Assembly (NCBI GenBank): GCA_930367215.1 | Contig: OV884056.1 | Span: 318,648,709 to 318,712,708 of the forward strand | Direction of reading: 5' to 3' | Source of the DNA: Pollenia angustigena | Taxonomy: Eukaryota; Arthropoda; Insecta; Diptera; Polleniidae | DNA: 64,000 nucleotides | In this document: positions 1 through 64,000 of the stretch, piece after piece | How positions within the stretch are numbered: the first letter of the stretch is position 1 | Layout: each line of letters opens with the position of its first letter | The notes under the pieces: model-generated | The model's database searches: none | Told to the model about the DNA's origin: nothing | The model's input: the letters and a program-made list of their open reading frames with translations, nothing else | Made by a program: the position numbers and the translations under genes

Positions 1-72
1 ATAAAAGGTTAAAGAATAGTCTTGAGTAGTTTAGTTTGTAAAAAAAAATTTAAGAGTTTCAAACTTGAAAAT

Positions 73-3000
73 ATGTTTTTAAAGTTGATGTTATTTATAT
101 ACTTAATACATCATTGCAAAGCGATCAATTTAAATAATAATTTTTTAATACCGAATACACGCGAGGACATACCTATGAGTCTTATCGAAAATTGGTTGAC
201 AAAACCATTGTTAAGTGTCAAGCATCTACATTTAAAATTGCGTACAAATAATTATCGGGAAGATGCTGACAATTCGTATACGCAATGGTTTTTAAAACAG
301 ATTTGCGTGCCCATTACTACCAGTGAATACAAATTGGGTATAAATAAAACGAATATCATGATAAATGATCACAACCAAAAGAATTTTGTTATAGTCACAA
401 GTATGACTCGTTTGCGTTCTACGGCATGGCAGTTTGGGAATAAGGCTGGAATATTTTTTTTTATTGTCAATGGCATTATTGATTTTGAGGAGTTACGCAA
501 CATATTTCATTTGGGTTGGGAACGTTTGCATATATTTGAAAATTTTCTTCTGACAGATAATGGGGTTTTAATTTATGATCCCTTTGCTTTGAACCAATCC
601 GGAATCTATGGAAAAATAATTAAATACACTGGTAAAGAATCGATGGAACGCACTATATTTTATAATATGCGTGGTTATCCATTAAGAGTACAAATTTTTC
701 AGTCAGTTTATTCAAATATTGTAATAGACTCAATAGCAAAAAAAGTAAAACGTATTCATGGAGTAGATGGCCGAGTTGCAAGTTTGCTGCAGGAACATAT
801 GAATTTTACAATGAATTTACAATATCCGGATAAAAATTACTTTGGGTAAGATTCTTGAGCAATTACAGTTTGGGAACAGTGACAAGTCCTTTAACAAGTA
901 ATATAAAGTGTTAGAACTAGAATCGGTCGCTATCACCTTAGTTCTGCCACGTGACAAGTTTAGTGTTAGTTACCTCTCTCATAGGATAGTTTTTGATTAC
1001 GAATGTTCTCATGAAGCAAAAAAAAAAAAAAAACACCCAAAATATACAAAAAGGTGTTAGTTCCCTTTCCGATAGGGAAGTTTTTGATATCGAAAGTTCT
1101 CATGAAGCAAAAAAAAACGCCCGAAATATAACAAAAATAGAAATTGTAAGATTAAAGTTATCTTGGGACACTTAAGAGGTTATCAATATACGTAAAATCA
1201 ATCAATTTGCGTAAAAAATTTGTTAAATTTAGAGATTATTCCGCGGATAGAATTATACCAAAATTATTGAAGCCTAAGGGCAATATAATTTCATGAAGGG
1301 CGTATAAGAACTGAAAATTCAACGTTAGAAGTAGGAGTATTAAACAATTGAAGGGTTAATCAAATTCAGCGTTCTAAAGAAATTAAATGTATCGTATTTT
1401 AGGGTACTTTGTACTATCACACAAGTCCTACGTAGTTTGAGTGTAAAACGCCCTTTAATAACATACAAATGTATTTAATTAAATTTTTTCCCCCTTATCG
1501 GCAGTGGTGAATTCAAGTATACAAGTTCGTCATTCCATGTGAATATTTTTTAGTATTCATCTAAGATCCCATAAAGTATACACATACATATGTTTTTTCT
1601 GGGTCCTTCAGTAATTCTAATCTATGTAGTTCTCATGAGTGGCTTGGGATTGATGAAATCCAGCAGAATTGGTTTAGTAGGAAATTAGTTATGCACCCAC
1701 CCTAAAAATGGACAAAAACTTACATAAATTTGTGGTGGATGAATTAAATTTCAACATATTAGACGCCACCAAATTTCTTGACAATCGGTCTATAATTTAC
1801 TTAGATCACATATAAAGCCCATTCTCGAAAATTTTACTTTGTAAAAATAAATGTCAACAAAGAATCAACAAAATTATTAAGCCACAGATCAGTTGCATTG
1901 CAAATGACGTTATGACGTCTGTCTGTCTGTCAAAAATTATCATGCTCATACAAAATGTATGAAGTTAACCTAAAAAAAAAGCGCGGCGTCAACGCTTTGC
2001 AATTCGAAAATCCGATTTTGACAGCGAGTTAAGCTTTGAAGTAGGGTGCTAGTGTTAAAAAGTAATGGCAATTTAGCTATTAATTGGTCAATTTATGTCC
2101 ATTTTTCTCTTTTGTGGGTTTAATTGAACAAGATAAATTCACATTACTATTCATGACACATTTTTGGTGCTCTTATTTAAGGTTGTCATTGCATGGTTAA
2201 AGCTAGGCGCTAGAAAATCTTACGTCGTACGCGCTTATTTAGGTAGGTCTGTTAAACCATAACAAATATTGATATTGTGATGAAATTTTGTTGGATAAAA
2301 CAACTAAAGTTTTTGGTCCAAGCGGTAATTGATGGCAATTGAATATCACGGAATTTTTCATTTGGTATCCCTAGTGGCATTTGGTTCACAAATTTTTAAC
2401 TTTTTTGATATAACCTCAAAAATTAGATGTTTTCTAAGATAAATCGGGGCTGCTGATGATGAATATGACATTCATTTATTTTTCTCAAGAAGCGTTTTCG
2501 AGATATACGCAGTTCATAAGGCTGTTTTCAAAAATCTTGAGAACGGATTTTTTAGCTACGCAAATTTTACACTGTTACAAAGATATCTTTTTCCTCTTTC
2601 AGCCGATATCTTTACTGTGTCTATCGGACAAAAATTCACTGAGTACAAACATATTTGTAACAAAATGGTTATCATCGGACAAAAAATTAGAAAGTACAAA
2701 TTTAAAATTTTCAACAAAATGGACTAAGAGGATGGACCATTTGAGGCGCAGTCACGGTCAACATTTGCATGAAATAATCTTCAAACATTTAATACTATCG
2801 ACCGTACTATCGATTCAAATAAAGATTTCATGAATTTTTCTGAATTGTATGTGTTTTTTTTTAAACTTTCCTATAGCTCTTAAAAAATCACCCTTTAAAT
2901 CTCGCGACAAGCTTTTATATTAAATACCCATTTTGTAGAAGTGAATTAAGAATAACTAGTCCGCCATATTGTGTGTGCCCGCCATATTGGATTTAGAGTG

Positions 3001-5718
3001 TCGACTTTATTTTTCGAGTCCTTTCATTTGATACCCATATTTTAGAAGTGCATTAAAAATAACTAGTACGCCATGTTGTGTGTGCCCGCCATATTGGATT
3101 TAGAGTGACCACTTTATTCTTCAAGTTGTTCTTAGCAAGCCCTTTCATTTGATACCCATATTGTAGAAGTGCATTATAAATAACTAGTCCGCCATATTGT
3201 GTGTGTCCGCCACATTGGATTGAGAGTGTCCCCTTCATTTTTCGAGTTGTTCTTAGCAAGTCCTTTCATTTGCTACCCATATTGTAGAAGTGCATTATGA
3301 GTAACAAGTCCGCCATATTGTGTGTGCCCGCCATACTGGATTTATAGTGACCACTTTATTTTTTGAGTTGTTCTTAGCAAGCCCTTTCATTTGCTACCCA
3401 TATTGTAGAAATGCATTATAAATAACTAGTCCGCCATATTGTGTGTGTCCGCCACATTGGATTGAGAGTGTCCCCTTCATTTTTCGAGTTGTTCTTAGCA
3501 AGTCCTTTCATTTGCTACCCATATTGTAGAAGTGCATTATAAGTAACTAGTCCGCCATATTGTGTGTGCCCGCCATATTGGATTTAGAGTGACCACTTTA
3601 TTTTTCAAGATATTCTTAGCAAGCCCTGCTTCAAAATTGAATTGCGAGATTCCACCCGAACAAACATACATACATTGTAAGTTAAATACAAGCTTTAAAA
3701 AAAAGTTGTTGCCCAAAATAATTTTTTCGACAAAATGTTTAAGTTAAAATTAATTGTTGGAAATGTTTAATAAATCAAACAAAATGTTTATCGAATCTTT
3801 ATTTATTTATTAATAATGATGTGCTAAATTCCCAATTTTTATTATTTGATAAAAACACTTAAATTTATTATGCGCTAGTTCCTATGCGCATTTCGCTGGT
3901 TGCTTAGGTCAGATCATCAGGAAACCTTTTTTTTAAAGACTTTGACAAAATTAAATATATTATACAAATAAAACTGTAAAGCGAATGAGAATTATGACCT
4001 ATTAAAAAATGGACAAGAGTTGTAAAAATACTGTTTTTACGTTGATTCAAATATTTATTTTATTGAGTATCAAGAAATATTTAATTATTTCATTATTAAA
4101 TATGTTTTAATTAGTGCTATTTTGCAAAGTGTAAATTTGATAAATTTTTTCATTGAGTCAAACAAAAATTTTGTTGACCAAAAATTTTATTTACAACGCA
4201 AACTGTGTTGTTAAAATTTTTTTTGAGATATTTTTTTCCGTGTACCAACTTTTACCAGCATGCCTGGCCCGTAAGGCTAGTTGGTAGTTAGCGGGGGCTG
4301 TGGGTTCGATTTCCGCCAGAGACTCTGGTCTGTTTGACTTCAACGTGCTAAAGCTTTACGTTACCATTGCTCGATTAATTAAGTTGCAATATAATTTGTA
4401 ACTCTTATGCCCGCAATTTCTACAAAAAGAAATCTAAAAGCTGCCATATTTTAAAAGAAACCTGAAGGTAAAAACACGTAGGCCAAATAAACGTTAAAAA
4501 AGGTAAAGATAACTGTAGAATTCTTTTTGTAGAAATTACGGGCATTATTTAATAAATAAATGTTAACTTAAGTTCTTTAAAAATATTAACCTTTTAAATA
4601 AATTTATTATTTTCAGGGAACGATTACCAAATGGGTCATATAATGGTGTGATTGGATCCATAGTAAAAAATGAATTGGATTTATGTATGACCGGATTTTT
4701 TATTAAAGATTATATGGTAGCCGAAATGCATTTTTCCGTTGCTGTCTATGATGATAAACTATGTATTTATACACCAAAAGCCAAACAAATCCCTGACTCG
4801 ATTTTGCCAATATTTGCCGTCCGCTATGATCTTTGGTTTTCTTTTATATTTGCAGCATTCTTATGCTCTTTTTTATGGGCACTTTTAAGAGCGATTAATT
4901 TGCGTTTTAATATAATTAAACTCAATGGAAGACGTTTAGATAAAAGTTTTAGGTGGCAATATGTACGAATTCTTATTGATACATGGGTAGTGTGGGTTAG
5001 AGTTAATATTATACACTTTCCCCCTTTCCATTCAGAGCGAGTGTTTGTTGCTTCCTTGTGCTTGATAAGTGTTATATTTGGAGCAGTGTTTGAGTCCAGT
5101 TTAGCTACTGTTTACATACATCCCATATACTATAAGGATATTCATACTCTTCAGGAATTGGATGAAAGTGGCTTTTACGTAATGTACAAATACTCTTCGA
5201 TGGGAGATGATTTATTTTTTAGTGAAACTTCACCTCTATTTGCAAGCTTAAATAAAAAACTCCGCCTAATAAAGAATTTCAGTGCAGACTTAGTTGAAGA
5301 TGTTGCAGTTAACGGTGGCAAAGCAGGTGTCACAAGATATACAACATTAATGATGCATTCCTTAAATTTTATAGTATCTAAGCAGTTATGGATTGTTCCG
5401 GAATGTCCTAAATACTATACGATATCATATGTCTGGCCTAAAGATGCACCCTGGGATGAAACCATAAACCAATTGTTACTACAAATTCAAAATGCTGGTC
5501 TAATTAACAAATTTATTTCCGACATGCAAACCGATGTCGACATAAAAATTATGAAGGAACGTCTGTACGAAACACATCAAGGATTTAAAGTGCTTACAAT
5601 AGAGGATTTACAACTTTCATTTTATGTAATTTTAACTGGTTCTTTAATGGCTTTGATAGCACTACTGTTGGAACGAAAACTGTTTCCTAACAAACAGAAA
5701 TCAAGTAATACAGTATAG
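73..5718 (+). CDS. Divergent ionotropic receptor (IR), two exons
   Basis: Exons 73-845 and 4617-5718 join to 624 aa. The first ATG in frame with a hydrophobic leader (MFLKLMLFIYLIHHCKA) is at 73; the frame is open upstream without another ATG. Donor TTTGG|GTAAG and acceptor TTTTCAG|GGAACG split a Gly codon. The layout is that of insect IRs, variant ionotropic glutamate receptors acting as ligand-gated cation channels in chemosensory neuron membranes: an N-terminal region, the S1 half of the ligand-binding domain (GVDGRVASLL, NFTMNLQYPD), M1 at about 330-348, a pore loop at 376-396, M2 at 399-419 with ESSLATVYI in place of the iGluR SYTANLA signature, S2, and M3 near 589-612. S1 reads YMVAEMHFS where classical iGluRs have the glutamate-binding Arg, so a non-glutamate ligand is likely. 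It is paralogous to the IR at 15167. The subfamily (Ir7/Ir11a-like or other) was not resolved. Confidence 0.9.
881..980. repeat. Dispersed repeat, inverted copy at 8223-8320
   Basis: About 100 bp including AAAGTGTTAGAACT and CACGTGACAAGTTTAGTG reads as the imperfect reverse complement of 8223-8320. The family is unidentified. Confidence 0.6.
962..1140. repeat. Tandem duplication, about 91 bp unit
   Basis: Two adjacent units, starting near 962 and 1053, share GTGTTAGTT, then a TAGTTTTTGAT/AAGTTTTTGAT block, then GTTCTCATGAAGC followed by an A run. They differ at several bases. Confidence 0.65.
2940..3640. repeat. 121 bp tandem array with alternating unit types
   Basis: Six copies of a core (CCGCCATATTGTGTGTG) begin at 2961, 3068, 3189, 3310, 3431 and 3552. 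Spacing is 107 and then exactly 121 bp four times. From the second unit the copies alternate between a type with GGATTTAGAGTGACCAC and a type with GGATTGAGAGTGTCCCC, giving a 242 bp higher-order repeat. Each unit also holds CCTTTCATTTG(A/C)TACCCATATTGTAGAAGTGCATTA-like sequence. No protein is implied. Confidence 0.85.
3695..4252. repeat. Dispersed TE copy, related to 37228-37774
   Basis: Colinear with 37228-37774 over about 550 bp, from AAAGTTGTTGCCCAAAATAA to GAGATATTTTTTTCCGTGTA. The right terminus is present; the left end seen at 37064 is missing, so this is a 5'-truncated copy. Confidence 0.75.
4262..4330 (+). repeat. Possible tRNA-derived SINE head
   Basis: GGCTAGTTGGTAG resembles a tRNA A box, and GGTTCGATTTC about 20 bp further on resembles a B box, as in pol III-type SINE heads. 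The rest does not fold convincingly as a tRNA, so this is a tentative label. The intron tail 4330-4616 shows nothing else. Confidence 0.3.
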
Positions 5719-5976
5719 ATATTAGTTAATGTCCTTTATTTCGTAAGCATACAAACGCCTTCGAGTAAATAATATAATCGTTATTAACTAAAAATCAAAA
5801 AATTCGTAGAATAGAAATAAAATGTACAATAAAAGAAAAATATATGCATAAGTATGTATGTATGTTAATACATACAGTAGCAAGCAAAACTATGAGCACA
5901 GCAGTATTTTTTTAAATTAAATTTATTATTTGTTATATGAAGTTAAAATGCTTAAGCTCGAGATCTGTTGTATGTA
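5719..5976. other. 3' flank of the first IR
   Basis: Contains an AATAAA near 5816 that could serve as the poly(A) signal, then TATG microsatellite sequence around 5850-5870. No gene is seen. Confidence 0.45.
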
Positions 5977-6225
5977 AAATTTTTCTTTATTTGTTTCCGA
6001 TATTTCGATATTCTTTGAATATCATCATTAGGGAATGTTTAATTAAAATTTACATTAACCACAATAAAGGAGTAATAGCATTTCACGTTTCAGGATCAAA
6101 ACTACACTCTAATACTACTAGTACACTCTAATACTACTAGTATTTGAGTGTAGTTTTTGATGCTGAAACAATCCCTGATGAAGATATTCAAAGAATATCG
6201 GAAACGAATAAAGAAAAATATTGAA
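5977..6225. repeat. Fold-back element
   Basis: TTTCTTTATTTGTTTCCGAT at the left is mirrored by ATCGGAAACGAATAAAGAAA at the right, with further pairing through GATATTC and TTTGAATATC. The loop carries a 20 bp tandem duplication built on ACACTCTAATACTACTAGT. Non-coding. Confidence 0.7.
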
Positions 6226-6354
6226 TTTTAAAGGTCGAATAAAAATACAACTTAAGAAAATATTATTTTTAATTCTGTCTTCAAAATGAAATGAGGAAAA
6301 TTTTTGTCAATTGTTCTTGAAACACTAATCCTGTGACCAGTGAACTGAATATAA

Positions 6355-6478
6355 TAATAAAATGGACCGAATTGTGATAGGTGAAAACAAGACATATCGC
6401 TGCACTGGTGATAAAGTGTAGTTACTCCAGAGGAAAGGTAACTGACACAAAACTAGTCATAGGACTGGATTTAGACGG
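6355..6478. repeat. Dispersed repeat, inverted copy at 8523-8650
   Basis: CGAATTGTGATAGGT and GTAGTTACTCCAGA are shared with the reverse complement of 8523-8650. Together with the 881-980 and 8223-8320 pair, this suggests several pieces of one AT-rich element family in the IR neighbourhood. Confidence 0.6.
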
Positions 6479-6877
6479 GATGATGCTATCTCTTTGTATT
6501 ACTTTTTATGAAGAAGATCTTTCATATTAATATGGTTGATTTTCAAATTATCACAACAAAATTTATAGTGTCTTCGCACCTAAAGTTTAAACCTGGTTTT
6601 AACATTAAAATTATTTACAACTGATTTTGCGTTCACATTACAAGTTGTATTAAATCAGGTTTTAAGTCACAGTTTGTCTAATAATTTTGTGCAAAATAAA
6701 ATCTTTTTTCGTAGAAATAAGAAATTAATGAAGTGAATGCTTAAAAATCACAGTTTTATATAAAAAGTTAATTTTAAAATATTTCATCGGTTTGTCCGTT
6801 TTTTTAATTTTTTTTTTTTAATTCATTTATTTTTATTGAACGTCATCCCAGCAATCATTTCCCAGTAAAAAATGGAG

Positions 6878-7122
6878 CTTCCAACGAAGCAGGTTTGTAA
6901 GGGAGAAACATAAGAGTTGCGCTTACCATTGCGCATACGGAAGACATGAATTTTATATGGCGAGTTCCCACTTTGAAGCAATACATTTTTGACACATGAA
7001 GCGCATTATTCAGCTCATAAAAAAATTGTTGGATGTAACGATCAGCTTTACACACTGAATGTTTTTATACAGTTATTTTTTAGTATTCTCCCTTACAAAC
7101 CTGCTTCGTAGTAAGGGAATGC
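6878..7122. repeat. Fold-back element with about 24 bp arms
   Basis: ACGAAGCAGGTTTGTAAGGG at about 6878 is repeated in inverse as CCCTTACAAACCTGCTTCGT near 7090. The short minus-strand ORF inside has no recognisable feature. The next stretch to 8222 has no gene; 7540-7660 is rich in AACCGGTT/CGGTTTTCGA motifs like the ends of some hAT elements. Confidence 0.6.
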
Positions 7123-8768
7123 CGTAGCACTTGAAATGTTATTTTTTTTTTTATAAAAGTTGTTGAGAGTTTTTTCACTTACTTTACTGCATTTCTGTAT
7201 GTCTTATTGCGTAGCGCATAATTGTGCGCTTATTTTGTTAAATGTACCATTAGTGCTTCGCAAAATGATAAAATTTTTTATTGGGTTGGGTGATAATTAT
7301 TTGTAAATATTACCTAAATGAGTCAAAGTTATTTTCGGGAATTCAAAATTTATTATTAATAAGATTTCTGTGTGACGTGCTAAGTTCCCAATTTTTCATA
7401 TTTGATAAATACACTGAAGTTTATTGTTGAGTGAAAGCTAGCTAAATGAGTCTTTTAAGATCACATTTGACGATTAAAAACTGATGTATCACTTGAGCGA
7501 TTAAAAGAGTTCATATATCATGACCTAAAACTAGGGAGATCGATTATTCGACCTTTTTTCAATAATCGGTTTTCGAATATTCCGAATAGTTGCTATTTAA
7601 AAAACCGGTTTTCGATTAAGCATTTTAAAAATAACCGGTTAACTGGTTTTAATTCGAATACATAAAAATACAAAAATCAAATTAGAATAAAAACAAAACA
7701 ATTCACGAAGGTAAGGAACCAACAAAATACATAGATATGACTTTAGGTATGTTTTACCTAACAAATATTTGAAAATAAAATGCAAAAAAGGGTGACCAGA
7801 AAATTTATCAAACTTAACCTTTATTTTTAACAGTTTATATTTATTTACTTAACTATATTTCTTAGATGATATGTATTTGTATAATGTAATTTAGAAACTG
7901 TTAAATAATGTTTGCTCTAGCCAAACGTTTTGCAAAAGCCAACAATTCTTTACGTCTAGGACATCAAATATTTAATAGGTGTGAACATAGCTGTAGAAGT
8001 TTTGAAACACTTTGGTTTTAAGAAATTATAGGAATTAAATAAATTTTTTATTTGAGATATTACCCCAAATTTTTTTTTTTATGAGTTTTAATTTGTTGGT
8101 GGTTAAGCATGTCGATATGAATCAGTAGACTTCAACCATATTTGTGAAAAGTTGCAAACAAAACCTCTTTGCCAGAATAATATATTTTAAATTATTTTGT
8201 TTCAGCATTATAGAAACGAATAGAGGAAAGGCAACTAACACTTAACTTGTCATGTGACAGTTCTATAGTGATAGGGACCGGTTCGAGTTCTAACACTTTA
8301 TATGAAGGGAACTTGTCACTTTAACATGGCGATGTCCTACGAGGGGGTTTATTGGCACCTATTTAACGGTTTGTAACAGGTCACAGAAACAACCTAAATG
8401 GACACATTCAATTTCAGTTAAAATAATGCATGTCGCAAATATTGTCCCCAATAAACCATGTTATTAGGGCGGATCCCCTTCATTTAAAGTAATAGGACCA
8501 GATAGAATCCATCAGTCTTTACCCACCCAAAATCCAGTTACATGACAAGTTATTTGTCAATTACCTTCTGGAGTAACTACTCGTTTAGCACATTATCACT
8601 AGTTAAGTGATATGTTCTGTTTTAACCTATCACAATTCGTTCCTTTTTATTATAAAATTGCTTTCACTTGTCACGGGATAAGTGCCTTAAAACCAATTGA
8701 CACAAATTTCCCGCAGGGATGAACATGCTGTTGTATGAAATATCTGTGAATTTGTCGATCACAATTTA

Positions 8769-9953
8769 TGCCCCTATTGCGGTTCTCCACTCAACTCAGT
8801 TTGGTCGTGTTGAAGTCAACCCAACTTATGCACAACCAAACTCATTTTAGGTATTGTGATACCCAACTGTTTTTAGTTGAGTTTGCTATAAAGCTGCCAA
8901 CTTAAAATATCGATTTGCCAACTTTAAATATAACGTTTGACAAGTGAAAATTTTATAAAATTAAATAATTTTTTAAACTAAAAGTATTTTCAATTGTTGT
9001 GTTGAATAAAAAGTATTTATAATTGATATTAGTGAAAAGGAAAACTCTTGTTTAGACGCGCTACGTACAAGAAGACAAATTCGTGATGATTCCAACCCCC
9101 TTGAACTTCCCAGTGCCAAGTAAGAATTTCTAATAAGTAACGAAACTTTCTTGTGCCTGATAAGTTCTTCTTCTGGTTAGGGTAGCTGTTGGCCAATCTG
9201 TTGGTTGTATTATTGGTTAAACTGACTCAGTAAAATTTTCACTTGATGGTGGAATATTTTCGACACCAAATACTTGGCCGGACTTGCAACACAAGAGCTG
9301 CGAAACAGTATCCTCAAGGCTATTTAATGGAACTTCTTGTGATAGCCCTCCCACTGTCGCTTGAGTGTTTCTTTTATTGTTGGCAATTTTTCTTTATTCT
9401 TGCCTTGAAGTGTATCCAAACCTGTGCCAAGAATATTATAATTAGATTAAGAAGATTATACATAAGTGTGTGTTTAAAAGAAGTTCTTGTCGTGGTCCCA
9501 AATTATTTAACTCCACTATAAACTCTTCCCATAACTGCTTACATGAATTTTTCATCATATCAAACTTTGGTGTTTTACGCGAACAATTTCCAAGTTTCTT
9601 TTGACGAGCCGCTTAAATTGAGCTTTCGTTTTTATTTTCCAACTAATAAAAGTTTTAAAAAAAAAACCCGAAAATGTTATTACAAACATTTATACGATTT
9701 CTCCATTTTGTTTTAGATTTTTTACCGAATTTAAAAAAAATAAACTTTAACTGCCAATAACACAACTACTTTTTAGCAGTTGTGTGTATTTAACATTTTT
9801 GTCGACCAAACTTTTACAAAGTTGAAAACGGCAATACCAAGAAACAATCAGATACACAACTGAATAGCCAACTGCCAGTTGAGTTGAGAATGACAATGTG
9901 ATTTATCAAAGACAACCAAACTTTTACAAAAGTGGAGAACCGCAATAGGGGCA
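8769..9953. mobile_element. PIF/Harbinger-like DNA transposon, decayed
   Basis: Termini TGCCCCTATTGCGGTTCTCC and its inverse are perfect over at least 20 bp, with TTA on both sides (8766-8768 and 9954-9956), the usual 3 bp Harbinger target duplication. Inside, a + strand reading near 9050-9130 gives RRQIRDDSNPLELPSAKF, which resembles the N-terminal part of fly Harbinger transposases; the rest is broken by stops. The superfamily call is inference from the TSD and this fragment. Confidence 0.65.
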
Positions 9954-10103
9954 TTAAGCCCTTCCATGAGATTGTTTGATTCCTTTAATTTGGCTTTAAG
10001 TTCTTGGTAATTTAATAAATAAAACTGAAGAATTTTTTCACATCGTTGATTCCGCCGGTATGTGGTTTTTGTGGAAGAAATATTCTTAGTTTATATTTAT
10101 ATA

Positions 10104-10506
10104 GTCGCAAGAATTAAAGAACGCTGTAACTGACAAAACATAAATGTTCACCAGAGCCAACAAAACTGTATGAAAGTAGAAAAAAACTATACAACTTAGG
10201 AACATGATTTTAAAAATGATTTTTATTTTTTCTCGCTTTATACATATCTTAGCTGTAAACATTTCCTCTCAAGTCTATTATTCCCGGTGAATCTGTGACT
10301 TACAGCAAACGATTTTTCTTCCACAGACCTATAAAATGCTATAACTAAAATGATTTTTTTATGGAAACATAAAAGTGAATTTTTTTCATCATGCAAATAT
10401 GGGACCGGGACCAACCGACGCAGTATTAGTTTCTGATAAAAAATGATGCAAAAAAACGTATTTTCGACTTTTTGTCAATTAAAGCGTTCTTTAACTCTTG
10501 CGACGA
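10104..10506. mobile_element. TIR element, about 400 bp
   Basis: GTCGCAAGAATTAAAGAACG at the left and the inverse of CGTTCTTTAACTCTTGCGAC at the right form TIRs of about 33 bp with few mismatches. No clear target duplication and no ORF. Confidence 0.65.
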
Positions 10507-10742
10507 TATGATGATATCTATATCATAATATATTTTAAGCATGAAGATAATCTAGAACTACTTAACAGCCGTACAAAGCATAGAGAGATGAAAAAAGTGA
10601 CGTATGAGAAATGCTTAAATCATTTGCGAGGGCAGCTTTCGAAGAAAGAGAAAGAAACATTTTTTTGGTTGTGAAGTGGCAATGTTTAAAAACAGTCCGC
10701 TAATATCAACACAAATTGCGTTATCAAAACAAAAGATGTAAA

Positions 10743-10825
10743 AAGGGCAGCTTTCGAAAAAAAAGACAGAAAAAAACACAATATTTTCTGTCTCGTGTCG
10801 CTCTGTGACCGTATCTAAACAAGAG
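10743..10825. repeat. Dispersed repeat also at 60618-60690 (inverted)
   Basis: GGGCAGCTTTCGAAAAAAAA followed by CACAATATTTTCTGTCTCGT is the reverse complement of the interior of the TIR element at 60381-60704. A shorter related piece is at about 10624. Confidence 0.65.
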
Positions 10826-11069
10826 CGGAAGGCGGAACGTTCTAAACAACAGCATCAACGTTGTACCTCAAACAGTAGTGCTAACTTACGCCTCTGCGCG
10901 AAATGATCGTATGTTACAAAAACCAAATTTTACAGGACAGCCATTTTTCTACTTTTCTCTGCTTTCGCTTGCAATATCAAAATAAAAATATGTATACATT
11001 CAACTTTGGAGCAACGAAGTGGAATTCGCCTACAATTCTTTGTCAGAATGCAGAACAAGATTGCATCAA

Positions 11070-11222
11070 AAACTCAATTTCAAAAAAATTGGCATATACG
11101 ATAATTTCGCGCAAAGGGGTTAAACGCGCAGTGAAAATCGGATTTTCCAATTGTAAAACGTTGACGCCGCGCTATTTAGGGATGCTTCATACAAATTGTA
11201 TGGGCATGAGAATTTTTGACAG
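11070..11222. repeat. Dispersed repeat, inverted copy at 1930-2040
   Basis: AAATCGGATTTTCCAATTG, GACGCCGCGCTATTTAGGG and AATTTTTGACAG recur in inverse in the first IR intron. The ORF across it (10903-11226) has no protein-like features. Confidence 0.55.
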
Positions 11223-11929
11223 CTAGAAGACGCTTTCCATTCTTGTTTAGGTATTTCATATTTTAGTAAAGCATTATTTGCAGTCTCTTAAAAACTACTT
11301 AGAACAGAGTCGGAAAGAACCCAACCAATTGAAGCACAACCGCGAATAACGTTTTAAGTTACAAAATAATTTTTTTTTCAGGAGAGCAAAAAAACGTTTT
11401 TAACACGCAAGGTTATTAATTTTTTATTTCTTTTTTGGATTATTAAAAATAATGATAATAAAAATTTTTATGCAAAAAATCAACAAATTTAAAACTTAAA
11501 TTACATGCAAATTTACAGTTTATAACTTTTTTTTAGTGAAAAAACGTTTCATATACACATTCACGATGTCATTTAAAACGTTCTTCCACTACGCAAAGCA
11601 TCATGACTGGTGGCTTTTAAATAGGTAACGATAAATAAGATCGTCATGTTAAAATAATAATTTCTTAATATTTTTAAATATTTTCTGTTTTTGTTCATTA
11701 GTCTTGTCAAATTAAAAGAGAAAAATAGAAGTTTTCTTGTAAGCCAAACAAATTAAATGATTGGCTAAACAAGAAGCCAATAGTTTTTTATATCCTTTAC
11801 GAGAACCCGAAACCTTGTGTTTGGTTCAAAATAAAATTTTTTCAAATAATAAAAGGGCACTTTTATCAGAAAAAAAAAATGAAAACATGACAATTAAAAA
11901 CTTATTTTAAATATAATTAAAAGCCATGG
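11223..11929. other. AT-rich intergenic DNA, nothing recognised
   Basis: No ORF, terminal repeat or array stands out. Confidence 0.5.
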
Positions 11930-12119
11930 CAGAATAAGTACAAGGTATAGTCATTAGAAATTTTGATCTCAATTTCAAAACCCATATAACGTCAAACAGA
12001 AGAAAATATGGAAAAAATTAAAAAATTGTTTAAAAAACAAATAATTTTTTTTGACATTACATGGGTAAATAAAGAAAACTCTCCCTAATGAACATACCTG
12101 GTACTTATTATACTATGAT
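11930..12119. mobile_element. MITE, 190 bp, with flanking direct repeat
   Basis: AGAATAAGTACAAGGTATAG at the left pairs with the inverse of ACCTGGTACTTATTATACTA at the right. ATTAAAAGCCAT lies directly on each side. A second copy of the same left half at 13877 is interrupted by an hAT, which confirms it as a repeat family. Confidence 0.7.
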
Positions 12120-12964
12120 TAAAAGCCATATAATTTACAATTAAAAACTGAGACGAACAATACAAACTTATGATTATAAAAACTAAAATTTATTCGAATA
12201 ATTCTTTGAGGTGATTCATCGGTAGTGTGCATTTTCTCTTAACAAGAGTTTCATTTATCATTGAAGAATGAGCAAATATTGCTAATATTCTTGCTAAAAC
12301 ATATAAAAATTTAAAAAAAATGTGATGTGTATTTAGTTTTGCGGGCTACTGTATGTATGTATGTGTGAATGGATATGTATTTTGTTTGTATTGTAAACAA
12401 ATATTAATTTCAATAAGAATAATGAATGGGGTTAACAACAAATTGGAGCAATGTGTTGATTTCTCACAATGTTGTCAATTTAGGCATTTAGTAGCGAAAT
12501 TTGGTTGTAGTTGTTGTAACAGCATAAGCAATAAACAAAATTTAATCGCGCGGTTCTGTTATTGCTGGTTCAGTATTACAAGCCAGTTAAAAATGTTTAA
12601 GTGTTGATCCAGAAACGCCAGCACGTCCTTGTATGTCACATGTGATCAAAATTTCAGCAACAAAGTTTTATGTAATACATAGAACAAATTTATTAACGTT
12701 TAACCGTAATTTTTAAAATTCTGTTAGGATCTTGAATTACACCACTATAAGTGCACAGGGTATTATGTGTCCGTGGTGATGTGTGTAACAAGGGAATTCA
12801 ATTAATCGATGTTTTAATAAGATTTAGTTTAAATGTGCTAAATTCCCAATTCTGTTTTGTTTTAATCGATTAATCGCGCGAATAATAACCCGAGGTAAAA
12901 ATTTAATCGAATAATTTAATATTATTCAGTTAATCAAATAATTTTAATTTAGCCTAGTTCTTGC
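12120..12964. other. Intergenic DNA, no gene recognised
   Basis: The 84-codon ORF at 12353-12607 is Cys-rich by chance and lacks any motif; a TATG microsatellite lies at 12350. No element boundaries are seen. Confidence 0.45.
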
Positions 12965-13876
12965 ACTGAAAGAATTTTCTTCGCAATACCAATGAATTTT
13001 TGCATTAATCCCATAAAAAATTGCATTAAAAAGGAACATATGCAGCGCTTCGTTGGATCGATGAAACCTGTTTCATTAAAAGGATTTAATATAACATTAC
13101 ATTAGATCTATGAATATTATTCATTGGATGAATACTTTCAATAAAGTAAAAAAATTTTTTATTTTTTTTTAATTATTTTATTTTTATTTTTTCTTATTTT
13201 ATTTTACTTTATTTTATTTTTTATTTTTTTTCTGTCTCTTCGATTCGATCGCGCAACCTCGGTGCTGATAGACTAGCTCGCTACCTCGCTAGTCTACCGG
13301 GGCAGTGTAGTTTTTGTATTAAAAAACTATGTTTTTTACTCAATTAAGAGTGTAAATATGAGATTAAATTGTCCATAATAACAATAACAACGTTGATTGA
13401 AAGTTTTTGTTTCATTACTATAATGACATTTTTATTGTCATAATGAAAATTTAAATTTATGAAGGCAATTATTGAAATATGTTGCTTTTATAAAAAAAAT
13501 TTTTGATTTAATAAATTTAATGGAATACATGTAACATTCGATGTATGATATTATTAAATCTTACATTTTTTAATTAACAATTAAACATTTTTTAAGGAAA
13601 CTATAATTTTGTATTAATTTATGAATATAGTTATGTTTGTATATTGTTTTTTTATGTTCCCAATTAAAATTTTTTGTTTAACTTGGACAAACTTAAGTTT
13701 TCATATATCCAATGAAAATTTTTAACGTAATTACGAAATCCAATGAAGCGATTTTAACGAAAATACTTCATTATAACTATGAAATTCCATTTAGACAATG
13801 AACATTTTCATTTACCCAAGGAAAGTTTTTTATGAAAATGATTCATTAAATATATGAAGCATTTTTCTTTCAGTGT
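12965..13876. mobile_element. TIR element with CACTGAAAGAA ends
   Basis: CACTGAAAGAA begins the left end and TTCTTTCAGTG closes the right. The interior holds many degenerate copies of an (A)CAATGAAAATTTT motif and a GC-richer island at 13237-13310 (GGTGCTGATAGACTAGCTCG) resembling an inverted tRNA-type A/B-box head. There is no transposase ORF and no convincing target duplication. Confidence 0.55.
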
Positions 13877-13906
13877 GGTAGAATAAGTACAAGGTATAGT
13901 CATTAG

Positions 13907-14688
13907 CAGGGAAACCATAAATATGCAATTGCATGTTTTTCCTTGTGCGACCAATGATGGCACAAACAATATATTTATCCGTTTTAGAGCCTTTTATGAA
14001 TTTTGGCATAGATTTGTTAGTGCATATTTTTGCAGCATTTTTGTGCATAATTACGTTAAACGAGCATTTTTGCAGGATATTTTAAGTTTATAGCGCATAT
14101 TTTGACTTTTTAAGGCATATTTTTTTTAATGCAGAAAAAAAAATTTTTTTTTCGAAATTCTGTTACTCCAATTTCGCCATCTACATTTAATTTTTACTCT
14201 CAAATTATAAATGTTATGCGATGTGTATAATACATAGAAATGTAGACCAAACTTTTAGTTTACCGATCGACTCAAAATCGCTTTTTTAAGTAATCAAACG
14301 ATGTCCATCCGTCTGTCTGGCTGGTTCTCTATCCATGTTAACCTTGTGCACAAAGTACAAGTTCCAATTTTGTAGATGTGAAAATAATGAGAATCGGTCT
14401 ATAATTTCACATATTCCCCATAAAAACTTCTTTCTAAATAAGACTCTTTGTGTCAGTTTACGATGGTATTTCAATTAAATTTGCCCCAAAAATATTTTAC
14501 TATTTTAAGGTTTTTTTTTTTTTTTTTACAAATTTTGTTATTAAATTGTTGAATATTTTGTCTTCAAATTAGCAATTTTTGATTTTTGGGACATATTTTT
14601 AACATTTTTCAGGGCATATTTTCCAGTTTTTACTGCATATTTAATGCACATAAAACGTGTTTTTTAGAGCATATTTCTGGTTTCTCTT
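13907..14688. mobile_element. Non-autonomous hAT element, 782 bp
   Basis: Left end CAGGGAAACCATAAATATGC and the inverse of GCATATTTCTGGTTTCTCTT at the right are hAT-like TIRs. GTCATTAG (13899-13906) and GTCATTAA (14689-14696) form the 8 bp TSD. The element splits a MITE whose intact copy is at 11930-12119, so the empty site is visible in the same window. GCATATTT motifs crowd both ends, as in the elements at 17725 and 61309. Confidence 0.8.
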
Positions 14689-14696
14689 GTCATTAA

Positions 14697-15166
14697 AAAT
14701 TTTATTCTCAATTACAAAACCCATTTAACGTCAAAATATCTTTGTCCCCTAAATATAATACATTTACTATATTAAAATATAAGTTTAATTTTCATGACCC
14801 AAGTGCCAAACTTTTTTTATAAAGATATGTATATTCCATAAATTTTTATTTATAAAAAATCTTTTTATTGACATCACTCATTTGTTTATTTCACAAACAA
14901 ATACACATTATGTTAGAAAACAAACAATAGGTATGTAGGCGATAAGTCTATAACCTTTCTTTTTGTTTATCAGCCTATAATGCGTATAAATAAATGTATT
15001 GTTTGCAAGGTGACAAGTGTAAACAATGACCTGATATGACCAACTTGACTGTCAGTTTTCCTTATATTTTATGTAAACATCAAATCTACAGCTAATAGAT
15101 TTTTGGCTGCTTAACCAAAAAAATTACAAGTTCATCAAAAGAAATCACACCTTAAAAAAAATCGCA
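14697..15166. other. 5' flank of the second IR
   Basis: About 470 bp with the tail of the split MITE and then AT-rich DNA. The promoter of the IR at 15167 should lie here; no specific element was recognised. Confidence 0.4.
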
Positions 15167-17047
15167 ATGGAAACCGCTAGAAAATTTGGAACGATGATAA
15201 TTCTAATATTAATACAAATCAAAATTTTAAAAGTTGAAAGTTTTCAAATCAGCAACAAGTCTCTTAATATAATTCACGAACAAACATTAAATATAAACTG
15301 CATTCGAGTAGATGATATCTTAAACATTGACGAAATCGTCTTTAGGCTATTGCTAAACACAAAAATTCCCATGTTGATTTCAAGCAAAAGTACCAGTGAA
15401 AGCCAATTACAAACTTCTTTATGCCCGAATTTATTCGTGCAATTACATTCCACTGAAACCTTAGGAACAGTACTTGCAAATTTCGTCACTTACACAGGCA
15501 CAATGCTTATTTTATTAAGCCAAAAAATTGATTGGTACAATATAACCCAATTTAGCGAAAACTATTGGAACCTAAAAAGAATATACAAAGTCTTTTATAT
15601 TTCGGGTGAACATTTAAAGTTTTATCATCCGTTCATCATTGAGAATGATAAATATGGTGCTATGGTTGATGCCAGAGATCACAATATAAAAAACATATTT
15701 AAAAATTTACACGGCTATCCAATGCGTGTGTACGTATTCGATGCGGTATTTTCGGAAGTAAATGCAAAACAAGATGCATTTAATGTAACCAGTGTAAAAG
15801 GGGTAGATGCGAAAGCGGCGTACTTATTGGAAAAAATATTTAATTTTACAATGCAACTTCAATGGCCAGATGATAATTTCTTTGGGTATATAATTTACAT
15901 TTATATGTACATTATCTGAATGATTCTGATTTAAATAATTTTTATTTTTAGAGCTCGTTTGGAAAATGGTTCCTTTAATGGTGCCCTAGGTCGCTTGATT
16001 CGTTATGAAACCGATATAGTGATGACTGGTTTTTTCATTAAAGATTATCTTACACGAGATTTTCATTTTTCAGTTCCAGTTTATATGGACAAGCTCTGCT
16101 GTTATGTTATAAAATCGAAACGTATACCACAATCGTTTTTACCACTGTATGCTGTTAAAGAAAATCTTTGGCTTGCTTATATATCTGTAGGATTATTTTC
16201 ATCTTTTGTGTGGATGTTACTAAGACGCGTAAACGTATGCATAGACAGATATGCAAGAAAACAAATGACTTCCAGAAGAACACACTCTTCTTCACTACGT
16301 CTTCAATACTTTAGCGTTTTTACAGACACTTGGGTACTGTGGGCTCGCATGTCAATAGTACGTTTTCCACCCTACAATTCCGAAAGAATATTTGCAATAT
16401 CTCTGTGTTTAGTGAGTGTTATTATAGGAGCAATTTTAGAATCAAGTTTGGCAACAGTTTATATAAAGCCCCATTACTACAAGGACATCAACACTCTGGA
16501 GGAGTTAGAAAAGGCGAATTTAAAAATTTTGATTAAACACGCCGCCATGCGCGATGATTTATTTAGAGACCAAAATTCAAGCTTACACAACATTTTGGAT
16601 CAACGTGTAATGCTAGTTGGTGAGCCAGAAGAACGTTTGATTAGTACTATGTCTAAGCATGGAGGCTTTGTAGCAGTTACTCGCGAATCTTCGTTTCTTA
16701 TTGCAGATATATATTATTTCATTACAAAAAAAGTACACATAATACCCGAGTGCCCTAAAACTTATCACATTGCTTATTTATTTACAAAAAACTCTCCCTA
16801 TGAAGAATATTTTAATGAAGCTTTCCTACAGTTTTTAGCTGCAGGCCTTATAGAGCAATGGATTGATCAAACTAGACATCAAGCACAATGTCAAATTCAT
16901 AACTTTGAAGACTACATAGCTGAAAGTAGTTACCAATGGAAAGCTTTTCAAATTAGTGATTTACAATTGGCTTTTTATGTTTTAATATTGGGAAATATTT
17001 GCGCAGGTTTGTTATTTTTTGCTGAATATATCATGTTAAGCACTTAA
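15167..17047 (+). CDS. Divergent ionotropic receptor (IR), two exons
   Basis: Exons 15167-15885 and 15952-17047 give 604 aa. The 66 bp intron (TTTGG|GTATAT, TTTTTAG|AGCTCG) splits the same Gly codon as in the upstream IR. Start ATG at 15167 (CGCAATGG) precedes a hydrophobic leader (MIILILIQIKIL). S1 has GVDAKAAYLLEKIFNFTMQL; S1 continues with DIVMTGFFIKDYLTRDFHFS, where an Arg is kept close to the iGluR ligand-Arg position. M1 is about 312-331, the pore loop contains DTWVLWARMSIVRFPP, M2 is about 385-404 (ESSLATVYIKP), and M3 (about 580-604) ends the protein. As in other IRs this should be a membrane cation channel tuned to a chemical ligand, assembled with a co-receptor. It is in tandem with the 73-5718 gene, 9.4 kb apart and probably separately transcribed. 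Confidence 0.92.
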
Positions 17048-17724
17048 AAAATTGGGCAACTCCCTGACTACGTAAGAATGCAAAGCGTCAATTAAAGTCG
17101 TACATTAAAAATTAACTGTGTTTTTTTTAAATTTAAAACAAATATAAGAAAAAAAAATTTGTAATACATATAAGAAAGTGATATTATTTTTTTGTTTTTA
17201 ATTAAAAATGTAACAATATTTAAGCAATTCCACTTAGAAATATCGAACATGGCACAAACAAGTGAGAGGCAATTGGTAAGCTTTTTTTTAATTTAAAAAG
17301 GGAGAATCGTAGTCCAAAATATTATAACTTGGTTATCAGGTGTGTCAGAGAAACCAAATTCGTTCGAAAGTTAAAATGAGAACGCAAAATGCAAGAAACT
17401 TTCGTTATTAGTTCGTTTCAGAATAGGTGTGTTATTAATAATCCGAGAGCAGTAACACTAAAAAAGTTCAAAAATATTTTAAATGATAGAATCCTATTGA
17501 TTCTTAAGACTATTTCCGATGTGCGAAATAATTCTTTCTTTCGAACAATTACATTTTAAACAAAAACCAATTCTAAGAATTCTTTAGGGCATCGGAAATA
17601 GGCAGTAAGTTTTGTCTAAATAAGTTGGTAAACCTAGCAAATACAATTTTATTTCAAACAAGTTTTTTATTTATTTTCAAAAAGTTGCACTCTTGAGAAA
17701 AATCATGCATCCAAAAAATTATCA
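17048..17724. other. 3' flank of the second IR
   Basis: No ORF or element ends recognised. A degenerate inverted pair around 17505 and 17590 (GATTCTTAAGACTATTTCCGA versus TCTAAGAATTCTTTAGGGCATCGGAAATA) suggests a small fold-back. Confidence 0.35.
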
Positions 17725-17885
17725 CCACGGAAACCAGAAATATGCTTTAAAAAAGAGTTTTATGCGCATTTAATATGCAGTAAAAACTTGAAAATATGCT
17801 CTGAAAACTGTTAAAAATAAGCCCAAAAAATTTAAAATTGCTAATTTTAAAACAAAATATTCAACAATTTATTAAAAGTTCCATT
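17725..17885. mobile_element. Fragment of the 13907-type hAT, inverted
   Basis: GGAAACCAGAAATATGC and the following 150 bp read as the reverse complement of the right half of the element at 13907-14688 (GTTGAATATTTTG and TTTTTACTGCATATTTAATG in inverse). Only one terminus is present. Confidence 0.7.
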
Positions 17886-17982
17886 TAATAAAACAATCCT
17901 AAAATTATAATCGGTAAAGCCCAAACACCATAGTAATTATAGACGAATTTTTGAGATTTTTGGGCCGAATTCAATCTAAATA

Positions 17983-19419
17983 CAGTAATTTTGACTTAGC
18001 TGCACAATCTCCTTTGCACGATTTTTTGTGCAGGTAAATCAAAAATGCAGTTATCTTAAATGCATTTACCTGCCTTAATGTGCAGGTACACAATTGTGGT
18101 TAACTGCACAAAAGTGCAGCTAAAGTTAAAAGTTTGATTTAAAAGTAGAATAAAAAAATTATTTTATTAATATATAAATTTATATTTTATTTAAATTTAA
18201 TTTTAACCCAGCTAGCATTTTCAATTGTCTAGGAGTCTACTGGGAATATCACAAAGAGTGTTTTTGATCGTCGACGAGCTCATTTTTTAATTGTAGACAA
18301 TTCCTCGTACGGGAGAAAGTTTTACACGTGCTGATTCGTATGAGACATTCTTCCATAACGCAGCGAAAAACGCTTATATTAATCGTAAAGGGAATCGTTT
18401 ATGATGTATGTAGAGATTATCAAACGAGTCTTTCAAAAAACATGCCAAGAGTCGTATAAGACTCCTGTAGGTATTATTATACAACTCGTGAAATGCTCAG
18501 CCGTATGACTGAGCTACATAAATCAGGGCATCAAGTGTATTGTTCATGCCATAACTTATAATTTTCATACAATTTCTATAAAACAAACTTGAAGGTCGCG
18601 AAATCAACACCATCCTGTGGGAAAATCCGTTATTTACAGCTCCTTAGGCCGGTTTGTTTTATTAAAATTGAATTGGCAATAGCATTTTCATACTTCAAAA
18701 ACGGTCTTATTTAGGTAGCTTAGTAATTGTTGTACGACTCTTACAGAGAGTCCCAAAAGGTTCATTCCAAGATTTACAGACGAGCTTGTCAAATTCAAAT
18801 AAATTCAAAACAGATTTAGATTTTTTTGTTTGTCGTCAGATAATCATCAGAAGATTCTTTAAGGAGCTGTGTATTAAACATAATCGTCTAACAAACATTT
18901 TATACATGTAATTATGTTTATTTAATATAAAAGAAACTTTAACAAAAACAATGAGAATTCACAAAGAAACAAAAATGTATGGAAAAAAAACAAAATTATT
19001 GCGATTTATATTTTTATAAACAGCTTAAATGGGATATTTATGTGAAAAAGTGGCCACCATATATTTTTATGTGTGCAGCTAACTTTGATGTTTTGTATGA
19101 AAATATTTTAAAGCTGCCCAAAAATATGAAAAATGTGCAGGTATACAAAATGCACGTAAAAAAGGATTTTGAAGAATAATTCCAGAAAATATGTATTTTG
19201 GGCAGTTAAGTCAAAGTGCAGCTAACTTTGATTTTTTGTATGAAAATAATTTTAAATTGCCAAAAATTTTGTGCATTTATCTTAAATGTGCAGGTATAGA
19301 AAGTGCACTTAAAAAAGGAATATGTATGAAATTATAAAGAATAATTCCAAAAATTATCAATTTTGTTCAGTTAAGTCAAAAGTGCAAGTAAACAAAAGGC
19401 AGTTAAGTAAAAACTACTG
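17983..19419. mobile_element. pogo-like (Tc1/mariner superfamily) non-autonomous element
   Basis: CAGTAATTTTGACTTAGCTG at the left resembles the pogo terminus and matches the inverse of the right end (CAGTAGTTTTTACTTAACTG). TA lies on each side (17981-17982, 19420-19421). Both ends carry repeated GTGCAGCTAACTTTGA and TGTGCAGGTA subterminal motifs. The middle (18170-18960) is unrelated-looking and may be a nested insertion. No transposase survives. Confidence 0.7.
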
Positions 19420-19439
19420 TACCAACATAATAAGATGGT

Positions 19440-19720
19440 TAGCGAACACAAAGAGTCTTATTTGGAAAGAAGTTTTTATGGGGAATATACCATTTACATA
19501 GACTTGGTCCTTAGTACAATTAAAATGTATATCTACAAGATTGCAATTTGTACTTTGCGCACAAGGTTTATATAGATAGCACTATGCTAGTTGCAAAATT
19601 AGACCGTTTTTTTTTTTTTGGTTAGTTCTTGTTTTCGAGATATACCGTTATTTTGAAAATGGAAGAGGTTGCAACACATATATTCGCGTAACTCAAAAAC
19701 GGTTTAGATTATTAAAAAAA
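19440..19720. repeat. Dispersed repeat pieces (inverted to 14340-14460 and 50755-50870)
   Basis: 19440-19575 (CAAAGAGTCTTATTTGGAAA, AAGAAGTTTTTATGGGGAAT) is the inverse of 14340-14460; 19615-19700 (TTCGAGATATACCGTTATTT, CGTAACTCAAAAACGG) is the inverse of 50755-50870. Fragments of one or two unidentified elements. Confidence 0.55.
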
Positions 19721-21644
19721 CAAAAACTGAAATTTCGCAATAAAATTTCCTTTAAAACTTAGAAAAACCTTTTTTTAATATGAGCAGTCGTTTTAGAAAT
19801 ATAATTTTATTTTTGGAAAAAAAAAATAATTTTTTTATCAAAATGTCGAAATTTGTGTCTTTTAAAAATTCATAAAAAATTGGAAAATGAGGCTAGACTT
19901 ATCACTAGTAAATAGTAACTAGTTTTTTATCAGGCTACAGTTCGTTGTTTTTATCACTTTATTGAACCTATGAGACGTAGTATGTATGTATGTACGCATG
20001 TTATTTTAGATGACAGTTTTTAAAAATTGTGATCCTGATAAGCACCTTTCTGAAGGAACCAACGTAACAGGGACTAAAAGATATTTTATTGCAACTTTAG
20101 ATAATGTTCTTAATTGGATTTGATTCTCAACCCAAAAGGTAATCAATCTAGCGGACTTTTCCTCTAATGGTCGTTCATTGTTTTATCCTATGCTCACAAT
20201 TTATTTGATTTTTTTTACATTAAAAAATTTTTGACATTTCAGACCCTTTGTAAACATATAAAAATTTCGGCATAAAGGGGTTAAGTTAGCAGTAAAAAAA
20301 GCACAGCTAATCAATCCATACCACCTACCATTCTTGTTGTTTGTATTCATTGCTGTAATACAGCGCGAATTAATAATAGCAAGTAAAAACTTGCGGCAAA
20401 AAACTGTGTGTGTATGCATAGCTGCTGTAACATGTCTCATAGCTGTATTTTAAATAATAATAATACCGATATTGATATTTTTCCTATCGATATTTTCGAT
20501 AGTTTAAGACTATCGATAGTATCGATATTACTATCGATAGTTTCCCAGCACTAGCAAGGGGTATACTAAGTTTGTCGTTCCGTGTGAAACTTTTTTAATC
20601 ATCATCTCAGACCCTATAAAGTTTATATATATTCTGGGTCCTTGAGTAATTTTAAATCTATTAAACCATGTCCGTCTGTACGTTTTTTGGAAACACTCGC
20701 ACTTTTGAATACTCAAAAGAAAAGAACAACATTGGTGTCAAATTGTTTCTAGTTATCCTAAGCAAGAAATGCCATGTTTGCACGGCATTATGAATTACGT
20801 TGTAAGCTTTTTGAATTACGAATGCGGACTAGATACGTTATTCACAAGGCATATGCCTTGATATTCTTATATCAACAACTCCTCTTCTTACATTTATGAA
20901 AAATGGTTTGCTTTTTTGAATTAATACAAAAGCAAGCAACAATTTACAATCTCTCATTTTTTAACAATTCCAATTTTGTTTCCTTATTTGTTGTTTTAAA
21001 ATTTCACAAAAAACAACTTGTTTAAAATTTTATGTATTTTATGATTTGGGTTTTTTTTTTTGACAGCCTTCGATAAAAATTAATGATGACAATGATTTGA
21101 TTGTAGTTGGCATCAAGGTATATTTACACAAGGTAAACTCGTTGGCCCATATGTTTGTCAGCATTACCCCTAGTTGGAACATAAACGTCAAATTTCGTAT
21201 ATATGAGCCAAAATTTGTACATGTGTGCGTTAAATTGTTTTTGTTTTATATGAAGACAATTTTGACAAATAGGTTCCTTTTATAGAGCAGCATGTCTACA
21301 CTCCCAAATGAGTCAAAATATACCTTGGTTGGCATAGTAATTCAATATGAATTACGTACAAATGAGATAATTCGCTCTCAATGTTTTGTATGACGACCAA
21401 TGTAATTGGGCTGTGAATTACGAATAAGAGAGCGAATTACGAAAAAACATTGTCGTGCGAACATAGCAGGAAGTGAGTTCGACTGTAGTCAAAATAAAAT
21501 TTGTGTGTTGATTGCTACAGAGTCTTTTTCAATATCGAGAACCGTAATAAGGCTGATGGTCTTTGTATACCAAAATAAAACTTGAACACTTTTTTTTTGA
21601 ATTATTTCCTTAAAAGTGAAAAAATTCAAGGTTTTGAACAAAGT
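19721..21644. other. Intergenic DNA with ATCGATAG motif cluster
   Basis: No gene found. At 20465-20545 ATCGATA/TATCGATAG recurs about six times, the type of subterminal motif seen in hAT elements with TAGGGATG ends; no matching terminus was found nearby. The remaining ORFs are short and featureless. Confidence 0.4.
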
Positions 21645-21850
21645 CAACCTCTTCCAAAAAATCTGAAAAAAATCTCAAAAATACTTTACCCTATAAGCTT
21701 TTAAATTATGCTTGAGCCCCAATTTTTTTTTGGCCACACTAATGTACATTAGGGTGTCCCAATTTTTTTTTTGGCAGAGGCTCAAACATAATTTGAAAGC
21801 TTATAGGGTCCAGTATTTTTGAATTTTTTTTAGATTTTTAGGAAGAGGTT
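21645..21850. repeat. Palindromic element, arms of about 95 bp
   Basis: Left arm CAACCTCTTCCAAAAAATCT through GAGCCCCAATTTTTTTTTGG is mirrored by the right arm ending AGATTTTTAGGAAGAGGTTT; the centre is CACTAATGTACATTAGGGTG. It would form a long hairpin. Non-coding. Confidence 0.7.
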
Positions 21851-22363
21851 TAGAGGTCGCGCAAATCAAGTCTTTGTTAAAAATCTGGTTTTTTCAAACT
21901 TGACTCATAACTTTGTCAATAACCACGTTCATTTAATTTTTTGACCGAATATTTCTAAAGAAAATTTCCCAAACTTTATTTCCATATGCTTTAAGTTCCG
22001 GCAATATTTTTGTCCATTACGATTCGACATATTAAGTATATTTGTAATTTTTTAACAAATTCTGTAAAAAACGGTTTATTACTTTTCAAATTTATATGAA
22101 AAATATAAAAACTAGTGACGCGATTTTGAATACCGATAAGTTCTAAACAATTAAGAAAAACAAAAATGGAATTTTGTATTACAGTTTCCGAGTTACACTA
22201 TTTTTATAGTTTGTACCTTAAAAAATGGTGATACTTTTTTCGTTATAATTATTGTATGTTTCCATAAATTTTTATAGTTAGGTTTTATCATTAACTTCTG
22301 ACATTTATTGATCTAAATCGTTATACGCTGTCATTTTCACTTTCTATTTTATGTGTGTTCCAG

Positions 22364-23072
22364 GAGCTATTAATCGGGCTCGCTGGATGATGAAAATTAT
22401 ATATTCTTGGAAAATATGCATTTTCCGAAACCAGTTGCAATCTTATGTAGACAAATCAACAGTTGACGGCCTGCTTGAATTTAGTTCACTTATTTTAAGA
22501 ATATATATCAAATATTGGTACCTCTGCCAGTGCCCTCGATACGCTCCTCTCAATGATCTGAGCCTATTAAAGGAATTGGATAGTTATAAAATTATAACTA
22601 ACGCAGTTGCAAAAGCCTCGCTTAAAACTTTTCTAGGTCATCAGTGGTACTAAACTCCGAAATTGGCTGCCTCACCGTTTTTTGATGAACGTATCGACAC
22701 CAAAACTTTGCACTTAATGACAAAAAAACTTGCAGATGCTCCATTCAGCGATTATTAAGTAGCAAATGTAACTTTAACAGAAGAAAACTTGAGAAATAAA
22801 GAACTTCAACAATTAATTTCAAAAGCCAGTCTTACTTTTTTGAAGCATGCAATATTTCAATCGATTTTTTAAAAATAGATCCAGAGAATTGGAAAGCCAA
22901 CAAGTCATTTCAGGGGACAAAGAAAAAAGTTCAACAATTACAAGTGGTAAATGATGTGGCAGAACGAGGTGTGGCTTTGGTTAATACTTATATTAATGTC
23001 ACAGCTTCTGAAACTGATTACCAGAATTTATTGCAAGGTATAGAACTACATCGCAAGAACCTCAATAAATGA
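22364..23072 (+). pseudogene. Decayed repeat-associated gene, final exon
   Basis: An acceptor (GTGTGTTCCAG) precedes a frame reading PGAINRARWMMK, then APLNDLSLLKELDSYK and FLGHQWY; after a stop the frame continues TPKLAASPFFDERID, then shifts to KIDPENWKANKSFQG and QQLQVVNDVAERGVALVNTY, ending KNLNK. As I recall, this PGAxxxARWM...VVNDxAERGV pattern occurs in many-copy genes of unknown function in arthropod genomes, usually treated as transposon-borne. At least two stops and one frameshift make this copy dead. It is not part of an identifiable terminal-repeat element here. Confidence 0.6.
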
Positions 23073-24945
23073 TTTTTCACAGAGGAAAAGAAAAGATTTT
23101 TTTTTTTGTTGATTGGGTTAGATTGGTGTATTGGCAAACAGCTTATAATAACATATAGTGGGTATAATGATAAAAACGGGTATAACTCAGGAACGGTAAG
23201 AACAAATTTAAAAACTGTTTATTAGACTGGTCGCATCTTGTATGGGATTTTGTTTTTAAATTCAATTGTTTGCGCTGCTTAAAATATGAGGTTTGGTGTA
23301 AGAAATTATGATCTAATTTTTCAGGTCAATCCGACGGTGCCTAGCCGTGCCGGGTGGGGCCCAAAGTTCCCCATATTATAAAAAAAAACATCTTTTCTAT
23401 CAGATCTTTTTAGTTATACTAGTTGAAAAGCCGAAAATCAAAAATATGGCTTCGTTACGATTTTCCGCAGAGAAAGTACCTCAAGTGTGCCAAATGTCAG
23501 CTTCCTATGTCATCAGATGGCTTCAGAAAGTTGCGGAAAGAATAGGACATACATGCAATATCGTGTATCAAAATATCGATATTTCAAAAAAAAAATCGAT
23601 ATTTATCGCCGATATTTAAAATACCGATATTGAAATACGACTATCGAAATCATTAAAACTTAAAATTTCAGCCGTTTTTCAAACAATATGTTTTCTTAAG
23701 ATTGGCATCACTGCAGGCATCATATCGAGCCCTTTTAGCAAAAATGATGTAACCAACAAAAATATAATTTTACAGGAGAAGGTTTTTTTTAAATATTTTT
23801 GCTTCAAGTCTAGGGTGTTGTTAAAATTGCTTTTGCTCTTATTTTGTAACGGTACTTCCCAGAGATATGAGATTTTTAGAGATGATGCAAATGATCAAAA
23901 ATTATCGATTTTCATCAAAAAAACAAAAATCTAAAATGTTGTTGGTTACATCAGTTTTGCTATTAGGGCTCAATATGTTTTTTGTAAACTATTATGTCTG
24001 AATTTACACGTTTCATCTTTTGATGCTCGACTTCCTTTCAATTCCCTTTTAAAGATGCAAATATAATCACACGCAGCAATCGGTTTCAACTTTTTTCGGT
24101 TCAAAACAACAACAATTTTATTAACAGCGAATCAAAGAGAAATGGAAAAGAAAAAAAATTACATGCCGCCATCGTTGCGCATATACTTACCAACAAATAA
24201 AAACACAAAGCGTACTGACCGAGTACAGGCATCTACATACTAACCCCCTTTTTTCTTTCTTCTTTCACCTAAAAACATAAGAGTTGAGCATCAAAAGATG
24301 AAACGTGTGAAAGCAGGGGGTCTACTCCCTACTTCGATGCGAAAGCTTAATGCTAACTTGGTACTCTCTATAACTTTCGCAAAATTTTCTGAAAATGAAG
24401 CGATAGTGGCAATAAAAATTAAAGATGGCGCGGATTTACAGTAATGAAATGGAAAAGTGTGTAAAAATATTTGAAATTGGAAAATTTTAATAAAATAAAG
24501 TGATGATTTACGAAAAGAAAAAAAAAATTAGATACGAAAGACACATGCGCAAATGTATTGAAGAGTACCAATCGCTAGATTTGCTACAATTTTCTTTCGC
24601 ATCGCAATGGAGAGTAGCCCCCCAGACTTAGGAGCTCTAAAATAATTGGCATTTATAAGAAGAAGAATTAAGAAAAAAAGCTGGGTTTTCACATTGCAGA
24701 CTTCTAATTAAAACAGTAAGGTAAAACGAGCTTAAAAAGATTTATTTTATGCGGTTTTGGAACAATATATGTGCCTATACATATTTGGAAAAACAGTAAG
24801 ATTTGTGAATATATATACATATACTACGTACATATGTATATTAAATTTTTAATTTGGTAATATTTTCAGCAAAATAAATTCGATATATCGATATTTTTTA
24901 AATAATAAATATCGGTATATTTTTTCAATTTGCCCATCCCTATGC
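23073..24945. other. Intergenic DNA with ATCGATATTT motif clusters
   Basis: 23560-23650 and 24880-24945 are rich in ATCGATATT/ACCGATATT, and the second cluster ends GCCCATCCCTA, a typical hAT terminus in inverse (TAGGGATGGGC). An hAT-type element probably spans part of this stretch but its left terminus and TSD were not found. No gene is seen. Confidence 0.4.
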
Positions 24946-25843
24946 ACAGTAGGTAATTTGGCCTATATTTTTGGCCAAAATTCAAAATCTGCACTTTAGA
25001 AAAATTAGTTTTTTTTTTGTTGTAATGTGATAAAGAATACTTCAAAGCAAATAGAAGTGAATTTTTATTTTATAAATAACAAAACCCCGTTCATCGCCCG
25101 ACTCTTAAAGTCAGTGTATACAATCAACAGTTTAAGTGGGGCGCGCTTCGTGTTATTTTTTATTACAATACCTGACACTAGTTTTTAATAAAAAAACAAA
25201 TGAAAAATACAATAAAATATGGAAAACAATATTAATAGTAAGTGATTAATAAATACATAATCGTTGTTTAAAACAAAATAGTTTATTGGTGAAAAAAAAT
25301 CAATCTTTTGATCTTATCTCAATTAATAAAAAAATAAAAGTTTTATACAACTTTGGAGAAGCTTTTAAAAAAAGTTTAAAATGTTTTAAAGCTAATAGTA
25401 ATAAGGTCTTGATAGGTATTTGATTTTGAGATTGTATAATCAATTTCATGCTGCGTTTTTTGAGATATCCCATTTTTTTGCAGGCAACCTCTATTTCGCT
25501 TAAGCTCTGAAAACACTGAGGATCTTAGCGCCAGTGAAAACGATGAGTGCGCAAATGATGTCAATATGTTAACATACACAATTTACACAAATGATTTGGA
25601 TGATATTAAATTAGAAAATTAATAAGATATACCAAAAGTAGACAAAAACAAATTTTAAAAATTTTGTTCTAACGCGTATCTTTTCAAAGGAATGCGATAT
25701 TTAGAAATTCCAAGTTTATTCTTAGTTTTAGAGTTAATAAGTTAAAAAGTTTATCATAAAATTCATATCCAGATTTGTTAAAATTCTGTCCGCCTGTTAT
25801 CAATTTTGGCCAAAAAAATTGGATAAATTACCCATAGTGCTAT
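24946..25843. mobile_element. DNA transposon derivative with about 40 bp TIRs
   Basis: Left end GCACAGTAGGTAATTTGGCC and the inverse of the right end (GCACTATGGGTAATTTATCC) pair imperfectly and then share TTTTTTGGCCAAAATT. A TA flanks the right side. The termini recall Tc1/mariner/pogo elements, but the family is not certain. It contains the spliced coding remnant at 25484-25622. Confidence 0.6.
25484..25622 (+). pseudogene. Acidic C-terminal exon remnant inside a TIR element
   Basis: A good acceptor (CCATTTTTTTGCAG) is followed by an open 45-codon frame containing LFRLSSENTEDLSASENDE and ending YTNDLDDIKLEN-stop. The acidic, Ser-rich tail is like the C-terminus of a pogo-type transposase, but there is no catalytic motif to prove it. 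Upstream exons were not found, so this is presumably what remains of the element's transposase gene. Confidence 0.4.
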
Positions 25844-26394
25844 GTTGAAATTGGTGTCCAATAACATTCAAATACTATTGTTTTCCTACTACATATTAAT
25901 GATTTTTTAAATAACTATTTGATTTGAAAAACATTTAATGATTTATAGGCTACTTTGGCCTTTAGACTTATTGTAATATAAATAGAAATAAAAAAATTTA
26001 TTAAATTTTGGTTTTAACATATTATTTTTGCATGTTTTTCCTCCTTCACCGAAGTTAAATGGTAATTTCCACCGATAGGTCCACCGATACTAAAAATTCA
26101 AGTTCTTGAAGAGCCTTTGTTTTACCATATTTTCACAGGGAAACAATCAAATTTAAATAATGTAAAAATAATTTGTATTTATTTATAACCTACATATTTC
26201 GACAAGTGCAACTTTTTTCATTTGGATATTTTAATTGCACGTTTTGTTTTAAAAAAAGCTCTTTAAGACAGACATTATGCATTGACTTTTTCTATTTAAA
26301 ATCGTTCGTAGAGTTCACAGAGTCAAAAAGAATGTATAAGAAACTATGCGATTGCAAATAACTGTAATTTTTTTCTTTGTATACTTGGATATCA
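25844..26394. other. Intergenic, nothing recognised
   Basis: No ORF with protein-like character, no array and no paired termini. Confidence 0.5.
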
Positions 26395-26402
26395 CGTGCG
26401 AC

Positions 26403-28278
26403 CAGTGTGACCCTTTTAGCATTTTCACTGCTAAATTTAGCATTATTTATTTTGATTTAGCAGCGAATTTTTCAAATAGCATTTAGCATTATTTTCAGCA
26501 TTTTTGTAATATTTTTTTAGCATTATTTAGTATTTTTTAATCTTAAAAATTTTATATACTGCTATTTTACAATATAACTTATCAGTTCTGTTAATCTCTA
26601 TAATTGTATTTTATCATTTATACGTCTGTACAAATGTATAATAAAAGCAACCCTGTAAACACCAAAAAAAGTTAATGAACAAACGGTAGATTTTACTACA
26701 GAAGAAATAACGGTTTTGGAACAGCAATGGCAAAAGCTGAATGCATACGAATTGATGAACCAAAGTTCAACTATTGAATTCTGGATATGTGTTTAGAATA
26801 TGACGGAAACAGATCATATTCTAATGGCATTTTGACCAAAACTTTGGAAATTAAGGAAAAATATTCATATAATGGTGTGTTTAATTTGTAATTAAATTTA
26901 CTGAAAATGCTGTTGAATAGCCTTTCATGTTTTCAATGACAATTTTTGTTTTTACTTATATTTTGGATTTCATAACATATATCTGTGGCTTAAGTTGACT
27001 TAAGTGCTTTTTAATTTTATTGCATATTTTTATTATCTTCTTCTGACGCAGCTAAATTTCAAGTATAAAATGACATTACATATTGATAAAACTATACGCA
27101 TTTATATTTTAACTTTCACAATACAACACACAATACATTTTAGACAAAACCCTCAATAACTCAAAACACGAAATTTCGACTTAAGCCATTATTATTTATT
27201 GCCACAGATATGTATGTATATCGTTACCTAAAACGCAAAAAACCCTATGAAAATTTTACAAAAAAAAAACATTTAAAATTATAAATTTTTTAATCGCCTT
27301 AAACTGTTCATAATTTATTTCTTTTCTTTTAAAACCTAAATGCCCAACCATAATGTGCATAGCCTTGCTTAACCTACTGTCAAAAATTAACAAAAAGTCT
27401 CTCAACTGTATTAAAAAAAAAACAAAATCAAAAAACATTTAATTCCGTACGGAATGTGCGATCAGTTTCGCACTTTGCTTAAGCAAATGACAGTTTCATA
27501 AAACTTAACAAAAGTTTTCTTTAAGTTCAATATGGTTTGCCTCAAAGTCTATCCAATAGGTCTGCGCAAGAAGCCAGATGTTTATTTGGTTTATTCCTCA
27601 ACGATGTCAAAAGTTGTTTACATTTTGCTTATACATACATGTATATTTTTGTTTGCGTTTTTGGTTTTTTGCCACACATACATGCACACAAAACACATTT
27701 TTCCTTTTGTTTCGCCCATGTAGTAGTAAGATTTTGACAACGGCGAGAAATTTTACACATTTTTACACATTTTATTATTTATGTTGTATTGTTGTAGAAG
27801 TAAGCAGACCTATTGGATAGGCCTTGGTTTGCCCTATATGATTTACATGTATTCGTACATTTGCTTAAGCAAACTTTAGCACATTATGGTTGCGCCTTAA
27901 CAGTTTTTTTTTTAACAGTTGACAATGTTGCATAATTTGCAAACTGTAGGTTAGGGCTTTAAGCGTTTATGATGTAATATTTTGTAGATACGGCCTTTTG
28001 TTTTTCTGGATAAAAAATCGCTAACTTTTGTCAAACTACTGAATTGTTTTTATTAAATAAATCTATGTATGTGTATCATTTTTTGGTAAAAACTTCATTT
28101 TATTTTAAAGAAATATTATATTTTCAGGTTAATCAATGTATAATTCATTCATTAAAATGATACAGTTATTAAAGAAAATTTAGCATTTTTTTAGCATTTT
28201 CAAATTTTATTTTTAGCATTTTTAGCATTGTTTTAATCCCCTTTAGCATCCAAATTTTTTTTAATTGTGGTCACACTG
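26403..28278. mobile_element. hAT element, 1876 bp, perfect 8 bp TSD
   Basis: CAGTGTGACC and its inverse GGTCACACTG form the ends, flanked by CGTGCGAC at 26395-26402 and 28279-28286. TTTAGCATT motifs are packed at both ends as subterminal repeats. Near 26690-26810 a + strand frame (TTEEITVLEQQWQKLNAYEL, then SSTIEFWICV) resembles the region just before the hAT C-terminal dimerisation domain, and it breaks down after that. A smaller inverted-repeat element is nested at about 27440-27910. Confidence 0.85.
27440..27910. mobile_element. Nested inverted-repeat element(s) in the 26403 hAT
   Basis: GTGCGATCAGTTTCGCACTT and TTGCTTAAGCAAATGACAG at the left pair loosely with CATTTGCTTAAGCAAACTTT at the right. 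A stronger inner pair is CTATCCAATAGGTCTGC (27549) with its inverse GCAGACCTATTGGATAG (27805). The left flank up to 27535 also occurs at 53489-53790, where another MITE interrupts it. Confidence 0.55.
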
Positions 28279-28360
28279 CGTGCGACATTAAAAAACAACA
28301 TTTTCTATCAGTGCGTCGAAAATAAATGCAGAAAGTTTATTAACAGCCTGTTCATGGATT

Positions 28361-28475
28361 TCGAACGTCACCGTTCGCATAGAAAATTACATTTAAAACA
28401 AAAACAAAATTCGAACATTCTTCGAAGTTTGTTTTTGTTTTTAATGTAATTTCCTATGCGAACGATGACGTTCGA
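28361..28475. repeat. Palindromic MITE, 115 bp
   Basis: TCGAACGTCACCGTTCGCAT and the inverse of ATGCGAACGATGACGTTCGA are arms of about 50 bp that continue through AAATTACATT and AAACAAAAACAAA. Nearly the whole element is hairpin. Confidence 0.75.
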
Positions 28476-28926
28476 TATCGTTAAACTGGCAGTAAATATC
28501 GGGAACAGAGATTTTTTATAAAATTAAAATAAAAGAAACCTTTCTGAAAAAAAAAGATTTGTGATCTTGGTACTTATATAATAAAGTTGGTTACGTGCAA
28601 CATCGTAAATGTGAAAATTAAAAATTAATTTTTTATATACATGAATTATTTATGTAATAACATTAATTAACTTGCAAACACACATGTACACACCTGTATA
28701 AACTCTCGAAATATATTGTTTTGCTGCAGTGTAGTCCTTGGTTGTAGTCATTTATCTTATTTTTAAATTAATATTTATTTAGAAACTGGGAATTATTTCC
28801 TTTCAAAGGTTAACTTTATATTATACTAGCTGACCCAGCAAACGATGTTTTGCCTAGAAAATTATTGTTTTTGTGTATATTTAAAATACAGATACAGAAT
28901 CAGGTACAGGTAATATTCGGTGCAGA

Positions 28927-30385
28927 GATCAGCAATGAGTAGTGAAAAAGTGAGTAGAGCTAAATCATGACTCATAAATTCTTGTACTTATACGCACTCA
29001 TACTTATTCTAATGCTATTCAAACTCATATTCACTCAAAAGTTTCATTTTATTCATCGTTCTCATACTTAGCAACATTTGTTGTGTTTGATTTATAATCT
29101 ACTCAAGTCAATGTGTATAGGCGAAGCAAAATGCGAGGCTGCCAGATTTGTCCCCGAAATAGCAAAGTGACGATTTGGCAATTACAGTTTACTTGAGGGT
29201 TACACGATCAAGTTTTGCCTATCAAATTTTAATACACTCACACTTTTTTACCAATACACTCATACTTTTAAAAATTGATACGACCCAATAAGCACAAAAG
29301 TTTTGTGAATTCCAATGTTGGAATTCCAGTGTGAATCCAAGCTTGAATTACATTTGAAATCCATCCTCTTTCCGGTCTGTTTGAAGTTTGTTAAAAAAAA
29401 CAACAAAAAAACAAATTTTTTTGAAGCATATGTTATATGTGGTACAGAGTTGTTGCAAAATTATTGTTCAAACAATGTTATAACACTATTTAAATACTGT
29501 TGTAATATTGCTTGAATAACGCTGAAATTCCATGCTTGAATTCAACGGTAAAAACAGGTTCGGTTCGACTTGAATTCTACTGCAATTCCATGCTTGAATT
29601 CAAGTGTAAAAACAGGTTCGGTTCAACTTGAATCACACTGTTATTCAAGGCTGGAATTACACTGTTAAGGTACTGTTTTGTTCGACTGTAATTCAATGGT
29701 TAATTTTGCTGGATTCGCTATTGAATTCAACTGTGTTTCAACTGTAATTCAACACTGGAAATTGGAAATTGTGACTGGATTTCAAATGTAATTCCACTTG
29801 AATTCCAGCCTAAATGCTTATTGGGGAACTTGCCTTTAAAATTCTCTTGCCAGTGAGTGTTTCAATTTACGTTCAAGAAAACAGCTGATTTCAAGGTTAG
29901 TGAGCTAATTTTTCGTTTCTCTTTATACATTTTTTTTTTAATGACATCTTGAAAGTTTGCTTTCAACTTGCGTGCAGCCTACGTCACAGCTGCCAATTTT
30001 TGCATATTTTGACAAACAGTATATGTAAAAGACTATCAAGAAAAGCTTGATCGTGTGGCTGCAATGTTACTTAAGTTACATGTATCAAGTGGACGATTTT
30101 TCGGCAAATTTATCTGGCAGCGCTCATTATTAAGTTGTGTGTTTTCTCTGTTGTGCTAAAACGGTAAATGGATGAGCTAAATGATTTGAATCATTGTGAG
30201 TATTGTAAGTATTTTCTTGAAATTATAATCAAGCTGAGGTCATTTATGAGTATGAGTATAATCTCGACGTCGCACTCATAAATATTTCTCTTGTGAGTAT
30301 GAGTGAATCAGAGTAGTTAAGTTGAAATGATTTCTACGCACTTATACTTACAATTGCATGAGTCAGTATGAGTAGCGAAAAAACG
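28927..30385. mobile_element. Insertion in the Helitron bounded by 12 bp direct repeats
   Basis: ATTCGGTGCAGA is present at 28915-28926 and again at 30386-30397, as expected for a target duplication. The inside ends carry many ACTCATAC/GAGTATGAGT motifs in opposite orientations but no clean terminal inverted repeat. No coding capacity. It contains the MITE at 29284-29825. Confidence 0.5.
29284..29825. mobile_element. MITE with CCCAATAAGC ends, 542 bp
   Basis: CCCAATAAGC and GCTTATTGGG bound a stretch made of many degenerate TTGAATTC(C/A)A motifs in both orientations. A second, shorter member (36755-36988) has the same termini. Confidence 0.7.
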
Positions 30386-30482
30386 ATTCGGTGCAGATAA
30401 TTTATCTTTATTTACAAAAAAAAAAAAAAAAGAATATGAAAATGTGAATTATAAGTAAACTATTGAATAAGTTAAGAGAATA

Positions 30483-30800
30483 TCATTGAAGCATTTTGTG
30501 ATAAACAATATTTTTCGTTTTGTTGCCAGGAGCGATAATGAACAAAGAGGATGGCTTTCCGACACGGGAACATGCGACATAGAGTTGACCGTGTGAAAAA
30601 CAGTCGTTCCCCACATTTAGTCCACAAACACTCAATGATTGCCCTTGGGATTTGTGGATTGTCATGGCGAATGCGAGACGAATTGGACATTGGATTCGTT
30701 TAAACTCGAATGGCATATCGGTTAGGATCATTGGAATTCTCGGAATGAGAACTTCCTCTCCTTTAAACTTTCCTTTTAGCACTCCATACAAAATGTATGA
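30483..30800 (-). pseudogene. Helitron Rep-Hel helicase, C-terminal remnant
   Basis: The minus-strand frame has LIPRIPMILTDMPFEFKRIQ, then PIRLAFAMTIHKSQGQSL and GQLYVACSRVG, the late motifs (IV-VI) of the PIF1-like helicase of eukaryotic Helitrons. The helicase unwinds DNA during rolling-circle transposition. Only about 100 residues remain of a protein normally over 1000 aa; the rolling-circle nuclease and Walker A region are missing, probably lost before the hAT insertion at 30857 just upstream of it. Confidence 0.85.
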
Positions 30801-31972
30801 GAAAATGAATTTTCTTTATAATTTCTTTTTTATGGAATATTTTAGACAGTTTTTGCCAGGGTTTAAAAATTAGTAAATAGTTTTTTTTCTTCATACCGAA
30901 AACGACAGTAAATATTCAAAACTAAAATATTTAAAGGTATTCATATCGCAAAAATATTCATAATTTACTAACAACATTGTAGTAATATTCAAAAATATTT
31001 AACCAGTGGTAACTTTATAATATAAAATGCGCAAAATATTAAATATTTCGCCGTATAAATATATTTTATATCGTAACTTTAACATATTTTTTGTCACCAT
31101 AAATATTAAATGTTTTGTTTCTACAATATCAATATATTCCTACCACACATTACAAACTGCCGCAGTATATGCGAAATGTACGAATATAAATAACATAACA
31201 AAACAAAATATGCCGTCTTGTTGATCATCGACTGCCAAAATATGCGACACAAAATATGCGACTATTACACACGACATATTTAAATATTTTAGAGTAAATA
31301 GTAAACATATTATTAGTCGAAAAATAAACTAATAATAGTCACAATATGAAGAAAAAAATTTTTTTTTGTGTGTACATACAAAAAAAAAAAAAAAAAAAAA
31401 AATAAAAAGGGAAAAATTTAAAATAAGAAAATCTTTGAATGTGAGTATGTGAAGGAAGAAGTAAATAATTATGTTTGATGGTTAATTTATTGAAAAAAGG
31501 CAAAATATGGTTGAAAGGTGAGTTTTATAGTTTGAGTGCAAAAATATAAAAAATATTGAAAAGTTAACTAATATTTTAAGAAAATATATACATATGTACT
31601 TAGTTTGTATTTATAATAATATTTAATTTATAAACAGCCATTAAAAGAATATAGGGAGTGTTACCTATATCAAAGACAAAATTAAATTGGTGTTTGGACT
31701 AGTTGTTCAAAAATAGAGTAAAGGTACAAAAGTGCGATTGTGTTTTGAGAAATTTATTTACAACAGACAAAGTATCTTTTATAAGGACAAACATTTTTAT
31801 GCGTGGGTGTGTAGATCATAGTTTTATGACGTAAGCATTTTATTTTTAGCTTAGCTCATTTAATTGTTGATGATAATGGATGAATTCAAATTAGAACAAC
31901 AAATCGCAATCTTGTAATAGAAGCTCAAAAAAAAGGATGTTGTGTAAATGTAGGTAGGAGGCTGCTTATATA

Positions 31973-32718
31973 CCCAGCAAACAATATGAGTCCTAAAAGA
32001 GTCTTTTAGGACTCCTTTTTATGAGCAAAACGCTCATAAAAAAGCTCCTAAAACCCTCAGATATGAGCGTGTTTTCCTATGAAACCGTCAAAAAATTTTG
32101 TACTGAATATGAGCGTTTTAGGACTTCTAAATTTAACGATTTGTATGGTAAATTGTGAGCCTTTTTGCTCACAAATCAATCATAACAACCTCTTAAGAGA
32201 GTCATAAAAGAGGGATTTTGGAGCCAAAAAAGAGTTTTATAAAAGTGTTTCTTTTTCTTGAAATTAGGGTATTCATTTTATATGTAAATTTGTGCTTTTT
32301 AGCTTTTAATGGAAAAGTTTTATTAATATATGTTTTGTGCATGGAAATCATAATCATTTTAAACAAATTTCAGCGGAAAAAAACCTACTTTTTGCACAAT
32401 TTCTCAAAGATTTTATCAAAACCACAACCGAACAGCGCACAATTATCACAATAATGACAGACAAACGCAAAATATAGAAATTATCAAGAAAAAGAAAACA
32501 AACTACCGTTGCCCCTCAGAAAACCCTCATAAATAAGAGTTTTCTAGGAGTGTGCTCCTTAATTGCTCATAAAAATGAGTCTTTTCGGAGTCCTGAATTC
32601 TACAGGCTCCGAATTCAATCAGAATTGCTCATAAATTAGGAGGGTAATCATAAAATCCTCAAGAAAAGGAATCTTTTAAGAGTCATATTTAGAAGCGCTC
32701 CGAAAATTGTTTGGTGGG
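31973..32718. mobile_element. TA-flanked MITE in the left arm
   Basis: CCCAGCAAACAAT and ATTGTTTGGTGGG are the ends, TA lies on both sides. 746 bp, rich in ATGAGTCCTAAAAGAGTC-like motifs in both directions. The other arm carries the same insertion at the same position with the same length. Confidence 0.8.
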
Positions 32719-32894
32719 TATGATCTTCTAGAGAAAAGAACATTTAAAGAAGTGATCTGTTGTAAAGACTATGCATATATATATGTATGTATGTATGTAT
32801 GTATATATAATTGTTAGCGACAAAGTAAACTTAGAAATTTGATATTGTGTTTTGTGTTATACAAGTTGATTTAAAAAAAAAAAAAAAAATTTAT

Positions 32895-33270
32895 GACTTT
32901 TCTTGTTTTTTATAAGTATGTAATTTGGAAAAGAAATGTTTTTTCAGACTATTGTTGTTTTTTTATTTGCGCCTATCATAAATATATTTTTTAGGTAAAA
33001 CACTTTTGTTTGCTTATATATAGCAATAATTATGACGCCAACAATAACGAAACCAAAATTTTCATGCAAGTAGCGATCCTTTTTTATGAACATTTTTTGC
33101 CAATTTTACACACTTGTGACCTTTTTATTTGTTGTTGCATATACGTATGACAAACAATACCTTGTGGAATCACAACAACAAATGTATGCAAATTTATGAT
33201 CTATTTTTTTTAGCGGAAAATAAAGGGTTATTTATTTTTTCACTTGTTATTTTTACAACAGGTATAGGAA
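32895..33270. repeat. Direct duplication, copy 1 (in left arm)
   Basis: Shares with 33360-33745 the blocks AATTATGACGCCAACA, TTTTCATGCAAGTAGCGATC, CAATTTTACACACTTGTGAC and TAGCGGAAAATAAAGGGTTA in the same order. The copies differ by substitutions and small indels, so this duplication is older than the inverted arms. Confidence 0.8.
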
Positions 33271-33359
33271 AAAAAGTATGAATAATTATGACGCCAATAT
33301 TTACGCAGAAAAAGAATTGTACACACCATCTGAGACAAGTGATGCGCATATGTTGCATT

Positions 33360-33745
33360 TCTTGTTTTTTTTTATAAGTAGGTATGTTATTTGGAAAAGA
33401 AACGCTTTTTCAGAGTAGTGTTGTTTTTTTTATTTGGACCAATCATAAATATTTTTTAGGTAAAACACTTTTGTTTTCTATATGCACTTGCGTAGACAAT
33501 AATTATGACGCCAACATTAACGAAACCCAAATTTTCATGCAAGTAGCGATCCTTTTTTATGAATTTTTTTTGCCAATTTTACACACTTGTGACCTTTTTA
33601 TTTGTTGTTGCATATACATATGACAAACAAGTGCAAGAATACCATGTGGAATCACAACAACAAATGTATGCAAATTTATGATCTATTTTTTAGCGGAAAA
33701 TAAAGGGTTATTTACTTGTTCACTTGTTTTTTTACATAAGGAAAA
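33360..33745. repeat. Direct duplication, copy 2 (5' of the transposase)
   Basis: Colinear with 32895-33270 and lies outside the inverted arm, just upstream of the transposase start. It may hold part of the transposase promoter; no TATA box was pinned down. Confidence 0.8.
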
Positions 33746-33854
33746 GGAAACGAGTGTATAAATTAGGTCGCACAATCTGACAAAACGATAGTTGTTTAAT
33801 TTGATTTTTAACGTTTGGTCTCACGAAAATAGTTTTTACAAGTAATAAATAATA

Positions 33855-36200
33855 ATGGAAAAAATATATGATTATTTTGATGTGTGTGATATTGAGGACA
33901 AAGTTTTATGCAAAATATGCAAAAAAACATTAAATAATAACAGAAGCTATAATTTAAAGTCACATTTACTTAAAATGCATAAGATTGAAATAGATCTTAA
34001 AAAATCCATAATAAAGTCCAAAAATGTAAAAGCATTTGTTTCAGTTAATCGACATGAAATAATAAAATCGTATATAGGACTGGTCACTGAAAATGGATTA
34101 GCGTTTGATATTTTAAACAGCAATAACATGCAAAATATTTTGAAACCTATATGTAGTGCATTAAAAACAAACAGCGGGCAAATGTTTTCTTTAAACTCGG
34201 ACAATGCCAAAAAAATTTTATGTGATGTTGTGACTAAACTTCGTGGTTTAATTCAAAGTGAACTGTCAATTAAATTATTTTCTATTAAAATTGATAGTGC
34301 GACTCGATTAGAAAGGAGCATTTTTGGAATCAGTTTACAATACTGCAATAATGGAAATATTATTTCTAGAGTAATTGGAATGATCGAGTTAAAAGGAGCT
34401 GGCTCAACTAAGTCTAAAAATTTGGCAACAGAAATAATCAAAACTTTAAATAAATATAATTTAAACTTACAACAGGTAATTGCAGTGACTTCTGACAATG
34501 GAGCGAACATGTTGAAAACAACGTCATTATTGTCCCAGTGCCTTTCTAAATATGAAGATGACTTTTTGAATAATAGCGACTACCGAAATGTTTTAGATGA
34601 AATGGATAATGACAACGATATTGATTTAGGCGATGTAACAATATGCAGGTGTGCTGCGCATTCGGCACAGTTAGTTGCAGTTGATGTTATTAAAAATTCA
34701 AGTATCAACCAGTTCATTATACTGTGTAGAAATTTTACAAAGTTTTTAAGAAAACCGACGAATGGATTTCGACATTTATTTGATTTAAATCATGTGCGTG
34801 TACCACAAATCGATTGTCCAACACGTTGGGGATCTACTTTTAAAATGATCAACGACTTAAAAACGGCAAAATCATTTATTGAGCACCCAGATATGCCTGC
34901 CTATACTGCTGAAGATGATTATTTTGAAGCTAACGACCAATTTTGGAAGAAGGTTGACGATTTTTTAGTAGTTTTTAGCCCAATTAATGATATATTAACC
35001 AAATTTCAAGAGGAGACTTTAAATTATAGCGACTTTTGTGCGAATTGGCTTAAATGCAAATTATTAATAAAACAAATTGTCGTAAAATCTACTGAAAATA
35101 CCTTCACAAAGATATTAGGAGACTTAACTCTAACGTATTTAGAAAAACGATCGATTACACTAAATAAGAATGATATACTCATTTCATGTTTGTACTTTGA
35201 TCCACGATTTCATAATAGGTTGTCTACAAACGAAAAAGAAAGGGCAATTACATTTCTCAAAAAGGTGTGGGATAGATTTGTGTCACTTAATAAGGAGTAT
35301 GGAGTTAAAGTATCTAATACATCAGATGACAAAAACATTGAAGAAGACGATGACATATTAACAGCCTTCTTAAGGCAAGATATAATGGTACAAAACGAGT
35401 CTGTTAATGTATATACAAGAATTGAAAGGCTAAAATTACCATTTTTAAGAAGTGATACTTGTGTTCTAAGTTATTGGAGGGATAGAAAAGCTGCAGATGA
35501 AGAGCTTTATATAATATCTAATATTATTTTTGGTGTTCCCCCAACACAGGTAAATTTTAAGAAAATTAACTTATTTATAAATCATTATATTTGTATATCC
35601 ATACATACATTATATATGTACCTACGTTAGCAAATTTAAAGAACATTCATATGATGAACTCGTCGTTCTCTTAATTTTTGTGTTCGAAAAAAAAATCTGA
35701 ATTTATTTGTTTTTGCATTTATAGTGCCCATTGAAAAGTTAAAAAAATATATTTACGGCCGATTTCAGCTAATTCAGTTAAAACTAACTATTACTTTAAT
35801 TTTCAGTTAACAATATGTTTTTGACAGTTATAACTGATAGTAAATTATAACTGAGCTTGGTGAAATTGGCCGGTTATATATAAACATAAAATTTTGCTAA
35901 ACGTAATTAATGGCTTGTGTGTACCTGTATATGTATCAAATTAGCATGTGCACATGTTCATATATGTATGTATGTATGTATATATCTATTGCTTTCTAAT
36001 TTTATTACTCTAATATATTTTAAACAATATTACGTACATATATCTTAAAGGTAACAATAGAACGAGCTTTCTCATCTTTAAGAGTCATTCTAAGCGAGTC
36101 CAGAAATCGTCTAAGTTCGGAAACACTTGAAAATATTCTTTTGGTAAAACTAAATCCCGCTCTTTTAGATGAATCAATAGGGGAAATCAACTATCTTTAA
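33855..36200 (+). CDS. hAT transposase, apparently intact, two exons
   Basis: Exon 1 33855-35549 and exon 2 36051-36200 (CACAG|GTAAAT, CTTAAAG|GTAACA) encode 614 aa, the normal hobo/Hermes-class length. An N-terminal BED zinc finger has C19, C22, H37 and H42. The RNase H-like core has D147 (IKIDSATRLERSIFG) and D214 (VTSDNGANML), then CRCAAHS with H269, W325 (CPTRWGSTF), a helical insertion, and the catalytic E569 in VTIERAFSSLR, with the dimerisation segment ENILLVKLNPALL at the C-terminus. It binds the TIRs and excises and inserts the element via hairpin chemistry in the nucleus. No stop or frameshift interrupts it, so the element may be autonomous. The intron falls directly before the catalytic Glu motif, so unspliced mRNA yields a catalytically dead protein of 591 aa, a possible control point. 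Confidence 0.92.
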
Positions 36201-36578
36201 AACAACAATTACGTAGCAAATTTAAAAAAAAAAAATGATTAAAAGAACATGAAGTAAATAAAAAGAAAAATAGTACCTAATTGTATTGTTATTAATTGGT
36301 AAAAAAAACTTTTTTATCTAATATATTAATTATAACTATTATTTTTAAGCAAATGTTAAAAACATATAGGTATATATATACATATTTAAAATAATTTTTT
36401 TGCGGTAAGTTCTTATATTAAAATTTTGTAAAATATTAAAGCGACCTTCAGACTAACACTTTGCTTATTAGCTGCATAATTGAAAAAAATAAATAATTTT
36501 AGAACAATAATGACTTAAAATTATAAACGAAAACCAACTGAAAAATAGAAAATTTTTATATGAAAATAACAATTAATG

Positions 36579-36690
36579 CCTGTATTCACAAAAAATTTTT
36601 AAATTTAATAAAGGTTTAAAGAACAAATTTACTATGAAAATTTTCCTTAATATACGTTTGTTAAATTTAATAATCGTTTGTGAATACGGG
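36579..36690. repeat. Palindromic MITE, 112 bp
   Basis: CCTGTATTCACAAA and TTTGTGAATACGGG are the ends; AAATTTAATA and its inverse continue the arms. Half of a related element occurs at about 38130-38200. Confidence 0.6.
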
Positions 36691-36754
36691 GGTTAAACTT
36701 TATTACAGTCCAGAAATTATAGCTAATTTATTTATTTATTTTTATTAATATGAT

Positions 36755-36988
36755 CCCAATAAGCACTCAAAAATAAAATAAAATTTAGCTGGAAATAAAC
36801 TTGAATTCAAACGTATTTTAAAATGCTATTCAAATTTCAAAATATTTACTTGATTTCACATTCCTCTTTTACTGGAGAATGCTTTTGATATAAAGTGTGA
36901 CAAAGTATATCTCAACCCTTGAAACTTGAAATTCAAAGTTGAATATCAATTGTTTTGCACTTGATTTCCAGAAAATTTGCTTATTGGG
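36755..36988. mobile_element. MITE with CCCAATAAGC ends, 234 bp
   Basis: CCCAATAAGC and GCTTATTGGG termini as in 29284-29825; GAT/ATC outside extends the pairing. Interior AT-rich, no ORF. Confidence 0.7.
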
Positions 36989-37063
36989 ATCGAACTTAAT
37001 GTGACATTTAACAATATTTCTAGTAATTTTTTTGCCCGTAGGCATCTTGATAGTATCTCTGAT

Positions 37064-37774
37064 TACACAGAAAAAAATAATTTTCATATTTGAATACGAA
37101 AATCGCATATTTGATAAAAATTTTTTTGAATTTTCTGCGATGACGATTTTTGCAGTATTGATAATAAAGTTTGTAGGTATAGTTATTGAATTTTTAGTCA
37201 ACAACAAAGTTTTTTGAATCAATAAAAAAAGTTGTTGCCCAAAATAATTTTTTTCAACAAAATGTTTACGTGATTTGTTAAAATAAATTGTTGGAAATGT
37301 TGAATAAATCAAACAAAATGTTTATCGAATCTTAATTTATTTATTAACTATGATGTGCTTAATTCCCAGGCTTTATGTTTTGATAAATACACTAAGATTT
37401 ATTATGGTGGGATAAGCTAGTTCCTATGCGCATTTAGCTGATTGCTTAGGCCAGATTATCATTATCCAAAGATTGTGGCTAAACTAAATGATTTATACAA
37501 ATATAACTGTAAAGCGAATGAGAATTATGAGCTTTAGAAAATAGACAAAAGTTGTAAAAATACTGGCTTTACTTTGATTCAAATATTTTTTTTATTGAAT
37601 ATGAAAAAATATTTAATAATTTTATTATTAAATATGTTTTTTTTGAGTGCTATTTTGCAAAGTGTAAACATGATAAATTTTTTCATTAAATCAAATAAAA
37701 AGTTTGTTGACCTAAAATTTTATTTTTAACAAACTGTGGTGTTAAATATTTTTTGAGATATTTTTTTCTGTGTA
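37064..37774. mobile_element. MITE with TACACAGAAAAAAATA ends, 711 bp
   Basis: TACACAGAAAAAAATA at the left is repeated in inverse (TATTTTTTTCTGTGTA) at the right. The right 550 bp match 3695-4252 in the IR intron. The 147-codon minus-strand ORF overlapping it has no motif and runs through the terminus, so it is not a gene. No clear target duplication. Confidence 0.7.
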
Positions 37775-38758
37775 CTCAAAAAGAAACTACAATTTAACAT
37801 TCGAAAATCTGTTGAAAGTTCGTTCATTATTGTTTTTACAAAAGCAGATTTTTGCTAAACAACCTGAATATATATACAGAAGATTAACTTTTTCAAGATC
37901 TAACAGAGGAAAAAATATAAACTCCATTCGGTACCGTAGCCTTATGTCGTTAGACATTTTTACGTTTCTACAATTCGGTTGTGGAACAGACTACCCCCCA
38001 TATTCATTTCATTAGCAATGCAAACAGTTTTAAATCTACCATTTTTGTTAAAATTTTTTTGGTAAATTATTTTAATAACTTTTGTATTTGTCATTAGTCA
38101 AAAATTTTTTTTAAATTGAATTTTTAACAACGTATTCATAAACGATTATTGAATAAAAAAAATTTTCATAGAAAATTTGATATGTAAACCTTTTTAAATT
38201 TAAACTATTTTTATGCGTCGAGTTTTTCGGGTCCCAATTAGCGACGCGAACTGAAACGACAAAACTTCGAAATCACAGAAATTTAAAAAAGATGCAACTT
38301 CGAAAACGACGCAAACCGAAGCGACGTATTGGTGTACAGGCATAAATCTTTTATTTAATATTCATTAATACTGATTTTTTATATTTGTTGACTTATTTGT
38401 ATTAATTATTATTTATTTATATGTTTTATTTTCACTTTAATTTATTGTGCCACAAATGTATAACTTTATATCTACGGTACTGTAATATAAGACACCGTTC
38501 TTGTTGTATTGTCTTATCTAATAAAGGATCAATATCACCAACACTTTGTGAATTGTATGTAGGTAAAAATAGATTTCTCAAAAAACAAACGTTTCGCTTA
38601 ATAACGAGAGACAGGATATGCTCAGGTTCAGTTTTATTTAATAATTTGATTACATTTATGTGCGCTGTTTTATATTCTATTATATTAAAAATTTTATAAA
38701 GCACAATCAAACAATTCCTGCCAAAAAGAATATTCACATAGGTATGCATACAACATAT
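37775..38758. other. Inner hAT sequence without a recognised gene
   Basis: A minus-strand 105-codon ORF (38432-38749) has no identifiable motif. A GC-richer patch at 38215-38340 repeats CGACGC/GAAACGAC and TTCGAAA motifs. Origin of this segment unknown; it could be captured DNA. Confidence 0.4.
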
Positions 38759-39453
38759 GAGGGGTATATTTGCTCAAAGTATATTCATATTTATGTTTTG
38801 TATATCATGCTATTCAGTAAATAAGAATATGATGAAGATGTGACGCAAGTTTCAACCAAATCGATATAGTGGTTTGCTGGCAATTATAATAATAAAATTG
38901 GAGATTGCTGTGTTTGCTCTAATCAAATCAAAAAGTCAGCTGTCGTAATACCACCGCCTGCTTATCAATTGGCCTTAACACATACCTTTTTATTTTTTCT
39001 AAATTCCTTTCCATTTGTTGGTGTCTCTTGCCTTTTTTTCTTTATTGATTTGGAGGAACTTATTAACAACTTAGCTCCATAATTACGACCAATGACAAAG
39101 TTATAAAATTAACAATATAATTAACTGTTTCATATAAAAGAGAAATTGTTATTTTTTCATTTTTTTTAGTTTTGTTTTGCAAAAAAGAAACAGAATAAAA
39201 AAATAGCGTGCATTTTTGAAAATAGTTGAGAGAAAAAGAGCTCAACAAACTGTGATCATTGCAAAAACGACAATCTCCAATCTCCAAAAGTATGTTCAAC
39301 TCTTAATTTTTGAACATACTTTTTTATGGGATAAATGTGTTTCTAGTAATGTAATATTCACTAATTGGAAGCATTCATTAAATACAACTAAGAGGTATTA
39401 TAAGTTACGTTTGTAAAATAGTTGACATTGCAGTCTTTGCAACTATACCCCTC
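38759..39453. mobile_element. TIR element at the inner edge of the right arm
   Basis: GAGGGGTATA and TATACCCCTC bound 695 bp, with ATAT on both sides as a possible target duplication. It abuts the inner end of the right arm exactly at CATATG, so it may have inserted there or marks the recombination point that made the arm. Confidence 0.6.
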
Positions 39454-41809
39454 ATATGTGCATCACTTGCCTCAGATGGTGTGTACAATTCTTTTTCTGC
39501 GTAAATATTGGCGTCATAATTATTCATACTTTTTTTCCTATACCTGTTGTAAAAATAACAAGTGAAAAAATAAATAACCCTTTATTTTCCGCTAAAAAAA
39601 ATAGATCATAAATTTGCATACATTTGTTGTTGTGATTCCACAAGGTATTGTTTGTCATACGTATATGCAACAACAAATAAAAAGGTCACAAGTGTGTAAA
39701 ATTGGCAAAAAATGTTCATAAAAAAGGATCGCTACTTGCATGAAAATTTTGGTTTCGTTATTGTTGGCGTCATAATTATTGCTATATATAAGCAAACAAA
39801 AGTGTTTTACCTAAAAAATATATTTATGATAGGCGCAAATAAAAAAACAACAATAGTCTGAAAAAACATTTCTTTTCCAAATTACATACTTATAAAAAAC
39901 AAGAAAAGTCATAAATTTTTTTTTTTTTTTTTTAAATCAACTTGTATAACACAAAACACAATATCAAATTTCTAAGTTTACTTTGTCGCTAACAATTATA
40001 TATACATACATACATACATACATATATATATGCATAGTCTTTACAACAGATCACTTCTTTAAATGTTCTTTTCTCTAGAAGATCATACCCACCAAACAAT
40101 TTTCGGAGCGCTCCTAAATATGACTCTTAAAAGATTCCTTTTCTTGAGGATTTTATGATTACCCTCCTAATTTATGAGCAATTCTGATTGAATTCGGAGC
40201 CTGTAGAATTCAGGACTCCGAAAAGACTCATTTTTATGAGCAATTAAGGAGCACACTCCTAGAAAACTCTTATTTATGAGGGTTTTCTGAGGGGCAACGG
40301 TAGCTTGTTTTCTTTTTCTTGATAATTTCTATATTTTGCGTTTGTCTGTCATTATTGTGATAATTGTGCGCTGTTCGGTTGTGGTTTTGATAAAATCTTT
40401 GAGAAATTGTGCAAAAAGTAGGTTTTTTTCCGCTGAAATTTGTTTAAAATGATTATGATTTCCATGCACAAAACATATATTAATAAAACTTTTCCATTAA
40501 AAGCTAAAAAGCACAAATTTACATATAAAATGAATACCCTAATTTCAAGAAAAAGAAACACTTTTATAAAACTCTTTTTTGGCTCCAAAATCCCTCTTTT
40601 ATGACTCTTTTAAGAGGTTGTTATGATTGATTTGTGAGCAAAAAGGCTCACAATTTACCATACAAATCGTTAAATTTAGAAGTCCTAAAACGCTCATATT
40701 CAGTACAAAATTTTTTGACGGTTTCATAGGAAAACACGCTCATATCTGAGGGTTTTAGGAGCTTTTTTATGAGCGTTTTGCTCATAAAAAGGAGTCCTAA
40801 AAGACTCTTTTAGGACTCATATTGTTTGCTGGGTATATAAGCAGCCTCCTACCTACATTTACATAACATCCTTTTTTTTGAGCTTCTATTACAAGATTGC
40901 GATTTGTTGTTCTAATTTGAATTCATCCATTATCATCAACAATTAAATGAGCTAAGCTAAAAATAAAATGCTTACGTCATAAAACTATGATCTACACACC
41001 CACGCATAAAAATGTTTGTCCTTATAAAAGATACTTTGTCTGTTGTAAATAAATTTCTCAAAACACAATCGCACTTTTGTACCTTTACTCTATTTTTGAA
41101 CAACTAGTCCAAACACCAATTTAATTTTGTCTTTGATATAGGTAACACTCCCTATATTCTTTTAATGGCTGTTTATAAATTAAATATTATTATAAATACA
41201 AACTAAGTACATATGTATATATTTTCTTAAAATATTAGTTAACTTTTCAATATTTTTTATATTTTTGCACTCAAACTATAAAACTCACCTTTCAACCATA
41301 TTTTGCCTTTTTTCAATAAATTAACCATCAAACATAATTATTTACTTCTTCCTTCACATACTCACATTCAAAGATTTTCTTATTTTAAATTTTTCCCTTT
41401 TTATTTTTTTTTTTTTTTGTATGTACACACAAAAAAAAATTTTTTTCTTCATATTGTGACTATTATTAGTTTATTTTTCGACTAATAATATGTTTACTAT
41501 TTACTCTAAAATATTTAAATATGTCGTGTGTAATAGTCGCATATTTTGTGTCGCATATTTTGGCAGTCGATGATCAACAAGACGGCATATTTTGTTTTGT
41601 TATGTTATTTATATTCGTACATTTCGCATATACTGCGGCAGTTTGTAATGTGTGGTAGGAATATATTGATATTGTAGAAACAAAACATTTAATATTTATG
41701 GTGACAAAAAATATGTTAAAGTTACGATATAAAATATATTTATACGGCGAAATATTTAATATTTTGCGCATTGTAATATTAAAAAGTTACCACTGGTTAA
41801 ATATTTTTG
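39454..41809. repeat. Right arm of the long inverted repeat in the hAT
   Basis: Inverse of 30990-33352. Includes the mirrored TATG microsatellite near 40000 and poly(T) near 41405. It carries only copy 1 of the direct duplication, not copy 2, which shows that the duplicated block ended between them. Confidence 0.9.
40088..40833. mobile_element. TA-flanked MITE in the right arm
   Basis: Mirror of 31973-32718: CCCACCAAACAAT to ATTGTTTGCTGGG, 746 bp, TA on both sides. Confidence 0.8.
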
Positions 41810-41969
41810 TGTAACACTAGAAATTATATTAATACAGCGATTCATTTAAATATATTACGATGGTGGATTATTTAATATTTTTAGATTTTCTGTCAGTTTG
41901 TGTTTAAAATTATGCATATTTATGACTAATATATTAGTATTTTTAAACCCTGGTTTTTGCTAACAGGTC

Positions 41970-42420
41970 AAAGCATGATCAATTGCATAGCTTACGATTC
42001 AATTCATTTTCAATGGCACTTCTTGTCGGAAATTGTTCATACCAACATAGAAACCTTTGCCGGCTCATGCACAACAACTTTACTAAAGACCATAGCATGA
42101 TCAAATGATATAATTTATTTTGAGTAATTTTCAATGGTGCCGCCTATCGGAAATTGGTCATACCAACCTAGAAACCTTTGTATTGCAATGCTCAACAGAT
42201 GTGGTAAAGATCATAGCATGATCAAATGCACAGTATATGATTTAACCTGTCTGAAATTGTTCATATCAACTTATCGACCTTCGCCGGCTCATGCTCAACA
42301 ACTTTGCTAAAGATCATAGCATCGTCAAATGCAGAGTTTACGATTTAATTCATACTGAGTAATTTTCAATGGCGCCACCTATTTTAGATTAGCTATTCTT
42401 CTAACTTGGTCAGAGACCAT
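41970..42420. repeat. About 120 bp tandem repeats in the Helitron 5' region
   Basis: Units marked by (CAT)AGCATGATCAAATG begin near 41970, 42091, 42212 and 42315 and share GAGTAATTTTCAATGG(C/T)GCC, CGGAAATTG(G/T)TCAT and CCGGCTCATGC. The hAT TSD lies just before the first unit. Such minisatellites are common in fly Helitrons. Confidence 0.8.
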
Positions 42421-42515
42421 TCGGAATTGGTACGAATCATCGAAGTCGGTCCAGCCGTTCTTTAGTTATAAACGTAGTAACTAACGCCACTTTCTTTTAT
42501 ATATATAGAAGAAGA

Positions 42516-43076
42516 TTCAACATTTTTATTTTTTGAATTTATTCTACTATGAGCTAAATTTCAGTTAAATGTGTATTTTATAAAGCTTTTTTGTAATAGT
42601 CCAATACCTTCATTTTTCAAAAATGACTTTATACACTACCAGACTATTATATTGTATTTTCTTGTTACATTTTACCTTAGCTTTCCTTTGGACAGCAATG
42701 AAGTACATTGTATGTACAGAAACATTTACAATTATTAGACACCAGCAGAATGTAATGCATTTTCTGGCCCGCTACGGCCTTCGTCAGCATTCTTTGTGTC
42801 ACACTTGATAGTGATACTTTATAAATTGAATGTATTTAACTCAACAATTTTAACAAATAGAAACTGGGAATTATTAATATTACTAATCGTAATTTAAGAC
42901 AAAACAAAACGCAAATTGTGTCAAATGTAGAGTCAGTCACATATGAAATTGCCTTCTTACAAAAAACGACGATAGAAGTTTAAACGCCCAATTTTATGCG
43001 TTTAAAGATGGTTTATATGTTTAGTGATTTATAGATTTGTTGGTTTAAACACATTTTAAGAACACACCCTAAGAAA
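42516..43076. other. Intergenic, nothing recognised
   Basis: No gene. The 61-codon ORF at 42623 is featureless. Confidence 0.45.
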
Positions 43077-43633
43077 GCACTGTTATCTATGCTTAAGTTT
43101 ATGGAGGGCGCGATTCTAGTTCAAAGATAATGGCAAAAGAATTAGCGGTTCGAACGTGAAAAAAACAGAAGTAGTTTTTGTGGCCATGTACAAAAAGGCG
43201 TAATTCAGCAAAACCTGGCACAATTTTTTAGTCAAACTACTTTTAGAATTTTACGTAGCAATGTAACATTAAAATATCTTAGTTTGATTCCAAAATCTTC
43301 TGTATTTTCCTTTTTTTAAGCCAACAACATTTCGAACGTGAAATTTTTCCATAATAATTTAACTGAATAATGATTAAAACAACATAAAAATTTTTTTTGG
43401 AATAATTTTTGTCAAATATCACCTCATTTAAGAAAGATAAATATTAAAGAAAACATACAAATAAACATTCTCACATATAAAAAATTACGTTTGCACAACT
43501 TTGCAGTCTGATTGTTCATCTAAGTGAACAAATTAATGGGTAAATTTATAAAATTAGGAAAATCTAAATATTTCTCTATAACAATATCGTAAAATAATCA
43601 GATTTAAATAACTTTTAAATTTTCGGCCACGGT
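43077..43633. repeat. Dispersed repeat, direct copy at 51852-52489
   Basis: AGCACTGTTATCTATGCT to TTTTAAATTTTCGG(C/T)CACGG is colinear with 51852-52489. This copy lacks about 90 bp present in the other (the GGGTCGATACGTGACATTTC and GTTAATCCGAATAGCATATT blocks). Non-coding, family unknown. Confidence 0.8.
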
Positions 43634-44141
43634 GGACCTTTTGACGGAAATGCCCATAAATATTTATATATGTCACATTATGTTAGCCATTGGAATTCAG
43701 CCTGATCGGTCCACAAATGGCTGAGATATGAGCAAAAAATACTACTACCCCTAATGTTACCGCCCTAATTTTAAATAGTTGTTGTTGTTTTTTATTTTTG
43801 TATGTATGTATATCTGGAGAACGGCAGAAGCCAAAGTTTCTAAATTAGGTGCAAGCAGTGTGACCAGATTTAAAAATATATAAAGCTAAGTCATGTTTAA
43901 AATTGAGCTAAGAAGAGCTCATTTTAAGCCCGTAAAATACCCAAAATTTTATTCGTAAATTGTAAAAACGTATTTAGTATTTTACTAATATGAAACGATA
44001 TTGGTTAAAAAAACCAAATGTAAATAAAAGGAATTTTCTCGTAACCTTAAAAAATAACCATTATTTTTGGTCCCTGGTTGTTGATAATGATTTTTTTTTC
44101 AATGCCAAAAGAAACTAAAAAATACGCAACTGCTTGTATGA
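43634..44141. other. Intergenic, nothing recognised
   Basis: No ORF or repeat structure worth naming. Confidence 0.45.
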
Positions 44142-44714
44142 TGCGAGATTAGGGATGAAACGATAAGAGTCAATACAAGTAGATATTCGATACTTTTATA
44201 TAAGTACCAAATATTTTTATAATCGATACTTACCAACCGAGTACCACCCTCGCCTGGGTAACTATCTTGTCGAGATGCGAGGGCTTAAGTTCACTCTACG
44301 GTTCTGATCTCTTGGGATGATGTATGTGATGAATACGTCCTCGCGGGAGGTCGAGAACACTGAAGGGGTGTGCAACTAAAGGTTACTCATCTTGTCAAGA
44401 TAATGAGGCGGTAGTGGAATGCACACTTCCGGTCCACTAACAGTATATATAGCACGGCGTGTCAGCCCGCGGGTTAGCCCCTTGTAAGGTGGGGGCTTTA
44501 CCAGTGGCTGGGGCGCGAAATATGCACTTATAAGGACAACGTGGTTGGTAGCAGTGCCGAGGTCCTGGGTGGCTAGTTAGTGCGTAAATAACTAGTCGTT
44601 AACAGCTCCCCTCAGCGTCAGGGCAAAGCGCTGTTGTACGTTAGTTGCCTAGTCCACGCACGCCGTCACTGCGTGGTTCGGTCCGTCTTTTACGAGCAAA
44701 CTCGTGGGACCAAA

Positions 44715-45920
44715 ATGAATACCTCTTTTTTAAAACAAAAAACAAAAAATAACATTAAAATAACAAACAGTAAGGACACGCGGACGGGATTGACCAGGAT
44801 CAATCGGACGTCACTCTCTGTGAGGTGGGGAGTACCCTCTCGACTGTTCATGAGAATACTGTCCACAACTTGTTCGGCAGGAAGCAGTGGAGGATGGGCC
44901 AAGCGCCCCTCCACGAGATTTTAAGAACTCCAGAACTCCAGAAGGAGGAGAAAAAGGAGAAGGCGCAGAACGGAACAAGGAGTTCTCTGGCGTATCTGGA
45001 TAAGATGTCGAAGAGAGATCCTTCAACGTTCTCCGCGAGGGATAGGCACCTTCTGAGAAGGCACCGACAAAGCGTCGTCAAATTCGAAAGAATTTACGGC
45101 CCTGTCAGTAACGTGCTTGGTTGGCCCTATCCTTGGAGAAAGCAGGTGGATGAAGTCGCCGACCCGGACAATACTCAAAAGAGTACAGGGCCGTTGGCAT
45201 CGTCAACCTGCAGTGGAGAGATAGAGAAAGGAGGGGTTGCCCCGATGACCAAAGCGCTCATGTCTTCGGAACGAGCTGCGGAGGATAAGGGGGCGATACC
45301 CAAGAAGGAAAGCAAAGTGGCTAAGGCAGCGGACACGAGAAAGAAGGCTGGTAATCCTCCGTCCGATTCCACTAGTGGCCCTCGTAGAGAGGCCAATAGG
45401 GGAAAAGGTGAGGACAGGAACAAGCCTTCTAAACTAGTCGTGCCAAAGTCATCGAGCTCAGTGAAGAGGGTTGGTACATCTCCGGCTGAAGCTCCTAATG
45501 GCTCTAATAAGACCATTAAGAGGATCAGATCAGATCTGATCAGCCTACTTCATCGAAAAAAAGATTGAAGAAGTGGACGAGCCTGGAAAGTCATCTGCAA
45601 GTGGCTTTCATCGATCGGAATGATCCGGATGTGGAGGCTAGGCTTATCGACGAGCTGGCAGCATTTAAGGGCAAAGAGGAGGACGTATCCTTCAATGGTG
45701 CGGACTGGGTTAAGGGAGTGAAGGTTGTCAATTGTGGTAACAATACTTCTTTGGAATTCTTAAGGACTACAATTGACAAATGCAGCGACATTAACCCGGG
45801 GCAAGGTTTGAAGTCATACAAGCCTCCGATTTGCCAATTAGGTCCATAGTGACAGTACGGATTCCACCACCCGTACTTCCGGTGGAAACTACCAGAACAA
45901 AAGGCTCATTACCGACCAAT
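44715..45920 (+). pseudogene. LINE ORF1 (RNA-binding protein), frameshifted
   Basis: Starts at ATG 44715 (MNTSFLKQKTKN). The frame moves between about 44825 and 44920 into one with a Lys/Glu-rich region (QKEEKKEKAQNG, SKRDPSTFSARDRHLL), then a low-complexity Ser/Lys linker up to 45568, then shifts again into FIDRNDPDVEARLIDEL and FNGADWVKGVKVVNC, the conserved C-terminal (DUF4780-like) block of fly LINE ORF1s. After a stop near 45849 a third frame has VRIPPPVLPVET. ORF1 proteins coat the element RNA. At least two frameshifts break it here. Confidence 0.75.
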
Positions 45921-45929
45921 GGAGGCTGG

Positions 45930-48900
45930 TGACCTCACTGGTGTGTAAGGAAAATACCGGCAGGGCAAATAAACCTGCACCATTGTGAAGCAGCCTCAGT
46001 CGAAATAGCAACTTTCCTCACTAGCACTAGGACGGACGTAGCCCTAATCCAAGAACCTTGGATTAATAAAAATAAGGTTTGCAGTTTAGGGGTTGCGGGA
46101 TACACTCCGTTTGTCCCGTCCACAGAGGAGAAGGTAAGAACGTGTATATTAGCGAGGAATGAATTGAATTTTCTCATCTCTCATTCTTTCAGGTGCGGTG
46201 ACTTGACCGTAGTAAATGGAGAAGCCAAAGGTAAGCACACTCTTACACTGACTTTGGTGTATATGCCGTACGAGGCATTGGACCCACCTGGCACGGAGGT
46301 GCGGGAACTGACGGCATATGCAAGAAGGAGGGGTGCAATCCTAGTATTGGGCTGCGATGCCGATGCTCATCATAGCCAATGGGGGAGTGCAGACATAAAC
46401 AAAAGGGGTGAGTTAATGTTTGATTTTATAACTACTAACAATCGTATTATCTGTAATATGGGTAACACGCAGACGTTCAGAAATAAAGATAGGCAGGCAG
46501 TGATAGATCTGATATTAGTAAACCGTGACGAGCAACTTTTTGTTGATTGGAGGGTGGCAACGGACTGTACATTTTCAGACCATAGCCGTATTACCTTCAC
46601 ATGAATTTTGAATTTAGACCCACCTGGGGTTGCTCCATTTAGGAACCCGAGGGGGACAAAATGGGACTCCTTTAAGGAAAGAGTCCGAATTGGGATGGCG
46701 CAAAGCGCCTTGGGCGACTTGCTGCCGACTGATCTGGAGGGTGTTGTGAACCAGTTTACTCATCTTCTAAGGGAAAGCTATGAGCAGTCCTGCCCGGTTA
46801 CATTACCGGGTAGGCGTAAACAGCCCAAATGGTGGACCAGGGAACTTCACGTTCAAAGGTCTACGGTTAGGAAACAGTTTAACAGGGCCAAGCTTACCAA
46901 AGCACCAGAGGATTGGAACAATCACAGGGTGCAGTTCAACAGGTATAAGGCAGATCTGAAGAGGGCAAAGCGACTATCATGGAGGCAATTTTGTGCATCC
47001 ATTGATAATGTCAACGAGTTGTCAATATTCCGACGGATTTTATCCAAGGACCCTAAGGCCCTTGGTTACATCCAAAGGATTGACGACTCATGGACTGAGT
47101 CTAGCTTTGAGACCCTAACCTTACTGATGGAGACGCACTTTCCCGGGTGCAGGCAAACCGTAGGTACGGACGACGGTCAATGGGACGTGATGTCCATGAC
47201 ATCGGATTATACTTCCGCCTGCGTCGAGGAAATGGTCACAAGGGAGAAGCTAGCGTGGGCGGTCAATTCTTTCGACCCATATAAATCACCGGGTCCGGAT
47301 GGCATTCTTCCGGCCATGCTCTGCAACATTCCAGACGATGCATCATTTCTGCTGGTGAACATATTCAAGAAGTGCCTCAGTAGGAGGTATCTGCCTAGGG
47401 GGTGGAGAGAGGTTAGGGTGATTTTTATACCCAAGGCTGGTAAAGCAGGCCACTCGAAACCGGGGGATTTTAGACCTATTAGTTTGTCTTCATTCTTGTT
47501 GAAGACTCTTGAGAGGCTAATAGATTTCTATCTCAGGAGTAATATTGAGACCCGCCTTACTAGCAACGCTCAACATGCTTACCTGAAGGGTAAATCTGTT
47601 GAGAGCGCGTTACATGAGGTGGTGGGTTGTATTGAGCACGGTCTGAGGCATAAGGAATATACTCTCGCCGCGTTTCTGGATATAGAGGGAGCCTTTAATA
47701 ACATTAGGATTGAGGCGATTAGAGATTCTTTGTTGGAGTTGGGAGTTGAGGACTTTCTGGTAGAGTGGATAATCTGCATTCTTGGCAGTAGGATTATAAA
47801 CTCGAGCCTGGGGGATCATGTGATAAGGAGGAGGGTTACCAGGGGGACACCACAAGGGGGGGTTCTATCACCTCTATTGTGGTTGCTTGCGGTTAACGGG
47901 ATTCTTGGGTCATTTGATTCCATGGGCAGGAAAGTTGTTGCCTATGCGGACGACATAGTTCTGCTGGTCAGGGGAAAATTTCTGTCCACGATCGGGGAAA
48001 TTATGCAGGTGATGCTAGGCGAACTCTCGGCATGGGCAAAGGATAGTGGACTGGGTGTTAACCCTGCGAAGACTGAGCTGGTGCTATTTACCATAAGGTA
48101 TAGGATAGAGGGATTTAGGGGGCCAGTGCTAGATGGCGTCGAGTTGCCTCTATCGGACGGAGCAAAGTACTTGGGTAACTTTCTGGACTGCAAACTGTCT
48201 CGGAAGAGAAATACTCAGGAGAGGATGAGAAGGGGACTCAATGCATACTACACATGCAGGAACTCCATTGGAAAGAACTGGGGTCTGAGGCCTGATATGG
48301 TAAACTGGATTTACATATCGGTTGTTAGGCCTATACTTACCTATGGATGCACTGTTTGGTGGGGTGCGTTGGGAGTGGATAGCTATAGGAAGATGCTCAG
48401 CAAGGTTCAAAGAAGTGCATCTCTTGGCATCACAGGCGCAAGGAGAAGCACTCCGCAGGCAGCGCTGGACATCCTTCCATATCTATCCCCTATTGAGCAT
48501 TATGTGAGGAGTGTGGCAGCTAGGAAGTTACTTAGACTTTACGAGTCTTCTCTAGTTAGACCTAGGCGGCATGATCACACTAGAATTTTGTACGAGATGG
48601 GTCTGCTTGATCAGGGTATTATTCTCGAGGGAATTTCGGATCATAAGACTATAACCCTGGACTTCGGTGCGACACCACCAGTGGAGTTCCCGGATAGGGA
48701 AATTTGGAGTGGATCCAATGGACTGTTTGAGGGGTGGGCAGTATTTACGGATGGATCCAAGATGGAAACCGGCACTGGTGCCGGTGTTTATATCGCGGAC
48801 ACCGAGGTGAGAAGGTCGTTCAGACTTCCCGATGAGTGCAGTGTCTTTCAGGCTGAGATCCTAGCGATCTGGAGGGCTATGGAGGAAATACTGGAACACA

Positions 48901-49583
48901 TCGTGGGTGGTTCTGTGGTGACAATTTACGTCGATAGACAGGCGGCCCTGAGGGCATTGACAAATTATACGGTGCGATCGTGCCTGGTCGCTCGGTGTAG
49001 GAATGCTCTTGGTGAACTCATGGAAGCATTCAATGTAAGGCTGTGTTGGGTACCTGGACACTGCATGGTTGGTGGAAATGAGGGGGCTGACGAGCTCGCG
49101 AGAGGGGGTTCGAATCTGGACTTAGCGGTAAGGGACAGGGGGGTTAAGCCCCCCCTATGTTACTACTATGGGGTGATACGGGAGAAATTCCATGATAACG
49201 TTAACCTGTCCTGGAGGGACAGAACGGATTGCAGGGTGTCCAGGGCACTATGGCCAAGATTGGACGCGGGGGCAACCAGGGTTCTACTGGGATTGGATAG
49301 GGGTAGTCTTAGAACGCTTGTAGGGTTCTTGACGGGTCATTGTCCTGTTAGGGCTTTTGCGGGCAGATGGGACAACGCCATACCGGACTTCTTCGATGAT
49401 TCAGAGGAGCTGGAGACGATCGAGCATGTACTGTGCCATTGTCCCAGGATGCAGGGTCTCAGGCAGAAGTGGCTAGGAGATAGGTTTCACGGCGAACTGG
49501 GGTGCATCGCTGGATGTAGTCCGGCGGATCTACAGGGGTTTGTCAGGGCAATAGTGCGGTTGTTTCTGTTGAGGGGACTGTAG
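45930..49583 (+). pseudogene. LINE ORF2 (EN-RT-RNase H), one in-frame stop
   Basis: One frame from about 45930 to 49583 is interrupted only by TGA at 46602-46604. The apurinic-type endonuclease shows INLHHCEAAS, ALIQEPW, GCDADAHHSQWGS and SDHSRI. Reverse transcriptase follows with SPGPDGILPAM, RGTPQGGVLSPLLW and the catalytic YADDIVLL (about 47943). RNase H has VFTDGSKMETG, AEILAIWRAME and VPGHCMVGGNEGADELA, and a Cys/His motif (CHCPRMQ) closes the protein. It performs target-primed reverse transcription. About 1210 codons, complete apart from the stop, so the copy is young but inactive. Confidence 0.9.
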
Positions 49584-49768
49584 TTCTACGCGGGATCTTA
49601 CAACTTACTAACTTTCTATCTTTCTAGATTCTATCCATCTCATACTTATTTTCTTTACTTGTCTTTTCTTTTTCTTTTTTTTCTTAATTGAAGGGATTCA
49701 CAATGGACCATATTGGTCTCCGAGTGGAAGTGTGCCCGTGGGCGCATAACTCTTCTTAACCTAACCTA
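49584..49768 (+). other. LINE 3' UTR with TAACC tail
   Basis: Pyrimidine-rich run at 49612-49685, then GGAAGTGTGCCCGTGGGCGC and the tail CTTAACCTAACCTAACC. The tail is the likely reverse-transcription start. Confidence 0.7.
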
Positions 49769-49920
49769 ACCGAGTACCAAGTAGTATCGGTAAAAAATAC
49801 TTGGTATCGGTCAAAAGTAATCGTTTCACTTTGGTATTGAAATTAATCTTAAATTTTTGATTATTAACCAAAGCTGGCGCAGCAGTAACGGTATCAAGAA
49901 ACTGTTTGACCTGCAAACAC

Positions 49921-51272
49921 TAGGGATGGCGATCCCGAAATCCCGGGATTATTCTAAAAATTTAAGTCCCGAATCCCGAGATTTTGGGCTTAGTAAAAAT
50001 TCAAAAATTTAATATTAAATCATACTGGCCATGCACCTAATTTTTAACTGGTTACAAAGAAGTCACAAGTGAATAAATGTTTCATGCAACGCATTTTGAC
50101 CCACGAAAACAAAATCAGAAGGTGTGGTCTTTTTCCTAAGTTAATGATAATAGAACTGCGCACGCAAAATGCAAATTGTGCAAAAAGCTGTTAAAAACTT
50201 TAGGAGGTTCTACCAAAGGACTTTGGACACATATTTGTTTAAGTTTATTTTATTAAATTAATACTTGCATATAAATATGAAATAAAATAAATTTAATATT
50301 GTCATATAACATACATGTAGCTATTTATTTACGATACCCAGAAGTGTTGAATGCGAACATTGGTCTAGTCGGCAGCATATGTTTGCAATAAAATAAGGCA
50401 TCAATTACACTGTGCAAGAAATTTACACTTTTTTTTTGGAGACAAGCTGGGCACCTAGCGTTTTAACCTTATTGTTGGCGATTTAATAAAATTCTTAAAC
50501 TTGGCCCCTGCATCGCCTAGAATGCCCCTAGATGGGTCAAATATACGACCGACCCCACTTTATTTTGCATCCCAATCTTTTATTTCTAGCATACCTACCC
50601 GCTATCTCTATTTCTTAAGGGGGCTCCCATACAAAATGTTCAATACAGCCTAGAAATATATTGAAAAGTCCCATAAATGCCAAGGAGCCGCCCCTACTGG
50701 GATATGATGTACTACCGACCTCAATTAGAAAGAAGTTATTTTATAATTTTATTGTGGAGTTTCGATTTTTTTAGTTTTTTCAATAACTAAAAGCGTTTTT
50801 GAGTTACGCAAACATATGTTGTGTAGCCTCCTCCATTTTCGAAATAACGGTATATCTCGAAAACCAGAGCCAACCCAGAAAAAACGCCAGGCACCACTAG
50901 ATTCAGCGTACCCGAATTATGTTAAAACGCCATGTGCCCGGCTTGCCTGTTTTTCAACTAGCTTAGTGTTATCAGACGTCATTAATTTGTTTCAGAAGCT
51001 TTTTACAATATAAGTTTTAATACATAATACTTCCATATTACTTTAAAAGAACACATTAAACTGTTTTATTTTGTAATGAGTTTAATTTTCTTCATGAATT
51101 AATTTGTTTTAATACTTATACATAAACAATCAATTATAATTATATGAATTTTACAAATTGGCTTTTATATATGAATTCCCGAAAAATCCCGATTCGTCCC
51201 GGGATCCCGTTTTTTTAATTAAAAATCCCGAATCCCGGGTTTCAAAAAACCTGGTCCCGTTTGGCATCCCTA
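49921..51272. mobile_element. hAT element with CCCGGGAT motifs, 1352 bp
   Basis: TAGGGATGGCGATCCCG and the inverse of the right end (TAGGGATGCCAAACGGG) are TIRs; GCAAACAC (49913-49920) and GTAAACAC (51273-51280) form an 8 bp TSD with one mismatch. TCCCGAATCCCGGGAT-like motifs repeat at both ends. The interior includes pieces also found at 19615 and 63700. No transposase. Confidence 0.8.
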
Positions 51273-51282
51273 GTAAACACCT

Positions 51283-51655
51283 ATAAACCACATATCGTCT
51301 AGGTCCATTTCCTCAATTTCTGGCTATAGAAAGTCCGTTATCATCTCGCGATAGCGAATACCATTCACAGTAATTGCTTGGCCGACCTCATTTTCGAAGA
51401 AGAAAGGCCCGATAACGCTGCCAGCCGCAGAACTAACTGGGCAGCATGTGCATATGTTTTCCCATTTCCTACAGACCCGGTTTGCTGAAATTTGACAATT
51501 CTCCCGATTGTGGAAACATTTGGTCGATTATGCTGACCAAAAAAATCACGATGTGCACGAAAAGCATTTTGATTGAACGCCCATTTTCGTAAAAGGCTTT
51601 AACAATTGTAACGCGCTGCACAACCTCTCAATGGTAGAAGTAGTCAAATACTGAA
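51283..51655 (-). pseudogene. Mariner/Tc-type transposase remnant, internally deleted
   Basis: On the minus strand one segment reads VTIVKAFYENGRSIK, then FFGQHNRPNVSTIGRIVKFQ (helix-turn-helix DNA-binding half), and a second segment, directly following after a deletion, reads GSVIGPFFFENEVGQAITVN, then RYREMITDFL-stop-PEIEEMDLDDMW (catalytic half just before the QQDGA motif). Frameshifts and a stop are present, and the right part is cut off near the hAT insertion at 51273. It belongs to the IS630-Tc1-mariner superfamily. Confidence 0.75.
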
Positions 51656-51851
51656 ACAAAGAACAATTTAAGTTCCGCAAAAAACTTGACGTTAAGGAGT
51701 GACTCACAATTAACATCGTGGATTATTGTTTTACTACCCTTTATTATATATGGGTAACTCCAAAGTGTTGAACGTGACGGTCGTACGCATCAAAAATGCA
51801 TAAACATCTTAAACAACAAATATTTTAACGTTCTTTTAACCCTTAAATTAA

Positions 51852-52489
51852 AGCACTGTTATCTATGCTAAAGTTTATGGAGGGCGCGATTCTAGGTCAA
51901 AGATAATGGCAAAAGAAGTAGCGGTTCGAACGTGAGAAAAACAGAAGTAGTTTTTGTGGACATGTATAAAAAGGCGTAATTCAGCGAAACCTGGCACAGT
52001 TTTTTAGTCAAACTACTTTCAGAATTTTACGTAGCAATGTAACATTAAAATGTGTTTGGTTTGATTCCAAAATCTTCTTTATATTTTTTTATTTAAGCCA
52101 AAATCTGGGTCGATACGTGACATTTCGAAATTTTTTCCATAATAATTAAACTGAATAATGATTAAAACAAAATAAGAATTTACCGTTAATCCGAATAGCA
52201 TATTTCTCTTTGAACTCTTCCTTAGATTACAGACTATGAAAGAAAATTTTTTGGGAAAATTTTTTTTATCAAATATCACCTCTTTTAATGAAGATAATAT
52301 TAAAAAAACAAACAATAAAACATTCTCACAAATAAGAAATTACGTTTGCACAACTTTGCATTCTGATTGTTCATCTAAGTGAACAAATTTATGGGTAAAT
52401 TTATAAAATTAGTAAAATCTAAATATTTATCTATAACAATATCGTAAAATAATCAGCTTTTAATAACTTTTAAATTTTCGGTCACGGTT
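51852..52489. repeat. Dispersed repeat, longer copy of 43077-43633
   Basis: Same order and orientation as 43077-43633, about 640 bp, with two extra internal blocks. It lies inside the composite hAT, so this copy was carried in or inserted later. Confidence 0.8.
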
Positions 52490-52910
52490 TTTAAAAATAA
52501 AATACATATAAACATTTAAAATAAATACATAGTGATATTGTTGATTTCTGGAATAAAAGGTGAATGAAGGTTGTTATCCTGAACGTTCTATAAAATTTTG
52601 TTTCCTAAGATAAAAAAGATTTTTCGAAAGGAAATTGGTACTAGGTGGTAACTAAAAGTGGTCTCAATCTTTACACTTTTCATTTTGCACAAAATCAAAT
52701 AGGTCGCAGTTCTTATTTTATTGTATAGTACTTAAACACTATTAAGAAAGTTTTGAAATGCTGCTTTCTATTCTTTTATCATACAAACGATAAAAGTACC
52801 GATACAATACTTTTTTTCGATACTAAGTAGGTATCGATACTTTACGAGCGATACCACATCGAGTAAAAGTATCGATACCTTAGAGGTATCGTTTCATCCC
52901 TATGCGAGAT

Positions 52911-53480
52911 AATTCAGAATTTTTAAAGTGTATTGTTCCGTTTTTCTTTGTGTGCTTTACACGAAAGTTTATGCGTCATAGAAGACGTAAATGAAAAAGT
53001 CCAAAATATTAAAAATAACATTTTTTAAACTGAACAAAGCTTTTATTCGAAATGTGATGGATTAACTATAAAATGCACAAGCAAGCTTAACCTTTAAGTG
53101 AACCCGGGTATGTTTTGAGTTTTAAAAACTCTGTATCTCTGAAAGCGGCTATCAAACTTAATGATAGCCTCACTAAAGGTGTTTTCTAACATATTCTGAT
53201 GTTTGAATAAAATTGGACAAGTCATACCATGGATGTGTTAATTTATTCATTTCTATCCCCTACATCAACCGCAGTTCAAGTAACGACGAGCAACTTACAA
53301 GTTTTTGCTAAAAATTCACTTATTGTAAATATTCATAAATTAAAGCAAAGAAAAAAAATGCACAAGTCTTTGCTAAAATACCCGTTATTTTAAGTATTCA
53401 TGCATTAAAACATTTTAAATAGGAAAAAAATGCAAATATAATTTTCAGCTGTTTCCATACAGGTTAACGCATTAAAAAAA
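52911..53480. other. Intergenic, nothing recognised
   Basis: No ORF, array or termini found. Confidence 0.45.
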
Positions 53481-53488
53481 ATCAAATA

Positions 53489-53790
53489 TGATTCCATACG
53501 GAATGTGCGATCAGTTTGGGTGCGTTCGTAAATGCATCACTGCGCTGCATCAGAAAAGCAAACTTTTTTTAATGGCGATTAAAGAATAATTTTAATTTTT
53601 TTTATAGTGTGACTATTAATTTTGTGGAGTATTTCACAATTTTTTGATCCGCATTTACTTCACTGATAAATATATAACCATTTGAAATCACTGATGCAGC
53701 GCAGTGATGCATTTACGAACGCACCCTTTTTCTCACTTTGCTTAAGCAATTGACAGTTTGAGTAAACTTAACAAAAAGTTTCCTTACGTT
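53489..53790. repeat. Dispersed repeat shared with 27440-27535, split by a MITE
   Basis: ATACGGAATGTGCGATCAGTTT before 53518 and CACTTTGCTTAAGCAA(A/T)TGACAGTTT after 53726 are contiguous at 27440-27535, giving the pre-insertion state for the MITE. Confidence 0.75.
53518..53726. mobile_element. MITE with 36 bp perfect TIRs, 209 bp
   Basis: GGGTGCGTTCGTAAATGCAT begins a 36 bp arm that is matched exactly in inverse at the right end. TTT flanks both sides, and comparison with the empty site at about 27460 supports a 3 bp target duplication. The GGG start and 3 bp TSD suggest PIF/Harbinger. Confidence 0.85.
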
Positions 53791-54389
53791 CAATTTGGTT
53801 TGACACATTTGATTTACTGCCTACATTAGTTTTTTCTTAAATAAATATGTATATAAGGGGTATAACCAATTTTTTGGCATAGTACCATGAGGTCGACCAT
53901 GTCCTAGTAACCACAAAAATCATAATCTTTTGTAATTTTTCTCAAAAAAGTTCACGCACCAGTTGGTTTTTCTAAACCAATGCAATATTGAATATTCATA
54001 ATTTTATACGGTGTTTTTTATTCTTTTTTAATTTTTTTTTTTTTTTTTGTTAAAAAAGGTTAAAAATACGTTTTAGTTTGCGGAAAAATCTCTTACCGTC
54101 TCTAAATATTAATGAAATTTCATACTTGAGCTATTTTTTGTTTTAAATAAACATATTAATTTTTCTTAACCAAAAATAAAATTAAAAATTTTAAAAACTT
54201 CATCGCGGTTGGTGCGTGAACTTTTTTGACCTTAGCGAAAAAATAAATATATGCTCCCTTATAGTTGTTTATGCTCTATCGGACTGTGCTATGCCAATTT
54301 TGATATATTAAAAAATTGTTAAAAAGTTATATCCCTAATGTATATATGTGTGTACAAATTATGTATGAAAGTACTCTTAAATAATTTAC
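53791..54389. other. Downstream of the last seen DCAF5 exon; probably intron
   Basis: AT-rich, with no further DCAF5 exon recognised on the minus strand. An inverted pair GTTCACGCACC(A/C)A at 53950 and GTTGGTGCGTGAAC at 54211 marks a small fold-back with TTTTTTGAC at its outer edge. Confidence 0.45.
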
Positions 54390-56898
54390 CTCGAAAGTTT
54401 GATGTGATGCCAGTACTAGTGCTTGGTGCATTAATATTGATATTATTAGAAGAGTTGGAAGTGCTTGTAGCAATTGAACGACTAGAACTGCTTATGGCAA
54501 AGTTCCCAGAATCTTCTTCTGAAGAACCATTGGAATCTTTAAAAAAATGTGGAAAGTTATATTATAATACAAATAAAGAATTGAAGACAACAATGATAAA
54601 ATACCTGATTGTGTTTTAGGTTTTCTCTTTTGGCTTTCGTCAATGTGATGTGCACGTGAAGTTTTAGCTAAAGCAGCCGCCGCAGCTGCCGATGTTGTTG
54701 GTTTTTCACTATTTGTAGTGTTGCTGACATGTTTTTGTTTCACTTGTCTTCGTTTAACAGAACGTTGACGATGACTTTGCTTAACATCGCATCTCCGCTT
54801 TCGGGCGTTGACAGCTACAGTTAACTTGTTTGAACGTTTATTATTAAGAGAGGCCCCTTTTATGGCGAGGCGCCTTAAGGTGTTACGTTTCATAGCAATT
54901 AAGTAAGCAATTCTATTAGTTGGCTTTTGTAATTGATTAAGTTTGATTTTAGCCGTTTTTGTCTTTTTCTTTTGCTGTTTCCGTAGAGTATTTCGCCGCA
55001 TCATTGCTTGGCGTTTGGACCGCCTTCTGCATTTATCTGGTGTGGCATTATTATCATTATCGCTATCGGAAGAACTACTACTACTAGAACTGCTGCAGAT
55101 AGTGTTGCTATCGCTACTACTGCTATTGCTACTACTAGTGCTGCCGCAACTGAAGAACGAACTAATACTACGATCTTCCTCTTGTGATAAATCTGTAGAA
55201 CTGTTAGTTTCCCACTCTTCAATTTCTTGTTGAATTAAAGAATCAAAAAAGGCCATCATTCGGGGATCTTCATTAGTGTTTTCACTGCTGTAATCGTGCG
55301 ATAAATGATGCCAGTTTTCTGGCAGTGCCATAGTAAACAAATTATATGGTGAATACAATTCACGTGGATTATCTGAACATGAGACCTCCTCAGTTAAGCA
55401 ACCAGTCCAATTATGTTGAGAAAATGGACTCCAAATCTACAAGTAAGAAAAACAGAAATGCAAATTTAATTGAATGTTTTACAATTTAATGTCTTCTACG
55501 TTTTACTTTTATTATCTTTTCTACACCAGATGACCCCAACAAACATTTTTCCCGATTATATCTCACTTGATTCACAATTGAGCGATGGCCATATAAAACC
55601 ATTTGTGTGGATTCCACCCATTGTTCAGTTCCCTCCACTAGAAATATACAAAAATTATAATAACCGTCACAAATATAACGTATATTGCGTATTACAGTCA
55701 ATATCGGACAAACGCCAAACATATAGATTAAAGTCATCTGAGCCAGATATAACCAATTCATCATCTTCGCCTGCAAACGTACAACTTTTCATGGTGCATG
55801 AATTATAATAATTACTATGGTAAAACGTGCAAATTGGATCTGGAGAATTAACATCATACAATATTGGAGGCAAACGTCTACGCAAACCCAAAATTAATTT
55901 TCCCGTACGATTAAAGCGTACACTCATGCAGCTACGAGGGTTTCCCAAGTTTCCATACAAAATAACAGGACTAGAAGTAAATAATACGAATATTATTGGC
56001 ATAAATATTTAAAATATAGAATTGTGTAATGAGACAAATAATTGCATTAACATACTGTTTGGGATAACGTATATCATAAAGGGTTGCTCCACGTTTTGAA
56101 TTGGCGGTAACTAAAAGATTTCCCATTGTTGGATGGAACTCAACTGCATGGAATGACGATGGCACTGAAGCGACCACGGTAGGTATAGTCGATCGATGAT
56201 CAAACAATAATATTTCCCCATTTTCAGAAGCTGTTGCAAAAAGATTATCATTTTGAGGATCAATCGAAAGTCCATAAACTGGACCATCATGTTTAAAAAC
56301 ATTATCTAATTTTCCACTAAAAATTATGCAACAATAAAGAATAAATTAAAATAATGAGTTATGTTAATTATAATGTATGTGCATATGTATGTATATAAAT
56401 TACCTCTCAAAATCGTGAGAAATGGCTAAGGTATCATTACCACCAGATATTAATTTTCGGTTTTTACTATCAAAGCCCAAACAAAATATATTACTAGCCT
56501 GCTCAGTGGCCAAAGCTCGAGGTGACGATGTACCAGCTAAAGATTTTTCTACGTCCCAAACTAAAACACGTTTATCATCTCCTCCTTCAATGAATATTAA
56601 AAGTTTAAAATAATTATTTCTTTTTTTTTTTTTTTGTTAACGTACGTATGTATGTATATTGTTGTAGGATTATCTCACCTGAAGCTAAAAATGTGCCTCC
56701 ATGGGAAAATTCAATTGCATTGACACAACCAAAATGTCCTTTTAAATCAGTTTTAAATAGATTTTTTGCAATGCGAAAACGTTCTCGAAACAGATTAGCA
56801 GCAAATACCTTACAACTTCCATTATTATTCGTTTCGCGTTGCAAAATTTGATGACTTATATTAGTTGTCTTTTCAGCAGTACTAAACATTTTGTTCAT
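54390..56898 (-). CDS. DCAF5: DDB1- and CUL4-associated factor 5 homologue, 3' partial
   Basis: Minus-strand exons 56898-56679, 56584-56404, 56316-56056, 55970-55696, 55637-55507, 55436-54605 and 54536-54390 join in frame with GT-AG borders to 682 codons; a donor (TTTCGAG|GTAAAT) at the end implies more coding sequence. WD40 repeats fill residues 1-360: GHFGCVNAIEFSHGG, LASGGDDKRVLVWDV, LISGGNDT, GPVYGLSIDPQNDNLFA, SSFHAVEFHP, LGLRRRLPPILYD, GSDDFNLYVWRL and YGHRSIVNQVRYNRE, in the order known for vertebrate DCAF5. FDHRS and YDIRYP are DDB1-contact (WDXR-type) motifs. The conserved tail block EDPRMMAFFDSL follows, then poly-Ser and Lys/Arg-rich regions. DCAF5 acts as a substrate receptor for the nuclear CUL4-DDB1 ubiquitin ligase. 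The start ATG was taken at 56898; a second is at 56889. Confidence 0.9.
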
Positions 56899-59293
56899 CT
56901 TGAGTTTGTTTACAAAATGGTTTTATTTCAAAATCTTTCATACGTTTGTACCTATGTATGTATGTATATTCTCAGTTTATTTTCTTTTCTAGACAAATTC
57001 AGTCAGCAAATGCCCACTCGAAAATATTTTTATCGTACTTTGGGTTAAAATATTCATTTTTTATAGGGTTTCTATAGATATTGTATGAGATGGAACTATA
57101 AAATTCTTAAAAAAAAAAGGTTTTGTAAAATCAATATTATTTCAATTAAATATTTATAAATTATTTTATTTGCATATTTATTATACTATTCATAGTCACA
57201 TCATATAAATTTGCTTCATAACAAGAGGTTATAACTCAAGGTTTTTTTTTTTGTAATCTTATCTAAATACTTTTTACCTATTGAAAATCAAAAATTTCCG
57301 ATGAAAAAATAAAAATAATTTAGTTTATATTTATTTTCCTCAACCTTTCTCCAGATGCGAGCATTGATCAAAATGTTTGTTACTATTTGAATTTTTTACG
57401 TAACTAGTTAACTGCTAAATATTGTAATTTACGCTGTTCAACCACAATAGGATTTTGTAACGGTTGATAAAATACGTAATTATCCTCAGATGCATTATTT
57501 TATGAATCTATTGATTTTTTATAATTGCAAACCTAATGGTATCATAATCGTATTAAATAAACCTGTTAAACCCCACTCAAAAAGATACGACTTTTTAAGA
57601 AAAAATAAAATGTATGTATGTTCGTACATATGTATGAATGTGTCACTCTATAAGTTAAAAATCGTGTTTACTATGACGTGGAGAATTTTACTTGCTATAT
57701 GGATGATAAATATGGCTGAGTTCCTAAACATCATAATACTTTGCAGTCAAAGTCAAAAAAGTATCATAGAGTTTAACTACCTATATCTAGTTTGATTATT
57801 GTGTACGCATCGATATTGTTTTTAGTGAACTTTGGTACAGATAACATGTAAAATTTTTCACGGTTGCTTGGTAGAAAGCACTTCGAGTTGCTTTGCAACT
57901 GATGTTTTGGAACTCACCCTAAATGTATAATAATCCCTTTATGAAATATCTAACTCTGTGTAATTTTTTCTTTTTTTTAAATCATGAACGCTCCTAATGT
58001 AGTTTTATTTTATTTTTACATTTTATTCACATACATACGTTTGTACATATATACATTTTTAAAATATAAATGCTGCACATACAATTGTATGATTATAAAA
58101 TAAAGAATTTTTGTTTTAGAAAATAATATTTTATCATATAACAAATATGTATGTACGTATGTACATACATATTTATTTAAACAATACTACATAATGCAGA
58201 CATAAAAGTTATACTCCTGTAGCTGTGCGTATAATTACGAGTTGTTACATACCTCTTGAACACTTGAAAAAGGACAAAAATGATTTGACTTTATGTATAT
58301 GTACATATGTATTTAAAAATCCTGAATTAAGTGAATTTAATCATTTAGAAATAAAAATGTTCCCTTATTACTAATAAAGACAAAATAATAAAATAAAAAT
58401 GTCGTCATAAGCAGCAGGTATAAAAATCATCAAATATTTCACTACAAGACCATGAATTATATCCACTTTAGAAGTTAATTATAAGATGTAAATTGTATCC
58501 ATAGAATAGCAAACATTTGTGATCGATTATTAAATATAGCTGACATTTTTTCAAGCCAAATTAGTTTTATTTTTTCCACAAATAATACCGAAGATAGTAA
58601 GTAAAACAGTCGATATTATAAAAAATACAATAAGAAATGTACAAGTTGTATTAAGGGTTACCAGCTCGTGAAAATATCAGATATATGTATGTTTAAAATT
58701 AATAGCCTGATTTTGCCTAGATAATTTGTTGATTTTTTTTAAATTTTAATTTTTGTAAAATTTCCAAAAAATTGTTCATACCTATAACGCTTAACTACAG
58801 ACATCAAAATATAGAAACATAATTGCATACCACTGGTAGCTTTTACCGGCTACACAAAAAATAACGTTTTCGTGATAATTAGAGCATGTCTTACTGCCTG
58901 TTTTTAGAACGCGAGTGGATCGTTTAACTATATACAGATTTTATAAATTATAAATTGGTGAAACTTCACATATAATTCTGATTGTTTTTTACATATAAAA
59001 AAGCTATGAAGGAACAATTTTGCTTAAATAACCTAAAATTTTTGATTTTTTGAGATATGACTATGTTGCAATAAAGGAGCGATATGTCATCGTCATGACT
59101 TGCAATTTTTAAAAATTCTGCTTTGAAATTACACTCGTGTCCAGTTTATGAAATTAGAATTTTGCAATTTTTGTATTTTTATCTTGCCTTCCTCAGCAGC
59201 CAAATTCCAGTTGAAAAGTATGAGAATTTTCAAAACAAAACAGAATTGCAGAGTACATGAAACTGAGTACCCCTCCTCAATCTTCTTACTTAT
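56899..59293. other. Upstream region of DCAF5, no gene recognised
   Basis: About 2.4 kb of AT-rich DNA with several TATG/TACA microsatellite runs (56953, 57612, 58020-58060, 58145-58180, 58300). The DCAF5 promoter should be just above 56898. ORFs at 57490-57795 and 59148-59522 show no protein character. Confidence 0.5.
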
Positions 59294-59435
59294 GTGCCGG
59301 TTCACACACGTCAAGTTTAACTCGTCATGTCTTGAGTTTTTAGGAAAGAGGGGAAAAGAGATGGCATTCTCTTTTCCCTTTTCTCCTAAAATATCAAGAC
59401 TTGACGAGTCAAACTTGACGTGTGTGAACCGGCAC
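59294..59435. mobile_element. Palindromic MITE, 142 bp
   Basis: GTGCCGGTTCACACACGTCA and its inverse form ends of a nearly complete hairpin (arms about 55 bp, continuing AGTTT(A/G)ACTCGTCA). TAT on each side is a likely target duplication. Confidence 0.8.
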
Positions 59436-59541
59436 TATCTTACCAACAGCAGTCTGCAAAAGAGAAAAAGTACTAAAGTACCCACTTTTTCTACGATTTA
59501 CCGCTTAAAAAGTACTCAATAATTGAATCAATGCCATATGC

Positions 59542-59768
59542 TAAGGCGAATTGACTAGAAGGTGGGGTCAAGTCAACATGTGATGTTTTTTTTCGGTGGT
59601 CGACTTGTCAAAGTTTGTATACAAACTAGTTTTTTATGTAAACAAACCTGTTTTTTTTTAATAGCAATGTTTTTGAAAATTTTGACGTTTCACCATTTTT
59701 TTAATTCGCCGTGGGTACAGCTGATGAACGGCTGACGAGTTGAGCTTACCTGGAGTCAATTCGCCTTG
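59542..59768. mobile_element. hAT MITE with 8 bp TSD, 227 bp
   Basis: AAGGCGAATTGACT... ends in AGTCAATTCGCCTTG, flanked by CCATATGC at 59534-59541 and 59769-59776. Same family as 60402-60599, with a longer, diverged right half. Confidence 0.85.
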
Positions 59769-59817
59769 CCATATGCTATTCATCTACCAAATTTCTCCCA
59801 ATCTATTTAGCGGTATC

Positions 59818-60069
59818 CAAGGTATAAGTATTTATAGCAGGTAGTCTCGGAAAGCCAGCTGGTTATTTTTTATTTGCTTGTTTTGCGATACAAACTGTCA
59901 AATGTTCCATAGTAAACATGTAAACAAGTTTTTTGTCTTTATCTTTGTCTATTTTCAACCCCTTTGCTGTTTGACAGTTCGTATCACAAAACAACAATAA
60001 AAAGCCCTGTTGTTTGTTTTATTGTACAATTGTTGTAATCTCGCGGCTACCTGGTATAAATATACCTTG
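59818..60069. mobile_element. hAT MITE with 8 bp TSD, 252 bp
   Basis: CAAGGTATAAGTATTTATA and its inverse TATAAATATACCTTG are the ends; GCGGTATC lies at 59810-59817 and 60070-60077. A solitary similar terminus (CAAGGTGTAAATATACCTTG) is at 60724. Confidence 0.85.
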
Positions 60070-60380
60070 GCGGTATCCGAGTAATTGAACCGCATACAAC
60101 AAACATAAAAATGTTTACATTTAAAATGTTAGTATGATGTATACTTTTTATATATTTTTTTGGACTTTTGAGTTTAACAAAGTAACTTAAGTTTTACAAG
60201 AAAAATATATTTTACGAAAAAGTGCAATATTTTTTTTTAATGTTGTGAAAAAGAGATTAAAAAAATAATTTAAACTCTTGAAAACATATTTGTGCATTTT
60301 AAAACCTCATCAAAGAACGCAGACGAACACTATTATATATGTCCAAAAACTAAAAAAAAAACACGAAACAATAAGAACAA
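60070..60380. other. Intergenic, nothing recognised
   Basis: AT-rich spacer between MITEs, no ORF. Confidence 0.5.
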
Positions 60381-60704
60381 GAGGGAGTTTACACCACAGA
60401 GCAAGGCGAATTGACTAGAAGGTGGGGTCAAGTCAACATGTGGTGTTTTTTTTCGGTGGTCGAGTTGTCAAAGTTTGTATAAAAACTAGTTTTTTATGTA
60501 AACAAACCTGTTTTTTTTTACTAGCAATATTTTTGACAACCCGACCACAGAAGCATTGTAGTTGTAGAGTTGACCTCACCTTCTAGTCAATTCGCCTTGC
60601 CACAGAGTATACAGAGGCGTCACGAGACAGAAAATATTGTGTTTTTTTATGTCTTTTTCTTCGAAAGCTGCCCTTTTCGCGATTTTCGTGGTGTAAACTC
60701 CCTC
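60381..60704. mobile_element. TIR element hosting a nested MITE
   Basis: GAGGGAGTTTACACCAC and its inverse GTGGTGTAAACTCCCTC bound the element. The inside matches 10743-10825 in inverse. The hAT MITE at 60402-60599 inserted just within its left end. AAGAAC is near both outer edges but the exact target duplication is ambiguous. Confidence 0.7.
60402..60599. mobile_element. hAT MITE with 8 bp TSD, 198 bp, nested
   Basis: CAAGGCGAATTGACTAGAAG and its inverse are the ends; CCACAGAG at 60394-60401 and 60600-60607 is the TSD. Second copy of the 59542 family, with a better preserved TIR of about 27 bp. Confidence 0.88.
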
Positions 60705-60786
60705 CAAGAACTGACAACACACCCAAGGTGTAAATATACCTTGAACACACCTCACAAATTACATACATATGTATAACTATCGATAA

Positions 60787-61040
60787 GTCTCAATTTACAC
60801 TAGGGAAATTTCTTGCCGGACATTTTTTGAATTCTCTTTTAATCTTACCTGAAGCTTTTACATATGAAACATTAGAAGTCAGACAGAAATTTATACTTGT
60901 ATGTAAACTACGAAAAGTAAGAAAGGGAAATGAAAAAATGTCCAGTACAGATAGTCATGTACTACACATTCTACCTTTTCGACCCCTCGCCTTCAAACTT
61001 CGTCTGTCTGGCAAGAAATATCCCTAGTGTAAATTGGGAC
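60787..61040. mobile_element. PIF/Harbinger-like MITE, 254 bp
   Basis: GTCTCAATTTACACTAGGGA and the inverse of the right end (GTCCCAATTTACACTAGGGA) give TIRs of about 30 bp, flanked by TAA at 60784-60786 and 61041-61043. The ORF inside is chance. Confidence 0.8.
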
Positions 61041-61308
61041 TAAGTCAACAAAATTTAATTACACACTTTGACTAATAAAGTTATATTAAGCCCCAAAATG
61101 CTTCATATAGTTATAAATGCGTAAGTTAAGGGCATCCGTCGAAATTGAAATTTCAAAACATTTTACCGGTAAAAATTCCGTTTGTGTGTAGTTATGGGAT
61201 TATACAATAAATGATCTGGCATTACTGTTTTATTTGTATTTGTATAGAAACATGATGTCAATATTAAGAATCTTAAAAACGCTAAATAACATTGCTAAGC
61301 ATAATAAC

Positions 61309-63402
61309 CAGGGCAAGGAAGTTCATGCACTTAAAATCGCAAAATATGCTCATAAAACATGCACTAAAAATCGCAAAATATGCAAAAATAAAATTAAAAA
61401 ATATGCATTAAAAATATATTTATTTAACCATATTTATAAAGATGAAGTTTTGTTTATATTAATAAATAATTTTTTTTTTAAGTTATCAAATGTAAAACTC
61501 ATTCTATTTGGTCTTAAAATAGTTTTAAACATTAAAAATGTTCGTTCGATATCAACGGATATAATAGGTGCATATTAAAAGTGGTCAACTCCTTTGTAGA
61601 ATATGTTTTCATTTTCTGCAATATTTTCTTTACTGGAAGCTAAATTAAAAATATTACCAATTTCTTTAACTTTTTTAAAACTGCATAAAGTTTGGCTGTT
61701 ATTTTTCGCCGATTTGACCTTCTACTTTTCTTATTTTAATGACAGCGTCATCCCCGTGTTCAACCGAGGTGTTCAATGATTTAAACCCCTGGAGTTCGGT
61801 TATTGTCTCGACTAGAAACCCATTGTTTAAGTGAATAAATTCTAATTGAGCCTTTATATTAGGTACGTTTAAAATATTGTTTACTTTTTATAGCGACTGC
61901 ATTATTTTCGTTAAAATTATTTACCACATCCTTAAATTCTTCAAAATTTACTCAACTGCCTGCAAACAGGTCCCCATCTTGTTATACATGCTTGAAACGC
62001 GAAGGTGACTTTAAAAACTTGCGTGTATGGCATGAGCTTAGCATGTGACATGTTACATTTTTGGATAAGATACCTTTAAAAAATGTCAAGTAGAGCAACA
62101 TTTTATTTTTATTAAAGTCTTCTAAAAGAGAAATTGAGTCTTTGAAAGTTCGAGCTAATGAAGCATGATTCACCTTTTCCAACTTTACAATATTAAACAA
62201 AAATTTGTGTTTACTCTGTTCTTCTTCGGCATTCAAGATCCCAACAATTACGTAGACCACGCAACGTCCTTCAGTGTCCATTGTTTCGTCAATAGACAGC
62301 CACAAATTATGTGGCTTAATCCTTTCAACAATGTCACATAGTTGTATAGTGTACAACTTGACGGGATAAGTTTTTCTAAGGGTTGTTTCCGTAGGATTGG
62401 TTTCGTTGGTATATTTGTTTAAAGATATTCTAAAATTTTGGTTGATTAGCTGATATAAAGGTATATCTGCAGACACCAGAGCATCACACAATTCCAAACT
62501 AATTTTACTAGTTTTATCCTCAGAAGTTGATTTTCTTGAAATTGAAGTTTGCGAAACCTTTTCATAAATCATAAATCTGTGTGTTTCTGGCTTTGAAGGT
62601 GCTGATTTACTACAAATTTTTAAATGAAACACCTTTATTGTAAACTTTGCAAAAAAGTACTTTTCCATCTATTTTGAAGACTCAAAAACACACGTATTTA
62701 AAATATTATTTATGATATTTTTTCTTTTGGCATTTTTTTTTTTTTTTTCTTAAAAACAATTTGTTTTATCAATACTTTTTGGATTTTAGGTAATACTTAC
62801 AGCGTAAATCCAAAATATTCTGTTTAATTCTTTTTTTTTTTTTCTTCGCCGAACGTTATTTTTATTTGAGGCTTTTTCAATTAAAAAAAAAAAACCGTAA
62901 ACAAAATGAATTGTCAAAAAAATTTTATTGTTACTTCTACAATTATGTACACAATTATACAAATTGTATAATTTTTAAAATTTGTTAAACATGGCTACAA
63001 AAGGTGAAAATGTCAGAGTTAGCAGATTTTGCCATACTTTTTTGACTGTTTGACAGCTTCAGGGCTGAAACAACTATAACTAGCTGATCCACTGACTACA
63101 CCTTATAAAGAATTCGCCTTAAACAGAAAGATATTTCTAAACAAAAAACTAAGAAGAGAGCAATTTTTTTTCAATATAACAAAATATGAAGAAAAATTTG
63201 AATTTATAACAAAATATCCCAAAATATGACGAAAAATATGCATTTATAACAAAATATGCAAAAACATGCATTTAAAGAAAAATATGCACTAACAAATTGA
63301 TGCCATTTTACTGGAAACATTGTGATTCGCAAAGATATTAACTTTAGGTGGGTCTCAGAGTAACGACAACAAACATGCATTTGCATGAAGTCCCTTGCCC
63401 TG
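61309..63402 (-). mobile_element. hAT element with decayed transposase, 2.1 kb
   Basis: CAGGGCAAGG(A/G)A(G/C)TTCATGCA TIRs are flanked by ATAATAAC at 61301-61308 and 63403-63410. AAATATGCA motifs are frequent at both ends, as in the 13907 and 17725 elements, so these are relatives. The transposase pseudogene lies on the minus strand (61480-62668). 61574-61980 and 62669-63200 are its decayed parts and non-coding ends. Confidence 0.9.
61480..62668 (-). pseudogene. hAT transposase, frameshifted
   Basis: An open minus-strand frame (62668-61982, 228 codons) has LELCDALVSADIPLYQLINQ, then TETTLRKTYPVK, HNLWLSIDETMDTEGRCVVY (first catalytic Asp) and SLARTFKDSISLLEDFNKNK, the pattern of a widespread hAT subfamily with CGGBP1-like zinc fingers. 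Thereafter it continues only in shifted frames: ITRWGP near 61975, NFEEFKDVVNNFNENNA near 61930, and the C-terminal dimerisation segment YAPIISVDIERTF near 61560. The zinc finger at the N-terminus is lost or diverged. Several frameshifts and stops make it dead. Confidence 0.8.
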
Positions 63403-63410
63403 ATAATAAC

Positions 63411-64000
63411 ATAGAAATTTTATAATTAAATGAAAAACATATACATAAATAGATACATTTAAGTTTTAATATTAAAAATAGGTATGTATTAAATTTTATA
63501 AATATATAATTTGTTAGCAAATAGTTTCTAATACATACAAAAAGTTAATTAAAATGTTTAAAGTTAAAAAAAAGTTTGACAAATATCCAACATGCCTGCC
63601 AAATATTAAAATTATATAAAATGTAGGACCGACCCACCTAATTATTCTTTCCCCTTAATTTTTTGGAACATTTTCCAATGATTAAATTCTTAAAAAATTG
63701 AACCCACAGCTCCTACGATGCCCCTAGATGGGTTAAATGTATGATTCTGATGTATCTACCCGCTATCTCTATTCCTTAACCCGGCATGATGGGAGTGGAA
63801 TTTAGCTACACGGATATGAGGGTTGGGTCATAATTACCCATCTATTAAACTCGATGTATTGCATTATATTAGGAATTGCTGTTCGGTTTTAATCGAAACC
63901 GCGGTTTTAATGCCTAAAAACCGACTAAAAACCTAGGTTTTAGCTTTTACTTTAAATATATATGTTTATGCTAAAATAAATTGCATTACATAACAGCCTG
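63411..64000. other. Right edge of the window, repeat fragments
   Basis: 63715-63790 (ATGCCCCTAGATGGGT, CTACCCGCTATCTCTATT) also occurs at 50520-50620 inside an hAT. 63890-63945 has AACCG/CGGTTTTAA motifs like the 7540-7660 cluster, perhaps the start of another hAT cut by the window edge. No gene is seen. Confidence 0.45.

Follow-up and report, generated by a model that had tools for sequence, protein, structure and literature searches.

A potentially autonomous fold-back hAT family in Pollenia angustigena with unlike tips, near-identical inverted arms and a core found both ways round

Long inverted arms around a transposase core are known from Galileo, an element of the P superfamily in Drosophila and the closest precedent for the family described here. 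In the parts of the Galileo literature drawn on, arms of 18 bp to 1.25 kb are reported from D. mojavensis, where no functional transposase was found, and the arms lengthen by recruiting inner DNA. The mates of single Newton copies in D. buzzatii are alike (0.0018 for 1L/1R and 0.0071 for 2L/2R), and copying from TIR to TIR was proposed by the authors (PMC3573991, PMC2775673). Hermes and other insect hAT elements resemble the present element in their BED finger, 8-bp target site duplication (TSD) and hAT dimerisation motif, and Hermes also in its dissimilar ends (PMC10368747). Unlike the present element, Hermes is about 3 kb long with 17-bp terminal repeats, and the portion of the account cited describes no long arms (PMC10368747). 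We found no autonomous fold-back hAT among the titles and abstract openings listed from published open-access literature.

The window, a stretch of 64,000 nucleotides from the fly Pollenia angustigena, contains an element made up of the following parts.

30857-41952: hAT element, 11,096 bp, flanked by a perfect 8-bp TSD
30849-30856 and 41953-41960, unstranded: left and right copies of the TSD GTTTTTGC, 8 bp identical on either side
30857-30976, plus strand: left tip (L), 120 bp, outside the arms; scored copies 94-100% identical
30977-33352, plus strand: left arm, 99.03% inverted match to 39453-41822, with relatives genome-wide; arms about 2.37 kb
31973-32718, unstranded: MITE-like insert in the left arm, 746 bp, TA-flanked, ends CCCAGCAAACAAT / CCCACCAAACAAT
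33358-33750, plus strand: tandem copy (87%, self-BLAST) of the inner left arm (32899-33271), upstream of the transposase
33855-35549, plus strand: transposase exon 1, open, BED zinc finger at its start (PF02892, E 1.2e-06, above cut-off)
36051-36200, plus strand: transposase exon 2, hAT C-terminal dimerisation motif (PF05699, E 0.0004); the intron is inferred from the sequence
36201-39452, plus strand: remaining core from transposase to right arm, containing smaller repeats
38754-39458, unstranded: stretch of about 705 bp with ends CATATGAGGGGTATA, read from the sequence
39453-41822, minus strand: right arm, reverse complement of the left arm (self-BLAST)
40088-40833, unstranded: the MITE-like insert in the right arm, inverted, at the same base, with 3 differences to its left counterpart over 746 bp
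41823-41952, minus strand: right tip (R), 130 bp, outside the arms; scored copies 96-100% identical

The termini (CAGGGTTTAAAAAT, read from the sequence), the perfect TSD and the span agree with what an earlier sequence-only reading had given. The terminal inverted repeats are short, with 14 bp identical at both ends; beyond them the 120 bp of L and the 130 bp of R show no likeness (alignment score 52.5; 500 shuffles averaged 51.2 and reached at most 77). Inside these tips lie the arms, which self-BLAST of the element aligned as an inverted pair over 2378 columns with 13 mismatches and 3 gap openings. The near-identity claimed for them in that reading is thus borne out by BLAST, although their outer limits lie about 13 bp closer to the element ends than it placed them. 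The right arm begins at the CATATG end of the 705-bp stretch. A helicase reading adjoins the left end of the element, and rejoining the flanks gave no longer reading.

The transposase gene, previously described as uninterrupted, is indeed open throughout; it is split in two exons if spliced at the GT-AG seen in the sequence, and joining them there would give a protein of 614 aa. On exon 2 alone PF05699 scores 20.6 bits, just below the cut-off of 21.4, and it reaches 38.7 bits in a 67% identical protein of Lucilia cuprina. Neither a THAP-type P transposase nor a MULE transposase domain was matched in Pfam at E 0.001 in the transposase of this element. At the sequence level exon 1 matched no solved structure, those of hATs included; candidates for the catalytic D, D and E residues can be read in the predicted translation. 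The 8-bp TSD, the BED finger with the C-terminal dimerisation region and the short terminal inverted repeats place the element among the hATs. The TSD of 8 bp, not 7, and the BED finger with the hAT motif in place of THAP set it apart from Galileo and P. In several copies a large part of the element consists of long inverted repeats, as in foldback-type elements (an architecture class, not a phylogenetic family), but these repeats stop short of the element ends, which are occupied by the unlike tips of 120 and 130 bp.

A search of the 1.37 Gb genome gave 130 left and 128 right tip candidates, 40 of each being scored. For 37 of the 40 scored L tips a scored R tip was found downstream within 25 kb (2.8-19.8 kb), on the same strand in 37 of 37, and no L-L or R-R pair within 25 kb was found among the 40 + 40 scored tips of these 130 and 128 candidates. 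Scored arm matches were present for both arms in 14 of the 37 tip pairs, for one arm in nine and for none in 14, with 40 of 853 arm candidates scored. Inverted arms were present in all 13 elements read across, that is the window element and 12 relatives picked because both arms had matched. A perfect 8-bp TSD flanks 12 of the 13; the exception (C5_91) is without the outer part of its R tip. Pieces of the remaining core (36201-39452) occur beyond short matches in ten of the 12 relatives and in both orientations, the larger ones being 92-99% identical. Judged from these sequences the family is young and multi-copy. The fold-back hAT architecture already proposed for this locus is supported and common to relatives in the same genome. 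The possibility that the right arm is unique, scrambled DNA was rejected on the strength of arm matches and paired arms at other loci; a right arm is found in relatives as well.

A sister subfamily (56% protein identity) is organised as a 12.1 kb palindrome with one transposase gene per arm. It was found at five loci, which share the same end borders and differ in their flanks; the spacer is reversed relative to the tips in one of the five, and an 8-bp TSD is present in all four loci with both tips read. A more distant relative, L064, is a plain 4.0 kb hAT without long arms that also has an 8-bp TSD. Large palindromes are a known problem for assembly, which might suggest that these structures are artefacts of assembly or library. 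Against this stand the many separate loci with element-specific arm variants, the same outer border, unlike tips and their own TSDs, as well as the shared borders and different flanks of the five sister palindromes. Assembly artefact is very unlikely on this sequence evidence, and we give artefacts of either kind next to no chance.

The 746-bp insert occupies one and the same TA in both window arms. Its empty-site context was found on both strands in each of the 12 relatives read across and is absent from the window copy, and its best other genome copy is 97% identical (40 of 333 candidates scored). Variants present in exactly two of the 26 arms lie in mates in 17 of 17 cases in the outer part and 20 of 25 in the inner part. 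Random pairing gave means of 1.3 and 1.9 and maxima of 13 and 12, respectively. These counts comprise substitutions only; for them and for the arm identities a single match was taken for each part of each arm, longer than 850 bases (outer) or 400 bases (inner). Mean identity is 0.9951 within and 0.9922 between elements for the outer part, and 0.9919 and 0.9833 for the inner part. What tells against the copying of arms is that, in so young a family, the arms differ little, and that in several elements some non-mate arm is as close as the mate or closer.

Could a single old inverted duplication, with arms alike merely through recent spread of the family and no arm exchange, explain this pattern? 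The high outer-arm identity between elements (0.992) would fit, as would two sites near the tips, 40 and 49 bp inside the arm, that sort by side and still tell L from R in 12 of the 13 elements. The private insert at the same base in both window arms, with an empty site in 12 of 12 relatives, already contradicts it, and 37 of the 42 two-arm variants lie in mates. We regard this explanation as decidedly improbable. Both the variants and the 746-bp insert appear instead to have been transferred between the arms of single elements.

A family transposase match was found in 24 of the 37 tip-paired elements, adjoining L in 14 and R in ten. This count used 40 of 84 transposase matches, omitting second fragments as well as relatives at or below 57% identity; adding the second fragments left it unchanged, with no mixed element. 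The core thus lies both ways round between an unchanged pair of tips. A tree of 15 cores required six orientation changes against 5.3 with shuffled labels, and two sister pairs of opposite orientation are well supported, window/C5_178 (0.96) and C1_111/C4_66 (0.91). The number of flips is uncertain, the core tree being nearly star-like with low support.

Core inversion and arm sharing might also arise mostly through ectopic recombination between copies, or the right arm may have been remade repeatedly. Five inner-arm variants are common to the non-mates C1_1311_R and C5_238_L, and recombination between copies is reported for Galileo in Drosophila in the part of the source cited (PMC2775673). 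The two arms holding these five sites, however, both face the transposase, so that the sites may travel with the core. Furthermore, two inserted copies that simply crossed over would swap flanks, whereas TSDs are perfect in 12 of 13 elements, and sharing of variants is far commoner in mates than in non-mates. This alternative is in our judgement unlikely. Exchange may have preceded the last transposition.

The arms may further be kept for a function of their own, as a hairpin RNA or antisense transcript triggering small-RNA control or as multiple transposase-binding sites. By construction they are inverted repeats flanking a gene, and AAATATG occurs five times within 369 bp at the outer end of the arm, against 0.4 expected under a first-order model, as subterminal binding repeats might. 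The motif is one of three tested, chosen following k-mer counts on the same sequence, and binding-site repeats would need no kilobase-long arms. Such a role is doubtful as the reason for the arms. A promoter or antisense role is conceivable, as is the dsRNA trigger of small RNAs suggested in the sequence-only reading.

What we consider probable is a potentially autonomous fold-back hAT, in a young multi-copy family, in which arm switching during break repair copies the arms and flips the core while the tips escape. Unlike tips with TSDs, inner arms, an open two-exon reading, arm transfer and both core orientations are read from the sequence, and from these we infer repair as the cause. Cut-and-paste by the element's own transposase would leave double-strand breaks, and homologous repair of these, or cruciform-prone replication, would switch from one arm to the other. 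Tracts without crossover would render the two arms identical, and either crossovers or a double switch would reverse the core. Tracts running beyond the inner arm end would lengthen the arms, with the palindromic sister subfamily as the extreme. Because the DNA upstream of the transposase is the same in both arms, the gene should keep its upstream sequence whichever way the core lies. The tips would escape copying because equal-ended elements would hardly transpose, so that only L/R copies multiply. In Hermes, according to the passage cited, LE/LE ends keep little activity and RE/RE none (PMC10368747).

Taken further, and with somewhat less assurance, these observations favour a living hAT lineage of freely interchanging inversion isomers, with concerted arms in each element and repeated core flips. 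The edge between converted arm and tip would then mark which DNA the transposase requires to distinguish the left end from the right. In the sister the process would be complete, giving 12 kb two-gene palindromes that still transpose thanks to their differing tips. Arm-to-arm copying, core inversion, the constant asymmetry of the tips and the palindromes of the sister subfamily all go beyond the sequence-only reading, which was written without the genome.

Here a hAT element combines fold-back architecture with an open transposase gene, and the process that would make and maintain such arms appears to be caught in the sequence. Both core orientations, combined with unlike tips, offer a natural experiment on the need for hAT ends to differ and on how internal repair reshapes a transposon, with the sister palindrome at the extreme. 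In the host chromosome, long inverted arms may further induce breaks and rearrangements, as the cited part of the literature proposes for Galileo and Foldback (PMC2775673).

Compared with known systems, the family shares its plan with Galileo but belongs to a different superfamily, with an 8-bp TSD as against 7 bp (PMC2775673). The repeats of Galileo are terminal in the descriptions cited, whereas in the present family the arms are enclosed by unlike tips of 120-130 bp. Opposite middle segments are described there for two Galileo copies sitting at breakpoints of chromosomal inversions, rather than as a recurring flip between constant L and R tips. An internal region inverted between constant ends is known from the PIF/Harbinger element MtPH-A6-4 of Medicago, although the text cited names one inverted element and ascribes the inversion to internal tandem repeats, not to long inverted arms (PMC2213677). 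The element gadMor-hAT-1784 of Atlantic cod has a hAT-derived palindromic consensus, but it is described in the cited part as a MITE at inversion breakpoints, without its own transposase or a flipping core (PMC12368964). Foldback-type elements such as FB and Tetris likewise have long inverted arms around a middle part; according to the source as cited, most are assigned to Mutator and Tetris is without a transposase (PMC4079207), whereas the window element carries a hAT transposase gene.

The hAT element at 30857-41952 of the window spans 11,096 bp, has the termini CAGGGTTTAAAAAT and is flanked by the target site duplication (TSD) GTTTTTGC. From left to right it consists of the following parts.

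L tip, 120 bp, outermost left
Left arm, 2376 bp, inside the L tip
Diverged tandem copy of the inner arm, between the left arm and the transposase exons
33855-35549 and 36051-36200, transposase exons, 614 aa once spliced at GT-AG (splice predicted from the sequence)
Further core, 3.25 kb, between the transposase exons and the right arm
Right arm, 2370 bp, followed by the R tip
R tip, 130 bp, outermost right

The transposase starts with a BED finger and carries a hAT dimerisation motif at its C-terminal end, scoring just below the curated cut-off with the short exon alone. Among named proteins the closest is one of Lucilia cuprina (67% identity over 69% of the query), and a search of solved structures with exon 1 gave no sequence match. 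The two inverted arms are 99.03% identical over 2378 columns, and in the tips outside them likeness beyond the terminal repeat was not above that of shuffled sequence. The inner boundary of the right arm is the CATATG that ends a 705-bp repeat-ended stretch; CATATG is likewise read at this point in the left arm. This shared motif may be the small overlap that template switching leaves.

Several other features were seen in the window. Just left of the element, a 110-aa reading (30483-30815, minus strand) has a weak Pfam Herpes_Helicase match under the cut-off, and presumably resembles the end of a Pif1/Helitron-type helicase; joining the flanks of the element did not extend it. Open reading frames at 44774-49580 (plus strand), two of which carry endonuclease, reverse transcriptase and RNase H domains, are probably a non-LTR retrotransposon. 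Two neighbouring open reading frames at 15077-17044 (plus strand), the second of which weakly matches a ligand-gated channel, below the cut-off, are possibly an ionotropic receptor gene. Repeats include a tandem array of five copies of a 121-bp unit at 3020-3627 (89% matches), an 84% identical repeat at 3698-4245 and 37224-37775, the latter inside the element core, and a two-piece direct repeat about 0.6 kb long at 43074-43633 and 51850-52488 (88-90% identity).

The family was searched for in the 1.37 Gb assembly (31 contigs). The left arm gave 853 candidates, and the 40 scored yielded 91 matches, many as plus/minus partners 2.5-20 kb apart. Forty candidates were likewise scored for each tip (out of 130 for L and 128 for R). 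For 37 of the 40 L tips a scored R tip lay downstream within 25 kb, on the same strand in 37/37, leaving three L and three R tips unpaired; no L-L or R-R tips were found within 25 kb of each other among the 40 + 40 scored. Among the scored arm hits (40 of 853 candidates), both arms were matched in 14 of these 37 tip pairs, one in 9 and none in 14. One 13.8 kb family copy with a perfect TSD (C6:10.76 Mb, L009/L010) contains several rearranged arm and transposase pieces.

Twelve relatives were fetched and compared with the window copy. Inverted arms were present in all 13 elements; the relatives had been picked for having both arms matched and give no measure of how often arms are lost. The longest BLAST arm piece ranged from 0.95 kb (C6_10) to 4.37 kb (C2_93a) at 96.5-99.4% identity, and 1.6 kb of core has become part of the arms in C2_93a and C2_93b. 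Perfect 8-bp TSDs flank 12 of the 13, and the outer part of the R tip is missing from C5_91.

An insert of 746 bp occupies the same TA in both arms of the window copy. The two inserts differ at 3 of 746 bases, and the best other copy among the 40 scored of 333 candidates in the genome is 97% identical. All 12 relatives show the empty-site context on both strands (5/6 loci in an earlier look), and the window copy lacks it. Alignment of the 26 arms showed variants present in exactly two of them. Mates, the two arms of one element, share 17 out of 17 of these for the outer part (random pairing mean 1.3) and 20 out of 25 for the inner part (mean 1.9); the other five inner variants are common to the non-mates C1_1311_R and C5_238_L. 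Against arm-to-arm copying stands the great likeness of all the arms: mean identity is only modestly higher within elements than between them (outer 0.9951 versus 0.9922, inner 0.9919 versus 0.9833), and in several elements some non-mate arm is as close as the mate, or closer. L and R remain distinct at two positions, 40 and 49 bp into the arm, in 12 of the 13 elements; only C1_248 differs, with the R state in both arms.

Of the 37 paired elements, 24 contain a family transposase match, adjoining L in 14 and R in 10, which is no departure from equality (p = 0.54). Within these counts, 5 L-side and 3 R-side cases belong to a deletion derivative (matching query residues 27-194 or 27-204), without which the numbers are 9 and 7. 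A tree of 15 cores has 6 orientation changes, and shuffling the labels gives 5.3. Its topology is almost star-like, with good support for just two sister pairs of opposite orientation: C1_111 with C4_66, and the window copy with its closest relative C5_178, in which transposase exon 1 is open and the core reversed. The well-supported pair C1_142 and C1_1311 has the same core orientation.

A Hermes study (PMC10368747) reports that cut-and-paste needs unlike ends, LE/LE donors having little activity and RE/RE donors none. If this rule holds here, repair copying one arm over the other would spread freely until the tips, and an element whose tips had been made equal would stop multiplying; crossovers between arms would reverse the core. 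Such a need for unlike ends would explain why arms are concerted and tips are not. We infer this whole copying and inversion mechanism from sequence comparison.

A protein search revealed transposases of 56-57% identity, arranged as divergent pairs at five loci, which constitute a sister subfamily (B). At C2:155.96 Mb a palindrome of 11.95 kb, 99.7% identical around a 69-bp spacer, lies between unlike tips (total 12,107 bp); the remaining four loci, of which only ends and centre were read, have the same borders and spacer. The first kind of tip was found at 5/5 loci and the second at 4/5, the stretch fetched at C5:114 being too short to reach it; 8-bp TSDs flank the four with both. The spacer is reversed relative to the tips at one of five loci (C5:225). 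A probe directly 3' of the first exon gave 17 candidates, all scored: 10 near-identical matches in the five palindromes and seven weaker ones, including a single full-length match (96%, C4:66.83 Mb). The spacer region (L060-L063) is similar to the middle of a small fold-back repeat found at 35 further loci among the 40 scored of 335 candidates, and this similarity suggests that a hairpin may have started the palindrome. In the window copy's subfamily (A) the arm duplicates the 5' side of the gene, and in B it contains the outward-pointing gene itself, so the two structures probably arose separately.

Two other relatives were also examined. L064 (43% identity) is a plain hAT of 4.0 kb that has the TSD CTGATTTC and inverted similarity of only 104-150 bp at 75-81% near its ends. 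In L065 the longest inverted match is 71 bp, and a search for its element ends found none. A further three hAT transposase matches, more distant at 32-33% identity, lie within 31 kb on the minus strand at C3:54154558-54184798, and the matched parts contain no stops.

Homogenised long arms are not new in themselves, since Galileo, of the P superfamily, has long, dynamic arms with mates alike, according to PMC3573991 and PMC2775673. Inversion of the internal region is reported for Medicago PIF/Harbinger elements in PMC2213677. As far as an open-access literature search shows, what is new is that these traits come together in the hAT superfamily: an open gene, tips that differ and lie outside the arms, repeated inversion of the core, and a palindrome with two genes.
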